DNA of 49,815 nucleotides, taken from assembly GCA_028285065.1 (NCBI GenBank), contig JANQQG010000252.1, positions 1-49,815 on the forward strand, given 5' to 3'. Origin of the DNA: Phycisphaerales bacterium (GTDB lineage Bacteria > Planctomycetota > Phycisphaerae > Phycisphaerales > UBA1924). The number at the start of each line of letters is the position of its first letter. The first letter of the stretch is position 1. Under the pieces are notes generated by a model that did not search any database, was not told the origin of the DNA, and saw nothing but the letters and a program-made list of their open reading frames with translations. Positions 1-49,815 of the stretch are shown in pieces. Position numbers and translations under genes: made by a program.

Positions 1-2
1 CG

Positions 3-2225
3 CTCGGCGCCGCGGATGGGGCGCTCCGGGGCGACCTGAGCGTCATCGCGGCCAAGGCGCTCGAACGCGACCCGGACCGGCGGTACGGGTCGGTCGCCGC
101 GCTCGGGGAGGACCTGCGTCGGACCCTCCGCGACGAGCCGATCGAGGCGCGTCCGGCGTCCCGCTGGTACCTCGCCCGGAAGTTCGCGCGTCGCAACAGG
201 ACGCTGGTCTCGGCAGCATCGGTCGGGCTGGTGCTCCTGATCGCTGCCAGCGTGGTCTCGGGGCTGTTCGCGATCGCTGCCGACAGGGCGCGGCGCGACG
301 CCGAGGAGCACGCCTTGCTCGCCGATCGTGCGGCCTATCGCGCCTCGCTCTCGGCGGTGGCTGCCGCGATCCGTGATGGCGACACCCGCCTCGCCCGCGT
401 GTTCCTCGCCGAGGCGCCGCAGGAACTCCGCGGCTGGGAGTGGCGCCACCTCGAGCAATCGCTCGACCAGAGCGTCGGGGTCGGCCCGAGGGAGATTGTC
501 TGGCAGGGTGACAGCGCCAAGTTCGCCTCCGGCGCGTGCTGGCTGAGTGACGGCGGGCGCGTTCTCCATGCCCCGCTGGCCCGCGGGACCTGGCGGACGT
601 TCGAGTCGTTCGACGCGGAGTCGCTACGCCCGCGTGCCTCCTGGCGCGCCGTCTCGGCGGAATCTTGCGCGGGGCGCGTCGGCGATGGGGAACTGCTGTT
701 CTACGACGCTGACACTGGTGATCTCGTCGTTCGGGACCTGCACACTGGTGGGGAGAGGAGGCGGCACCCGTCCGGGATCGTCGCGGAGCGTCTCGTAGAG
801 AGCTTCGATCAGCTGCCTCTCGATCCCGAGGAGTTGCTGGAGACTCTCCGCGCCAGGGCTCTGCCCGGTCCAGGTCGCGCATTCGGCTCCGTCAGCCCGA
901 GCGGCGACGTCTGGATTAGCTGGCGCGGTGCCGTGCTGGGGACGGTGCCGCTTCGAGCGGGTGTCCACGGCCTCGACCTCGGGAGCATGGGTGAGGGTGC
1001 GGCGTGTGCGACGTTCAGCCCTTCGGGTGATCGCATCGCGCTCACGCGGCTCGACCGACGCCTCCAGGTCTACGACGCCGCCACCGGGCAGCTCGTCTGG
1101 GGGCGTGCGGAGGTGCACGACGACGCGCCGATGTGTGTCGCTTTCAGCCCCGATGGGACGGTGCTTGCGACAGGTGGTCAGGACAGCGTGATCAAGCTGT
1201 GGGACGCGCGGACCGGAAACCCTCGCGGCCAGCTGATCGGGCACAACGGCACAGTGGTCGCGATCGGTTTCGACTTCTCCGGACAGAGGCTCTTCACGTC
1301 CGACGGCGCGGAAGTCCGCGCTTGGCGTGTGAGCGACGCGTCCGATCCGGGGGTCATTGCGCGTCACGGATCATTCGTGCACGACCTCTCGATCAACCAG
1401 GACGGCTCGTTGTTGGTCTCGCGGGTCGCAACGAGGAACACGTTCGGCGCGCCAACCCGCGAGGTCAAGATAAGCGATCCGCGGTCGGGTACGGTCGGAG
1501 ACCCATTGGCTCTCCCGGATGAGACAGAGGCGATCCTGCATGTCGACTTCCTTGACCCCGAGCGCGTCGGCGTGCTCATCCAGCTGCCGGCGGATGAGGC
1601 CGGCGCGCACGTGTATTCCCTCTACGAGTTCGAGGCGCCGTCGGGCCGGACCCTCGGTTCGCAATCGCTCGATGCCGGGGTTGTCGCGTCGTGGGCCGAG
1701 GCCGTGGCACGGATCGGGTGGGGCGTGCGTCCGACGCTGAACGACCTGGCGGCCGGACGCGTCCCGGACCCCGATGGGACGTGGGTGCGCCGCTTCCCAC
1801 CGCACGAGTGGACCGACTCCGATGGGAGTGTCCGTTGGCGGATCGATGCGACCGACCATCGGTGCATCTCGTTCGCGGCAGATCCAGAGTCAGATCGTCT
1901 CTACGCAGGCACGATCGGCGGGGAGGTGCTTGTGTTCGATACCGCGACCGGTGAGCTGGTGACGGCTCTCGACGCCTCGGAGGACGGCGTGAACTGTCTG
2001 GCTCTTACGCCTGACGGCTCGCGTCTGTTCAGTGGATCTGGTGACACGACGATCCGGGTGTGGGACACGAGCAGGCTTGAGCTGGTCGCCGTGCTCCGAG
2101 GTCACCGCGACACCGTTCGTGTGCTCGTGGTCGCGCCCGACAGTCAGACGCTCTACTCGGCGTCGGACGACTACACGGTGCGTGCATGGGCGACTCAGCG
2201 GCCGGTCATCGGCGCATCGGAGTAG
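3..2225 (+). CDS. Serine/threonine protein kinase C-terminus, TM segment and WD40 repeats (5' truncated by window edge)
   Basis: The listed ORF starts at GTG 231, but the frame is open to the left edge and reads LGAADGALRGDLSVIAAKALERDPDRRYGSVAALGEDLRRTLRDEPIEARPASRWYLARKFARRNRTLV, typical of a kinase C-lobe end. A TM segment (VLLIAASVVSGLFAIAA) and WD40-like units (AFSPDGTVLATGGQDSVIKLWDARTG; ALTPDGSRLFSGSGDTTIRVWDTS) follow. Confidence 0.9.
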   Translation, partial: LGAADGALRGDLSVIAAKALERDPDRRYGSVAALGEDLRRTLRDEPIEARPASRWYLARKFARRNRTLVSAASVGLVLLIAASVVSGLFAIAADRARRDAEEHALLADRAAYRASLSAVAAAIRDGDTRLARVFLAEAPQELRGWEWRHLEQSLDQSVGVGPREIVWQGDSAKFASGACWLSDGGRVLHAPLARGTWRTFESFDAESLRPRASWRAVSAESCAGRVGDGELLFYDADTGDLVVRDLHTGGERRRHPSGIVAERLVESFDQLPLDPEELLETLRARALPGPGRAFGSVSPSGDVWISWRGAVLGTVPLRAGVHGLDLGSMGEGAACATFSPSGDRIALTRLDRRLQVYDAATGQLVWGRAEVHDDAPMCVAFSPDGTVLATGGQDSVIKLWDARTGNPRGQLIGHNGTVVAIGFDFSGQRLFTSDGAEVRAWRVSDASDPGVIARHGSFVHDLSINQDGSLLVSRVATRNTFGAPTREVKISDPRSGTVGDPLALPDETEAILHVDFLDPERVGVLIQLPADEAGAHVYSLYEFEAPSGRTLGSQSLDAGVVASWAEAVARIGWGVRPTLNDLAAGRVPDPDGTWVRRFPPHEWTDSDGSVRWRIDATDHRCISFAADPESDRLYAGTIGGEVLVFDTATGELVTALDASEDGVNCLALTPDGSRLFSGSGDTTIRVWDTSRLELVAVLRGHRDTVRVLVVAPDSQTLYSASDDYTVRAWATQRPVIGASE

Positions 2226-2387
2226 GGCTCCGCCGAGCACCGCTCTGTCGAGACGACCGGGCCCGACCAGTGCGATCACGCTCGAGCGCAGTGAGTCCGC
2301 GGACTTAGGTCGGAGCGAGGGACAGCATCGCATCCTCGAGCTCCTGGCGGCGCACCTTCTTCTTGGGGCGTCCCCCGGGGGCACGGG

Positions 2388-3734
2388 TCAATCCGGCGGC
2401 TGGCCCTCGTTGAACGCCTCGGCGGCCTCGATGATCGCGCGGATGCCTTCCGTCATCTGTCCTGACCTGACCCACTCGACGTAGTTCAGATCATGATCGT
2501 GATCGGCCAGGATGCGCGCCTCGAGGTTCGTCTTGCCGAGCGTCTTGAATCGGCTCTCGAGGTCCTCGACGCCTGCTGCCGGTACGTGTGCATCGTCCGC
2601 GCCGTGGAAGATGTAGATGGGCAGGTCCATCCGCAGGAGCCGGGTCTTGTTCGCTTCGAGCGCGAAGTGCCCGTGCAGCCAGGGGATCGAGACACGGAAG
2701 TAGTTGTCCCAGATCCAATCCTCGTTGTTCTGCTCGATGTTGTCGAGGAGCATCACGTGCATCGGCTTGTTCAGCGCGGCGAAGTCCTCCGCCTTCAGCA
2801 CGCCGTCCTTTGATACATCGAGCACATCGAACGGCGCGTCCTGCATCATTCCGCGACGCCACCTCGCCACCGATTCGTCGTCGGACTCGTATTCGTCTCG
2901 AGTGATCCCGCCGTCGCCATCGGCGTCGAAGACGGGGTTCAGCTTCAACATCGAGCCATGCCCTTCGAACTGGTATGCGATCACATCAAACATGTTCTCG
3001 TGGGCGTACCCGGCGAGCATGACTGCATCGATCAGATCGGGCCGGCGCTCGGCGGCCAGGGCCGCGACGACCGTGCCCTCGCTCCACCCGATCAGGACGA
3101 CTCGCGCGTCACCGAGTTGGGTGTGCTGTTTCAGCGACTCGACGATCGTCGCGAGATCGTCGGCCTCGGTATCCGGAACGACCTGTCGGAACGCCTCCCG
3201 ATCGACCGCGTCGTACCACGGCGGCGTATCGCTGTTCGTCACGCCGCGTTTGTTGTAGGAGAAGAACGCGATGCCTCGGTCGGCGAAGGCCTGGGCGAAC
3301 GGGTCGAAGTAGCTCACGGGGCCGTTGCCGAAGTCTCTGTTGAGCAGGTACGTGCCCGGGCCTGTCCCCTGAACGTAGATGACAAGTGTGCCGACTGGCG
3401 CGGGGGTCCCGTGCGCCTCGTCGCCGGCGCCCTCGTTGTCGTCTTCGGTTGGCGGAGGCGGCAATGTCAGCCTCCCTCGCGTCACGACTCCGTCGCTCAA
3501 TGTGATGTCGACGATCTCCTGCGCGAAGTCAGGGGCAAACGCCGCTTCGGTCGGCTCGGGTTGCTTGGCATCAGCAGGTGACGTGTCGCCTGTTTCGCCT
3601 TGTTGTGCGCTCGATGCTTGCCCCGCGAGCAGGACCAGCAGGAGGAACACACAGACGGGCACGGGGCAACGTAGAGGGGCGGTACAACGGGTTCGGAGTG
3701 GTGCGTCAGGCATTGGGGTGTCCAGCCCCCGCAT
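2388..3734 (-). CDS. Exported alpha/beta hydrolase with embedded EF-hand-like motifs
   Basis: Signal-like N-terminus (VFLLVLLAGQASSAQQ), nucleophile elbow GWSEG, C-terminal His region (ADHDHDLNY), and EF-hand-like loops DADGDGGITRDEY and DVSKDGVLKAEDF. Confidence 0.85.
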   Translation of the reverse strand: MRGLDTPMPDAPLRTRCTAPLRCPVPVCVFLLLVLLAGQASSAQQGETGDTSPADAKQPEPTEAAFAPDFAQEIVDITLSDGVVTRGRLTLPPPPTEDDNEGAGDEAHGTPAPVGTLVIYVQGTGPGTYLLNRDFGNGPVSYFDPFAQAFADRGIAFFSYNKRGVTNSDTPPWYDAVDREAFRQVVPDTEADDLATIVESLKQHTQLGDARVVLIGWSEGTVVAALAAERRPDLIDAVMLAGYAHENMFDVIAYQFEGHGSMLKLNPVFDADGDGGITRDEYESDDESVARWRRGMMQDAPFDVLDVSKDGVLKAEDFAALNKPMHVMLLDNIEQNNEDWIWDNYFRVSIPWLHGHFALEANKTRLLRMDLPIYIFHGADDAHVPAAGVEDLESRFKTLGKTNLEARILADHDHDLNYVEWVRSGQMTEGIRAIIEAAEAFNEGQPPD

Positions 3735-3836
3735 GACGTGCGGGGATAGCCCTGTTTGTTCTCAGGCGATCCGATACCGCGCTGGTCGGTGCGATGGCGG
3801 CATCTCGACGGGGGCGGTTCGGGTCGCTACTCAAAG

Positions 3837-3848
3837 TGTACATGTACA
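3837..3848. promoter_or_regulatory. Perfect 12-bp palindrome TGTACATGTACA inside a larger inverted repeat (GCTACTCAA...TTGGAGTAGC, 3826-3877)
   Basis: Read directly; lies about 100 bp upstream of the hydrolase start on the minus strand. Confidence 0.45.
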
Positions 3849-3970
3849 TCCACTCATGCACTTCAACTTGGAGTAGCGGCGTGTGGGCGCGGGCGTGCTT
3901 GCGTGGCGCGCGGGCGGCCTCGGTGTTGGCGCCGTTCGCCATGCTGATCGAGGGGCTACGGCGCAATGAG

Positions 3971-4004
3971 AAAGGCCCGCCGCCGGAGGAGCCGGGGGCG
4001 GGCC
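3971..4004 (-). terminator. Rho-independent-like terminator of the triple-repeat protein gene
   Basis: On the minus strand GGCCCGCC...GGCGGGCC is followed by TTTCTCATT, just downstream of the stop at 4027. Confidence 0.75.
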
Positions 4005-4026
4005 TGGGCTTGAGAATGGGAGTGTG

Positions 4027-5910
4027 TCAGCAGGCGCTGGGGGAGAAGTAGCAGGTCACGAAGTCGAACCAATCCTGGTCGTTCTCGAACCCGTTGCCGT
4101 TGAAGTCGGCGTTTCCTTCGATCGTGTCGAAGAACGCGTTGACGAAGTCGAAGAAGTCCTGGGCATTGACGACGGTGTCACCGTTGAAGTCGGCCGGGTC
4201 GAGCGGCTCGCCGGGCAGGGCCGTGGCCGAGACCCGAGCATCGCCGACGTCGACGCCCGCGAGGGCGGGGTTGCCAAGGAAGGCGGCCAGTTCGGGCGAG
4301 ACGAGGAGGTCTCCATCGATCGAGAGGCTTGCCGCCTGCGCATCGAGGGCGGAGGGGTTCTCGATGTCGAAGAGGATCGCGGTGACGAGCTGGAAGCCCT
4401 CCTCGGTGCTCTCGACGAAGAAGCCGCTCTTGTTGTCGACGGCCCTGGCCGCGTCGAACCCGATGGAGAAGTTGCCGACCGCGAAGTTCTGAGCGAAGAA
4501 GAGCTGGCCGGTGTGCTCGATCGTTCCGCTGAACGGGGCGAGCGTGCCGGGCTCGTAGGCGAACGTGGTCGGCTGATCGGCGGTCCTCGCGTTGATCGGG
4601 AAGGCCACGGAGCCAGCGCCGAGGTCGCCCGGAGCGATCACGTCCGGTGAGACGCCGGCGACGTCGAGTCCGGCGGTCGACAGCAGCGCGACGTCGAGCA
4701 GGACGTTGGTCTGACCGCCCTCGACGCGCGAGGCGCCGATGGCGGGTTCGACCGGATCGGAGGGCAGCGCGGTGGCGGAGACTCGCGCGTCACCAACGTC
4801 GGCGCCCGCGAGTGCAGGGTTGCCAAGGAAGGCCGCAAGCTCGGGCGAGACAAGGAGGTTGCCCTCGATCGTGAGGGTCGTCGACTGGGCATCGAGCGCG
4901 GACGGGTTCTCGACGTCGAAGAGGATCGCGGCGACGAAGTCGGGGCCGACCTTGGTGCTCTGGACGAAGAAGCCGCTCTTGCCGTCCACGGCACGCGCGG
5001 CGTCGAACCCAATGGAGAAGTTGCCGAGTGCAATCCCTTGGTCGAAGAACAGGTCTCCCGTGTGCTCGATGCTCCCGCTGAACGGGGCGAGGTCGGTCGG
5101 CTCGTAGACGAACGTCGTCGGCTGCTCACCGGACCTCGGGTTGATCGGGAACGCCACCGATCCCTCACCGAGATCACCCGGGGCGATCACGTCTGTCGAC
5201 ACGCCGCTGAGGTCCAGCCCGGCCGTGGAGAGTGTCGCGAGGTCGAGCAGGACGTTGGTCTGGCCCCCGTCCACGCGCGAACCGTCAGCAACTGGCTCGT
5301 CGCCCGCCGACGCCTTGGCCGAGACGAGGGCATCGCCGACGTCGGCACCCGCGAGGGCGGGATTGCCGAGGAATGCGGCGAGCTCGGGTGAGACGAGGAG
5401 GTTGCCCTCGATCGAGAGCACACCGGTCTCCGCGATCAGCGACGAGGGGTTTTCGATGTCGAAGAGGATCGCGGCCACGAGGAGGAAGCCGTGCTGGGTG
5501 CTCTCGACGTAGAAGCCGCTCTTGTTTCCCACGGCACGCGCCGCGTCAAACCGGATGGAGAGGTTGCCAACCGCGAACTGCTGATCGAAGAAGATCTGGC
5601 CGGTGTGTTCGATCGTCCCACTAAACGGAGCGAGCGTACCCGGCTCGTAGGCGAACGTGGTCGGCCGATCAGCCGATCTCGAGTTGATCGGGAACGCCAC
5701 GGAGTCGGGGCCGAGGTCGCCGGGAGCGATCACAGCCGACGAGACTCCGCTCACGTCGAGGCCGGCAGCGGAGAGTGCCTCGAGGTCGAGCAGCACGTTG
5801 GTCTGCCCGCCGTCGACCACTGCGGGCTCAACGGAGGTGTCTCCGGCGTGCGCGGCCGCAGGGGCAACGAGACACGCAGCAATAGTCGATAGGACAGCTC
5901 TCCGACGCAT
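4027..5910 (-). CDS. Exported protein with three tandem ~182-aa repeats and a C-terminal dockerin-like double EF-hand
   Basis: Signal peptide MRRRAVLSTIAACLVAPAAAHA; (D/E)GGQTNVLLD...AFLGNPALAG unit present three times; C-term ADFNGDTVVNAQDFFDFVNAFFDTIEGNADFNGNGFENDQDWFDFVTCYF. Confidence 0.85.
   Translation of the reverse strand: MRRRAVLSTIAACLVAPAAAHAGDTSVEPAVVDGGQTNVLLDLEALSAAGLDVSGVSSAVIAPGDLGPDSVAFPINSRSADRPTTFAYEPGTLAPFSGTIEHTGQIFFDQQFAVGNLSIRFDAARAVGNKSGFYVESTQHGFLLVAAILFDIENPSSLIAETGVLSIEGNLLVSPELAAFLGNPALAGADVGDALVSAKASAGDEPVADGSRVDGGQTNVLLDLATLSTAGLDLSGVSTDVIAPGDLGEGSVAFPINPRSGEQPTTFVYEPTDLAPFSGSIEHTGDLFFDQGIALGNFSIGFDAARAVDGKSGFFVQSTKVGPDFVAAILFDVENPSALDAQSTTLTIEGNLLVSPELAAFLGNPALAGADVGDARVSATALPSDPVEPAIGASRVEGGQTNVLLDVALLSTAGLDVAGVSPDVIAPGDLGAGSVAFPINARTADQPTTFAYEPGTLAPFSGTIEHTGQLFFAQNFAVGNFSIGFDAARAVDNKSGFFVESTEEGFQLVTAILFDIENPSALDAQAASLSIDGDLLVSPELAAFLGNPALAGVDVGDARVSATALPGEPLDPADFNGDTVVNAQDFFDFVNAFFDTIEGNADFNGNGFENDQDWFDFVTCYFSPSAC
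4205..5820 (-). repeat. Three in-frame tandem repeats of about 545 bp inside the CDS
   Basis: Near-identical DNA strings recur (e.g. gcgagggcggg(g/a)ttgcc(a/g)aggaa; gagcaggacgttggtctg) at roughly 540-550 bp spacing. Confidence 0.85.
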
Positions 5911-6155
5911 GGTCAGTTCCTTTCTTCACAGTCTGTTTGCGCAGTTCCCTGCTCGTGCGAGAATTCGCGTGCCGAATGGCAGTCCCGAGTTCGCGGACGT
6001 GACGAGTCGGATTCGCCATTCTCGACGGATTCGTGCCACCTTTGTCGAAGCCGGCATGCGCTCGACATGACTCGTGCACATGCGATTGATACTGGGCGTA
6101 TGCCACCGAAGGCCGCGGGAGTCCTACTCTGACTCAACCGCAACTGGGAGCACCC

Positions 6156-7013
6156 ATGACCACGAGCAATCCCCCTTACCAGAACGTCCTCGTCATCGCG
6201 GCGAGCGGGAAGACCGGGCGCCGAGTCGCCCCCCTGCTGGAGCAGCGCGGCGTCAACGTCCGCAGGGCCTCGCGTTCGAGTTCGGTCGTGTTCGACTGGA
6301 CCGATAGGGAGACCTGGAGCCGAGCCCTGGCGGGGATGGACGGCGCGTATGTCGTGTACCAGCCGGACCTCGCCTTCCCTCGCGCCGTCGATGACCTTCG
6401 TGAGTTCACTCGGATCGCGAAGGAGCAGGGCGTGCGCAAGCTCGTCTTGCTGAGCGGTCGCGGCGTTCGCGAAGCCCAAGCCTCGGAGCAGGTCGTCGCG
6501 GACTCAGGGCTCGACTGGACGTTCGTTCGTGCGGCGTGGTTCAACCAGAACTTCAGCGAAGGCGAGTTCGCGCAGATGACCAAGAGCGGGGTGATCGCGC
6601 TTCCGATGGGGGATGCGGTCGAGCCGATCGTCGATGTCGATGACATCGCGGAGGTCGTCGCCGCCTCGCTGCTGCGCACGGACCTCAACGGCGAGGCCCT
6701 GAATCTCTCGGGCCCCGAGGCGCTCACGCACGATCAGATCGCGTCGGGGCTGGCGAAGGCTTCGGGGCGAGAGATCCGGTACCAGCCGATCTCCTTGGAT
6801 GCGTTCCGAGCCGGACTCGCGGAGGCGCGGGTGCCTCGGGACTACATCGATCTGCTCGCGTACCTCTTCGAACTCACCGTCAGCGGGGTCAACGCGGAGC
6901 CAACGGGCGATGTGGAGCGTGTGCTTGACAAGGCGCCGCGGAGTTTTGGCGCGTTCGCGGCCCGGGCCGCCGCGGAGGGTGCGCTCGCCGCCGAAGAGGT
7001 GTCCGATGGATGA
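6156..7013 (+). CDS. NmrA-like NAD(P)-binding family protein
   Basis: N-terminal Rossmann fold NVLVIAASGKTGRRVAPLLEQRG; overall NmrA/SDR a5-like pattern. Confidence 0.85.
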   Translation: MTTSNPPYQNVLVIAASGKTGRRVAPLLEQRGVNVRRASRSSSVVFDWTDRETWSRALAGMDGAYVVYQPDLAFPRAVDDLREFTRIAKEQGVRKLVLLSGRGVREAQASEQVVADSGLDWTFVRAAWFNQNFSEGEFAQMTKSGVIALPMGDAVEPIVDVDDIAEVVAASLLRTDLNGEALNLSGPEALTHDQIASGLAKASGREIRYQPISLDAFRAGLAEARVPRDYIDLLAYLFELTVSGVNAEPTGDVERVLDKAPRSFGAFAARAAAEGALAAEEVSDG

Positions 7014-7488
7014 CGTGATCGCCATCATGGCGCTCGCCGGCATCGTCGGTGTCAGTCTCATTGGCGGGTCGCTCTTCGCGTTCTCCACGTTCATTATGGC
7101 TGCACTCAAGCGCCTGCCGGACGCCGAGGGCATCCGCGCGATGCAGCAGATCAACAAGACCGTGTTCACGCCTTGGTTCATGGTCCCGTTCTTCGGGACC
7201 GGGCTGGTGTCGGTCGGGGCCGTGGTGCTCGCGCTGATGAACACGGACCAGAGCTGGTGGATCGGGATGGCTTCGGCGGGCGCGCTGTACGCGATCGGTG
7301 TGTTCCTGGTCACTGCCTTCGGGAACGTGCCGCTGAACAACAGGCTCGATGCGATGCAGGCGGACGGCGCGGCGGCCGCGGAGTTCTGGAGGACGTACTT
7401 GGTGGTTTGGACGCGGTGGAACCATGTCCGCGTGGCGGCGTCAATCCTGGCGCTGATCCAGTTTGGCCGGGTCTTGCAGGTTCTCTAG
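7006..7488 (+). CDS. DUF1772 (anthrone oxygenase-like) membrane protein
   Basis: MDDVIAIMALAGIVGVSLIGGSLFAFSTFIMAAL...GNVPLNNRLD...WTRWNHVRVAAS; starts at ATG 7006, overlapping the preceding stop by 8 nt. Confidence 0.8.
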   Translation: MDDVIAIMALAGIVGVSLIGGSLFAFSTFIMAALKRLPDAEGIRAMQQINKTVFTPWFMVPFFGTGLVSVGAVVLALMNTDQSWWIGMASAGALYAIGVFLVTAFGNVPLNNRLDAMQADGAAAAEFWRTYLVVWTRWNHVRVAASILALIQFGRVLQVL

Positions 7489-7493
7489 CGGCG

Positions 7494-8351
7494 TCATCCC
7501 GTCCCGTCGTCCCCGCGCCCGTGGCGGGGCGAGTACTTCATGAACGTGCCAACCTGCTGCCAGAGCGTTTCCAGCCTGTCGATCCGCTCGCGTGCTCCGT
7601 CGCCGAGCATTGACGCCACGCGCGCAACGATGAGCTCGGCGCCCGCCACCACCGGAACGGCGCTGTCGAATGGTCCGACAGCCGGGATCTGGAGCGCGCA
7701 CCAGGCTTCGGTCATCGTTGCGAGCGGTGACAACGGGCCGTCGGTGATCGCGACGAGTTCCACGCCCGCGTCCGCGAGCGCTTGGGCGCCGGTGATCGAG
7801 CTGCGCCGGTAGCGGAAGAAATCGAGGACGATGCCGACGTCGCCCGGTGCGCAGCCGCAGAGCTCGCGCCCCGTGGCGTGTTCACCGACGAGGGTGACAT
7901 CGGGTCGGATCATCGAGAGGCCGCTGTGCAGGACGCGCGCGCCGGCCATCGAGGTTTCGCCGGAGAGGATCCAGACGCGCCGCGCGCGCGCGATGGGTCG
8001 GGCGAGCGCGTCGAGGCGGCTGTCGTCGAGGACCTCGAGGGTGCGCGCGAGTGCCTCTTCGATTGCAAGGCGAGCCGGGGCCTGGGTGTGCTGGCGGATG
8101 CGGTGGCTGGGGCTTGACAGGCGGCGCGAGACGTCGTCGCGCGCCCAGGCCTGCAGGTCGCTGTAGCCCTCGAAACCGAGCTTGGTCGCGAAGCGCACGA
8201 TCGAGGGACGGCTGGTGTCGGCCCGCTCGGCCAGATCGGCGACCGTGCCGAAGGCGAGCTGGGTCGGCTCCTCGAGCACGACACCGGCGATGCGGCGTTC
8301 GGTTGGTGTCAGGCGGCCGCCGGCGGAGGCGATGAGATCGTTGATGGACAC
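7494..8351 (-). CDS. MurR/RpiR family transcriptional regulator (HTH plus SIS-like domain)
   Basis: N-terminal HTH TPTERRIAGVVLEEPTQLAFGTVADLAERADTSRPSIVRFATKLGFEGYSDLQ; C-terminal SIS-like domain. Confidence 0.88.
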   Translation of the reverse strand: MSINDLIASAGGRLTPTERRIAGVVLEEPTQLAFGTVADLAERADTSRPSIVRFATKLGFEGYSDLQAWARDDVSRRLSSPSHRIRQHTQAPARLAIEEALARTLEVLDDSRLDALARPIARARRVWILSGETSMAGARVLHSGLSMIRPDVTLVGEHATGRELCGCAPGDVGIVLDFFRYRRSSITGAQALADAGVELVAITDGPLSPLATMTEAWCALQIPAVGPFDSAVPVVAGAELIVARVASMLGDGARERIDRLETLWQQVGTFMKYSPRHGRGDDGTG

Positions 8352-8391
8352 CGGCGGCTCTCCGGGTGAGCGGTTTGTTGCAGTCCGGCGG

Positions 8392-8409
8392 ACAAAGTGT
8401 ACACTCTGT
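8392..8409. promoter_or_regulatory. Imperfect palindrome ACAAAGTGTACACTCTGT, candidate RpiR operator
   Basis: Central perfect AGTGTACACT with 8/9 matching half-sites, in the divergent intergenic region between the RpiR gene and the aminomutase operon. Confidence 0.5.
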
Positions 8410-8505
8410 TACAGGCTGGGGCCATACAGTTGTCGGCACTCCGCCTGGGGCCGCCTGGTCGGTCCGTCCAACTCAGCCGCATCTCTTCCATAGATGGAGC
8501 GCGTC

Positions 8506-9963
8506 CATGGTCAAGATCCTCAAGTACACCCCGTCCGAGCGCGAGGAGGCCTTCCTCAGCACCGTCGAGGATCCGCCCTACAAGCGCGAGATCATCAACG
8601 GGCTGTCGCCCTTCTTTGACGAGAAGGCGCCGGAGGACATGCACGACTTCTACAACAAGGACGAGGTCGTGCAGCTGCGCGTGCTGAGCGGGACGGAGCG
8701 CGACGTCGAGAAGCGCATGCCGGTCAAGATCACGCGCCACTACTACGACCTGGCGAAGACCAGCCCGCCGATCCAGCGCCTGGTCAAGGCGAGCCCCGAC
8801 GAGACGGTTGATCTGGCCGGCTCCGAGGACCCGGGCTTCCAGATGGACTACAGCCCGGTCGAGGGCCTTCTGCACAAGTACGAGATGGGTCTGATGTACG
8901 TCATCTCGACGTGCTCGGCGCACTGCCGCTTCTGCTACCGCGAGGAGCTGATCGCCCGCAAGGACGTCAAGCGTCAGGACGGGACGGTCGCGAAGAAGGG
9001 CCTTGCGCAGATCCCCGAGGTCATCGGGTACATCAAGGCGCACAACGCCGAGGTCGCGGCGAACGGTGGCATCCACCCCGAGACCGGTCGCGAGAAGCTC
9101 CGCGAGATCCTGCTCTCCGGTGGCGACCCGATGGTCCTGAACAACAAGAAGATCGCCGCGTGGCTTGCGGCTCTGGCCGAGGCCGGCGTCGAGTCGATCC
9201 GCATCGGCACGAAGGAGATGGCGTTCTACCCGAAGCGGTTCGATCAGGCGTTCATGAACATGCTCGATCGCTTCCACGAGACGTACCCGCAGGTCGGCCT
9301 GCACATGATGGTGCACTTCGAGCACCCCGACGAGATCCTGCTCAAGGACGCGGACGGGAACTACGTGGAGGACGCCCAGGGCTTCAAGCAGTGGATCCCG
9401 GATACGGGCGAGGCGATGCGTCAGCTCGCGGGGCGCGGGTGGCTGACCGTCGAGAACCAGGCCCCGATCATCAAGGGCATCAACGACGACGCGGACGCGC
9501 TGCGGATCTTGCAGCGTGAGTTCAAGCGTGCCGGCGGCGAGAACCACTACTTCTTCTGCGGTCGCGACATCGTCGCGTACAAGGCCTTCAACATCCCGAT
9601 CGAGCAGGCATGGCAGATCCTCAACGACTCGCAGAAGGGCCTGAGCGGCATCGAGAAGCACGCGCGACTCTCCATCACCCACTACAAGGGCAAGACCGAG
9701 GTCGCGGCCGTCACCAACGAGGCCATCCCCGGCCTCAAGGGCAGCGAGAACGGCGTTGTGATCTTCAAGCTGCTCCGCAACGCGGGTGCGGCCCCCGAGG
9801 TCGGCAAGGTCTGCATCGTCGGGCGCAACCCCGACGCCGTCTGGTTCGACGGCTACGACGACCGTGTGCTCTACGACGAGGCCGGCCTCTACGACTACTC
9901 ACGCGTGAAGAAGCCGGGGGACACCCCTTCCTCGATGCCCGCGATCCGCGGCGGCTGTTCCTG
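8506..9963 (+). CDS. KamA-like (lysine 2,3-aminomutase family) radical SAM protein
   Basis: MVKILKYTPSEREEAF...; radical SAM motif CSAHCRFCYRE (CX3CX2C), LLSGGDPMVL, and C-terminal KamA-like region. Confidence 0.82.
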
Positions 9964-9994
9964 ACTTTCGCGACCCCTCACGACGAGCAGTGAC

Positions 9995-10705
9995 ATGATC
10001 GACAAGCGGGTGGCGAGCGCACACGACGCGGTCGCCGACGTGTTCGACGGCGCGGTGGTGATGGTGGGCGGATTCGGCGAGGCCGGCAGCCCCATCGAAC
10101 TCATCCATGCGCTCATCGACCAGGGCGCATCGGACCTGACGATCGTCAGCAACAACACCGGGAGCGGCGAGGTCGGGCTCGCCGCGCTGCTCAAGGCCGG
10201 TCGGGTGCGGAAGTTCATCTGCTCGTTCCCGCGTACGGCCAACTCGACGGTGTTCCCGGAGCTGTACCGGGCGGGCAAGTGCGAGCTCGAGTTGGTGCCG
10301 CAGGGGACCCTTGCCGAGCGCATCCGGGCCGGCGGGGCGGGCATCCCCGCGTTCTACACGCCCGCGGCAGTCGGCACCCCGCTGGCTGAGGGCAAGGAAG
10401 CACGCACGTTCGATGGGCGCGAGTTCATCCTCGAGCGCGGGCTGGTCGCGGACTTCGCGCTGGTGAAGGGGCGCGAGGCCGACGCGTACGGGAACGTGCT
10501 GTACAACAAGACGGCCCGGAACTTCGGCCCGATCATGGCGATGGCCGCGAAGGTGGCGATCGTGCAGGCCGAGCGCGTTACCGATCCGGGCGAACTCGAT
10601 CCGGAGACGGTGGTCACGCCCGGGATCTTCGTGCAGCGCGTGGTCGAGGTCGCCGAGCCGGCCCACGAGTCTGAACTGGTCGCATCGGGAGTGTCGTACC
10701 CATGA
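9995..10705 (+). CDS. pcaI: 3-oxoacid/3-oxoadipate CoA-transferase subunit A
   Basis: MVGGFGEAGSPIELIHALIDQGASDLTIVSNN...CSFPR...ARNFGPIMAMAAKVAIVQ...VTPGIFVQRVV strongly resembles remembered PcaI sequences. Confidence 0.85.
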   Translation: MIDKRVASAHDAVADVFDGAVVMVGGFGEAGSPIELIHALIDQGASDLTIVSNNTGSGEVGLAALLKAGRVRKFICSFPRTANSTVFPELYRAGKCELELVPQGTLAERIRAGGAGIPAFYTPAAVGTPLAEGKEARTFDGREFILERGLVADFALVKGREADAYGNVLYNKTARNFGPIMAMAAKVAIVQAERVTDPGELDPETVVTPGIFVQRVVEVAEPAHESELVASGVSYP

Positions 10706-11373
10706 CGCAGGGCACCGCCACAGTTGGATGGACGCGGGAGCAGATGGCCGAGCGCGTGGCGTTGGACATCCCCAACGGCTCGTACGTGAACCTCGGGATC
10801 GGCATCCCGGAACTCGTCGCGAGGTTCGTCCCGAAGGGACGCACGCTGATCTACCACACCGAGAACGGGCTGCTCGGCATGGGCCCCTCGCCTGCGGAGG
10901 GCGCGGGCGATCCGGAACTGATCAACGCCGGCAAGCGACAGGTGACGGCGATCCCTGGGGCCGCGTACTTCCATCACGCCGACAGCTTCGCGATGATCCG
11001 CGGGGGGCACATCGATCTGTGCGTGCTGGGTGCGCTTCAGGTCGGGCAGAACGGCGACCTGGCCAACTGGTCGACCGGCGCGGAGGGCGCGATCCCGGCG
11101 GTGGGGGGGGCGATGGACCTGTGCGCAGGCGTGAAGTCGGTCTACGTGATCACGCAGCATTGCACGAAGCACGGCGACCCCAAGCTCGTCGAGTCGTGCA
11201 GCTTCCCGCTGACCGGGCTGGGCGTGGTCAACCGCGTGTACACGGACCTTGCAGTGCTCGACGTGACGCCCGAGGGGTTCCGCGCCGTCGAACTCAGCCC
11301 GGGCGTTGATCTCGAGTACGTCCGCGAGCGCACGGCGGCCCCCTTGTTGGCGCCCCAGGGAGGGTCGGACTGA
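10702..11373 (+). CDS. pcaJ: 3-oxoacid/3-oxoadipate CoA-transferase subunit B
   Basis: YVNLGIGIPELVARFVP...HTENGLLGMGPSP...FHHADSFAMIRGGHIDLCVLGALQV...GAMDLCAG resembles PcaJ; ATGA overlap with subunit A. Confidence 0.85.
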   Translation: MTQGTATVGWTREQMAERVALDIPNGSYVNLGIGIPELVARFVPKGRTLIYHTENGLLGMGPSPAEGAGDPELINAGKRQVTAIPGAAYFHHADSFAMIRGGHIDLCVLGALQVGQNGDLANWSTGAEGAIPAVGGAMDLCAGVKSVYVITQHCTKHGDPKLVESCSFPLTGLGVVNRVYTDLAVLDVTPEGFRAVELSPGVDLEYVRERTAAPLLAPQGGSD

Positions 11374-12689
11374 TGGCGCCCGAGACCGCGAAGACATCGC
11401 GCGCAGCCGAGTTGTACGAGCGAGCCAAGCACGTGCTCCCCGGCGGCGTGAGCCGCAATACCGTCCTTCGTCAGCCGCACCCGGACTACGCGGATTTCGG
11501 TCGCGGGTGCCACATCACCGACATCGACGGCGTGACGCGCACGGACTTCTCCAACAACATGTGCTCGCTGATCCACGGGCACGCGTGCCCGCAGGTGGTG
11601 CGCGCCGTTACGGAGCAGTTCCAGCGCGGCTCCGCGTTCATGATGGCGACCGAGGCGGAGGTTCGCTTCGCCGAGTACCTGTGCGCGCGCACCCCGTCGT
11701 TCGAGAAACTGCGCTTCACGAACTCGGGCACCGAGGCGATCCTGGTCTGCCTGAAGGCCTCTCGCGCCTTCACCGGACGCCCGATGATCGCGAAGCTCGA
11801 GGGCGCGTACCACGGCGGGTACGACTACGCCGAGGCCAGCCAGGCCCCCGAGCCGCACACATGGGGCGACTCGCACCGGCCGAATGCCGTCCCGCTCGTG
11901 CACGGCACGCCGAAGAAGGCGCTCGAAGATGTCGTGATCCTTCCGTTCAACGACATCGAGCTCGCCCTTGCGCGCCTTGACGAGCACAAGGACGACATCG
12001 CGTGCGTGCTGCTCGACCTGATGCCGCACCGCGTGGGGCTCAACCCCGCGGACCCCGAGTTCGTCAGCGCCATCCGAGAGTGGACGACGCGCAACGGGGC
12101 GCTGATGGTCCTCGATGAGGTCATCACCTACCGGTCGGAGTACTCCGGGCTCCAGTCGCGCTACGGGCTGACGCCTGACCTGACGGCCCTGGGCAAGATG
12201 ATCGGCGGCGGTTTCCCCGTCGGTGCCGTCGCCGGACGCGCGGACGTCATGGAACTCATGAACCCGCGCGGCGACCGATACCTCTTCCCCAACTCCGGGA
12301 CGTTCAGCGCGAACCCCATCAGCACGACAGCGGGCGTGGTCTCGATGGAGCTGTTCAGCGAGCCCGGTGTCGCACGGCTCAACTCGCTCGCCGATCGGGC
12401 GCGGTCCGGGATCGAGGCGGCGATCGAGCGCACCGGCGCGACGGCCTGCGTGACCGGCACGGGCTCGATGTTCCGCGTCCACATGAAGGCCGAGCGGCCA
12501 CGCAATTTCCGCGAGGCCTACCTCGGGCCGGAGGAAAACGCGAAGCTTCTCGCGCTGCTTGATCACCTCTACCACGCCGGCTTTCTGATGATCAACACGT
12601 GCACCGGCGCGCTCTCGACAGCGATGACCGAGGCGGACATCGACTCGCTCATCGAAGCGATGGAGAGCGGGCTCGCGAAGATCGCGTAG
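11373..12689 (+). CDS. Class III PLP aminotransferase / glutamate-1-semialdehyde aminomutase-like
   Basis: VLPGGVSRN; FTNSGTEAILVCLKASRAFTGR; LDEVITYR; PLP-lysine region LGKMIGGGFPVGAVAGR; TGATG overlap with the preceding gene. Confidence 0.88.
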   Translation: MAPETAKTSRAAELYERAKHVLPGGVSRNTVLRQPHPDYADFGRGCHITDIDGVTRTDFSNNMCSLIHGHACPQVVRAVTEQFQRGSAFMMATEAEVRFAEYLCARTPSFEKLRFTNSGTEAILVCLKASRAFTGRPMIAKLEGAYHGGYDYAEASQAPEPHTWGDSHRPNAVPLVHGTPKKALEDVVILPFNDIELALARLDEHKDDIACVLLDLMPHRVGLNPADPEFVSAIREWTTRNGALMVLDEVITYRSEYSGLQSRYGLTPDLTALGKMIGGGFPVGAVAGRADVMELMNPRGDRYLFPNSGTFSANPISTTAGVVSMELFSEPGVARLNSLADRARSGIEAAIERTGATACVTGTGSMFRVHMKAERPRNFREAYLGPEENAKLLALLDHLYHAGFLMINTCTGALSTAMTEADIDSLIEAMESGLAKIA

Positions 12690-12701
12690 ATCCGGTTCGC
12701 G

Positions 12702-13907
12702 CTATTCCCGTTCGAACACGCACGCCAGACCCTGCCCAACGCCGACGCACAGCGATGCGACGCCGCGCTCGACGCCTTCGCGGCGCATCTGGTGGACCAG
12801 CGTCGTGGCCAGGCGCGCGCCGCTGCACCCGAGGGGGTGCCCGATCGCGATGGCACCGCCTTGGGCGTTGACGCGGTCTTCGTCGAGGCCGAGCTCGCGC
12901 ACGCACGCGACCGACTGGGCAGCAAAGGCCTCGTTGAGCTCGATCAGCCCGAGGTCGTCCAGCCCGATCCCGGCGCGCTCGGCCGCCTTGCGGATCGCGG
13001 GCACTGGTCCCATCCCCATGTATGCGGGCTCGACCCCCGCCGAGGCGCTCGCCCCTACGTACGCGATCGGGGTCAGCCCGAGCGATGCCGCCCGCTCGGC
13101 CTCGACGAGCAACAACGCCGCGGCCCCATCGTTGACGCCGGACGAGTTCCCGGCGGTCACCGTGGCGTCGGCGTCCTTGGAGAACGCGGGCCGGAGCTTG
13201 GCGAGCTTCTCGAGCGTCGTGTCGGGGCGTGGGTGCTCGTCGGTGTCGACGGTGATCGGATCGCTTCGGCGTTGTGGGACCTGCACCGGGATCAGCTCAT
13301 CTGCGAACTTGCCCGCGTCGTGAGCCGTCGCCCAGCGCTGCTGGCTGCGCAGCGCGAACCTGTCCTGGTCCTCGCGGCTGACCCCGTGACGCTTGGCGAC
13401 GTTCTCCGCGGTCACGCCCAGTGCGTCGGTGTGTCCGAGCTCGGCCATGCGCGGGTTGGTGAAGCGCCAGCCGATCGACGTGTCGTAGAGCTCCTGCGTG
13501 CGTCCGTAAGACGACTCGGCCTTGCCGAGGACGTACGGCGCGCGGCTCATTGATTCGACGCCGCCCGCGATGAACACGTCCCCGTGCCCCGCCTCGATCA
13601 TCCGGGCCGCGACGATCACGGCCTCGAGCCCCGATGCGCACAGCCGGTTGACGGTCGCCCCGGGCACCGTCTCCGGTAGTCCTGCCAGCAGGGAAGCCAT
13701 CCGCGCCACGTTGCGGTTGTCCTCGCCCGACTGGTTGGCGGCCCCGAGGTAGACATCGTCGATGGTCGTCGGGTCGATCCCGCTCTGGGCAACGACGGAC
13801 CGGATGACGTGTGCCGCCATGTCGTCCGGACGGACGGAGGCGAGTGCTCCGGCGTAGCGGCCGATGGGGGTCCGAAGGGCGGTGATGACCGCGGCTCGTC
13901 GTTTCAT
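12702..13907 (-). CDS. pcaF: Acetyl-CoA acyltransferase / 3-oxoadipyl-CoA thiolase-like
   Basis: ALRTPIGRYAGAL; NRLCASGLEAV (nucleophilic Cys); GGVESMSRAPYV; GGAIAIGHPLGCSGAR; CVGVGQGLA. Closely resembles PcaF. Confidence 0.87.
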   Translation of the reverse strand: MKRRAAVITALRTPIGRYAGALASVRPDDMAAHVIRSVVAQSGIDPTTIDDVYLGAANQSGEDNRNVARMASLLAGLPETVPGATVNRLCASGLEAVIVAARMIEAGHGDVFIAGGVESMSRAPYVLGKAESSYGRTQELYDTSIGWRFTNPRMAELGHTDALGVTAENVAKRHGVSREDQDRFALRSQQRWATAHDAGKFADELIPVQVPQRRSDPITVDTDEHPRPDTTLEKLAKLRPAFSKDADATVTAGNSSGVNDGAAALLLVEAERAASLGLTPIAYVGASASAGVEPAYMGMGPVPAIRKAAERAGIGLDDLGLIELNEAFAAQSVACVRELGLDEDRVNAQGGAIAIGHPLGCSGARLATTLVHQMRREGVERGVASLCVGVGQGLACVFERE

Positions 13908-14953
13908 GGGAGGAGTGTAGAGCGTCGGACCGGGGATGATGGGTTGGGTCGCGGACCGCCATTGGGACTGTTCGCGGGTACGTCATGACTGGCGCGATCG
14001 GGCAGACCGATGAAGTCGCGGACGAGGGATGCGATCTGCGTCGGCGCATCCTCGGGGCTGTAATGCCCGGCATGCTCAAGGCGGTGCACCGGCGCGGAGG
14101 GAAAGAGCTGTTCAAAGAGCGGCAGAAAGTGCGAGGGGTGCAGGGTTCGGTCCTTGGCGCCCCAGATCGAGAGCGCCGGCAGCGCTGAGATGGCTCGCCT
14201 CGTCGCGCCGTCCGCGGACTCGAACTGGTGCTTGCCCGTCGCGAAGCCCTTCGCCCAGCCGATGGCGCCGGCGCTGTGCTCCGGCGTTGGAAACGGCGCT
14301 CCGTACGCGCGGAGCCATGTGTCCGTGATGACGTCGTTGGACTCGAAGCCGTTGAGTTTGAGGGTCGAGAGGATGTTGAAGTCGAGGTGGCCCAGGACCT
14401 CCTCGAGCACCCCGTCCGCTTCGGCCTGCTGGATCCACCGGAACCATGCCGACTCGCTCGCGTTGGCGCTCAGGCGTTCGAGCAGGTCGGGCTGGTCGAG
14501 TGGGGTCGGCCCGTTGACCGAGACGATGCGCCTGATCCGATCAGGGTGACGCGCGGCCAGCCCCATCCCGACCGGCCCGCCGAAGTCGTGCATCACCAGC
14601 GTGATGCTCCGCAGATCAAGATCCAAGACGAACGACTCGAGGTTGTTGATGTGATCTTGGAGCCAGAACGTGCGATCGGACGGGGTGGCGCTCTTGCCGA
14701 AGCCCATGTGGTCCGGGGCGATCACGCGGGCGTGCGCCGACCACTCGGGGATCAGGCGTCGGTAGAGGTAGCCCCAGGTCGGTTCGCCGTGAAGGAGGAG
14801 GAGGGTCTCGGGGCCGCTGCCCTCATCGACGTAGTGCATCGGGAAGCCCGGCGCGTCGGAGTAGCGTGCGGCAAATGGCCAGGTTCCGTCGAAGGTCTCG
14901 GTGGCTGCGACGGGTGTCGATCCGAGCTTGGTCTCTGCGTGTGGCGCCGGCAT
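13904..14953 (-). CDS. Haloalkane dehalogenase-like alpha/beta hydrolase
   Basis: LLLLHGEPTWGYLYRRLIP, DHMGFGKS, nucleophile region VMHDFGGPVG, C-terminal EHAGHYSPEDAP. Confidence 0.82.
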   Translation of the reverse strand: MPAPHAETKLGSTPVAATETFDGTWPFAARYSDAPGFPMHYVDEGSGPETLLLLHGEPTWGYLYRRLIPEWSAHARVIAPDHMGFGKSATPSDRTFWLQDHINNLESFVLDLDLRSITLVMHDFGGPVGMGLAARHPDRIRRIVSVNGPTPLDQPDLLERLSANASESAWFRWIQQAEADGVLEEVLGHLDFNILSTLKLNGFESNDVITDTWLRAYGAPFPTPEHSAGAIGWAKGFATGKHQFESADGATRRAISALPALSIWGAKDRTLHPSHFLPLFEQLFPSAPVHRLEHAGHYSPEDAPTQIASLVRDFIGLPDRASHDVPANSPNGGPRPNPSSPVRRSTLLP

Positions 14954-14991
14954 GACGAGTGCTCCTGGGGGGTGCGCGAAGCGGGTGGTCG

Positions 14992-15372
14992 CTACAACTG
15001 GGCGGGGTCGTAGTAGAAGCGGATGTGGGCGGCCTTCCCGTCGACCCAGCGCGTCACTTGGACCTGCGTGGGGTTGAACGTCGAGCCGTCCTTCATGTCG
15101 ACGCGCAGCTCGTACTCGGCGAACGTGACACCGTTGCCGCGTCCGTCATCCTCGCCGACGCCGACGCTGTGGACGGTGCAGCCGTGGTACTGGGCGACGT
15201 TCGCGAGGACGTCCCGTTCGTTCGCGATGATGTTGTCCTTGCCGACGGTCCGTGTGCCGTTGGCTTCCTCGTTGACGGCATCGTCGGCGTAGAAGTCCTC
15301 CATCCCCTGCACGAACTCGCCTTGCTTGAGTTGCTCGAGGATCGCCAGTTGGTTGTCCATGAGGTTGGTCAT
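14992..15372 (-). CDS. SnoaL/NTF2-like small protein
   Basis: 126 aa, MTNLMDNQLAILEQLKQGEFVQGMEDFYADDAV...ADDAVN-type SnoaL pattern; adjacent to a TetR gene. Confidence 0.65.
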   Translation of the reverse strand: MTNLMDNQLAILEQLKQGEFVQGMEDFYADDAVNEEANGTRTVGKDNIIANERDVLANVAQYHGCTVHSVGVGEDDGRGNGVTFAEYELRVDMKDGSTFNPTQVQVTRWVDGKAAHIRFYYDPAQL

Positions 15373-15397
15373 CGGTTGCTCCTTCTGTGTGTTGTCA

Positions 15398-15411
15398 ACC
15401 TACTAGTAGGT
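15398..15411. promoter_or_regulatory. TetR-type operator ACCTACTAGTAGGT (upstream of SnoaL-like gene)
   Basis: Perfect 14-bp palindrome; its 19-bp context tcaACCTACTAGTAGGTag recurs in inverse orientation at 16031-16049. Confidence 0.8.
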
Positions 15412-15457
15412 AGGCTACGGGGTGAAAAAAATGGGTGGGCAAGGCGAGCGGGCGTCC

Positions 15458-16021
15458 TCACGCCGCCTTGAGTGACTCCTTGATCTGCTTCAGGATCTGG
15501 CGGGCCTTCACGGGCCCGTGCGCTCTGCCGAACTGCATGGCGCCTTGCGCGGCCGCGAAGACCAGCGCGGCCTGGCTCTCCGCCTTGCCGGGGAAGCTCA
15601 TCACTTCGGCGCGCCGGCCGGCTTCGAGCACCTCGGCCAACCAGCCGATGACGTGCTTGACGAGGCGGCCCATCGCTTCGCACATGGGATCGGGCACGAC
15701 GTTGAACTCCGCATGCACGGCGCCCGCCGCACAGATGCGGTCGCGAGTTTCGATCAACGCCAGGATCTGCGCGACGTATCCGTCGAGTTGCTTCCAGGGG
15801 TCATCCGTCGCCTGCTTCACGTTGGCGAGGTCGGAGCTCACATCATCGAAGTAGCGATCGGCAACCGCGAGGCCGAGGTCCGCCTTGGACGGGAAGTGGT
15901 GATGGATGCTCGCCTTGGTGATGCCGAGGCGGGTCGAGAGATCCTGGTAGCTGAAGGCGGTGTAGCCCCTGGTCTGGATCAGCTCCGTCGCGATCTCAAG
16001 GATTTGCTCCTTGCGGTCCAT
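15458..16021 (-). CDS. TetR/AcrR family transcriptional regulator
   Basis: MDRKEQILEIATELIQTRGYTAFSYQDLSTRLGITKASIHHHFPSKADLGLAVADRYF: canonical TetR HTH. Confidence 0.92.
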   Translation of the reverse strand: MDRKEQILEIATELIQTRGYTAFSYQDLSTRLGITKASIHHHFPSKADLGLAVADRYFDDVSSDLANVKQATDDPWKQLDGYVAQILALIETRDRICAAGAVHAEFNVVPDPMCEAMGRLVKHVIGWLAEVLEAGRRAEVMSFPGKAESQAALVFAAAQGAMQFGRAHGPVKARQILKQIKESLKAA

Positions 16022-16032
16022 GGGAGCACTCT

Positions 16033-16046
16033 ACCTACTAGTAGGT
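16033..16046. promoter_or_regulatory. TetR-type operator ACCTACTAGTAGGT (upstream of tetR)
   Basis: Perfect 14-bp palindrome 12 nt upstream of the TetR start; identical to the site at 15398. Confidence 0.82.
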
Positions 16047-16167
16047 TGATCGTCAAGGGCTCGGGCCAAGAAAGAGCCAGACCGGCTCCCTCTGGGTTGA
16101 AGCGGGGGGGTGAGGAGGGAATCGTCGTCGTCGTCCATGTGGGCGTGCACGGGACGACACGGCACCC

Positions 16168-16193
16168 TATACTGCACTCACAGGTTCAGAACC
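16168..16193 (+). promoter_or_regulatory. Candidate promoter (-10 TATACT) plus dyad GGTTC-A-GAACC upstream of the rrf2 gene
   Basis: TATACT at 16168-16173; GGTTCAGAACC at 16183-16193; gene start at 16195/16204. Confidence 0.45.
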
Positions 16194-16203
16194 GTTGGCC
16201 CCC

Positions 16204-16692
16204 ATGAGGTTGGACAAGTTGATCCCGCAGACGAGCGAGTACGCCCTGCGTGCAGTCGTGCACCTGGCCCGGATCGGGGGCGGGCCAGCGGTCACCGACG
16301 ACATCGCCGAGGCCACCAAGGTGCCTGCGGGGTACCTTGCTCGCGTGCTCCGATCGCTGTCCAAGGCCGGGATCCTGACGGCGCAACGTGGGACCGGTGG
16401 GGGGTTTGCGCTCGCCAAGCCTGCCGGGAAGATCACCGTCTGGGACGTGCTCGAGGCCTCTGACGCCGGGATCGGGCGGATCGAGTCCTGCCCGTTGGGC
16501 ATCGCCGGGCACGGGACCTCCTTGTGCTCGCTGCACGCGCTGCTCGACAAGGCCATCGGCGAGGTCGAGTCCCTGTTCCGCGGCGCCACGATCCAGGACA
16601 TCCTCGTGTCCGACCGGACGTCCAAGCCGCTTTGCGACCCGACAGGCGCAACGGGCACGACCGGCCTGACGATCGACCGCTCCGACGCGTAG
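16204..16692 (+). CDS. Rrf2 family transcriptional regulator
   Basis: MRLDKLIPQTSEYALRAVVHLARIGGGPAVTDDIAEATKVPAGYLARVLRSLSKAGILTAQRGTGGGFALAKPAGKITVWDVL plus CPLGIAGHGTSLCSLH. Start could also be ATG 16195. Confidence 0.9.
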   Translation: MRLDKLIPQTSEYALRAVVHLARIGGGPAVTDDIAEATKVPAGYLARVLRSLSKAGILTAQRGTGGGFALAKPAGKITVWDVLEASDAGIGRIESCPLGIAGHGTSLCSLHALLDKAIGEVESLFRGATIQDILVSDRTSKPLCDPTGATGTTGLTIDRSDA

Positions 16693-16767
16693 GCCTCGGC
16701 CAACGCCCCCTCCCTCAAGCCGAGCTCCTGGGCAGTTGCACCCAGGCCCCAACTCCTCTATGCTTGT

Positions 16768-16781
16768 GAACATCTGTGTTC
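16768..16781. promoter_or_regulatory. Inverted repeat GAACA-N4-TGTTC upstream of the respiratory operon
   Basis: GAACATCTGTGTTC ends 11 nt before ATG 16793; preceded by TATGCT as a possible -10. Confidence 0.45.
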
Positions 16782-16792
16782 GGAAGTCCACA

Positions 16793-17560
16793 ATGACGAA
16801 CCCCGAAGCACCATCCAACACGCCAGGCCGGGAAGCGTCCCACGCCTCGCCCTCCACGGGCGCCGCCCCCGCCTTCAACCCTGGCTGGCTCCTGGGGCTC
16901 GGCTTCGTCGTGCTTGCGTGCGTCTTCTGGTTCAGTTCAGGTGGCGACCCGACGCCCGGCGCACCGACGCCCGCCTTCGACGTCGCGCTCCTGGATGCCG
17001 GACAACGCACAACGCTGTTGACGGACCCGCCGACGGTGCTGATCGCCGGGTTCGAGCAGCGCTGCAACGCCTGCCACAAGCTCTTCGAGTCGGACTCGGA
17101 CGGGACGCGCCCGCTGACCCAGCACGGGCACATCGAGCTTGCGCACGGGCTCAACGATCGCTGCTCGAACTGCCACGATCGGGACGACCGCGAACGCCTC
17201 GTGCTTCACGACGGGAGCAGCGTCCCCTACGCCGAGACGGCCACGCTGTGCGCGCAGTGCCACGGGCCGGTCTACCGCGACTGGCAGCGCGGCACGCACG
17301 GCAAGACGCTCGGCGCGTGGGACCTGACCTCGGCCGACGCGCAGCGCCTCAGCTGCACCGAGTGTCACGACGCGCACAGCCCCGCCTTCCCGGCGCTGCA
17401 CCCGTTGCCCGGGCCGAACACGCTCCGCATGGGCGAGCCCTCGTGGGGAGGTGGGCACCACGGGGCCCGCAACCCGCTGCGTCGATGGGCGGACCACGCC
17501 CACGACGGCGCCCACGAGCGCGAACACGAGCACGGCGATGACGACGGAGGTGAGCACTGA
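16793..17560 (+). CDS. Membrane-anchored tetraheme c-type cytochrome with His-rich C-terminus
   Basis: Four CxxCH motifs (CNACH, CSNCH, CAQCH, CTECH), one N-terminal TM segment, tail HAHDGAHEREHEHGDDDGGEH. Confidence 0.85.
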   Translation: MTNPEAPSNTPGREASHASPSTGAAPAFNPGWLLGLGFVVLACVFWFSSGGDPTPGAPTPAFDVALLDAGQRTTLLTDPPTVLIAGFEQRCNACHKLFESDSDGTRPLTQHGHIELAHGLNDRCSNCHDRDDRERLVLHDGSSVPYAETATLCAQCHGPVYRDWQRGTHGKTLGAWDLTSADAQRLSCTECHDAHSPAFPALHPLPGPNTLRMGEPSWGGGHHGARNPLRRWADHAHDGAHEREHEHGDDDGGEH

Positions 17561-18588
17561 TGAGACTCCCCGTGCTCAACAAGTCGGCCGGAGCGTGTTC
17601 GAAGAGCCCGCGCCCTGCTCACCCGGGCATGACGCGACGCAGCTTCCTGCGCCGGGGCGCCGTCGCGACCGGTGGGCTCGCTGCGCTCGCGGCTTCGCTG
17701 AGCCCCTTGCGTGATCTGGACGGCACCGATTCGTTCAGTGTGCAGAAGTTCCTGCAGAAGCACTACAAGGAGATGTCGCCGGAGGAGATGGAGGGGGCTT
17801 TGGATCGGATCCGCTCCGAGGTCGAGCGCCGGTACGAGGTGCGTCCGGAGATCCGGGACATCAAGGCGATGGACGGCGTGGAGTTCGTGTACGCGCTCAA
17901 CCTGAGCCGCTGCATCGGCTGCCGTAAGTGCGTGCACGCGTGTGTGGCGGAGAACAACCAGAGCCGTGATCCGGAGATCCAGTACATCCGGGTGCTTGAG
18001 ATGCCGCGCGGATCGATCGACATCGAGGACGGGAACCACCACTACGACCGTCCGACGGTGCCCGCAGAGGGGCACTACTACATGCCCATCCAGTGCCACC
18101 AGTGCGCGAACCCCCCGTGCGTGAAGGTGTGCCCGGTGGAGGCGACGTGGCAGGAGCCGGACGGGATCACGGTCATCGATTACGACTGGTGCATCGGGTG
18201 CCGCTATTGCGAGGCGGCGTGTCCGTACTGGGCCCGCCGGTTCAACTTCTCGAAGCCGTCGCTTCCGAAGGACGAGCTCAACCCCGAGATGTCGTACCTC
18301 TCCAACCGTCCCCGGCAGAGGGGCGTGATGGAGAAGTGCCACTTCTGTCTGCACCGCACGCGTCAGGGCCGCATGCCGGCGTGCCTCGAGATCTGCCCGA
18401 CGGGCGCCCGCAAGTTCGGCAACGTGCTGGACCCGGAGAGTGAGGTCTCGCAGATCCTCAAGAGCAAGCGCGTCTTCGTCCTCAAGGCCGAGGTCGGCAC
18501 GCTCCCTCGGTTCTTCTACTACTTCGACGAGCGCGACCCGTTCTCCCAGATGACGCCGATCCCTGCTGGGACGGAGGGTGGGTCATGA
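17560..18588 (+). CDS. Tat-exported 4Fe-4S ferredoxin-type electron transfer protein (NrfC/HybA/PsrB-like)
   Basis: Tat motif MTRRSFLRRGAVATGG; four Cys clusters: CIGCRKCVHAC, CHQCANPPCVKVCP, CIGCRYCEAACP, CHFC...CLEICP. Confidence 0.9.
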   Translation: MRLPVLNKSAGACSKSPRPAHPGMTRRSFLRRGAVATGGLAALAASLSPLRDLDGTDSFSVQKFLQKHYKEMSPEEMEGALDRIRSEVERRYEVRPEIRDIKAMDGVEFVYALNLSRCIGCRKCVHACVAENNQSRDPEIQYIRVLEMPRGSIDIEDGNHHYDRPTVPAEGHYYMPIQCHQCANPPCVKVCPVEATWQEPDGITVIDYDWCIGCRYCEAACPYWARRFNFSKPSLPKDELNPEMSYLSNRPRQRGVMEKCHFCLHRTRQGRMPACLEICPTGARKFGNVLDPESEVSQILKSKRVFVLKAEVGTLPRFFYYFDERDPFSQMTPIPAGTEGGS

Positions 18589-19841
18589 GGGAGTACGCAC
18601 GATTCCTCTGGCGGTGCTGGCGCCTGAGCTTCCACGGCGACTGGAAGTACCTGACGTGGATGTTCCTGCTGACCGTCATCTCGCTCATCGGCCTCAACGC
18701 CTACGCCAAGCAGCTCGTGTACGGCCTTTCTACAACGGGCATGACCGACCACGTCTCGTGGGGGCTGTACATCGCGAACTTCACGTTCCTCGTCGGTGTG
18801 GCGGCGGCCGCCGTGATGCTCGTGATCCCGGTCTACGTCTACAAGAAGCACGAGCTGCACGACCTGGTGATCCTGGGCGAGTTGCTCGCGGTTGCCGCGA
18901 TCATCATGTGCCTGCTGTTCGTGATGGTGGACCTCGGTCGTCCGGAGCGGTTCCACCACCTGCTGCTGCGCTTCAACTTCCCGATCTCGATGCTGACGTG
19001 GGACGTCGTGGTGCTCAACGGCTACCTGCTGCTCAACCTGCACATCTGCGGGTACCTGGTGTACTGCGCGTACAGGAACCGGCGTCCGACCAAGAAGTTC
19101 TACATCCCGTTCGTCTTCGTCGCGATCGTCTGGGCGATCAGCATCCACACGGTGACGGCCTTCCTGTACTCGGGCCTCGGGGGTCGTCCGTTCTGGAACT
19201 CGGCGGTGATCGCGCCCCGGTTCATCGCGTCGGCCTTCGCTGCGGGTCCGGCGATCATCATCCTGACGCTTCAAGTCATCCGTGCGATGACGACGTACCC
19301 CGTCGCGGACAAGGCGATCCAGCTTCTGCGTGGGATCGTCACAGTCGCGTTGAGCATCAACATGTTCCTGCTCGGCTCCGAGGTGTTCACGGAGTTCTAC
19401 ACGGGCGCGGCGCACTCCGTGTCGGCCAGGTACCTGTTCTTCGGGCTGCACGGGCACAACGCGTTGGTGCCGTGGATCTGGACGGCCGTCGCGCTCAACA
19501 TGGCTGCGCTCATCGTCCTGTGCACGCCGGCGGCCCGTCGCCTGTGGGTCCTGAACCTGGCGTGCGTCGCGATGATCGTCGGGATCTGGATCGAGAAGGG
19601 CATGGGCCTGATCGTGCCCGCCTTCGTCCCATCACCTCTGGGTGAGATCGTGGAGTACACGCCGACCTGGAACGAGATCCTCGTGGGTCTCGGCATCTGG
19701 GCGTTCGGCATCCTGCTCTACACGATCTTCGTTCGCATCACCATCCCGGTCCTGCAGGGCCGTCTGACCATCGATGTCCGGTACCCAACCGGCAAGCAAC
19801 AGCACACCAACAAGGACGCGGGTCGTCCCGCGACCGCCTGA
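18585..19841 (+). CDS. nrfD: NrfD/PsrC family polytopic membrane subunit
   Basis: Multiple TM helices, WGLYIANFTFLVGVAAAAVMLVIPVYVY, DLGRPERFHH; 4-nt overlap with the Fe-S protein gene. Confidence 0.9.
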   Translation: MREYARFLWRCWRLSFHGDWKYLTWMFLLTVISLIGLNAYAKQLVYGLSTTGMTDHVSWGLYIANFTFLVGVAAAAVMLVIPVYVYKKHELHDLVILGELLAVAAIIMCLLFVMVDLGRPERFHHLLLRFNFPISMLTWDVVVLNGYLLLNLHICGYLVYCAYRNRRPTKKFYIPFVFVAIVWAISIHTVTAFLYSGLGGRPFWNSAVIAPRFIASAFAAGPAIIILTLQVIRAMTTYPVADKAIQLLRGIVTVALSINMFLLGSEVFTEFYTGAAHSVSARYLFFGLHGHNALVPWIWTAVALNMAALIVLCTPAARRLWVLNLACVAMIVGIWIEKGMGLIVPAFVPSPLGEIVEYTPTWNEILVGLGIWAFGILLYTIFVRITIPVLQGRLTIDVRYPTGKQQHTNKDAGRPATA

Positions 19842-19857
19842 CGTGAGGAGGCTGTCA

Positions 19858-21315
19858 ATGAGGATCAACACCGCCAATCGAGTCCGCCAACTCCTGTGCG
19901 CGACGATCGTCGTGGGCGCCGCCTCGTCGGCCTCGGCCCAGTCGTTCGCTCCCGCGGAGATGAGCGCGCAGACGAAGAAGTGCCTCGAGTGCCACCGCGA
20001 ACTCGACCACGGGCTGTACCAGCAGTGGGGCGAGAGCAAGCACTTCGGCGCCAACGTCGGCTGCTACGAGTGCCACGGCGCCGACGAAGGCGACGCCGAC
20101 GGATGGATGCACGAGGGCACACTCATCTCCGTCCTGGTCACCCCGAAGGACTGCGGACGCTGCCACACCAAGGAGGCCGCCGAGTTCGCCGCCTCGCACC
20201 ACTCCAAGGGTGGGCGCATCCTTGGGTCGCTCGACAACGTCCTCGCCGAGGTCGTCGAGGGCAACCGTGGCATGGTCACGCCGGCCTTCCCCGACGGGAT
20301 CGCGGCGTCAGCGGTCAACGGCTGCTGGCAGTGCCACGGCTCGGAGGTCAAGGTGCTGGCCAACGGTCGTCTTGACCCCGCGACCTACCCCAACAGCGGG
20401 ATCGGGCGGATCAACCCGGACGGCTCGGAGGGGGCCTGCAACGCGTGCCACCTCCGCCATGAGTTCGACGTCGCCCAGGTGCGCCATCCGGACACCTGCG
20501 GCAAGTGCCACATGGGCCCGGACCACCCGCAGATCGAGATCTACAACGAGTCCAAGCACGGGATCGCGTTCCGCTCGCAGATCGACGAGATGAACATGGA
20601 CTCGTCGAAGTGGGTCGTCGGCGAGGACTACTGGGCCGCCCCGACCTGCGCGACGTGCCACATGTCCGCGACGGACACGCAGCCGATCACGCACGACATC
20701 GGGATGCGGATCAGCTGGAACAACCGTCCGGCGATCTCCATCCGTCCCGAGGTCTCCGACGCGAAGCTCGGCCTGCCCGGCAAGGACGTGCCCTGGCAGG
20801 TGCGCCGCGCCAACATGCAGGACGTCTGCACGGCCTGCCACGAGCAGCAGTGGGTCGACAACTTCTACATCCAGTACGACGCGCTGATCGAGCTGTACCA
20901 CGAGAAGTTCGCCAAGCCGGGCCTCGAGCTCTACAAGCTCGCCAAGCCCCTGATGCGCCCCGTCGCGTTCGGCAACAAGATCGACTTCATCTGGTTCGAG
21001 ATCTGGCACCACGAGGGCCGGCGCCTCCGTCACGGCGTCTCGATGATGGGGCCTGACTACACGCACTGGCACGGGACCTACGAGGTCGCCAAGCACTTCT
21101 ACGTCGAGTACATCCCCGAGCTCGAAGAGCTCGCCGAGAAGCACCTCGACAGCGACGACCCCGACAAGAGGGCTGCCGCGCAGGCGCTGCACGACAAGCT
21201 CGAAGAGGTCCTCAACGACGAGAACCACCGTTGGTACCTCGGCAAGATGGACCCCGAAGAGGCTGCGCGACGCAAGGCCGCTCAGGAAGAGTTCAAGGAC
21301 CGCTACGAGAAGTGA
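19858..21315 (+). CDS. Octaheme c-type cytochrome of the hydroxylamine oxidoreductase (HAO) family
   Basis: Sec signal (TIVVGAASSASAQ); eight CxxCH: CLECH, CYECH, CGRCH, CWQCH, CNACH, CGKCH, CATCH, CTACH; HAO-type strings GCWQCHGSEV and CGKCHMGPDHPQIEIYNESKHGI. Confidence 0.85.
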   Translation: MRINTANRVRQLLCATIVVGAASSASAQSFAPAEMSAQTKKCLECHRELDHGLYQQWGESKHFGANVGCYECHGADEGDADGWMHEGTLISVLVTPKDCGRCHTKEAAEFAASHHSKGGRILGSLDNVLAEVVEGNRGMVTPAFPDGIAASAVNGCWQCHGSEVKVLANGRLDPATYPNSGIGRINPDGSEGACNACHLRHEFDVAQVRHPDTCGKCHMGPDHPQIEIYNESKHGIAFRSQIDEMNMDSSKWVVGEDYWAAPTCATCHMSATDTQPITHDIGMRISWNNRPAISIRPEVSDAKLGLPGKDVPWQVRRANMQDVCTACHEQQWVDNFYIQYDALIELYHEKFAKPGLELYKLAKPLMRPVAFGNKIDFIWFEIWHHEGRRLRHGVSMMGPDYTHWHGTYEVAKHFYVEYIPELEELAEKHLDSDDPDKRAAAQALHDKLEEVLNDENHRWYLGKMDPEEAARRKAAQEEFKDRYEK

Positions 21316-21776
21316 TGGGAGGCGATGCGCCCATGCAGCGGCTGACCGAACAGGACGCCAAGACGGCCCTCGGTGATCACGTCGAGGCCAAGGCCAACGA
21401 GGCCAGGCTGAGCCACGGCCTGTACATCGATGCGGACGCCATCGTGCGCATGCTCGACGACCGCGCCGTCGTGCGCTACCCCGTCGGCGTCCGCTTCGAC
21501 GCCGAGCCGCTCGAGCCGGGTGAGTTTGCCTGGCCCATGGCGCTCGGCGAGCACCCGTCGGCCGGCTTCTGCCTGTTCGTGCATCCGTGGTTCGAGAACC
21601 AGCCGGACGCGTGGCCCCTGCTGTTCGCGTACCACATCCCCTCCATCAACTACGGCGACATCGTCGCGCACGAGGACGCCGAGCGCTACGGGGCTGCCCT
21701 GCTCGGCATGACCGTCGAGGACTACTACGGCGCGCTCTGCGAGCTCGTCGATTCGATCCCGGAGGCAGGCGCATGA
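21315..21776 (+). CDS. Small protein of unknown function in the HAO-like cluster
   Basis: MGGDAPMQRLTEQDAKTALGDHVEAKANEARLSHGLYIDADAIVRMLDDRAVVRYPVGVRFDAEPLEPGEF...; TGATG overlap with the HAO-like stop and ATGA overlap with resB. Start may instead be ATG 21333. Confidence 0.7.
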   Translation: MGGDAPMQRLTEQDAKTALGDHVEAKANEARLSHGLYIDADAIVRMLDDRAVVRYPVGVRFDAEPLEPGEFAWPMALGEHPSAGFCLFVHPWFENQPDAWPLLFAYHIPSINYGDIVAHEDAERYGAALLGMTVEDYYGALCELVDSIPEAGA

Positions 21777-23722
21777 AGCCGGCACGCGATTGGCATCACA
21801 CGACGCTCGGGCGCACCGTCCTCTTCCTCGGCGGGATCCGCTTCGCGGTGCCCGTCCTCCTGCTCGTGGCCGCTGCGCTCGCGTGGGGCACGTGGATCGA
21901 GTCCACCTCCGAGGCCGCCAACGCGGCACGCCTCGTCTACGGGTCCTGGTGGTTCATCGCCCTGATGGCGCTGATCTGCCTGAGCCTCGTGCTCTCGGTG
22001 ATCACGCGATTCCCGTGGCGGCGCAAGCACATCGGCTTCATCACCGTTCACGCAAGCCTCGTCATGCTCGTCGTCTCGGCGTTCGTGTCGTTCTTCACGC
22101 GGGTCGAGGGGCAGATCGCCCTGAGCGAGGGCGAGCAGGCCGCGGCGTTCCAACTCAAGGAGCGCCAGATCGAGATCCTCAGCCACGACGCGGGCCAGTT
22201 CTTGCCGGAGGGCGTGCTGTCGGTCGATGGTGTCGCGGCGTTCGAGGTCGCGGGCGTGCCCGTGCGCATCGACGAGCGCTGGGCGAACACGACCGAGGAG
22301 TTCCGTGTCACCGACGACGGCGCCAATCCGCTTCACGCCGTCGAGATCCGTCCGGCGGCCGGTGAGCCTGTCTGGGTCGGACAGTCCGAGGCGAGCCAGC
22401 CGCCGCAGGATCTCGGTGGCGTGTACGTGCGCGTCCTGCCGGTCGGTGAGTCGTTTGCGCCGGCAGCAGCGCCGCTGGAGCTGACGCTGCTCACGCAGGA
22501 CGGCTCGCGCCGGAGCGTCCCCGAGGCGGGGACGGCGATCGGTGAGAGCGGATGGACCGTCGAGGCCGTCGAGCACTTCGAGCGTGCGACCGTCACCGCC
22601 GATGGCCTCGCCGAGCGAGAGGACGGCGCGCCCAACCCGAGCGTGATGGTCCACCTGGTCCACACCGACGGCTCTCGCGAGCGTCACATCGCGTTCGAGC
22701 GCTTCAATGACAGCATCCACAAGAAGACGCTCGCGGGTGAGTCGCACTCGCCCTACGCGGTCCAGTTCGTTGGAGCCCCGACCTACGCACCCCTGATCAC
22801 GTTCGAGCGGGTGGACGGCGTGTCGCGCGTGACGATCACTGGCGACGTCGAGCCCGAGCGGTTCGAGCAACCCGCCAACGGCGCGTGGCAGATCGACTCG
22901 GCAATCGTCGGCATGTTCGAGGTCGCTCAGGAGTTCACGCACGCTCGGGGTGGTACCAGCCTCGTCGAAGCCCCCGGCGGCGACAACACGCGTCCCGCCC
23001 TTGTCATCTCCTACGGCGAGGGTGAGCACACGACCACGGCGATCCTCCCCTGGACCCAGCGGGTGCCGCTGCAGTTCGGCGATGAGGTCCGCATGCTCCG
23101 CTACGGGCCGGTGCTCCATGACCTGCCCTTCACGATACAGCTGGCCGACTTCCGCAAGCTCGACTACCCGGGCACTGACAACGCGATGGCGTACGAGTCG
23201 GACGTGAACGTCACGTTCGACGATGCCGACGCGGCGCCGACGGGCACGACCATCTCGATGAACAAGCCGCTCGAGCACGAGGGCTGGAAGGTCTACCAGT
23301 CCGGGTTCCTCGGGAGCGGGATCTCCGTCTTCCAGGTGACCCGCGATCCCGGGCTCGGGCCCACGTACGTCGCATGCACGGCCCTTTGCATCGGCATCCT
23401 GATCACGTTCTACAGCCGGTCGCTGAGCCGCGGGCATCCGGGCATGCCCGCCCCGTTCGGCGCGACCGCGCACGCTGCGACATCCGACGCCGCAACCACC
23501 AACACCGGAGGCGCACGCCATGCGGCTGCCGTTCGTACTGCTCTGTCTGCTGTTTCCGATCCTGCCGGCAACGGCGTCTGCACAGGCGACGTCCAAGACG
23601 ACACCCGAAGCAACGCGGATCATGGCGTCGCTGCCGATCCAGCACCAGGGCCGGGTGATGCCGTGGTCCACGTACGCCGATCGCGTCGCGGTGCAGCTGA
23701 CCGGGCGCACGAGCTGGTCTGA
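21773..23722 (+). CDS. resB: ResB-like cytochrome c biogenesis protein
   Basis: MKPARDWHHTTLGRTVLFLGGIRFAVPVLLLVAAALAWGTWIES...HASLVMLVVSAFVSFF...EHEGWKVYQSGFL. Last ~200 nt overlap ccsA out of frame. Confidence 0.82.
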   Translation: MKPARDWHHTTLGRTVLFLGGIRFAVPVLLLVAAALAWGTWIESTSEAANAARLVYGSWWFIALMALICLSLVLSVITRFPWRRKHIGFITVHASLVMLVVSAFVSFFTRVEGQIALSEGEQAAAFQLKERQIEILSHDAGQFLPEGVLSVDGVAAFEVAGVPVRIDERWANTTEEFRVTDDGANPLHAVEIRPAAGEPVWVGQSEASQPPQDLGGVYVRVLPVGESFAPAAAPLELTLLTQDGSRRSVPEAGTAIGESGWTVEAVEHFERATVTADGLAEREDGAPNPSVMVHLVHTDGSRERHIAFERFNDSIHKKTLAGESHSPYAVQFVGAPTYAPLITFERVDGVSRVTITGDVEPERFEQPANGAWQIDSAIVGMFEVAQEFTHARGGTSLVEAPGGDNTRPALVISYGEGEHTTTAILPWTQRVPLQFGDEVRMLRYGPVLHDLPFTIQLADFRKLDYPGTDNAMAYESDVNVTFDDADAAPTGTTISMNKPLEHEGWKVYQSGFLGSGISVFQVTRDPGLGPTYVACTALCIGILITFYSRSLSRGHPGMPAPFGATAHAATSDAATTNTGGARHAAAVRTALSAVSDPAGNGVCTGDVQDDTRSNADHGVAADPAPGPGDAVVHVRRSRRGAADRAHELV

Positions 23723-25226
23723 GTCGCGCGGGCCGGAGGCGTTCGCGGGCCGTGACTCGCTCGAGCTCTTGGGCGACCTGATGTTCCGCCCGCAGGCGCT
23801 CGCGTCGATGGAGCTGATCCGTCTGGACCGGCGCCCGCTCAAGAAGCAGGTCGGTCTGGATGAAGAGCGCCGGTTCTTCTCCGCGAATGAGCTCGTGATG
23901 AACCGTGGGCTCGCCGAAGTCGCCGACGGGTACCGCGCGCGCCGGAAGGCCGACGCGAAGGCGCGCCCGACGCCGGACGAGAAGGCCGCCCTCGAGACGC
24001 AGGAGTCGCTCGGGCTGTTCATGATGTTCGCCGATGGAATGCCTCTGGCGATCGTGCCCAACGAGGCCGACCCTGCGTTCCTGCGCGCGAGCGCGACGAT
24101 CAGCGATCCTGGCGCGGGCGATGTGCAGGCGGCGCTGGCCGCGCTCGGGGCGGCATGGGGGACGCCCGATGCGCTCGATGCGGCAAAGGGCCTGGCATCG
24201 ATCATCGACGCATCACCCGCGTACACCGACGTGACCAAGAGCCGCGTGGCGCAAGAGGTCTTCTACAACGACCACGGCCCATGGAAGTGGGCGGCCATTG
24301 CGAGCGGGCTCTCGCTGCTCGCCCTCCTGTTCGGCTGGCTGACGCGCTGGAAGCCCGCGTACGTCGGCGCCGGGCTGCTCATCGCGTGGGCAGTGGGGGA
24401 GCAGCTGCTCGGCCTGGGCCTGCGGATATCGATCCTCGGTCGTGCGCCCGTGTCCAACACCTACGAGGCCTTGTTGTGGATGGGTCTGGTCGCGGTGGCT
24501 GTCGGGCTCGTCGGGCAGGTGCTCAGCCGCAAGAGCTGGTACCTCGCCGGCGGGATGGCCGCCTCGATGATCGCCATGCTCTTCGCGATGCTCGTACCGC
24601 TGGCCGACCAGACCAACACGCTGCCCGCGGTGCTCCGGAGCAACTATTGGCTGATCCTGCACGTGCTCACGATTGTCGCGTCGTACGGCGCGTTGCTCCT
24701 CGCGGCCGTGCTTGGGCATGTCTACCTGATCCGCAACGTCCTGATGCGCCGCCCCGACTCGGACCAGCAATCACGGGTCATCGTCCAGGTCTACCGCGTC
24801 ATGCAGCTCGGACTCGTGCTGCTGACGATCGGGACGATCCTGGGCGGCGTCTGGGCCGCGGACTCCTGGGGACGCTTCTGGGGCTGGGATCCCAAGGAGA
24901 CGTGGTCGCTGATCAGCATCATCGTCTACTTCGCGTTGATCCATGCCCGGTACGTCGGGTGGCTGCGTGACACGGGGCTGGCCGTCGCCTCGATCATCGG
25001 CTTCATGGCGATCGTCTGGACGTTCTACGGCGTCAACTACGTCATGGCCTCCGGCCTGCACAGCTACGGCTTCGGCTCGGGCGGTGAGGTCTACGTCGCG
25101 GCATGGGCCGGTGTTGAGGCGCTCTTCGTCGGCGCGTGCCTGCTCGTCGCGCGTTCGCAGCGGACAAGGCGGACCGCGCCGTCACCGACGACGTCCGGCG
25201 CAAGCGCTCTTGCGACAGCCCCATGA
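23520..25226 (+). CDS. ccsA: Cytochrome c biogenesis protein CcsA/CcmF-CcsA domain
   Basis: Haem-handling motif WGRFWGWDPKETWSLISIIVYFALIHARYVGW and multiple TM helices. Confidence 0.9.
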   Translation: MRLPFVLLCLLFPILPATASAQATSKTTPEATRIMASLPIQHQGRVMPWSTYADRVAVQLTGRTSWSESRGPEAFAGRDSLELLGDLMFRPQALASMELIRLDRRPLKKQVGLDEERRFFSANELVMNRGLAEVADGYRARRKADAKARPTPDEKAALETQESLGLFMMFADGMPLAIVPNEADPAFLRASATISDPGAGDVQAALAALGAAWGTPDALDAAKGLASIIDASPAYTDVTKSRVAQEVFYNDHGPWKWAAIASGLSLLALLFGWLTRWKPAYVGAGLLIAWAVGEQLLGLGLRISILGRAPVSNTYEALLWMGLVAVAVGLVGQVLSRKSWYLAGGMAASMIAMLFAMLVPLADQTNTLPAVLRSNYWLILHVLTIVASYGALLLAAVLGHVYLIRNVLMRRPDSDQQSRVIVQVYRVMQLGLVLLTIGTILGGVWAADSWGRFWGWDPKETWSLISIIVYFALIHARYVGWLRDTGLAVASIIGFMAIVWTFYGVNYVMASGLHSYGFGSGGEVYVAAWAGVEALFVGACLLVARSQRTRRTAPSPTTSGASALATAP

Positions 25227-25271
25227 GCAAGGTGGAGCCGGGACCGCGGCTCCCCAGGAAGGAGTTCACCG

Positions 25272-26654
25272 ATGCCCGTTCTCACCAGCCCGCACCTGCT
25301 CGCGCTGACGTGTGCCTTCACCGCGGCGCCGATGCTCGTTGCACAGGACTCCGAGACGCAGCCCGCGGACGCGCAGCCTGCTGATGCCGAGATCGCGCCG
25401 GACGTCGCTGACGCGCCGGCCGCCGACGCGGGCGAGGCCAAGCACGGTTTCGGCTTCCTGTCCGATCCGGACGAGGAGCCCAATGACATCTTCGAGGCGC
25501 TGACCGGCGGGAAGGTCCATTTCGACAACCGCTTCCGTATCGAACTCGCCGACACCACCGGTGCCGACTCATCCACCGCCATCACGAACCGCATCCGACT
25601 CGGCCACGAGACCAAGTCGTACCACGGGTTCAGCGGCTTCATCGAGATGGAGAACGTCTCGACGCTCGACGAGGGCAACTACTACGTACCCGCGACCGGC
25701 GACGGGACCGACACGAGGACCGTTGTCGCCGACCCGACCGGTACCGAGGTCAACCAGGCGTACCTGCGTTACCACGAGGCCTCGACCTTCGACTCCGGCA
25801 TCTCGCTCGATGTCCGTGCCGGGCGTCAGCGGATCATCCTCGACGACAGCCGCTTCGTCGGCAACGTTGGTTGGCGTCAGTTCGAGCAGACCTACGACGC
25901 CGTGCGCCTCGAATCCGACCTCGGCGTCGAGGGGCTGGGCGCGCAGTACGCGTACGTCTGGCGCGTCCAGCGCATCTTCGGCCCGGACGGGCCGAACTGG
26001 GATTCCAACTCGCACTTCGTCAACGTCTCGTACGTCGTCTCGCCTGAGTTGAAGGTCACCCCCTTCGCGTACCTGCTCGACTTCGACGACGACTCGCCGA
26101 TGAACTCCGTCAACACCTACGGCATCCGCCTCACGGGCGCCCTCTTCAAGGATGCCGAAGACGAGCGTGACTTGTTCGTCGACTACGAGTTCACCTACGC
26201 ACGTCAGAGCGACACCGGCGACAATCCCGTGGACTTCGAGGCCGATTTCGTCGCGATCCAGGGGAAGGTGACCAAGAAGGGGCTCGGTGCTGCGGTCGTT
26301 GGCTACCAACTGCTCGGCAGCGACGATGGCGCCTTCGGCTTCCGCTTCCCCCTCGGCACCAATCACAAGTTCCAGGGCTTCGCCGATCTCTTCCTCGTGA
26401 CTCCCGCAACCGGGCTCCAGGATCTCTACGTTGGCGGGTCGTTGGACCTGCCCTATGGCGTCAAGTCAGGGGCCGTGTTCCACCAGTTCTGGTCGGACGA
26501 GGGCGGCATGGACCTCGGGTACGAGCTCGACGTCGTCGCGAGCAAGAAGATCAACAAGAACTGGTCGGTGCTGGTCAAGGGCGCGTACTTCGACGGGCAC
26601 AACGGGCTGCCGGACACGACCCGGGCCTGGTTCCAGACGACGCTCCACTTCTAA
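25272..26654 (+). CDS. Outer-membrane beta-barrel protein (alginate export-like porin)
   Basis: Signal-like N-terminus, alternating beta-strand pattern (FDNRFRIELADTTGADSSTAITNRIRLGHETKSYHGFSGFIEMENVS; VRAGRQRIILDDSRFVG), C-term ...AWFQTTLHF ending in Phe. Confidence 0.78.
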   Translation: MPVLTSPHLLALTCAFTAAPMLVAQDSETQPADAQPADAEIAPDVADAPAADAGEAKHGFGFLSDPDEEPNDIFEALTGGKVHFDNRFRIELADTTGADSSTAITNRIRLGHETKSYHGFSGFIEMENVSTLDEGNYYVPATGDGTDTRTVVADPTGTEVNQAYLRYHEASTFDSGISLDVRAGRQRIILDDSRFVGNVGWRQFEQTYDAVRLESDLGVEGLGAQYAYVWRVQRIFGPDGPNWDSNSHFVNVSYVVSPELKVTPFAYLLDFDDDSPMNSVNTYGIRLTGALFKDAEDERDLFVDYEFTYARQSDTGDNPVDFEADFVAIQGKVTKKGLGAAVVGYQLLGSDDGAFGFRFPLGTNHKFQGFADLFLVTPATGLQDLYVGGSLDLPYGVKSGAVFHQFWSDEGGMDLGYELDVVASKKINKNWSVLVKGAYFDGHNGLPDTTRAWFQTTLHF

Positions 26655-26689
26655 GCCGGCGGCTCGATTGCGTCGATCAAGGCTGATGG

Positions 26690-27277
26690 ATGGACACACC
26701 TCCGCCGAACCTCGAGCAGGAGATCTGGCGACGCCTCGCCAGCGCCGCGGGTGATCCGCTCGACCCGATGCGCCTGTGCACCGTTGCGACGGTGCTCGAG
26801 GAGGGCGGCGCCGACGCACGCCTGCTGCTGCTGCGCGGGGCCGACGCGGACGAGCGCGTCCTGTGGTTCCATTGCGACCGGCGCTCGCGCAAGGTGCGGC
26901 AGCTCAAGCTCGAGCCGAACGCGGCCGTCGTCTGCTACGACCCCGAGGCGAAGATCCAGTTCCGGATGGCCGGCGAGGTCTCGATCCACGAGGACGATGC
27001 GATCGCGGACCAGCACTGGGCCCAGCTCGAGTTCGCCGCCCGTGACCGCTACGCCCAGGCGCCCGAGCCCGATGTCGAGCTCAGCGAGATCGACCCGAGG
27101 CTGGCCCGTCAGGTCCGCGACGTCGAGCGCTCGGGCGAGGTGCACGGTCGCGAGAACTTCGCGGCTCTGATGTGCGTCGTCAGCTCCATCGACTGGCTCC
27201 GCCTGGGCGAGGGCGCCGATGCGCATGCCGTGATGCGCCGTGATGAGGGATGGCGTGCGCGGCTGCTGACGTCATAG
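26690..27277 (+). CDS. Pyridoxamine 5'-phosphate oxidase-like FMN-binding protein
   Basis: MRLCTVATV...LLLLRGADADERVLWFHCDRRSRKVRQLKLEPNAAVVCYDPEAKIQFRMAGEVSIH. Confidence 0.82.
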   Translation: MDTPPPNLEQEIWRRLASAAGDPLDPMRLCTVATVLEEGGADARLLLLRGADADERVLWFHCDRRSRKVRQLKLEPNAAVVCYDPEAKIQFRMAGEVSIHEDDAIADQHWAQLEFAARDRYAQAPEPDVELSEIDPRLARQVRDVERSGEVHGRENFAALMCVVSSIDWLRLGEGADAHAVMRRDEGWRARLLTS

Positions 27278-27288
27278 GTCGCACCGAA

Positions 27289-27321
27289 TCGGCGAGCCCC
27301 GGCCTTCGCCGGGGACGCCGA
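27289..27321. terminator. Strong hairpin between convergent genes (TCGGCG-n-CCCCGGC-CTTC-GCCGGGG-n-CGCCGA)
   Basis: Read directly between stops at 27277 (+) and 27341 (-); no clear U-tract. Confidence 0.5.
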
Positions 27322-27340
27322 GTTGCGAGTAGCACGAGCA

Positions 27341-28432
27341 TCAAGGGCGACGTCTGTCGGCGGCGACGGTGCGCGGATGCCGCTTGCCGGTCTCAATGTA
27401 GTGCACGAGTTCGACGGTGGTCATGTCGATCAGTGGCGTGAACTGCTGCTTGAGCATACCCACGGCGGCCGCGGGCGTGTTCGGCCGGATCTGTCCGGTG
27501 AAGTGCATCTCGATGCGAGACCGGTTGGGTCCGAGCGGCACAACCGACCATGTGTTCTCGGCGCGCTCTACGAAGGGGGGCATGCCCTCGTTCGCGACGT
27601 AGCTCACGGTCCGGTTCCTCACGTCGTAGCGCAGCACCGTCTCCTTGAAACCTGGAGTGCCGGGGATCTCACAGGTGCGCTGCGCGCCGACGTCCGGCTT
27701 CCCGCGGACAGGCATGAACTCGGAGTGGGCGACGACGCTCGACCATTCGTCGATGTCGCCCCACCGCTCGCCGAGTACTTCCCATGCACGATCGGCCGAG
27801 GCCTCGACCAGCCGATGCTGGCGGATGTGCACGGTGTCGATGCCCTGGACGGACCCTGCACGCTCACCGCCGAACTTGTAGACGAGGTTGGCGAGCATGG
27901 CGTCCATGGTCGCGCCGAAGCTCTGGGCGACTCTGTCCGGGGCGTCGTGGTCGTAGATCACGTAGAAGCTGACGAAGGCACGCCCAGCGTCAGCCGGGGC
28001 GAACTCGATCGCGGCCAAGTGGTCACGCAGTCCGTACGCATTGTCCGTCGGAGCCGACCATGCGTACACGCCGGGGGTCGACCCAGTGAGCGCTGTGGTC
28101 GCGACGACGCGATCGGAGATTTCGGCGCCACCCTCCATCGTGAACGTGCGGAGCGACCCGGGGCCGCCCGTGCCGGAGACGCTCACCGAGCGGGCGGGAC
28201 CCACGAGGTCGATCCAGTTCTCTGGATCCGAGATCAGGTCGTAGACCTGATGGGGCGTGGCATCGATGACAACACTGCGGCTGAGCTGGAAGGGCGCCTC
28301 GGTGTGCTGGGCGACCTCGAGAGTCCCGATGCGCCACTGCGGCGAGGCTGCTTGCTCCTCCTGTGCCCAGCCCGTCGCGGATGTGGACGTAACGATTGCG
28401 CCCGCGATGATCGCGGTCCTTCGGAGATTCAT
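27341..28432 (-). CDS. Exported protein with two SRPBCC/START-like domains
   Basis: Signal AIIAGAIVTSTSATGWAQ; SRPBCC starts SRSVVIDATPHQVYDLISDPENWIDLVGPA and HIRQHRLVEASADRAWEVLGERWGDIDEWSS. Confidence 0.7.
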   Translation of the reverse strand: MNLRRTAIIAGAIVTSTSATGWAQEEQAASPQWRIGTLEVAQHTEAPFQLSRSVVIDATPHQVYDLISDPENWIDLVGPARSVSVSGTGGPGSLRTFTMEGGAEISDRVVATTALTGSTPGVYAWSAPTDNAYGLRDHLAAIEFAPADAGRAFVSFYVIYDHDAPDRVAQSFGATMDAMLANLVYKFGGERAGSVQGIDTVHIRQHRLVEASADRAWEVLGERWGDIDEWSSVVAHSEFMPVRGKPDVGAQRTCEIPGTPGFKETVLRYDVRNRTVSYVANEGMPPFVERAENTWSVVPLGPNRSRIEMHFTGQIRPNTPAAAVGMLKQQFTPLIDMTTVELVHYIETGKRHPRTVAADRRRP

Positions 28433-28484
28433 GATCTCGTGTCCTTTCGAGTGTGGGCCGGACCAGCGCCGACCCTCCTGGGGT

Positions 28485-28994
28485 TTAGGCGGCCTCGTTG
28501 GCTGCCTTCGACTGAGCCATCGCCTTGCGCGCGTGCACGCGCCCGGTCTCGGCGTAGTGCTTGATCTCCTCCATGGCGAAGCCCGACATCTTGCCCATCT
28601 GCATCTTCATGATGGGGCCCATGAGCAGGCCGAAGGGAGGCAGGAGCCTCGCTTCGATGTGCATCTCAACGTCCGTTGTGGCGTCAATCCGTCGCTTTAG
28701 CGTCCAGCGGTTGTGCATGGTCCTGACGAAGAATGGCATCCTCTCGCCCTCCGCGCTGTACGCGATGACTCCGTTGGTTGCGTCGAACTCGGTGATCTCC
28801 TCAGTGATCGGCCCCATTTCTGTGTTGCACACGCGCCCCGCACACGGCGCACCATCGATGCGGGCGGGGCCCGGACGCTTCGACGAACTGTGCACAGGGC
28901 TCACCCAATCGCCGATGGCATCGAACTGGTTCGCGACGAGATTCCACACGTGCTCGAGTGGAGCGTCGATCGTGATCTGTTGGCGGATGTTCAT
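28485..28994 (-). CDS. SRPBCC family protein
   Basis: MNIRQQITIDAPLEHVWNLVANQFDAIGDWVSPVHSS. Confidence 0.8.
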   Translation of the reverse strand: MNIRQQITIDAPLEHVWNLVANQFDAIGDWVSPVHSSSKRPGPARIDGAPCAGRVCNTEMGPITEEITEFDATNGVIAYSAEGERMPFFVRTMHNRWTLKRRIDATTDVEMHIEARLLPPFGLLMGPIMKMQMGKMSGFAMEEIKHYAETGRVHARKAMAQSKAANEAA

Positions 28995-29047
28995 CGGTCC
29001 GTCTCCTGTCGTTCGTGCGCGGAGAGCTGATCCGCTCCGCAATAAAT

Positions 29048-29059
29048 GAACGATCGTTC
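29048..29059. promoter_or_regulatory. Perfect palindrome GAACGATCGTTC, candidate TetR operator
   Basis: 54 bp upstream of the SRPBCC start at 28994 and just downstream of the TetR stop. Confidence 0.6.
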
Positions 29060-29101
29060 CGTAAATGAGCCCAGAGATCGCATCATCCGGGCGTTGCCGT
29101 C

Positions 29102-29701
29102 TCAGACCGCCCGGAGCATGACCTCCATGGCTGTGAGTGATTGGTCGATGGACTTTGCGGACTGGCCAGCACGTCCCGCGAGCATGATGCCGTTGCGGAA
29201 GACGGAGAGCGCTGCGGCGACGGACTCGCAGTCCAGATCGGGGGCGACTTCGCTGGCGGCCTTGGCCCGCTCGAGAACCTCGCAGAACTGGCAGACGATG
29301 TAGTCCTCGACGACGACCGTTAGCCTCTGGATCTCGGCGTCGGTTGTCCCGAACTCGTTCTTCGCATTCGTTAGGAAGCAGCCCCAGCTATCCGGCGCCT
29401 TGGCGTACTCCGCCATCGCATGCAGGCAGTGCCGGAGGTTCCCGAGCGGTGATCCCTCCTCGCGGAGCTTCCCCTCAAGCCCGCACATGCGACTCCTGTA
29501 GTAGCGTTCCACTGCGAGGATGTAGAGTTTCCGCTTGTCGCCGACCCAGTCGTACATGCTCTGCTTGCCAATGCCCATTGCCTCGCAGAGCTGAGCGACG
29601 CTCGACGCCTCGTAGCCATGCTCCCAAAACCAGAGCATCGCGGCCTCGAGGGCCTGCTCGGTGTCGAACTCACGCGGACGCCCTCGCTGTGGGGTGGCCA
29701 T
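29102..29701 (-). CDS. TetR/AcrR family transcriptional regulator
   Basis: RPREFDTEQALEAAMLWFWEHGYEASSVAQLCEAMGIGKQSMYDWVGDKRKLYILAVERYY. Confidence 0.92.
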   Translation of the reverse strand: MATPQRGRPREFDTEQALEAAMLWFWEHGYEASSVAQLCEAMGIGKQSMYDWVGDKRKLYILAVERYYRSRMCGLEGKLREEGSPLGNLRHCLHAMAEYAKAPDSWGCFLTNAKNEFGTTDAEIQRLTVVVEDYIVCQFCEVLERAKAASEVAPDLDCESVAAALSVFRNGIMLAGRAGQSAKSIDQSLTAMEVMLRAV

Positions 29702-29966
29702 GCCGACAGTTTAGGTTTGTGGAACGGACGGTCAAGTGACTCTCGTTGATTTATTGTCTAACCGTTCCAGATTTATGAGCCTGGGCACGGACGGATCGGC
29801 CGCCCGCTCGAGCGGTACCGACAACCGGCCTTGCGACCAGGACGTTGGTCACCGAATCCGCGCTGCATTGTGAACCGAATCCCGTCTCCGATCGTGCACC
29901 GAGGCGATGTCCTCGATCCCATACGGCCTTTTGACTGCTCCACCGGGAGGTCCCATCGTGTTCTCA

Positions 29967-30959
29967 ATGAAGATGCTCGTGCCCGCTTCCGTGATCGCCG
30001 TTGCGTCCGTGACCGGGGCGATCGCTCAGTCCACCACCACGACCGCGTCGGACAACGCCCCCAAGCTCGGCCAGTGGGTCGTCGTCGTCGACGGCGTCAT
30101 GGGTGGGCTCTCGACCGGCGCCGTGGCCGACAGCGACCTTGGCATCGCCCGCTTCTCCGGCACCCTCTCCCTTGAGAACAACGGCGGCTTCTCGCAGATC
30201 CGTGCCACCGCCCGCGGAAGCGACTTCGACGGCGCCAGCGGCGTCGAGCTCATCGTCCGCGGCGACGGTCGCGAGTACAACTTCAACGTCCGCTGCTCCA
30301 ACGCCCGCGTCCGCGCCGGCGGCTTCGAGCAGTCGTTCCCGACTACCGACGGCGAGTGGACCACCGTCCGCCTCGCGTTCGATGACTTCACCCTGACCTC
30401 CTTCGGGCGCACCGTCCGCAATGCACCCGACCTGACGCCCTCGCTGATCGAGTCCGTCGGCGTGACGCTCTCGGACAAGAAGGAAGGCCCTTTCCAGGTC
30501 GACATCGCCTCGATCCGTCCTTTCCGGGGTGAAGCACGGCCCGAGAGCGGCTCGACGCTCAACCTGGCCGCACTCCCGGGCGAGGCGACGCTCGCGAAGC
30601 TGAGTGAGCTCGCCGAGGCCGGTGCGGCTGAGACCAAGGTCGAGGTCGTCGCCGCCAGTTCGAGCGTCCGCGCGATGCGGCTCGCCGAACTCGCTGTCAC
30701 CCGTGGCGTGCCCCTGTTCAACGACGGGCAGTCCGAGGCGTGCAGCGCAATCTACGAGGTCACGATCGAGGCGATGGTCGCGCTCGGCGCCGACGAGCTC
30801 GATGGCTCGATCATCAGGCGTCTGAACGAGGCCCTCGCTGCCGGGAAGAACGAGCACGACGCGTCCCGGCGAGCGTGGATCTACCGCCGGGCGCTCGATG
30901 CGGCATACGCCGCCCTCGATCGTCCGAGCGGGGAGTCGCGCCCGATGGCTTCCAACTGA
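29967..30959 (+). CDS. Exported CIA30-domain protein with an additional C-terminal domain
   Basis: WVVVVDGVMGGLSTGAVADSDLGIARFSGTLSLENNGGFSQIRA...VELIVRGDGREYNF is a CIA30-type pattern; signal VIAVASVTGAIAQ. Confidence 0.82.
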   Translation: MKMLVPASVIAVASVTGAIAQSTTTTASDNAPKLGQWVVVVDGVMGGLSTGAVADSDLGIARFSGTLSLENNGGFSQIRATARGSDFDGASGVELIVRGDGREYNFNVRCSNARVRAGGFEQSFPTTDGEWTTVRLAFDDFTLTSFGRTVRNAPDLTPSLIESVGVTLSDKKEGPFQVDIASIRPFRGEARPESGSTLNLAALPGEATLAKLSELAEAGAAETKVEVVAASSSVRAMRLAELAVTRGVPLFNDGQSEACSAIYEVTIEAMVALGADELDGSIIRRLNEALAAGKNEHDASRRAWIYRRALDAAYAALDRPSGESRPMASN

Positions 30960-31066
30960 TCCGGTCCCTTTCGGACTGATCTGGCCGGTTTCAAACCTAG
31001 GATGCTCCGTCGACGCATCGCCCCCCTTTCTCCTGGGTGGGGCGTGCGTCATTTTGGGAGCAACCA

Positions 31067-32038
31067 GTGAGTTCGAGCAGTCAGCAACCGCGAGCGGCCG
31101 TCATCGGGGCGGGGAGCATGGGCACGCTCATCGCGGCCATCCTCGGTCAGGTCATGCCCGTTGTCCTCGTCTGCCGTCGCGAGGAGCGCGCAGCCCAACT
31201 GTTCCGGTGGGGGGCCAATGTCAGCGGGCTGATCGAGGCGTCCGCGCGCCCCATCGTCGTGCGGACAACCGATGAGATCCCCAATGCGGGCGGCGCCTCG
31301 CTCGTCGTCGTCGCGACGAAGACGACCGCGATCCCCGGCGTCTCCGAAGACCTCGTCCGCGTGATGCCCAAGCTGACCGATGCGCGCGAGGGCCCGTTGG
31401 TCGTCAGTTTTCAGAACGGCATTGATCCGGGGCGGGAGCTCATGAGCCGCCTGCGCCACAAGCGCGTCTTGCGCATGGTGCTCGCGCTCGGTGCGACGCT
31501 TACGGACGACGGGCGCAGCGCTCGCGTCTCGCTCAACCAGCCGCCGCACGCGATCGGGAGCGTCGATCCCGAACTCCAGCCGGGCGCGGAGCAGATCGCG
31601 TTGTGGCTGACCGAGGGCGGACTCGAGACCGCGTACGCCGGCGACATCGAGCTGGAAGTCTGGCGCAAGGCGATCCTCAACGCGTCGGTGAACCCGGTGG
31701 CGGCCCTGGTCAACTGCACGGTCGGCGAGGTCTTGGACTCACCATCGACCGACATCGTGCACAAGCTGCTCGGCGAGGGCATCGCGGTCGCCAAAGCCGA
31801 GGGGATCGGTCTTCCCGACACGTACGCCGAGCGGGCCGTGGAGATGCTCAACCACGCGCGTCCGCATGTGCCGAGCATGGTCGAGGACATCCGCGGCGGT
31901 CGCGAGTCCGAGATCGGCCAGCTCAACCGCCAGATCATCGAACGCGGACGCGCTCTTGGTGTGCCGACGCCGACGCACGAGACAGTTGATGCGCTGATCG
32001 AGACGTTCGATTGGAAGGTGTACCACGACCGGCGGTAG
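31067..32038 (+). CDS. Ketopantoate reductase family (2-dehydropantoate 2-reductase)
   Basis: AAVIGAGSMGTLIAAILGQ; FQNGIDPG; WRKAILNASVNPVAALVNCTVGEV; HVPSMVEDIRGGRESEIGQLN. GTG start. Confidence 0.87.
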   Translation: MSSSSQQPRAAVIGAGSMGTLIAAILGQVMPVVLVCRREERAAQLFRWGANVSGLIEASARPIVVRTTDEIPNAGGASLVVVATKTTAIPGVSEDLVRVMPKLTDAREGPLVVSFQNGIDPGRELMSRLRHKRVLRMVLALGATLTDDGRSARVSLNQPPHAIGSVDPELQPGAEQIALWLTEGGLETAYAGDIELEVWRKAILNASVNPVAALVNCTVGEVLDSPSTDIVHKLLGEGIAVAKAEGIGLPDTYAERAVEMLNHARPHVPSMVEDIRGGRESEIGQLNRQIIERGRALGVPTPTHETVDALIETFDWKVYHDRR

Positions 32039-32044
32039 CTGCGT

Positions 32045-33715
32045 CTACGACCCGAAGTACGCGTTGACGTAGTCGAAGAAGTCCTGCGCATTCTCGTAGC
32101 CGTCGTTGTTGATGTCGTGCCAGCGACCGTTGAAGTAGCGGTCGATGAAGTCGAAGAAGTCGCCGTCGGTGACGAACCCGTCGAGGGTCAGGTCGGCCGG
32201 GTTGTCGGACACGACCAGGGTGCGGCCGACCTTGACGTCGCCGATCGTGCGCCGGTGACCGTCGGGCCAGACAACGACGACTTCGTCGATCGTCTCCTCG
32301 AGGTCAAGCCCGAAGCCCTGGATCAGCTCGTGCTGGGACTTGAAGCTCGAGCCCGCGACGACGTCGCGCCACCACCAACGCTCGCCGCAGCGCACGCCGA
32401 TGCGTGAGCCCACGCCGAACAGGTTGTGGTCACGCCCCGCCACGCGGACGCGGCACCAGGTCTTCGAACCGGTCTCGGCCGCCTGGTTGGTGTAGATCCG
32501 GATCCGTCCGTTGAGCACGCCGAGCGCGAGGTCGACGTCCCCGTCTGCATCGATGTCCGCCTTGGCGAGGCTGAAGGCCTGGGCGTAGGCATCCACGCCC
32601 GCTTGGGCGGCGTGATCCTGCATCGGCCAAGCGCCGTCGGTGAGGAAGAGGCGGCTGCTCCCGTTGTGGTTCGCGACGAACAGGTCCTCGTCTCCGTCGT
32701 TCTCCGCGTCGAAGAACGCGGCTCCCCAGTAGACCGAGCCCGTGCCCGTCACGCCGGCGGCCGCCGCGGACTCGACGAACGTCCCGTCGCCCTGGCTGAG
32801 CAGGAGGACGTTGGCTGGTCCGGAGTCGGTGAGGTAGACGTCGGGATAGCCATCGGCGTTGAGGTCGCCGAAGGTGATGCACATGGCGTCGAGGCAGGTG
32901 TACGCGCCTGTCTGTGCGCTGATCTCGGTGAAGACACCCCCGTCGTTGCGGTAGTGCTTCGTGTGCAGGCGCGGGCAGTCGATCCGTCCCTTGTCCTCCG
33001 CGACGAACAAGTCCAGATCGTTGTCGCGGTCGATGTCGATGAAGCCGCCTTGGAAGCTCGGCGCGTCGAGTTCGACGAGCCCCCGAGCAACCGCTGCCTC
33101 GGTGAACGTGCCGTCGGCGTTGTTGATGTACAGCTTGTTGAGCGAGATGGGCGAGTTGCACAGCGCGTCCGGCGAGCGGTTCGCCAGGAACAGGTCGACC
33201 CAACCGTCCCCGTTGATGTCACCCCACGAGGCACCGGTGCCGGGCCCGACGTTGACGATGCCGCTCGCGGGCGTCACGTCGGTGAAGGTGAAGTTCCCGT
33301 CGTTGCGGAATAGGTATGTGGGCGCGCAGTACGCGGTGATGAGCAGATCGAGGTCGCCGTCGGCGTCGTAGTCAGCGCCCGTGACGCAGCTTGCTTTGTT
33401 GATCAGGCCGATGCCGGTCAGCGCCGAGACGTCGTCGAACATCCCCGAGCCGTCGTTGCGATAGACGCCAACCACGCGCGACGCGGCGCCAACGCTCACG
33501 AAGTCCGGATCGTGATCGTTGTCCAAGTCGATGAAGGCAACACCGGGACCGAAGCTCTGCCCGGCTTGGTAGAACGACGTGAGGTAGCTCACCCCACGCG
33601 CCACGGCCTGTTCTTGGAACAACGCTTGAGCGTTCGCAGCCGAGACCGGCCCGAGCGTAAGCGCACCGACACCGATCCCTGCCGTAATCACGGCCGACCC
33701 ACACACGCGCGCCAT
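32045..33715 (-). CDS. CRTAC1/FG-GAP (VCBS-repeat) exported protein with dockerin-like C-terminus
   Basis: Repeated FIDLDNDHDPDFVSVG / DYDADGDLDLLITAY / DINGDGWVDLFLANRS units; C-term ADLTLDGFVTDGDFFDFIDRYFNGRWHDINNDGYENAQDFFDYVNAYFGS. Start taken at MARVCGSAV. Confidence 0.87.
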   Translation of the reverse strand: MARVCGSAVITAGIGVGALTLGPVSAANAQALFQEQAVARGVSYLTSFYQAGQSFGPGVAFIDLDNDHDPDFVSVGAASRVVGVYRNDGSGMFDDVSALTGIGLINKASCVTGADYDADGDLDLLITAYCAPTYLFRNDGNFTFTDVTPASGIVNVGPGTGASWGDINGDGWVDLFLANRSPDALCNSPISLNKLYINNADGTFTEAAVARGLVELDAPSFQGGFIDIDRDNDLDLFVAEDKGRIDCPRLHTKHYRNDGGVFTEISAQTGAYTCLDAMCITFGDLNADGYPDVYLTDSGPANVLLLSQGDGTFVESAAAAGVTGTGSVYWGAAFFDAENDGDEDLFVANHNGSSRLFLTDGAWPMQDHAAQAGVDAYAQAFSLAKADIDADGDVDLALGVLNGRIRIYTNQAAETGSKTWCRVRVAGRDHNLFGVGSRIGVRCGERWWWRDVVAGSSFKSQHELIQGFGLDLEETIDEVVVVWPDGHRRTIGDVKVGRTLVVSDNPADLTLDGFVTDGDFFDFIDRYFNGRWHDINNDGYENAQDFFDYVNAYFGS

Positions 33716-34370
33716 GCGGCGCTCCTTCCCTGATCCGCGCCGCCCACGATGCGGCGAGCCGGGACCACGCTGCCCGGCTCTCGAGGGGCCGTGTGCATGA
33801 GCCCGCTCCCGGTGGTCCGGAAGCCCTGTCGGGCCCCTGCGGCCCTCCCCAACACATCGAGTGCGACGCTCCCACCACGGAGCCTCGAATCGAGGTCTCA
33901 GAAGACTAACCGAATGAGGGGTGTTCGGCAATGGTAAAGGGAACCGGACGTGGGCGACCGAGGGCCCGAAGCACCGGCTCCCGAGCGTGTCTGGTCGCGG
34001 TCGCATCGGAGCGCGTGGGTGCGACGTCGAAGACAACGATCGACTGTGCGCTCAAGATCGAGCGCGTTGCTTCGCGCCGACCAGCGAGAATCCCGGCTGG
34101 CGATCGACTGGTCGACGTCTTGCCCACGCGACCTGGCGTGGCCCCGTCTTGTCGGTGTGCGTTGGTCATGAAACGGGCCAAGGAGAGTGCGCGGGCACTT
34201 GGTGTCGAGATTGACACGATCACCTCTGGGCGGACATGGTTGAGGAAGAGGCGCCCCTTTCCCCCTGCCACACCACCACTTGCGGCCCGGCAGCGCTTCT
34301 GAGACACTACCTCGTTCCGCCCAAGGGCACGCTGCGCATTCATGCCCCCGGTGGAGACAAGGGGCATGCC

Positions 34371-35867
34371 ATGAGCACCACCGACGCACCAGTCCTGCCG
34401 CACATCATCGGCGCGACCAAGCTCACCAGTTCCGGCGGCGAGCAGCGGGTCAACATCGACCCGTCCAACGGCCAGCCCGTCGCGACCGTCCCCCTCGACG
34501 ACGTCGATGCCGCCGAGAAGGCCGTCCGTGCCGCGGCCGACGCGTACCCAAGCTGGTCGCGGACGCCCGTCGGCGATCGCATCCAACATCTGTTCCGCTA
34601 CAAGGCGATCCTCGAAGCGAACATCGACGAGCTCGCCTCGATCATCGTGCGCGAGCACGGCAAGACCACCGGCGAGGCGATCGGCTCCGTCCGGCGCGGG
34701 ATCGACTGCATCGAGCACGCCTGCGGTGCGCCAATCCTCATGATGGGGCGCACGCTCCCGCAGATCGCCGTCTCGTCATCGTTCTGCCGCACCGAGGACG
34801 AGGGCGGCGTCGGGCTTGATTCGTCCGTTGACCGCCTCCCGCTGGGCGTCTGCGTCGGCATCACCCCGTTCAACTTCCCGATGATGGTCCCGCTGTGGAT
34901 GTGGCCGATGGGCGTGGCCTGCGGGAACACGTTCGTCCTCAAGCCATCGGAGCGCGACCCGGCCGCCGCCGTGCGCGCGATGGAGCTCGCCCAGGAGGCG
35001 GGCTTCCCCGAGGGCGTCCTGAACCTCGTCCACGGCGGGCCGAAGGTCGTCGATCACCTGATCAAGCACGACGACGTCCGTGCGATCTCGTTCGTCGGCT
35101 CCACGGCCGCGGGGCGCGCCATCTACGCGACTGGCTGTGCGCACGAGAAGCGTGTGCAGTGCATGTGCGGAGCCAAGAACTACTCGATCATCATGCCCGA
35201 CGCCAATCGCGAGGCCGCCATCGACGGCATCGTCGGCTCCGCCTTCGGCAACACCGGTCAGCGCTGCCTGGCCGGCTCGGTCGTCGTATGCGTCGGCGAC
35301 TCAGCCGACTGGCTCGTTCCCGGCGTGGTCGAGCGAGCCAGGGCGATGAAGATGGGTCGGGGCGACGCCGCCGGCACCCAGATGGGACCGCTCCAGGACA
35401 AGGGCGCGCACGATCGCGTCGTCAACTACATCCAGCGCGGCGTGGACGAGGGAGCCGACCTGCTCGTCGATGGGCGCAGCGCCCGCATGCCCGACAGCGG
35501 CTGCTTCGTGGGTCCGACGGTCTTCGACAACACCACTTCGTCGATGTCGATCGTCCGAGAGGAGATCTTCGGCCCCGTCCTCTCGGTCATGCGAGCGAAG
35601 ACCCTCGACGAGGGCGTCGGCTTCGTCAACGAGTCGGAGTACGGCAACATGTCCGTCATCTTCACCGACTCCGGCAACGCGGCTCACCGCTTCGAGGCGA
35701 CCGTCCAGGCCGGCATGATCGGCGTCAACGTCGGCGTCCCCGCCCCGATGGCGGCGTTCCCGTTCTCCGGCTGGAAGCGGTCGTTCTTCGGCGACCTGCA
35801 CACCAACGGCGAGGACGGCGTCCGCTTCTTCACCAAGTCACGCGTCACCGTCCGGCGCTGGATCTAG
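34371..35867 (+). CDS. mmsA: CoA-acylating methylmalonate-semialdehyde dehydrogenase
   Basis: ITPFNFPMMVPLWMWPMGVACGNTFVLKPSERDP; NTGQRCLAGS catalytic Cys; AAFPFSGWKRSFFGDLHTNGEDGVRFFTKSRVTVRRW. Confidence 0.92.
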   Translation: MSTTDAPVLPHIIGATKLTSSGGEQRVNIDPSNGQPVATVPLDDVDAAEKAVRAAADAYPSWSRTPVGDRIQHLFRYKAILEANIDELASIIVREHGKTTGEAIGSVRRGIDCIEHACGAPILMMGRTLPQIAVSSSFCRTEDEGGVGLDSSVDRLPLGVCVGITPFNFPMMVPLWMWPMGVACGNTFVLKPSERDPAAAVRAMELAQEAGFPEGVLNLVHGGPKVVDHLIKHDDVRAISFVGSTAAGRAIYATGCAHEKRVQCMCGAKNYSIIMPDANREAAIDGIVGSAFGNTGQRCLAGSVVVCVGDSADWLVPGVVERARAMKMGRGDAAGTQMGPLQDKGAHDRVVNYIQRGVDEGADLLVDGRSARMPDSGCFVGPTVFDNTTSSMSIVREEIFGPVLSVMRAKTLDEGVGFVNESEYGNMSVIFTDSGNAAHRFEATVQAGMIGVNVGVPAPMAAFPFSGWKRSFFGDLHTNGEDGVRFFTKSRVTVRRWI

Positions 35868-35896
35868 GCACCCCGATCTGTTCGAAAGAGACGTCA

Positions 35897-36766
35897 ATGC
35901 CCCGAGTCACACGAGCCGCACTGATCCAGGCCTCCGACGCGCTTCCCGGTTCCGACGATCTCGACGCCATCAAGAGCGCGATGATCGAGAAGCACGTCGC
36001 GCTCATCCAGCAGGCCGCCGACAAGGGCGCGAACGTCTGCTGCCTGCAGGAGATCTTCTACGGCCCGTACTTCTGCGCCGAGCAGGACCCGCGCTGGTAC
36101 GCGACGGCCGAGCCGATCCCCGATGGCCCGACCATCAAGCTCATGCAGGACGTGGCCAAGAAGCACGCCATGGTCATGGTCGTCCCGATCTACGAGGTCG
36201 CCATGACCGGCGTGTACTACAACACGGCCGCGGTCATCGACGAGCAGGGCAACTACCTCGGCAAGTACCGCAAGCACCACATCCCGCACTGCCAGCCCGG
36301 CTTCTGGGAGAAGTTCTATTTCAAACCCGGCAACGGGGGCTATCCGGTCTTCGCCACGAAGTACGGGAGAATCGGTGTGTACATCTGCTACGACCGCCAC
36401 TTCCCCGAGGGCGCCCGCGCGCTCGGGCTCAACGGCGCCGAGATCGTCTTCAACCCCTCCGCGACCGTCGCCGGGCTCAGCGAGTACCTCTGGAAGCTCG
36501 AGCAGCCCGCGCACGCCGTCGCGAACCAGTACTTCGTCGGCGCGATCAACCGCGTCGGCACGGAGGCGCCATGGAACATCGGTGAGTTCTACGGCCAGTC
36601 GTACTTCGCCAACCCGCGCGGGCAGCTCATGGTCGAGGGCTCACGCGACAGCGACGAGGTCGTCGTCGCGGACCTGGACCTCGATCAGATCCAGGAAGTC
36701 CGCAACGTGTGGCAGTTCTTCCGCGACCGACGCCCGGAGTCCTACGACAGCCTGACCGAGATCTGA
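35897..36766 (+). CDS. Nitrilase-superfamily amidohydrolase, probable beta-ureidopropionase
   Basis: CCLQEIFYGPYFCAEQDPRWY; KYRKHHIPHCQPGFWEKFYFKPGN; VYICYDRHFPEGARALGLNGAEIVFNPSAT. Confidence 0.87.
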   Translation: MPRVTRAALIQASDALPGSDDLDAIKSAMIEKHVALIQQAADKGANVCCLQEIFYGPYFCAEQDPRWYATAEPIPDGPTIKLMQDVAKKHAMVMVVPIYEVAMTGVYYNTAAVIDEQGNYLGKYRKHHIPHCQPGFWEKFYFKPGNGGYPVFATKYGRIGVYICYDRHFPEGARALGLNGAEIVFNPSATVAGLSEYLWKLEQPAHAVANQYFVGAINRVGTEAPWNIGEFYGQSYFANPRGQLMVEGSRDSDEVVVADLDLDQIQEVRNVWQFFRDRRPESYDSLTEI

Positions 36767-36767
36767 G

Positions 36768-38273
36768 TTGCCAGAGAAAGCCCCCAAACCCGATGCTCCC
36801 CCGGTCTCTCCACCTTCCACACCGGCGCTGCCCAACCCCTTGATCAACGACGACCTCGCCCCTGTGGCGGACAGCGCCCGCACCTGGAGCGCCTGGAACA
36901 TCGCAGCGCTCTGGATCGGCATGTCCGTGTGCATCCCGACCTACATGCTCGCTGCGAGCATGATCGACGCCGGCATGAACTGGTGGCAGGCGACGCTGAC
37001 CGTGCTCGCCGGCAACATGATCGTCCTGATCCCGATGGTCCTCAACGGGCATGCCGGCACCAAGCTCGGCGTCCCGTTCCCCGTGCTCGCCCGCGCGAGC
37101 TTCGGCACAGCCGGCGCGCACATCCCTTCCGTAGCGCGTTCGCTCGTCGCCTGCGGGTGGTTCGGGATCCAGTGCTGGATCGGTGGCGCCGCGATCTACA
37201 CGATCCTCGGCGTCCTCGGCCTGTTCGATCCGGGTCAGGACACCACGCTGCTGCCCGTGCTGGGCATCACCGCGATCCAGTTCGCCTGCTTCATGGCATT
37301 CTGGCTCGTGCATGTCGTCGTCGTCGTGCGTGGGGTCGAGTCGATCAAGCACCTCGAGTCCTGGGCCGCTCCGTTCCTGATCGCCTCGGGCCTCGCGCTC
37401 TTGATCTGGGCGATCGCGAGCGTCGATGAGCCGTCCAAGCTCTTCTCGACCGAGACGAACTTCGCGGAGGGCCAGAGTTTCTGGCGGGTCTTCGTACCGC
37501 AGCTGACCGCGATGGTCGGTTTCTGGGCGACGCTCAGCCTGAACATCCCCGACTTCACGCGCTACGCCAAGTCGCAGAAGAGCCAGGCCGCCGGCCAACT
37601 CATCGGGCTCCCGCCGACCATGACGCTGTTTTGCTTCATCGGCATCATCGTGACCGGCGCCACCATCGTGCTCTACGGCGACGCGATCTGGGACCCCGTC
37701 GAGCTCGTAGCCAAGATGGGCTCGCCGACCATCGTTGTGATCTCCATGATCGCGCTCGTCCTCGCGACGCTCTCGACCAATCTCGCGGCCAACGTCGTCA
37801 GCCCCGCCAACGGGTTCTCGAATCTCGCCCCGCGCCTGATCAGCTTCCGCGTCGGCGGACTCGCGACGTGTGCGATCGGCGTCCTGATGATGCCGTGGCG
37901 CCTGCTCGACGAGGTCGGGGACTACATCTTCACATGGCTGATCGGCTACAGCGCCCTGCTCGGCCCGATCATCGGCATCCTCCTGTGCGACTACTTCATC
38001 ATCCGCAGGACCAGGATCGATGTCGATGAGCTCTACGAGCGACACGGGCGCTTCGCGGGCGTCAACTGGCGGGCCATCGTGGCGCTCGTCGTCGCGATCC
38101 TGCCGAACCTGCCCGGCTTCATCAACGCCGCGACGAAGAAGGCGGTCTTTGCGCCCGGCTTCGACCTGATCTACGGCTACGCCTGGTTCATCGGCGTCGG
38201 CATCGGCGCCGTCGTGTACTGGGGGCTCATGACGCTCATGCCGCCCGCATCCGTCCGAGAGGCAACACAATGA
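36768..38273 (+). CDS. NCS1 family nucleobase/hydantoin permease
   Basis: WSAWNIAALWIGMSVCIPTYMLAASMIDAGMNWWQATLTVLAGNMIVLIPMVLNGHAGTKLGVPFPVLARASFG; TTG start 1 nt after the preceding stop. Confidence 0.9.
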   Translation: MPEKAPKPDAPPVSPPSTPALPNPLINDDLAPVADSARTWSAWNIAALWIGMSVCIPTYMLAASMIDAGMNWWQATLTVLAGNMIVLIPMVLNGHAGTKLGVPFPVLARASFGTAGAHIPSVARSLVACGWFGIQCWIGGAAIYTILGVLGLFDPGQDTTLLPVLGITAIQFACFMAFWLVHVVVVVRGVESIKHLESWAAPFLIASGLALLIWAIASVDEPSKLFSTETNFAEGQSFWRVFVPQLTAMVGFWATLSLNIPDFTRYAKSQKSQAAGQLIGLPPTMTLFCFIGIIVTGATIVLYGDAIWDPVELVAKMGSPTIVVISMIALVLATLSTNLAANVVSPANGFSNLAPRLISFRVGGLATCAIGVLMMPWRLLDEVGDYIFTWLIGYSALLGPIIGILLCDYFIIRRTRIDVDELYERHGRFAGVNWRAIVALVVAILPNLPGFINAATKKAVFAPGFDLIYGYAWFIGVGIGAVVYWGLMTLMPPASVREATQ

Positions 38274-39634
38274 CGACACAAACCGTCCCCTCGCTCCCGC
38301 CCTGCGATCACACGCCGGCGCCCTATCGCGGCCCCTCGCGCGAGGACGTCATGGCCATGCGCCAGGAGTTCCTCTCGCCCGCCATTCTCACGTACTACAA
38401 GAACCCTGTCATGATCGTCGAGGGCTCGATGCAGTACCTCTTCGACGAGACCGGGCGTCGGTACCTCGACGGCTTCGCCGGCATCGTCACCGTCTCCGTT
38501 GGGCACTGCCACCCCAAGGTCATCGACGCTGTGCGCGAGCAGAACGATCGCTTCCAGCACACGACGACGATCTACCTCCACCCCAATATCGTCACCTACG
38601 CGAAGAAGCTGGCCGCCACGTTCCCGAAGGACTCCGGATTGTCCGTCTGCTACTTCACGAACTCCGGATCTGAAGCCAACGACCTCGCTCTCCTCATGGC
38701 GCGTGCGCACACCGGCAACTATGACGCCATCGCATTGCGCAACGCGTACCACGGGATGTCGCCCACGGCGATGGGCATGACCGCCCTGCACACCTGGAAG
38801 TCGCCCGTCCCTCAGGGATTCGGCGTCCACCACGCCAAGTGCCCGGACCTCTACCGCGGCCCGCACGGCGCCGACGACCCCGATGCGGCGCGCAAGTACG
38901 CCCAGGAGGTCGAGGAGGTCATCCGTTTCGAGACGCCCGGCACGCTCGCGGCCTTCATCGCCGAACCGATCCAGGGTGTCGGCGGCGCGGTGGACCTGCC
39001 CGATGGCTACCTCGACCACGTCTACAAGGCGGTGCGAGCAGCGGGGGGGCTGTGCATCTCGGACGAGGTCCAGACCGGCTTCGGACGCACCGGCACTAAC
39101 TTCTGGGGCTTCCAGAACCAAGGGGTCACACCCGACATCGTCACCATGGCCAAGGGCATGGGCAACGGCGCGCCCTGTGGCGCCGTCATCACCCGGCCCG
39201 AGATCGCGCAAGCCATGGCTCAGCGCCTGCACTTCAACACGTTCGGCGGCAACCCCGTCTCGATGGCACAGTGCGAGGCCACGCTCGACGTCATCCTCGA
39301 AGAGAACATCCAGCAGCGCGCACACGAGATCGGCGGGCTGCTCAAGGATGGCCTGGCCGACCTCATGTCACGCCACGACGCCATCGGTGACGTCCGAGGA
39401 CGCGGGCTCATGCTCGGTGTCGAGATCGTCTCCGATCGGACCAACAAGACCCCTGATGCCAAGTGCTGCGCCGACGTCTTCGAGCGTGCCAAGGAACTCG
39501 GAGTGCTGCTGGGCAAGGGCGGGCTGTTCGGGAACGTCTTGCGGATCAAGCCGCCGATGTGCATCACCCGCGAGGACGTGGAGTTCATGGTCCGCGTGCT
39601 GGACATCGCATTCAACGAGTGCGCTCGGAACTGA
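38270..39634 (+). CDS. Class III aminotransferase (AGXT2/beta-alanine transaminase-like)
   Basis: RYLDGFAGIVTVSVGHCHPKVIDAV; FTNSGSEANDLALLMARAHTG; SDEVQTGFGRTGTNFWGFQNQGVTPDIVTMAKGMGNGAPCGAV. Confidence 0.9.
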   Translation: MTTQTVPSLPPCDHTPAPYRGPSREDVMAMRQEFLSPAILTYYKNPVMIVEGSMQYLFDETGRRYLDGFAGIVTVSVGHCHPKVIDAVREQNDRFQHTTTIYLHPNIVTYAKKLAATFPKDSGLSVCYFTNSGSEANDLALLMARAHTGNYDAIALRNAYHGMSPTAMGMTALHTWKSPVPQGFGVHHAKCPDLYRGPHGADDPDAARKYAQEVEEVIRFETPGTLAAFIAEPIQGVGGAVDLPDGYLDHVYKAVRAAGGLCISDEVQTGFGRTGTNFWGFQNQGVTPDIVTMAKGMGNGAPCGAVITRPEIAQAMAQRLHFNTFGGNPVSMAQCEATLDVILEENIQQRAHEIGGLLKDGLADLMSRHDAIGDVRGRGLMLGVEIVSDRTNKTPDAKCCADVFERAKELGVLLGKGGLFGNVLRIKPPMCITREDVEFMVRVLDIAFNECARN

Positions 39635-39652
39635 TACGAAGGGAGGGGCGCG

Positions 39653-41059
39653 ATGCCTCTGCTGATCAAGGGCGGGCGGATCATCACGGCCACCGAGGAC
39701 TACAGGGCCGACGTCTACTGCGCGGATGAGCAGATCACCAGCATCGAGGCCGACATCGATCCCGCCTCGGTCGCGCCCGACACCGAGGTGATCGACGCGA
39801 CGGGCAAGTACCTCTTCCCCGGCTTCATCGACCCGCACGTGCACATCCACCTGCCCTTCATGGGCACGAACGCCAAGGACGACTACGAGTCGGCCTCCAA
39901 GGCAGCCCTCGCCGGCGGGACGACCACGCTCATCGAGATGATCTGCCCCGGCCCCGATGACGAGCCGCTCGCCGCGTTCAACGAGTGGAACGACAAGGCC
40001 AAGCCCCTTGCGGCCGTGGACTACACGTTCCACATGGCTGTCGTCCGCTTCGACGAGCTCGCCCATCGCCAGCTCTCGCAGATCGTCACGGATGAGGGCA
40101 TCGCGTCGTTCAAGGTGTTCCTGGCGTACAAAGGCGCATTGGACCTCAGCGACAGCGACCTGTTCGATTTGCTCAAGATGGCGCGCCGGATGGGCGTGAT
40201 CACCACGGTTCACTGCGAGAACGCGGAGGCCGTGGATGCGATGCAGACCAAGCTGATCGGCGAGGGCAGGACGGGCCCGGAGTGGCACGAGCCCTCGCGC
40301 CCGACCTGCGTGGAAGCGGGGGGGGTGCACCACATCGCGACATTCGCCGAGCTCACGGACGCGCACATCTACGCGGTCCATACCTCATGCGCCGATGCGC
40401 TCCGCGTCGCGGTCGATGCGCAGCTCCGGGGCGTGAACATCTGGGTCGAGGCGGTCGCCCCACACCTTGTGCTCGACGAGACGTACGCCCAGCGCACGGA
40501 CGGCTTCGAGGGCGCCAAGTACGTCATGTCGCCCCCGCTCCGTGAGAAATCCAACCAGGACGCGCTCTGGGCGGGGCTCAAGTCCGGGGCCGTCTCGACC
40601 ATCGGTACCGACCACGCGCCGTTCGACTTCAAGGGTCAGAAGGACATGGGGACCGACGCGTTCACCAAGATCCCCAACGGGATTCCGTCCGTGCAGGAAC
40701 GCATCGACCTCGTTCACACCCACGGCGTCCTCGAGCGCAAGATCGATCTGAACACGATGGTCAGCGCGTGCAGCACGAACGCCGCCCGCATCTTCGGGCT
40801 CTACCCGCGCAAGGGCGCGATCCGCGTGGGTGCCGACGCCGACCTCGTCGTCTACGACCCGACCCACAAGCACACGCTCAGTGTCGAGACGTCGCACTCG
40901 AAGGTGGACTACAACGCCTTCGAGGGCTGGGAGATGACCGGGCGATCAGACGTCGTCACCGTTCGCGGCAAGGTCCAGGTACGCGACGGCACCTTCTGCG
41001 GCGACATCGGGCGCGGCCGCCTCCTGAAGCGCAAGCCGACCCATCCGTCCACCGGCTGA
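39653..41059 (+). CDS. hydA: Dihydropyrimidinase
   Basis: LLIKGGRIITATEDYRADVYC; FPGFIDPHVHIHLPFMGT; SFKVFLAYKGAL (carbamylated Lys region); STIGTDHAPFDFKGQKDMG. Confidence 0.92.
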   Translation: MPLLIKGGRIITATEDYRADVYCADEQITSIEADIDPASVAPDTEVIDATGKYLFPGFIDPHVHIHLPFMGTNAKDDYESASKAALAGGTTTLIEMICPGPDDEPLAAFNEWNDKAKPLAAVDYTFHMAVVRFDELAHRQLSQIVTDEGIASFKVFLAYKGALDLSDSDLFDLLKMARRMGVITTVHCENAEAVDAMQTKLIGEGRTGPEWHEPSRPTCVEAGGVHHIATFAELTDAHIYAVHTSCADALRVAVDAQLRGVNIWVEAVAPHLVLDETYAQRTDGFEGAKYVMSPPLREKSNQDALWAGLKSGAVSTIGTDHAPFDFKGQKDMGTDAFTKIPNGIPSVQERIDLVHTHGVLERKIDLNTMVSACSTNAARIFGLYPRKGAIRVGADADLVVYDPTHKHTLSVETSHSKVDYNAFEGWEMTGRSDVVTVRGKVQVRDGTFCGDIGRGRLLKRKPTHPSTG

Positions 41060-41065
41060 CCGAGC

Positions 41066-42214
41066 TCAGTCCTCGTTCGCAACCAGTTTCGCCGACTGCT
41101 CGACGAACTTGTCGCCTTCCCACGCGGTGTCTTTCGTGACCATGCCCTCGCGGGCGGCCTTCTGCGCGGCCTTGGCTTCCGCCTGCCGGCGCACGAGATC
41201 GGCGTGCGTCGTGAAGTACTGAAGCGAGTGCCCGCGGAAGTCCTCGATCGACTCGAAGCCGTGCTTGTCCATGAACGCGCTGAGTTCATCGCACATCTGA
41301 CCGGCCAGCTTGTACCCGTGGATCATCACGCCCGTGCAGACCTGCACGGTCGACGCGCCCATCAGGATGAACTGGGCCGCGTGCTCGCCGGACTCGACGC
41401 CACCGATCGCGGACAGCGACCGATCCGGGAACTCGCCGGGTGTGCCGTCGGATCCGTACATCATCGTCGCCAGTTCCATCACCATCCGCAGCGCGATCGG
41501 GCGCACTGCCTTGCACGAGTACCCTCCGGGGACCGTGTATCCCTCGACCGTCGGCTCGGGACGCAGCGTCTCCAGGTCGATCCCCATCACGCACAGGATG
41601 GTGTTGATCGCCGCGATCCCCTCACAGCCACCGCGCAGCGCGGCACGCGCCGGGTCGACGATGTGCGTGATGTTCGGTGTCATCTTCGCCCACACCGGGA
41701 CCTTCGCGGCTGCGGAGACCCACTTGCAGACTTCCTCGAGCAGCTCGACGTCCTGCCCCATCGCGGCGCCCATCTTCCGCTCGGGCATGCCGTGAGGGCA
41801 TGAGAAGTTCAGCTCGAACGCATCGACGCCGCACGCCTGGCAGCGCTCGACGATCTCCGTCCAGGCGTCCTTGTTGTACTCCTCCATGATCGATGCGATG
41901 AGCACGCGATCGGGGTACTTGTCCTTGATCTGCTTGAACTCGTCTTCCCAGATAGAGAACGACCTGTCGGAGATCAGCTCGATGTTCTGCCAGCCGATGA
42001 CCTCCTTGGTCCCGGCCGCACGCATGCGCGCGTAGCGCGGGGCGACGTTGATGACCTTGTCGGCCTCGAGGCTGACGGTCTTGCAGATCACCGCGCCCCA
42101 GTTCTCGTCGAACGCCTTGCCGATCACGTTGGCGTTGGTCCCGGGAGGCCCCGAGCCGATCACGAACGGGTTCGGGAGCTTCAGACCGTCGACGGTCACA
42201 CTCAGATCAGCCAT
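41066..42214 (-). CDS. preA: Dihydropyrimidine dehydrogenase PreA-like subunit lacking a C-terminal 4Fe-4S domain
   Basis: MADLSVTVDGLKLPNPFVIGSGPPGTNANVIGKAFDENWGAVICKTVSLE; ELNFSCPHGMPERKMGAAMGQ; C-term ...KDTAWEGDKFVEQSAKLVANED has no Cys cluster. Confidence 0.88.
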   Translation of the reverse strand: MADLSVTVDGLKLPNPFVIGSGPPGTNANVIGKAFDENWGAVICKTVSLEADKVINVAPRYARMRAAGTKEVIGWQNIELISDRSFSIWEDEFKQIKDKYPDRVLIASIMEEYNKDAWTEIVERCQACGVDAFELNFSCPHGMPERKMGAAMGQDVELLEEVCKWVSAAAKVPVWAKMTPNITHIVDPARAALRGGCEGIAAINTILCVMGIDLETLRPEPTVEGYTVPGGYSCKAVRPIALRMVMELATMMYGSDGTPGEFPDRSLSAIGGVESGEHAAQFILMGASTVQVCTGVMIHGYKLAGQMCDELSAFMDKHGFESIEDFRGHSLQYFTTHADLVRRQAEAKAAQKAAREGMVTKDTAWEGDKFVEQSAKLVANED

Positions 42215-42298
42215 CGCGCGTCCCTCCGGGCTCGGTGCTGAGCAAACCGCGAGTATACCGACTCCTACGCGTCGGGCCCCGGAGCGGCCGACCAAAGA

Positions 42299-42334
42299 AC
42301 GACGCCCCACGCTTCAGGGAGCGCGGGGCGTCGT
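42299..42334 (-). terminator. Hairpin terminator downstream of the fibro-slime gene
   Basis: Arms ACGACGCCCCACGC / GCGCGGGGCGTCGT (one mismatch), 8-nt loop; on the minus strand followed by TCTTTGG. Confidence 0.7.
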
Positions 42335-42368
42335 GTTGTTTGCGAATCGCGTCTTGTCGTTGCGCCGA

Positions 42369-43886
42369 TTAGTCGGTGATGGCGCTGACAGTCGGGAGCT
42401 TGGCCGAGTAGACCGGGCGGAGGCGGATGTTTGTGCGGATCTCCAGGGGCGAAGCGGCGTCGAGGCGCTGGGCGTAGAAGATCTGCATCTCGTGCTCGCC
42501 GTCGGTCAGGTCGAGCCGATCCAGGTCGAGCCGCAGGCGCTTGTCGCCGCCGGTCCCGCCGAGGTCCATCGCGAGCGTGCCGTCGATGAAGATCCAAACG
42601 TCGGCGCCTGATGCAACCTCGACAAACTGCCCGCTACAACGCGTGGAATCGAACGTGGCGGCGGCGGCGAAGGTGAACGAGCGGTTGTGCTCGGCGCCCT
42701 CATCGCCCATCAGCTCGCCATCGATCGGCGTGTAGTCATCGGTTGCGAAGCGGTAGGTCCCGTCCTCTTCGCGGGCGAGCGTCAGGCGACGAAGCGTCGA
42801 GGCGTTGGCGCTGGGACGATCGGTGAACCACTCGCCGAAGCTGTCGGCATCGGCCACGGTGCCGTCGCTCTCGGCGCCTTCGTCCGCGGGGATGTAGCGC
42901 AGGTCCATGCCGGGGCAGGGGCCGCGATCGCCGACCTCACGGGTCGTCTCGTCCTCGAAGTACGAGACGGAGTCCGCGAGCGTCACGAGCACGACGAGGT
43001 CCTGGAAGTCTGCGCTGCTGCTTGAGTGGTTCGAGCCGAGCTCGAAGAGGTAGATCACCTGGTTGTCGGCGAGGCGCATCGTGTTCGTGTCGGGGTCGAC
43101 GTAGTCCGCGACATACTCGGCCGCGGAGCGCTGGCCGCGGATGCCGGTGATCCCGGGGACGGGGTCTCCGTCGCGGAGGACACCCACCTGCGGCGAGTCG
43201 TCGCGCGTGTTCTCGTCCATGTACACGTACCAGTTGCTGTCGCTCCGGCCCGAGCCGCCGCTGCGGAGCCAGCTCCGGGCCTCGACGGTGATAGGCGTGC
43301 CGGCCGCGAGCTGCTCGGTGTAGACGAACCGCCTGTTCGCGAGATCCGGGTTGACCCACCCAGTCACGTCCTGGACATCGTTGACGTTGCCGGTGGTCGG
43401 GTGTCCGAAGTCGCCGAACGGCATGAGGTAGCGGTCGCCGACGCGGATGCGCGTCGTGACCGGCGCGTCGTAGCGGCTCGTGCCGATCGCGGCGCCGAGC
43501 AGCTCGACTTGCACCGCGTACGAGACCTCCGGGATCAGGATGCGCTCGGTGATCGTGAACTGATGGACCGGCTCGCCGCTCGATGCCCCGCTGGGAACCG
43601 CGACCGGAGCGCCTGAGCTGTCAAGCGCCGGCACGAGGACCTCGCGTCCCTGCCCGTTGAGCACGGGAGCGCCCTGGTTTCCGAGGTTCGAGCTGACAAG
43701 GCCGGCGACGTGACCCGTCGAGGCCGCGCCCGGCAGGTTGAAGTCTGCGTGCGCGTTGCGGAAGTCACGGACCTTGACCATCAGCGTGACGTCGTCCCCC
43801 GCGCCCATGGCGCCTGTTGAGGCAACGAGGAGGGAGGCGATCGCGACCGCTCGGGCGGCGCCCTTGGGCGTGCGGGTGGGCTGCAT
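42369..43886 (-). CDS. Exported fibro-slime domain protein
   Basis: Signal AIASLLVASTGAMG; SFTFAAAATFDSTRC...GADVWIFIDGTLAMDLGGTGG...LDLTDGEHEMQIFYAQR. Confidence 0.82.
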   Translation of the reverse strand: MQPTRTPKGAARAVAIASLLVASTGAMGAGDDVTLMVKVRDFRNAHADFNLPGAASTGHVAGLVSSNLGNQGAPVLNGQGREVLVPALDSSGAPVAVPSGASSGEPVHQFTITERILIPEVSYAVQVELLGAAIGTSRYDAPVTTRIRVGDRYLMPFGDFGHPTTGNVNDVQDVTGWVNPDLANRRFVYTEQLAAGTPITVEARSWLRSGGSGRSDSNWYVYMDENTRDDSPQVGVLRDGDPVPGITGIRGQRSAAEYVADYVDPDTNTMRLADNQVIYLFELGSNHSSSSADFQDLVVLVTLADSVSYFEDETTREVGDRGPCPGMDLRYIPADEGAESDGTVADADSFGEWFTDRPSANASTLRRLTLAREEDGTYRFATDDYTPIDGELMGDEGAEHNRSFTFAAAATFDSTRCSGQFVEVASGADVWIFIDGTLAMDLGGTGGDKRLRLDLDRLDLTDGEHEMQIFYAQRLDAASPLEIRTNIRLRPVYSAKLPTVSAITD

Positions 43887-44399
43887 CTTCTGGCTCCTGG
43901 ATTCGTGGTGGAGCGATGTCGGTGACGCCGCTCGCTTTGACAACACGAGAATCCGATTCGTGCGGCGCGCGGGCGAACGCTTGTTGGGCACGAACACGCA
44001 CCCCGACCTGACGTCACGACCTGGGCAAGATGGGCAAGGCCTCTTCCGCTTGGATCACAGCTCCGGAGCGAGTCGCCGGGCGGCGGTATCGAGACGCGAT
44101 CCAGCATCGTGTTCTCGGACCCGCTTTTCGCCCGGCTGTGCAGCGTCGGCATGGCACGGACCCAGTCGCGTCACGTGCCTTGAGGCATGCGGTACCGGTT
44201 TGGCTCGCTCCATCGCCGTGGCGATGTCGAGAGAGCGACCTTCCGCCCCGCCCCGCTTGGTGCGCGCGACGAGCGCCCGCGATGAACACCCGCCTCGGTG
44301 CGTCTCCGGGAGCATGGAAGTTGTCCGTCGGCGCGAACCGGTCCCTGTTCGGCTGTCGCGCCCGGCGCGGTGTGTTATGATCGTTGCGGAGGCTGACTC

Positions 44400-45101
44400 G
44401 TGAGAGACCCGTTCGTTCGTTGTGCGATTCTCGCAAGCGTGCCGCTGTCTATCCAAGTGGCGTCCGCTGGAGAGGTTGAGACCCGCTGGATGATCGAGGG
44501 CGACCACGGCACGTCGTTCGCGACGGGCGACGACACGCTCGCCGACCTGACGGTCGGGCTCGGCGCGGGCGCCCTGCGACTGACACTCCAGGCCAGATCC
44601 CACTCGCCGGAGGGCCTTGGGTTCATGGCGGTCCGCGGCGGCATCCACTCCACCGGTCTCGGCGTCGATGATGCACGAGGAGACTTCGAGCCGGGTTTCG
44701 GCGGTGTGGAGGGACGTCAGACACCCGATCAGTTCAGCGCGTCGCGCTTGTGGGCCATTAGTGCGCCCGGGACACCGCCGGACCCCGCCGAGTTCGGCCA
44801 GGGTGTCTTCATCGACGTGTTGTCATTCGATTTCGAGTTCGTGGCGGCATCGGACGACGCGTTCGTGTTTCGATATGACCCAACCGATGTGGTGGACAAC
44901 CAGCCGCAGGTGATCATGGTCGAAGCGTGGAACTACGACGAGCTCTTGAGCGAAGCAATCGGCTTCGATGCCTGGACCAGCGACTGGCGTCGGGGTTTCG
45001 CCAACGCGTCGAGCGTGACCATCACCGTACCCGCGCCCCCGGCGGCACTCGCCGGTGCGCTCGCCCTCGCCTGCCTCAGCGCGCGCGGCAGGCGCACCTG
45101 A
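44400..45101 (+). CDS. Exported protein, paralogue A, PxP/TM/Arg sorting-like C-terminus
   Basis: Signal then GEVETRWMIEGDHGTSFATGDDTLADLTVGLGAGALRLTLQAR...; C-term FANASSVTITVPAPPAALAGALALACLSARGRRT. Likely GTG start. Confidence 0.75.
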   Translation: MRDPFVRCAILASVPLSIQVASAGEVETRWMIEGDHGTSFATGDDTLADLTVGLGAGALRLTLQARSHSPEGLGFMAVRGGIHSTGLGVDDARGDFEPGFGGVEGRQTPDQFSASRLWAISAPGTPPDPAEFGQGVFIDVLSFDFEFVAASDDAFVFRYDPTDVVDNQPQVIMVEAWNYDELLSEAIGFDAWTSDWRRGFANASSVTITVPAPPAALAGALALACLSARGRRT

Positions 45102-45123
45102 TCCAGTCCCAGTAGAGAGAGCC

Positions 45124-45837
45124 ATGACACCCCAGGTCCTTCTCGGAGCATTGGTCGCTTCGTTGTCTGCCTCCAACGCACTCGCCGGCGAGGTCGAGAC
45201 CCGCTGGATGATCGAGGGCGACCGCGGCACGTCCTTCGCGACGGGTGACGACACGCTCTCCGATCTGACAGTCGGGGTGGGCGCGGGCTCGCTGCGATTG
45301 ACGTTGCAAGCGAGGACGTTCGTTCCGGAAGGGCTCGGCTTCGCGGCCATACGCGGCTCCATCCATGCCAATGGTCTTGGGCCCGACGACGCGCGTGGCG
45401 ACTTCGAGCCTGAGTTCGGAGCGATCGGCAGTGTCGGGCCCATCTCAGGTGAGCCCAATGCAGCGACGTTCAGTGTCTTCCAGATTCTCGCTGTGGGGCC
45501 GTCGGAGACCGGGCCAACCGACCATGCTTCGCGTGGGCAGGGTCAGTTCATCGACCTGCTTTCTTTCGAGTTCACCTTCGGGGCGTCACTCGGCGAGACG
45601 TTCACGTTCCGGTATGACCCCACGCAGACCTCTGGCGACGTGGCGTCCGCGCGCATCATCGAAGCCTGGGGTAGCACGCCCGAGCCGGACCCGCTGCCCG
45701 GCATGAGCATCTTCGGCCCAACGACCCGTATCGGCTTTGCGAATGCTTCGAGCGTGACCATCACAGTCCCGGTGCCCGGCGCGGCCCTCCCCGGCGGCTT
45801 GGCCCTTGCCCTCCTCGGCGCACGCCGCAGACGCTGA
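45124..45837 (+). CDS. Exported protein, paralogue B, PxP/TM/Arg sorting-like C-terminus
   Basis: GEVETRWMIEGDRGTSFATGDDTLSDLTVGVGAGSLRLTLQAR...; C-term FANASSVTITVPVPGAALPGGLALALLGARRRR. Confidence 0.78.
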   Translation: MTPQVLLGALVASLSASNALAGEVETRWMIEGDRGTSFATGDDTLSDLTVGVGAGSLRLTLQARTFVPEGLGFAAIRGSIHANGLGPDDARGDFEPEFGAIGSVGPISGEPNAATFSVFQILAVGPSETGPTDHASRGQGQFIDLLSFEFTFGASLGETFTFRYDPTQTSGDVASARIIEAWGSTPEPDPLPGMSIFGPTTRIGFANASSVTITVPVPGAALPGGLALALLGARRRR

Positions 45838-45868
45838 AGCCGATCCGCCTGCGCGGTAGGCTCACGTC

Positions 45869-47200
45869 ATGAGCCGCCACGCAGTCCATCTCGCCTTCTG
45901 TCTTCTCGCTCTCCCCGTGCTCCTCGCGAGTGTCGGATGCAACGCCAGCCAATCAGCGGGCGCGCCCGAGCGGGAGTTCCGCCCGCTGTTCGACGGCACG
46001 ACCCTGACCGGCTGGTGGGGCGAGACCACCACGGACCCGCGCACCTATCTCAAACTCTCAGCGGACGAGTTCGCCGAGCGCAGAGCCGCCAGTCTCGACG
46101 ACATCAACGAGCACTGGCTTCCCCAACGCGGCATCCTCGTCAACGACGGGCACGGCGCGTACCTCACTACCGAGCAGCTCTTCGAGGACTTCGAGCTCCG
46201 CCTCGACTACCGGACCGTCGCCGGCGCAGACAGCGGCGTCTACCTCCGTGGGATCCCGCAGGTTCAGATCTGGGACACCACCGAAGAGGGCGGCAAGTGG
46301 GACATCGGCGCTGACAGGGGCTCGGGTGGGCTCTGGAACAACTCGCCCGGCGCCCCCGGAAAGGACCCGCTCGTCCTCGCCGATGCCCCCTTCGGCGAGT
46401 GGAACGCACTGCGCATCCTCATGGTCGGCGAACGTGTCAGCGTCTGGCTCAATGACAGGCTCGTCGTCGACCACGCCAGGCTCGAGAACTACTTCGATCG
46501 CGAGCGCCCCGTCCCGCGCGCAGGGCCCATCCAGCTCCAGACCCATGGGGGCGAGATCAGCTGGCGCAACATCCGCGTCCGAGAGATCCAGCCCGAGGAG
46601 GCGAACGCCATCCTCTCCGCCCACGGCAATCACGGGTTCGAGCAGCTCTTCGACGGCGAGACATTCGACGGCTGGCAGGGCGCCACCGACAACTACGACG
46701 TGAGCGACGGCGCCATCACCTGCCGGGCCGGACACGGTGGCACACTCTTCACGGAACGCTCATTCGCCGACTTCTCCGTCCGCTTCGAGTTCAAGCTCCC
46801 CCCCGGCGGCAACAACGGGCTCGCCATCCGCTACCCCGGCTCGGGCGATCCCGCCTACAGCGGGATGTGCGAACTCCAGGTGCTCGACAACACGCACCCC
46901 GACTTCGCGCTCCTCGACGCACGCCAGTACCACGCCTCCGCTTACGGCCAGGCCCCCGCGCACCGCGGATACCTCCGCGAACCAGGCAAGTGGAACTTCC
47001 AGCAGGTCACCGTGGTCGGCTCACGCATCACGGTGGAACTCAACGGCACGCGCGTCCTCGACGCGGATCTCGCCGAGGACACCGACACGATGTACCCCAT
47101 CGATCGCTTCCCGGGACGCACCCGCACCGAGGGCCACTTCGGCTTCGCGGGCCACAACGACCCCGTCGCCTTCCGGCGCATCCGCGCGAAGGACCTGTGA
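45869..47200 (+). CDS. Lipoprotein with two DUF1080 (3-keto-disaccharide hydrolase-like) domains
   Basis: Lipobox-like LASVGC; domain starts FRPLFDGTTLTGWWGE and FEQLFDGETFDGWQG; YLRGIPQVQIWDT; MCELQVLDNTHPDF. Confidence 0.88.
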   Translation: MSRHAVHLAFCLLALPVLLASVGCNASQSAGAPEREFRPLFDGTTLTGWWGETTTDPRTYLKLSADEFAERRAASLDDINEHWLPQRGILVNDGHGAYLTTEQLFEDFELRLDYRTVAGADSGVYLRGIPQVQIWDTTEEGGKWDIGADRGSGGLWNNSPGAPGKDPLVLADAPFGEWNALRILMVGERVSVWLNDRLVVDHARLENYFDRERPVPRAGPIQLQTHGGEISWRNIRVREIQPEEANAILSAHGNHGFEQLFDGETFDGWQGATDNYDVSDGAITCRAGHGGTLFTERSFADFSVRFEFKLPPGGNNGLAIRYPGSGDPAYSGMCELQVLDNTHPDFALLDARQYHASAYGQAPAHRGYLREPGKWNFQQVTVVGSRITVELNGTRVLDADLAEDTDTMYPIDRFPGRTRTEGHFGFAGHNDPVAFRRIRAKDL

Positions 47201-47210
47201 GCAGCCCGGC

Positions 47211-48575
47211 TCAGCGGGCGGACCGAACGAACGCGCTCGACACGCCGACCATGTTCTGCGGCGCCTTCGGCCGGATCGTCAGTTCCTCGGCGCCGGTTCC
47301 ACCCGACAGCGGGATCTGCACGAACGCGTAGTTGTGATAGAGCGCGAAGCTCGGACGCCACTTGCGCAGGTCGCCGAGCGCGAACGTGTGCGTCGCTCCT
47401 GCCGAGGTCTCGACAAGGAACCGACCGCGTGAGCGCAGACGCTCGCCACCAACCTCAACGGGTCCGAGCGGGATCCCCAGCGAGAGCGAATCGCCCGCCG
47501 GGACCGTCATCCGGATCGCGTCCTTCCCGCGCGCGACCGCGATCGGCAGCTTGCGCTGATCGCGCCCGAGCTCAACGCACCCCATGTGCTCGGCCTGCAG
47601 GACGTGCGCACTCGGTGAACGCGGGCCCGTGCGGCGCAGCGCGAACTCGAGGTAGTGGCGGCTGAACAAGTCTGCCTGCGGGATCCCCTGCACCTCGAGG
47701 CGACGGCGCAGCAGTGGGGAGTCGTGGTCGTACGCGTACAGGTTCAGGAGCGTGTTGTGCTCCGGACCGATCGCGACCCAGTTGTCGAACGACTCGAGCC
47801 CGCCGCAGTACAGGTCGAACTCATGGAAGCTCGGCCCACGCCCGCGCCGGTACAGACGCTCGACGGGATCCGCGGCCGCGACGATGTCGTCGGCGTACTC
47901 CCTGCGCTCCGAACGGGCCAGGTATGCCAGCGCCAGCTCATCTGGGAGCGACTGGAAGAACGGGAGCTGCGACGAGTGATGGTCGAAGCCGGCCAACCGG
48001 TTCGGCGTTTCGCCGACGTAGATCACCTGACCATCGCGCGTGTCCTCGTGGAGCGCACGCAGGATCTCCGCTCGCTCGCTCAGGCGTGTGTGCTCGAGGA
48101 CCGCGTACAACGTGATCGCGTCGCAGCTCCGCCCGATGTCACTGGCCAGGACCTCCTCGCCAGCAGCCTCGATCCACTCGACGTTCGTCAGCCCCGCATC
48201 CGCCGCCCGCTTCCGCCCTGCGTTCATCACCGTTGTGTTCAGGTCGCACGCCACGATCCGCTTGACCAGCGGCGACAACGCCAGCGTGCGGCTCCCCGAA
48301 CCGGACCCGATCTCCAGCAGCGTCAGGTCCTTGAGGGGACGACCGGCGGCCGCCTCCAGAAGCGGCGCCACAAAAAGGCACGTGCGGCACAGGCGCTTGA
48401 AACCTTGGGGCCACTGCGTCGCAAGCTCCGGCGTATCCCGCAGGAAGCGCCGGATCGGCTCCTTGAGCGCCGTGTCCTCGAACTCGGAGCGAGTCCCGCC
48501 CGAGGCCAAGGCGGCCATGGAGCTGTTCTCGACGCGCTCGGCGATGTCGGTCGTGGTCGCGGTCATCGGGGCCAT
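47211..48575 (-). CDS. SAM-dependent class I methyltransferase with C-terminal extension
   Basis: LLEIGSGSGSRTLALSPLVKRIVACDLN...AITLYAVLEHTRLSERAEIL. Confidence 0.82.
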   Translation of the reverse strand: MAPMTATTTDIAERVENSSMAALASGGTRSEFEDTALKEPIRRFLRDTPELATQWPQGFKRLCRTCLFVAPLLEAAAGRPLKDLTLLEIGSGSGSRTLALSPLVKRIVACDLNTTVMNAGRKRAADAGLTNVEWIEAAGEEVLASDIGRSCDAITLYAVLEHTRLSERAEILRALHEDTRDGQVIYVGETPNRLAGFDHHSSQLPFFQSLPDELALAYLARSERREYADDIVAAADPVERLYRRGRGPSFHEFDLYCGGLESFDNWVAIGPEHNTLLNLYAYDHDSPLLRRRLEVQGIPQADLFSRHYLEFALRRTGPRSPSAHVLQAEHMGCVELGRDQRKLPIAVARGKDAIRMTVPAGDSLSLGIPLGPVEVGGERLRSRGRFLVETSAGATHTFALGDLRKWRPSFALYHNYAFVQIPLSGGTGAEELTIRPKAPQNMVGVSSAFVRSAR

Positions 48576-48585
48576 CGTATCTGCC

Positions 48586-49815
48586 TCACCAACTCGACGT
48601 GACCACAAGGCTCACAGCCGTGATCACGACGGCCCCGATTAGGTTCAGCACCAACCCCGTCCGCGCCATCTGGGCGATCGTCAATCGCCCCGACCCGAAG
48701 ACGATCGCATTCGGAGGCGTCGCCACCGGGAGCATGAACGCGCAGCTCGCGCTCAGGGCGGCCGGTGCCATCAGCGCCAGAGGTGCGATCCCCGCGCTGA
48801 CCGCGGCCGCCGCAAGGATCGGCATCATCAGCGAAGTCGTCGCCGTGTTCGACGTCACCTCTGTCAGGAACGTCATCACGAGGCAGATGGTCAGGATCAG
48901 CAAGAAGGGCGGCATCCCGTCGAGCCCCGCGAGCGCACCGCCGATCGCGTCATCGAGCCCTGTCTCGCCGAACGCCTTCGCGATCGCCAATCCACCTCCG
49001 AACAGCAGCAGGATCCCCCACGGGATGTCCCGGGCCGTCTCCCAGTCCAGGAGTGTCTTGGCGTTGCCCTCGGAGTCACGCACGCCGGACGGAATCAGGA
49101 ACAGCGCGAGGACCGCGGCCAGCCCCACCGTCGCGTCGTGCGCGTTGGGGGTGTCCAGCAGACGGGACCACCCGCCGAACGGGTCCTGGCGTGTGATCCA
49201 GAGCAGTGCCGTCAGCCCGATGACCCACAGCACGCGCCGCTGCGCCATCGTCCATCGCCCGAGGTCCTCGGTTTCGAAGCCCTCCCCGCGCGAAAGCCCG
49301 CGCGTCAGCACGAACCCGGTCACGACGAGCATGATCAGGCTCACCGGGACGCCCAGGCGCATCCACCCGAGGAAGCTGATCGTCTCGTCCGTCTGCTGCG
49401 TGTAGATTCCCGCCATGATCCCGTTCGGCGGGGTGCCGACCAGCGTCGCGATCCCGCCGATGCTCGAGCCGTAGGCCACCGCCAGCAGCAGCGACTTGCT
49501 CAGCTTCGCGTTGTTGCGTTCCTGGATGACCGCGACCGCCACCGGGAGCATGATCAGCGCCGTTGCCGTGTTGCTGATCCACATGCTGCTGAGCGCAGGC
49601 GCGAGCATGAACCCGATAACGATCCGGCGATCGGACTTCGTCCCCACGATCCGCAGGATCAGGTGCGACAGCCGGAGGTGCGCCTTGCTCGCCTCCGCCG
49701 CCTTGGACAGCATGAACCCCGACATGAACAGCAGGACGAACTTGTCGCCGTACGCAAGGGCGAGTTGTGAGTAGTCCAGGATCCCGTTCGTGGCGTTCCC
49801 GCTGACCGGGATCCT
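48586..49815 (-). CDS. SLC13/DASS family anion:sodium symporter (N-terminus beyond right window edge)
   Basis: APALSSMWISNTATALIMLPVAVAV; GGIATLVGTPPN; LTEVTSNTATTSLMMPIL; SCAFMLPVATPPNAIVFGSG. The frame continues upstream to the edge (RIPVSGNATNGILDYSQLALAYGDKFVLLFM). Confidence 0.9.
   Translation of the reverse strand, partial: RIPVSGNATNGILDYSQLALAYGDKFVLLFMSGFMLSKAAEASKAHLRLSHLILRIVGTKSDRRIVIGFMLAPALSSMWISNTATALIMLPVAVAVIQERNNAKLSKSLLLAVAYGSSIGGIATLVGTPPNGIMAGIYTQQTDETISFLGWMRLGVPVSLIMLVVTGFVLTRGLSRGEGFETEDLGRWTMAQRRVLWVIGLTALLWITRQDPFGGWSRLLDTPNAHDATVGLAAVLALFLIPSGVRDSEGNAKTLLDWETARDIPWGILLLFGGGLAIAKAFGETGLDDAIGGALAGLDGMPPFLLILTICLVMTFLTEVTSNTATTSLMMPILAAAAVSAGIAPLALMAPAALSASCAFMLPVATPPNAIVFGSGRLTIAQMARTGLVLNLIGAVVITAVSLVVTSSW

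Follow-up and report, generated by a model that had tools for sequence, protein, structure and literature searches.

The window analysed here, a stretch of 49,815 nucleotides from a Phycisphaerales bacterium, carries a gene block that probably serves nitrite reduction without NrfA, be it respiratory or electron-dissipating. Electrons would pass from quinol via an NrfD/FeS pair and a tetrahaem cytochrome (C4) to an octahaem cytochrome c (OCC), with ammonium as the most likely product. When NrfA, NirK and NirS are lacking, a genome is commonly taken to have no capacity for nitrite reduction. Judged from sequence and genomic context, the cassette most likely represents a widespread alternative to the textbook enzyme NrfA, its function being predicted. 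A first-pass annotation had described a respiratory module at 16168-27277. All genes claimed for it were found on the + strand, as placed, by profile and motif scans:

16204-16692, + strand: Rrf2-family regulator (PF02082, 3.6e-25; cysteine motif CPL...LCxLH)
about 16793-17560, + strand: C4, periplasmic tetrahaem cytochrome c with a single-TM anchor (4 CxxCH; weak Cytochrom_c3_2/C7 matches)
17560-18588, + strand: FeS, Tat-exported, DsrO/NrfC-like (Tat motif RRSFLRRG; four Fe4S4-type Cys sets; PF13247)
18585-19841, + strand: NrfD/DsrP-type membrane subunit, quinol-oxidising by family (PF03916, 6.7e-41)
19858-21315, + strand: OCC, BOGUAY_0691-clade octahaem cytochrome c and putative nitrite reductase (8 CxxCH)
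21315 or 21333 to 21776, + strand: U6, conserved protein of ~149 aa without a family match
21773-23722, + strand: ResB, system II cytochrome c maturation (PF05140, 3.3e-25)
23520-25226, + strand: CcsA/CcsB haem-delivery subunit, system II (PF01578, 6e-32; TIGR03144, 154.8 bits, under the cut-off of 187.6)
25272-26654, + strand: Alginate_exp-type outer-membrane porin, possible anion entry (PF13372, 2.5e-10)
26690-27277, + strand: PNPOx-type flavoprotein, last gene, outside the conserved block

The start/stop overlaps between neighbouring genes are as annotated, and the motif counts given for the octahaem protein, the membrane cytochrome and the FeS protein (eight, four and four) are exact. The cytochrome c maturation genes are confirmed by their ResB and CcsA/CcsB matches, and NrfA and a molybdopterin subunit are indeed absent from the block. 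Within it, no protein other than OCC is plausible as a terminal enzyme. The PNPOx-type gene was excluded as a block member, as it is not conserved alongside the block. The ORFs of ResB and CcsA share about 200 nt; a similar overlap is seen between their homologous matches in locus L131. Elsewhere in the window, 9995-13907 codes for two CoA-transferase subunits, a class III aminotransferase and a thiolase, which points to ketone-body or amino-acid catabolism. An apparent pyrimidine-catabolism cluster (36864-42310) comprises a cytosine/uracil permease, a class III aminotransferase, a dihydropyrimidinase-like amidohydrolase and, on the opposite strand, a dihydroorotate-dehydrogenase-like protein.

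A genome scan for OCC returned 214 encoded relatives, the best 80 of which (62-84% identity) were used as loci. Carriers of OCC belong to Planctomycetota, Verrucomicrobiota, Kiritimatiellota, Cloacimonadota, Hydrogenedentota and others. The order C4-FeS-NrfD-OCC occurs in 53 of the 63 loci among these best 80 that have at least 3.6 kb of upstream sequence, and it spans Planctomycetota, Verrucomicrobiota and others. Recurrence of a four-gene order on this scale places the arrangement far beyond chance; conserved synteny had been proposed as a check in the first-pass annotation. In 46 of the best 80 loci, U6 is found no more than 1.2 kb downstream of OCC. ResB is near OCC in only five of the 80 (L001, L002, L012, L014 and L037), so that dedicated maturation genes appear to have been added in certain lineages; the position of ResB in L001 and L002 is the same as in the window. 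L037 is rearranged (OCC-ResB-CcsA-C4-FeS-NrfD-U6). Homologues of the Rrf2 regulator (39-46% identity) occur in OCC- or Nap-linked C4-FeS-NrfD clusters (L134, L129, L144, L145 and L146), and these proteins share the motif CPL...LCPLH.

A porin cluster was found in 23 loci. Porin and multihaem proteins together could make up an extracellular or metal-reducing conduit that carries electrons outward. This is scarcely credible, as the porin fits the Alginate_exp family and not an MtrB-type barrel, is missing from most loci, and OCC aligns with HAO-type enzymes. For nitrite reduction, the porin may provide anion entry.

OCC has a biochemically assayed relative, BOGUAY_0691, an orange octahaem cytochrome from Beggiatoaceae (Cand. 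Maribeggiatoa) (PMC6449678). Locus L094 carries this gene, since each of the four published primers (sequences taken from PMC6449678) matches it without mismatch. OCC and BOGUAY_0691 show 61% identity over 494 aligned columns. They fall into a common clade (SH-aLRT 98) in a tree of OCC relatives and pieces of IhOCC from Ignicoccus hospitalis, the latter forming the longest branch. Native BOGUAY_0691 is described in PMC6449678, with reference to MacGregor 2013, as reducing nitrite and oxidising hydroxylamine and hydrazine in vitro. Its activity was low (0.003-0.3 umol/min/mg), and the recombinant protein was far less active than the native one (PMC6449678). The direction of the reaction is unproven, as BOGUAY_0691 is also oxidative in vitro. 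BOGUAY_0691 and the Thiomargarita OCC genes are solitary and lack the NrfD module; beside BOGUAY_0691 there is no C4, FeS, NrfD, U6 or ResB/CcsA. The NrfD wiring of the octahaem thus belongs to other lineages. Genomes of the T. nelsonii order (G001, G029, G033 and others) each code for several paralogous octahaem families (identity to OCC as query, 45-55% and about 30-37%), and some of these paralogues adjoin a nine-haem membrane cytochrome.

Searches of solved structures agree on the nearest relative. The best PDB match by sequence is IhOCC (4qo5, 3e-51), with HAO next, and a profile search returned IhOCC (4qo5, 1.6e-71) followed by HAOr and HAO at about 1e-25. Chains of ONR, MccA and Otr are not among the PDB matches at E<=1. 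A motif scan of OCC found neither CxxCK, the catalytic haem of TvNiR-type ONR, nor CX15CH, the haem site of MccA. On these grounds, TvNiR-type ONR and MccA sulfite reductase were rejected as identities of OCC, as was hydrazine dehydrogenase (NF052343, 68 bits versus a cut-off of 900). The name Onr, taken to mean a TvNiR-type enzyme, does not fit OCC, since CxxCK is lacking. The AF2 model of OCC is poor (pLDDT 66.7), so its Foldseek matches to 4qo5 and HAO (TM about 0.3; 4n4n and 1fgj with E about 1e-6) are weak corroboration. A candidate for the tyrosine that is cross-linked to the catalytic haem in HAO, Tyr401, is Trp in BOGUAY_0691, and the HAO C-terminal region did not align.

The substrate is indicated by nitrate and nitrite genes. 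NapA is nearby in 21 of the best 80 OCC loci, and in some of them (L020, L024, L041 and L080) it lies directly 3' of OCC on the same strand. Five NapA proteins were scanned; four exceed the curated cut-off and the fifth, from L056, reaches 639 versus 904. Co-occurrence was analyzed across the class in 299 genomes, 29 with and 270 without OCC, and the resulting p-values are uncorrected for kinship. NrfA (scored by PF02335, with E<1e-50 in genomes with OCC) is found in 0/29 genomes with OCC versus 56/270 without (p=0.002), while NarG is found in 8/29 versus 3/270 (p=4e-7). Seven of the eight cases of NarG with OCC come from one family; within it, NarG occurs in 7/14 members with OCC versus 0/14 OCC-less members counted (p=0.006). 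The corresponding figures for NapA are 4/29 and 14/270 (p=0.08), and three of these four adjoin OCC. In 11 of the 29 genomes, OCC occurs without the NrfD module (family f18 genomes; L138-L141, L150 and L151), and there the octahaem would be served by a different electron donor. Six of these 11 have NarG. In the genome of the window (G000, 87% complete), no NapA, NarG, NrfA or NirK was found, although absence is not proof at this completeness. With no nitrate reductase seen, nitrite would have to come from outside the cell.

The first-pass annotation had proposed a quinone-coupled system that reduces nitrite, NO, hydroxylamine or another small oxyanion. Quinone-coupled reduction of a nitrogen oxyanion is upheld, and the choice of substrates narrows: from the association with NapA and NarG, the exclusion of NrfA and the assayed relative BOGUAY_0691, nitrite appears to be the best-supported substrate of OCC.

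The HAOr of Kuenenia reduces nitrite to NO. OCC lies within the HAO fold family, and NirK is missing from all 29 genomes of the class that have OCC. OCC might accordingly stop at NO, as a substitute for NirK/NirS in denitrification rather than in ammonification, which is how a Phycisphaerae survey read it (PMC11266412). We consider this unlikely, and ammonium is preferred over NO for three reasons. OCC and NrfA are mutually exclusive, which suggests that an ammonifying enzyme has been replaced. The two PF00115 matches in the window genome (87% complete) resemble caa3- and cbb3-type respiratory oxidases, and none is NorB-like. Finally, Thermosulfurimonas dismutans makes ammonium although it lacks NrfA, and it carries a similar locus next to nap (PMC5276818, PMC4911364).

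The electron-delivery genes are not tied to OCC. NrfD with at least 58% identity is encoded in 27 of the 299 genomes of the class, 18 with and 9 without OCC. In all nine OCC-less genomes, NrfD is located 2.1-2.6 kb from NapA (hypergeometric 1e-13), with C4-FeS-NrfD divergent to NapA. Four of the nine retain U6, three of these being from the window's own family. The module thus serves Nap, OCC or both, and C4-FeS-NrfD(-U6) has the look of an exchangeable unit that oxidises quinol on behalf of periplasmic nitrogen-oxyanion reductases. A second, more distant copy of C4-FeS-NrfD is found in one genome (L142, G168:C12:339000-357000). It adjoins a NapB-like cytochrome; no NapA or OCC was found there. 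At another locus (L143, G129:C168), an FeS-NrfD pair with 49-51% identity adjoins a 13-haem cytochrome that has a C4-like end and is possibly another partner of the module.

The sharing of the donor module also bears on the direction of electron flow. OCC might oxidise hydroxylamine, hydrazine or NO and feed electrons via C4-FeS-NrfD into the quinone pool, or it might detoxify NO or hydroxylamine. Such a role would match the hydroxylamine and hydrazine oxidation described for BOGUAY_0691 in PMC6449678, and an organism in which terminal oxidases are present and nitrate reductase was not seen. It is nevertheless quite improbable: the same donor module is used by NapA, a reductase; OCC is associated with NarG/NapA and excludes NrfA; and no haoB/c554-type partner (haoB, c554 or cM552, by Pfam/NCBIfam) occurs in the block.

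U6 has no match in Pfam or NCBIfam. Its AF2 model is confident (pLDDT 95.5), and no PDB fold match was obtained at E<=0.001. As no signal peptide is evident, the protein is probably cytoplasmic. U6 was found in 15 genomes, adjoining OCC in 11 and within Nap-linked modules in 4. Such confinement to modules linked with OCC or Nap (15/15 genomes) points to U6 as an accessory or maturation factor. Some homologues have Cys-rich C-terminal tails (CGGGCSCH in L024, GCGTGCGCHG in L064). There is an about even chance that C4-FeS-NrfD, supplemented by U6 in the closest subgroup, constitutes a hitherto undescribed quinol-dehydrogenase adaptor to which either NapA or a BOGUAY_0691-type octahaem can dock interchangeably. 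This would give NrfA-free nitrate/nitrite ammonification in Planctomycetota, Verrucomicrobiota and several other phyla, and U6 would then be a novel protein that assists periplasmic N-oxyanion reductases as an accessory factor.

The NrfD subunit passes the curated NCBIfam model for DsrP (428.8 bits, cut-off 350), and FeS scores 177 bits against that for DsrO (cut-off 200). By family (PF03916), an NrfC/NrfD-type pair is present, and it is closer to DsrOP than to NrfCD. The mcc operon (MccABCD-CcsA1) brings together an octahaem, NrfC/D and cytochrome maturation genes, and the block appears to share this layout. A sulfur oxyanion (sulfite or tetrathionate) is thus conceivable as the substrate of OCC. 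We rate it as very unlikely, as OCC has neither the CX15CH site nor an MccA or OTR match in the PDB at E<=1, the recurrent neighbours are nap genes, and no sulfur genes were recognised in the block.

For nitrite reduction, we envisage the following sequence of events. In the NrfD/DsrP families, NrfD oxidises quinol and passes electrons to an FeS subunit, and in NrfABCD the periplasmic relay is NrfB. By this parallel, C4 is likely to be the periplasmic relay here. Quinol would be oxidised by NrfD in the inner membrane, and electrons would cross the Tat-exported FeS protein by way of its four clusters and reach membrane-anchored C4. Periplasmic OCC would take electrons from C4 and use them on nitrite, most likely in a six-electron reduction that yields ammonium. 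The twelve c-haems would be matured by ResB/CcsA. The window organism would draw its nitrite from the environment, possibly through the porin. The Rrf2 regulator possibly responds to NO, nitrite or FeS status. In related genomes, C4-FeS-NrfD(-U6) would act as a general electron-delivery unit that is coupled to NapA, with or without OCC.

Parts of this system have been noted in the literature. For T. dismutans, which grows by reduction of nitrate to ammonium and lacks NrfA, a four-gene locus (cytochrome, FeS, NrfD, HAO-like) beside nap was noted, and nitrite reduction was hypothesised (PMC5276818, PMC4911364). A nap-hao cluster was described in Deferribacter (PMC6896113). OCCs of Phycisphaerae, found with a Hao HMM, were called putative Onr, and a cultured carrier, Po. 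corsica, is reported to code for the octahaem (PMC11266412). The module can thus not be called undescribed, as the first-pass annotation had suggested: the clade has an assayed member, and both the T. dismutans locus and the putative Onr were already published. The five-gene unit, U6, the pairing with Nap or OCC, the exclusion of NrfA and the link to BOGUAY_0691 are not in the reports on those systems. Present in numerous uncultured Planctomycetota and Verrucomicrobiota, C4-FeS-NrfD-OCC-U6 is a signature that can be searched for, and it makes it possible to test how these lineages contribute to the retention or loss of fixed nitrogen. The activities measured in vitro for BOGUAY_0691 had lacked an obvious role, and its octahaem clade now gains a physiological setting. 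U6, in turn, is conserved and has a confident fold prediction without a solved counterpart.

Compared with known systems, OCC resembles BOGUAY_0691 over its full length (61% identity), with eight CxxCH and a shared clade, but BOGUAY_0691 is a solitary gene whereas OCC sits in a C4-FeS-NrfD cassette. IhOCC (4qo5), the nearest solved relative, is archaeal and distant. HAO, KsHAOr and HDH share the octahaem fold family, and HAO has eight CxxCH as well, but their similarity to OCC is far weaker. DsrMKJOP is matched in NrfD, which is DsrP by cut-off, and in the DsrO-like FeS. It differs in that the block has no DsrM, DsrK or DsrJ and the terminal partner is OCC or Nap. By its published description, the T. 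dismutans locus (TDIS_0606-0609) has an HAO-like multihaem cytochrome, NrfD, a 4Fe-4S protein and a second TM cytochrome beside napMADGH; U6, ResB/CcsA, the porin and Rrf2 are not reported there. NrfABCD has the same plan, an NrfCD-type quinol dehydrogenase, a periplasmic multihaem relay and a multihaem terminal enzyme. Its relay, NrfB, is a soluble pentahaem protein, whereas C4 is a membrane-anchored tetrahaem, and its terminal enzyme is the pentahaem NrfA, in place of which the block has OCC.
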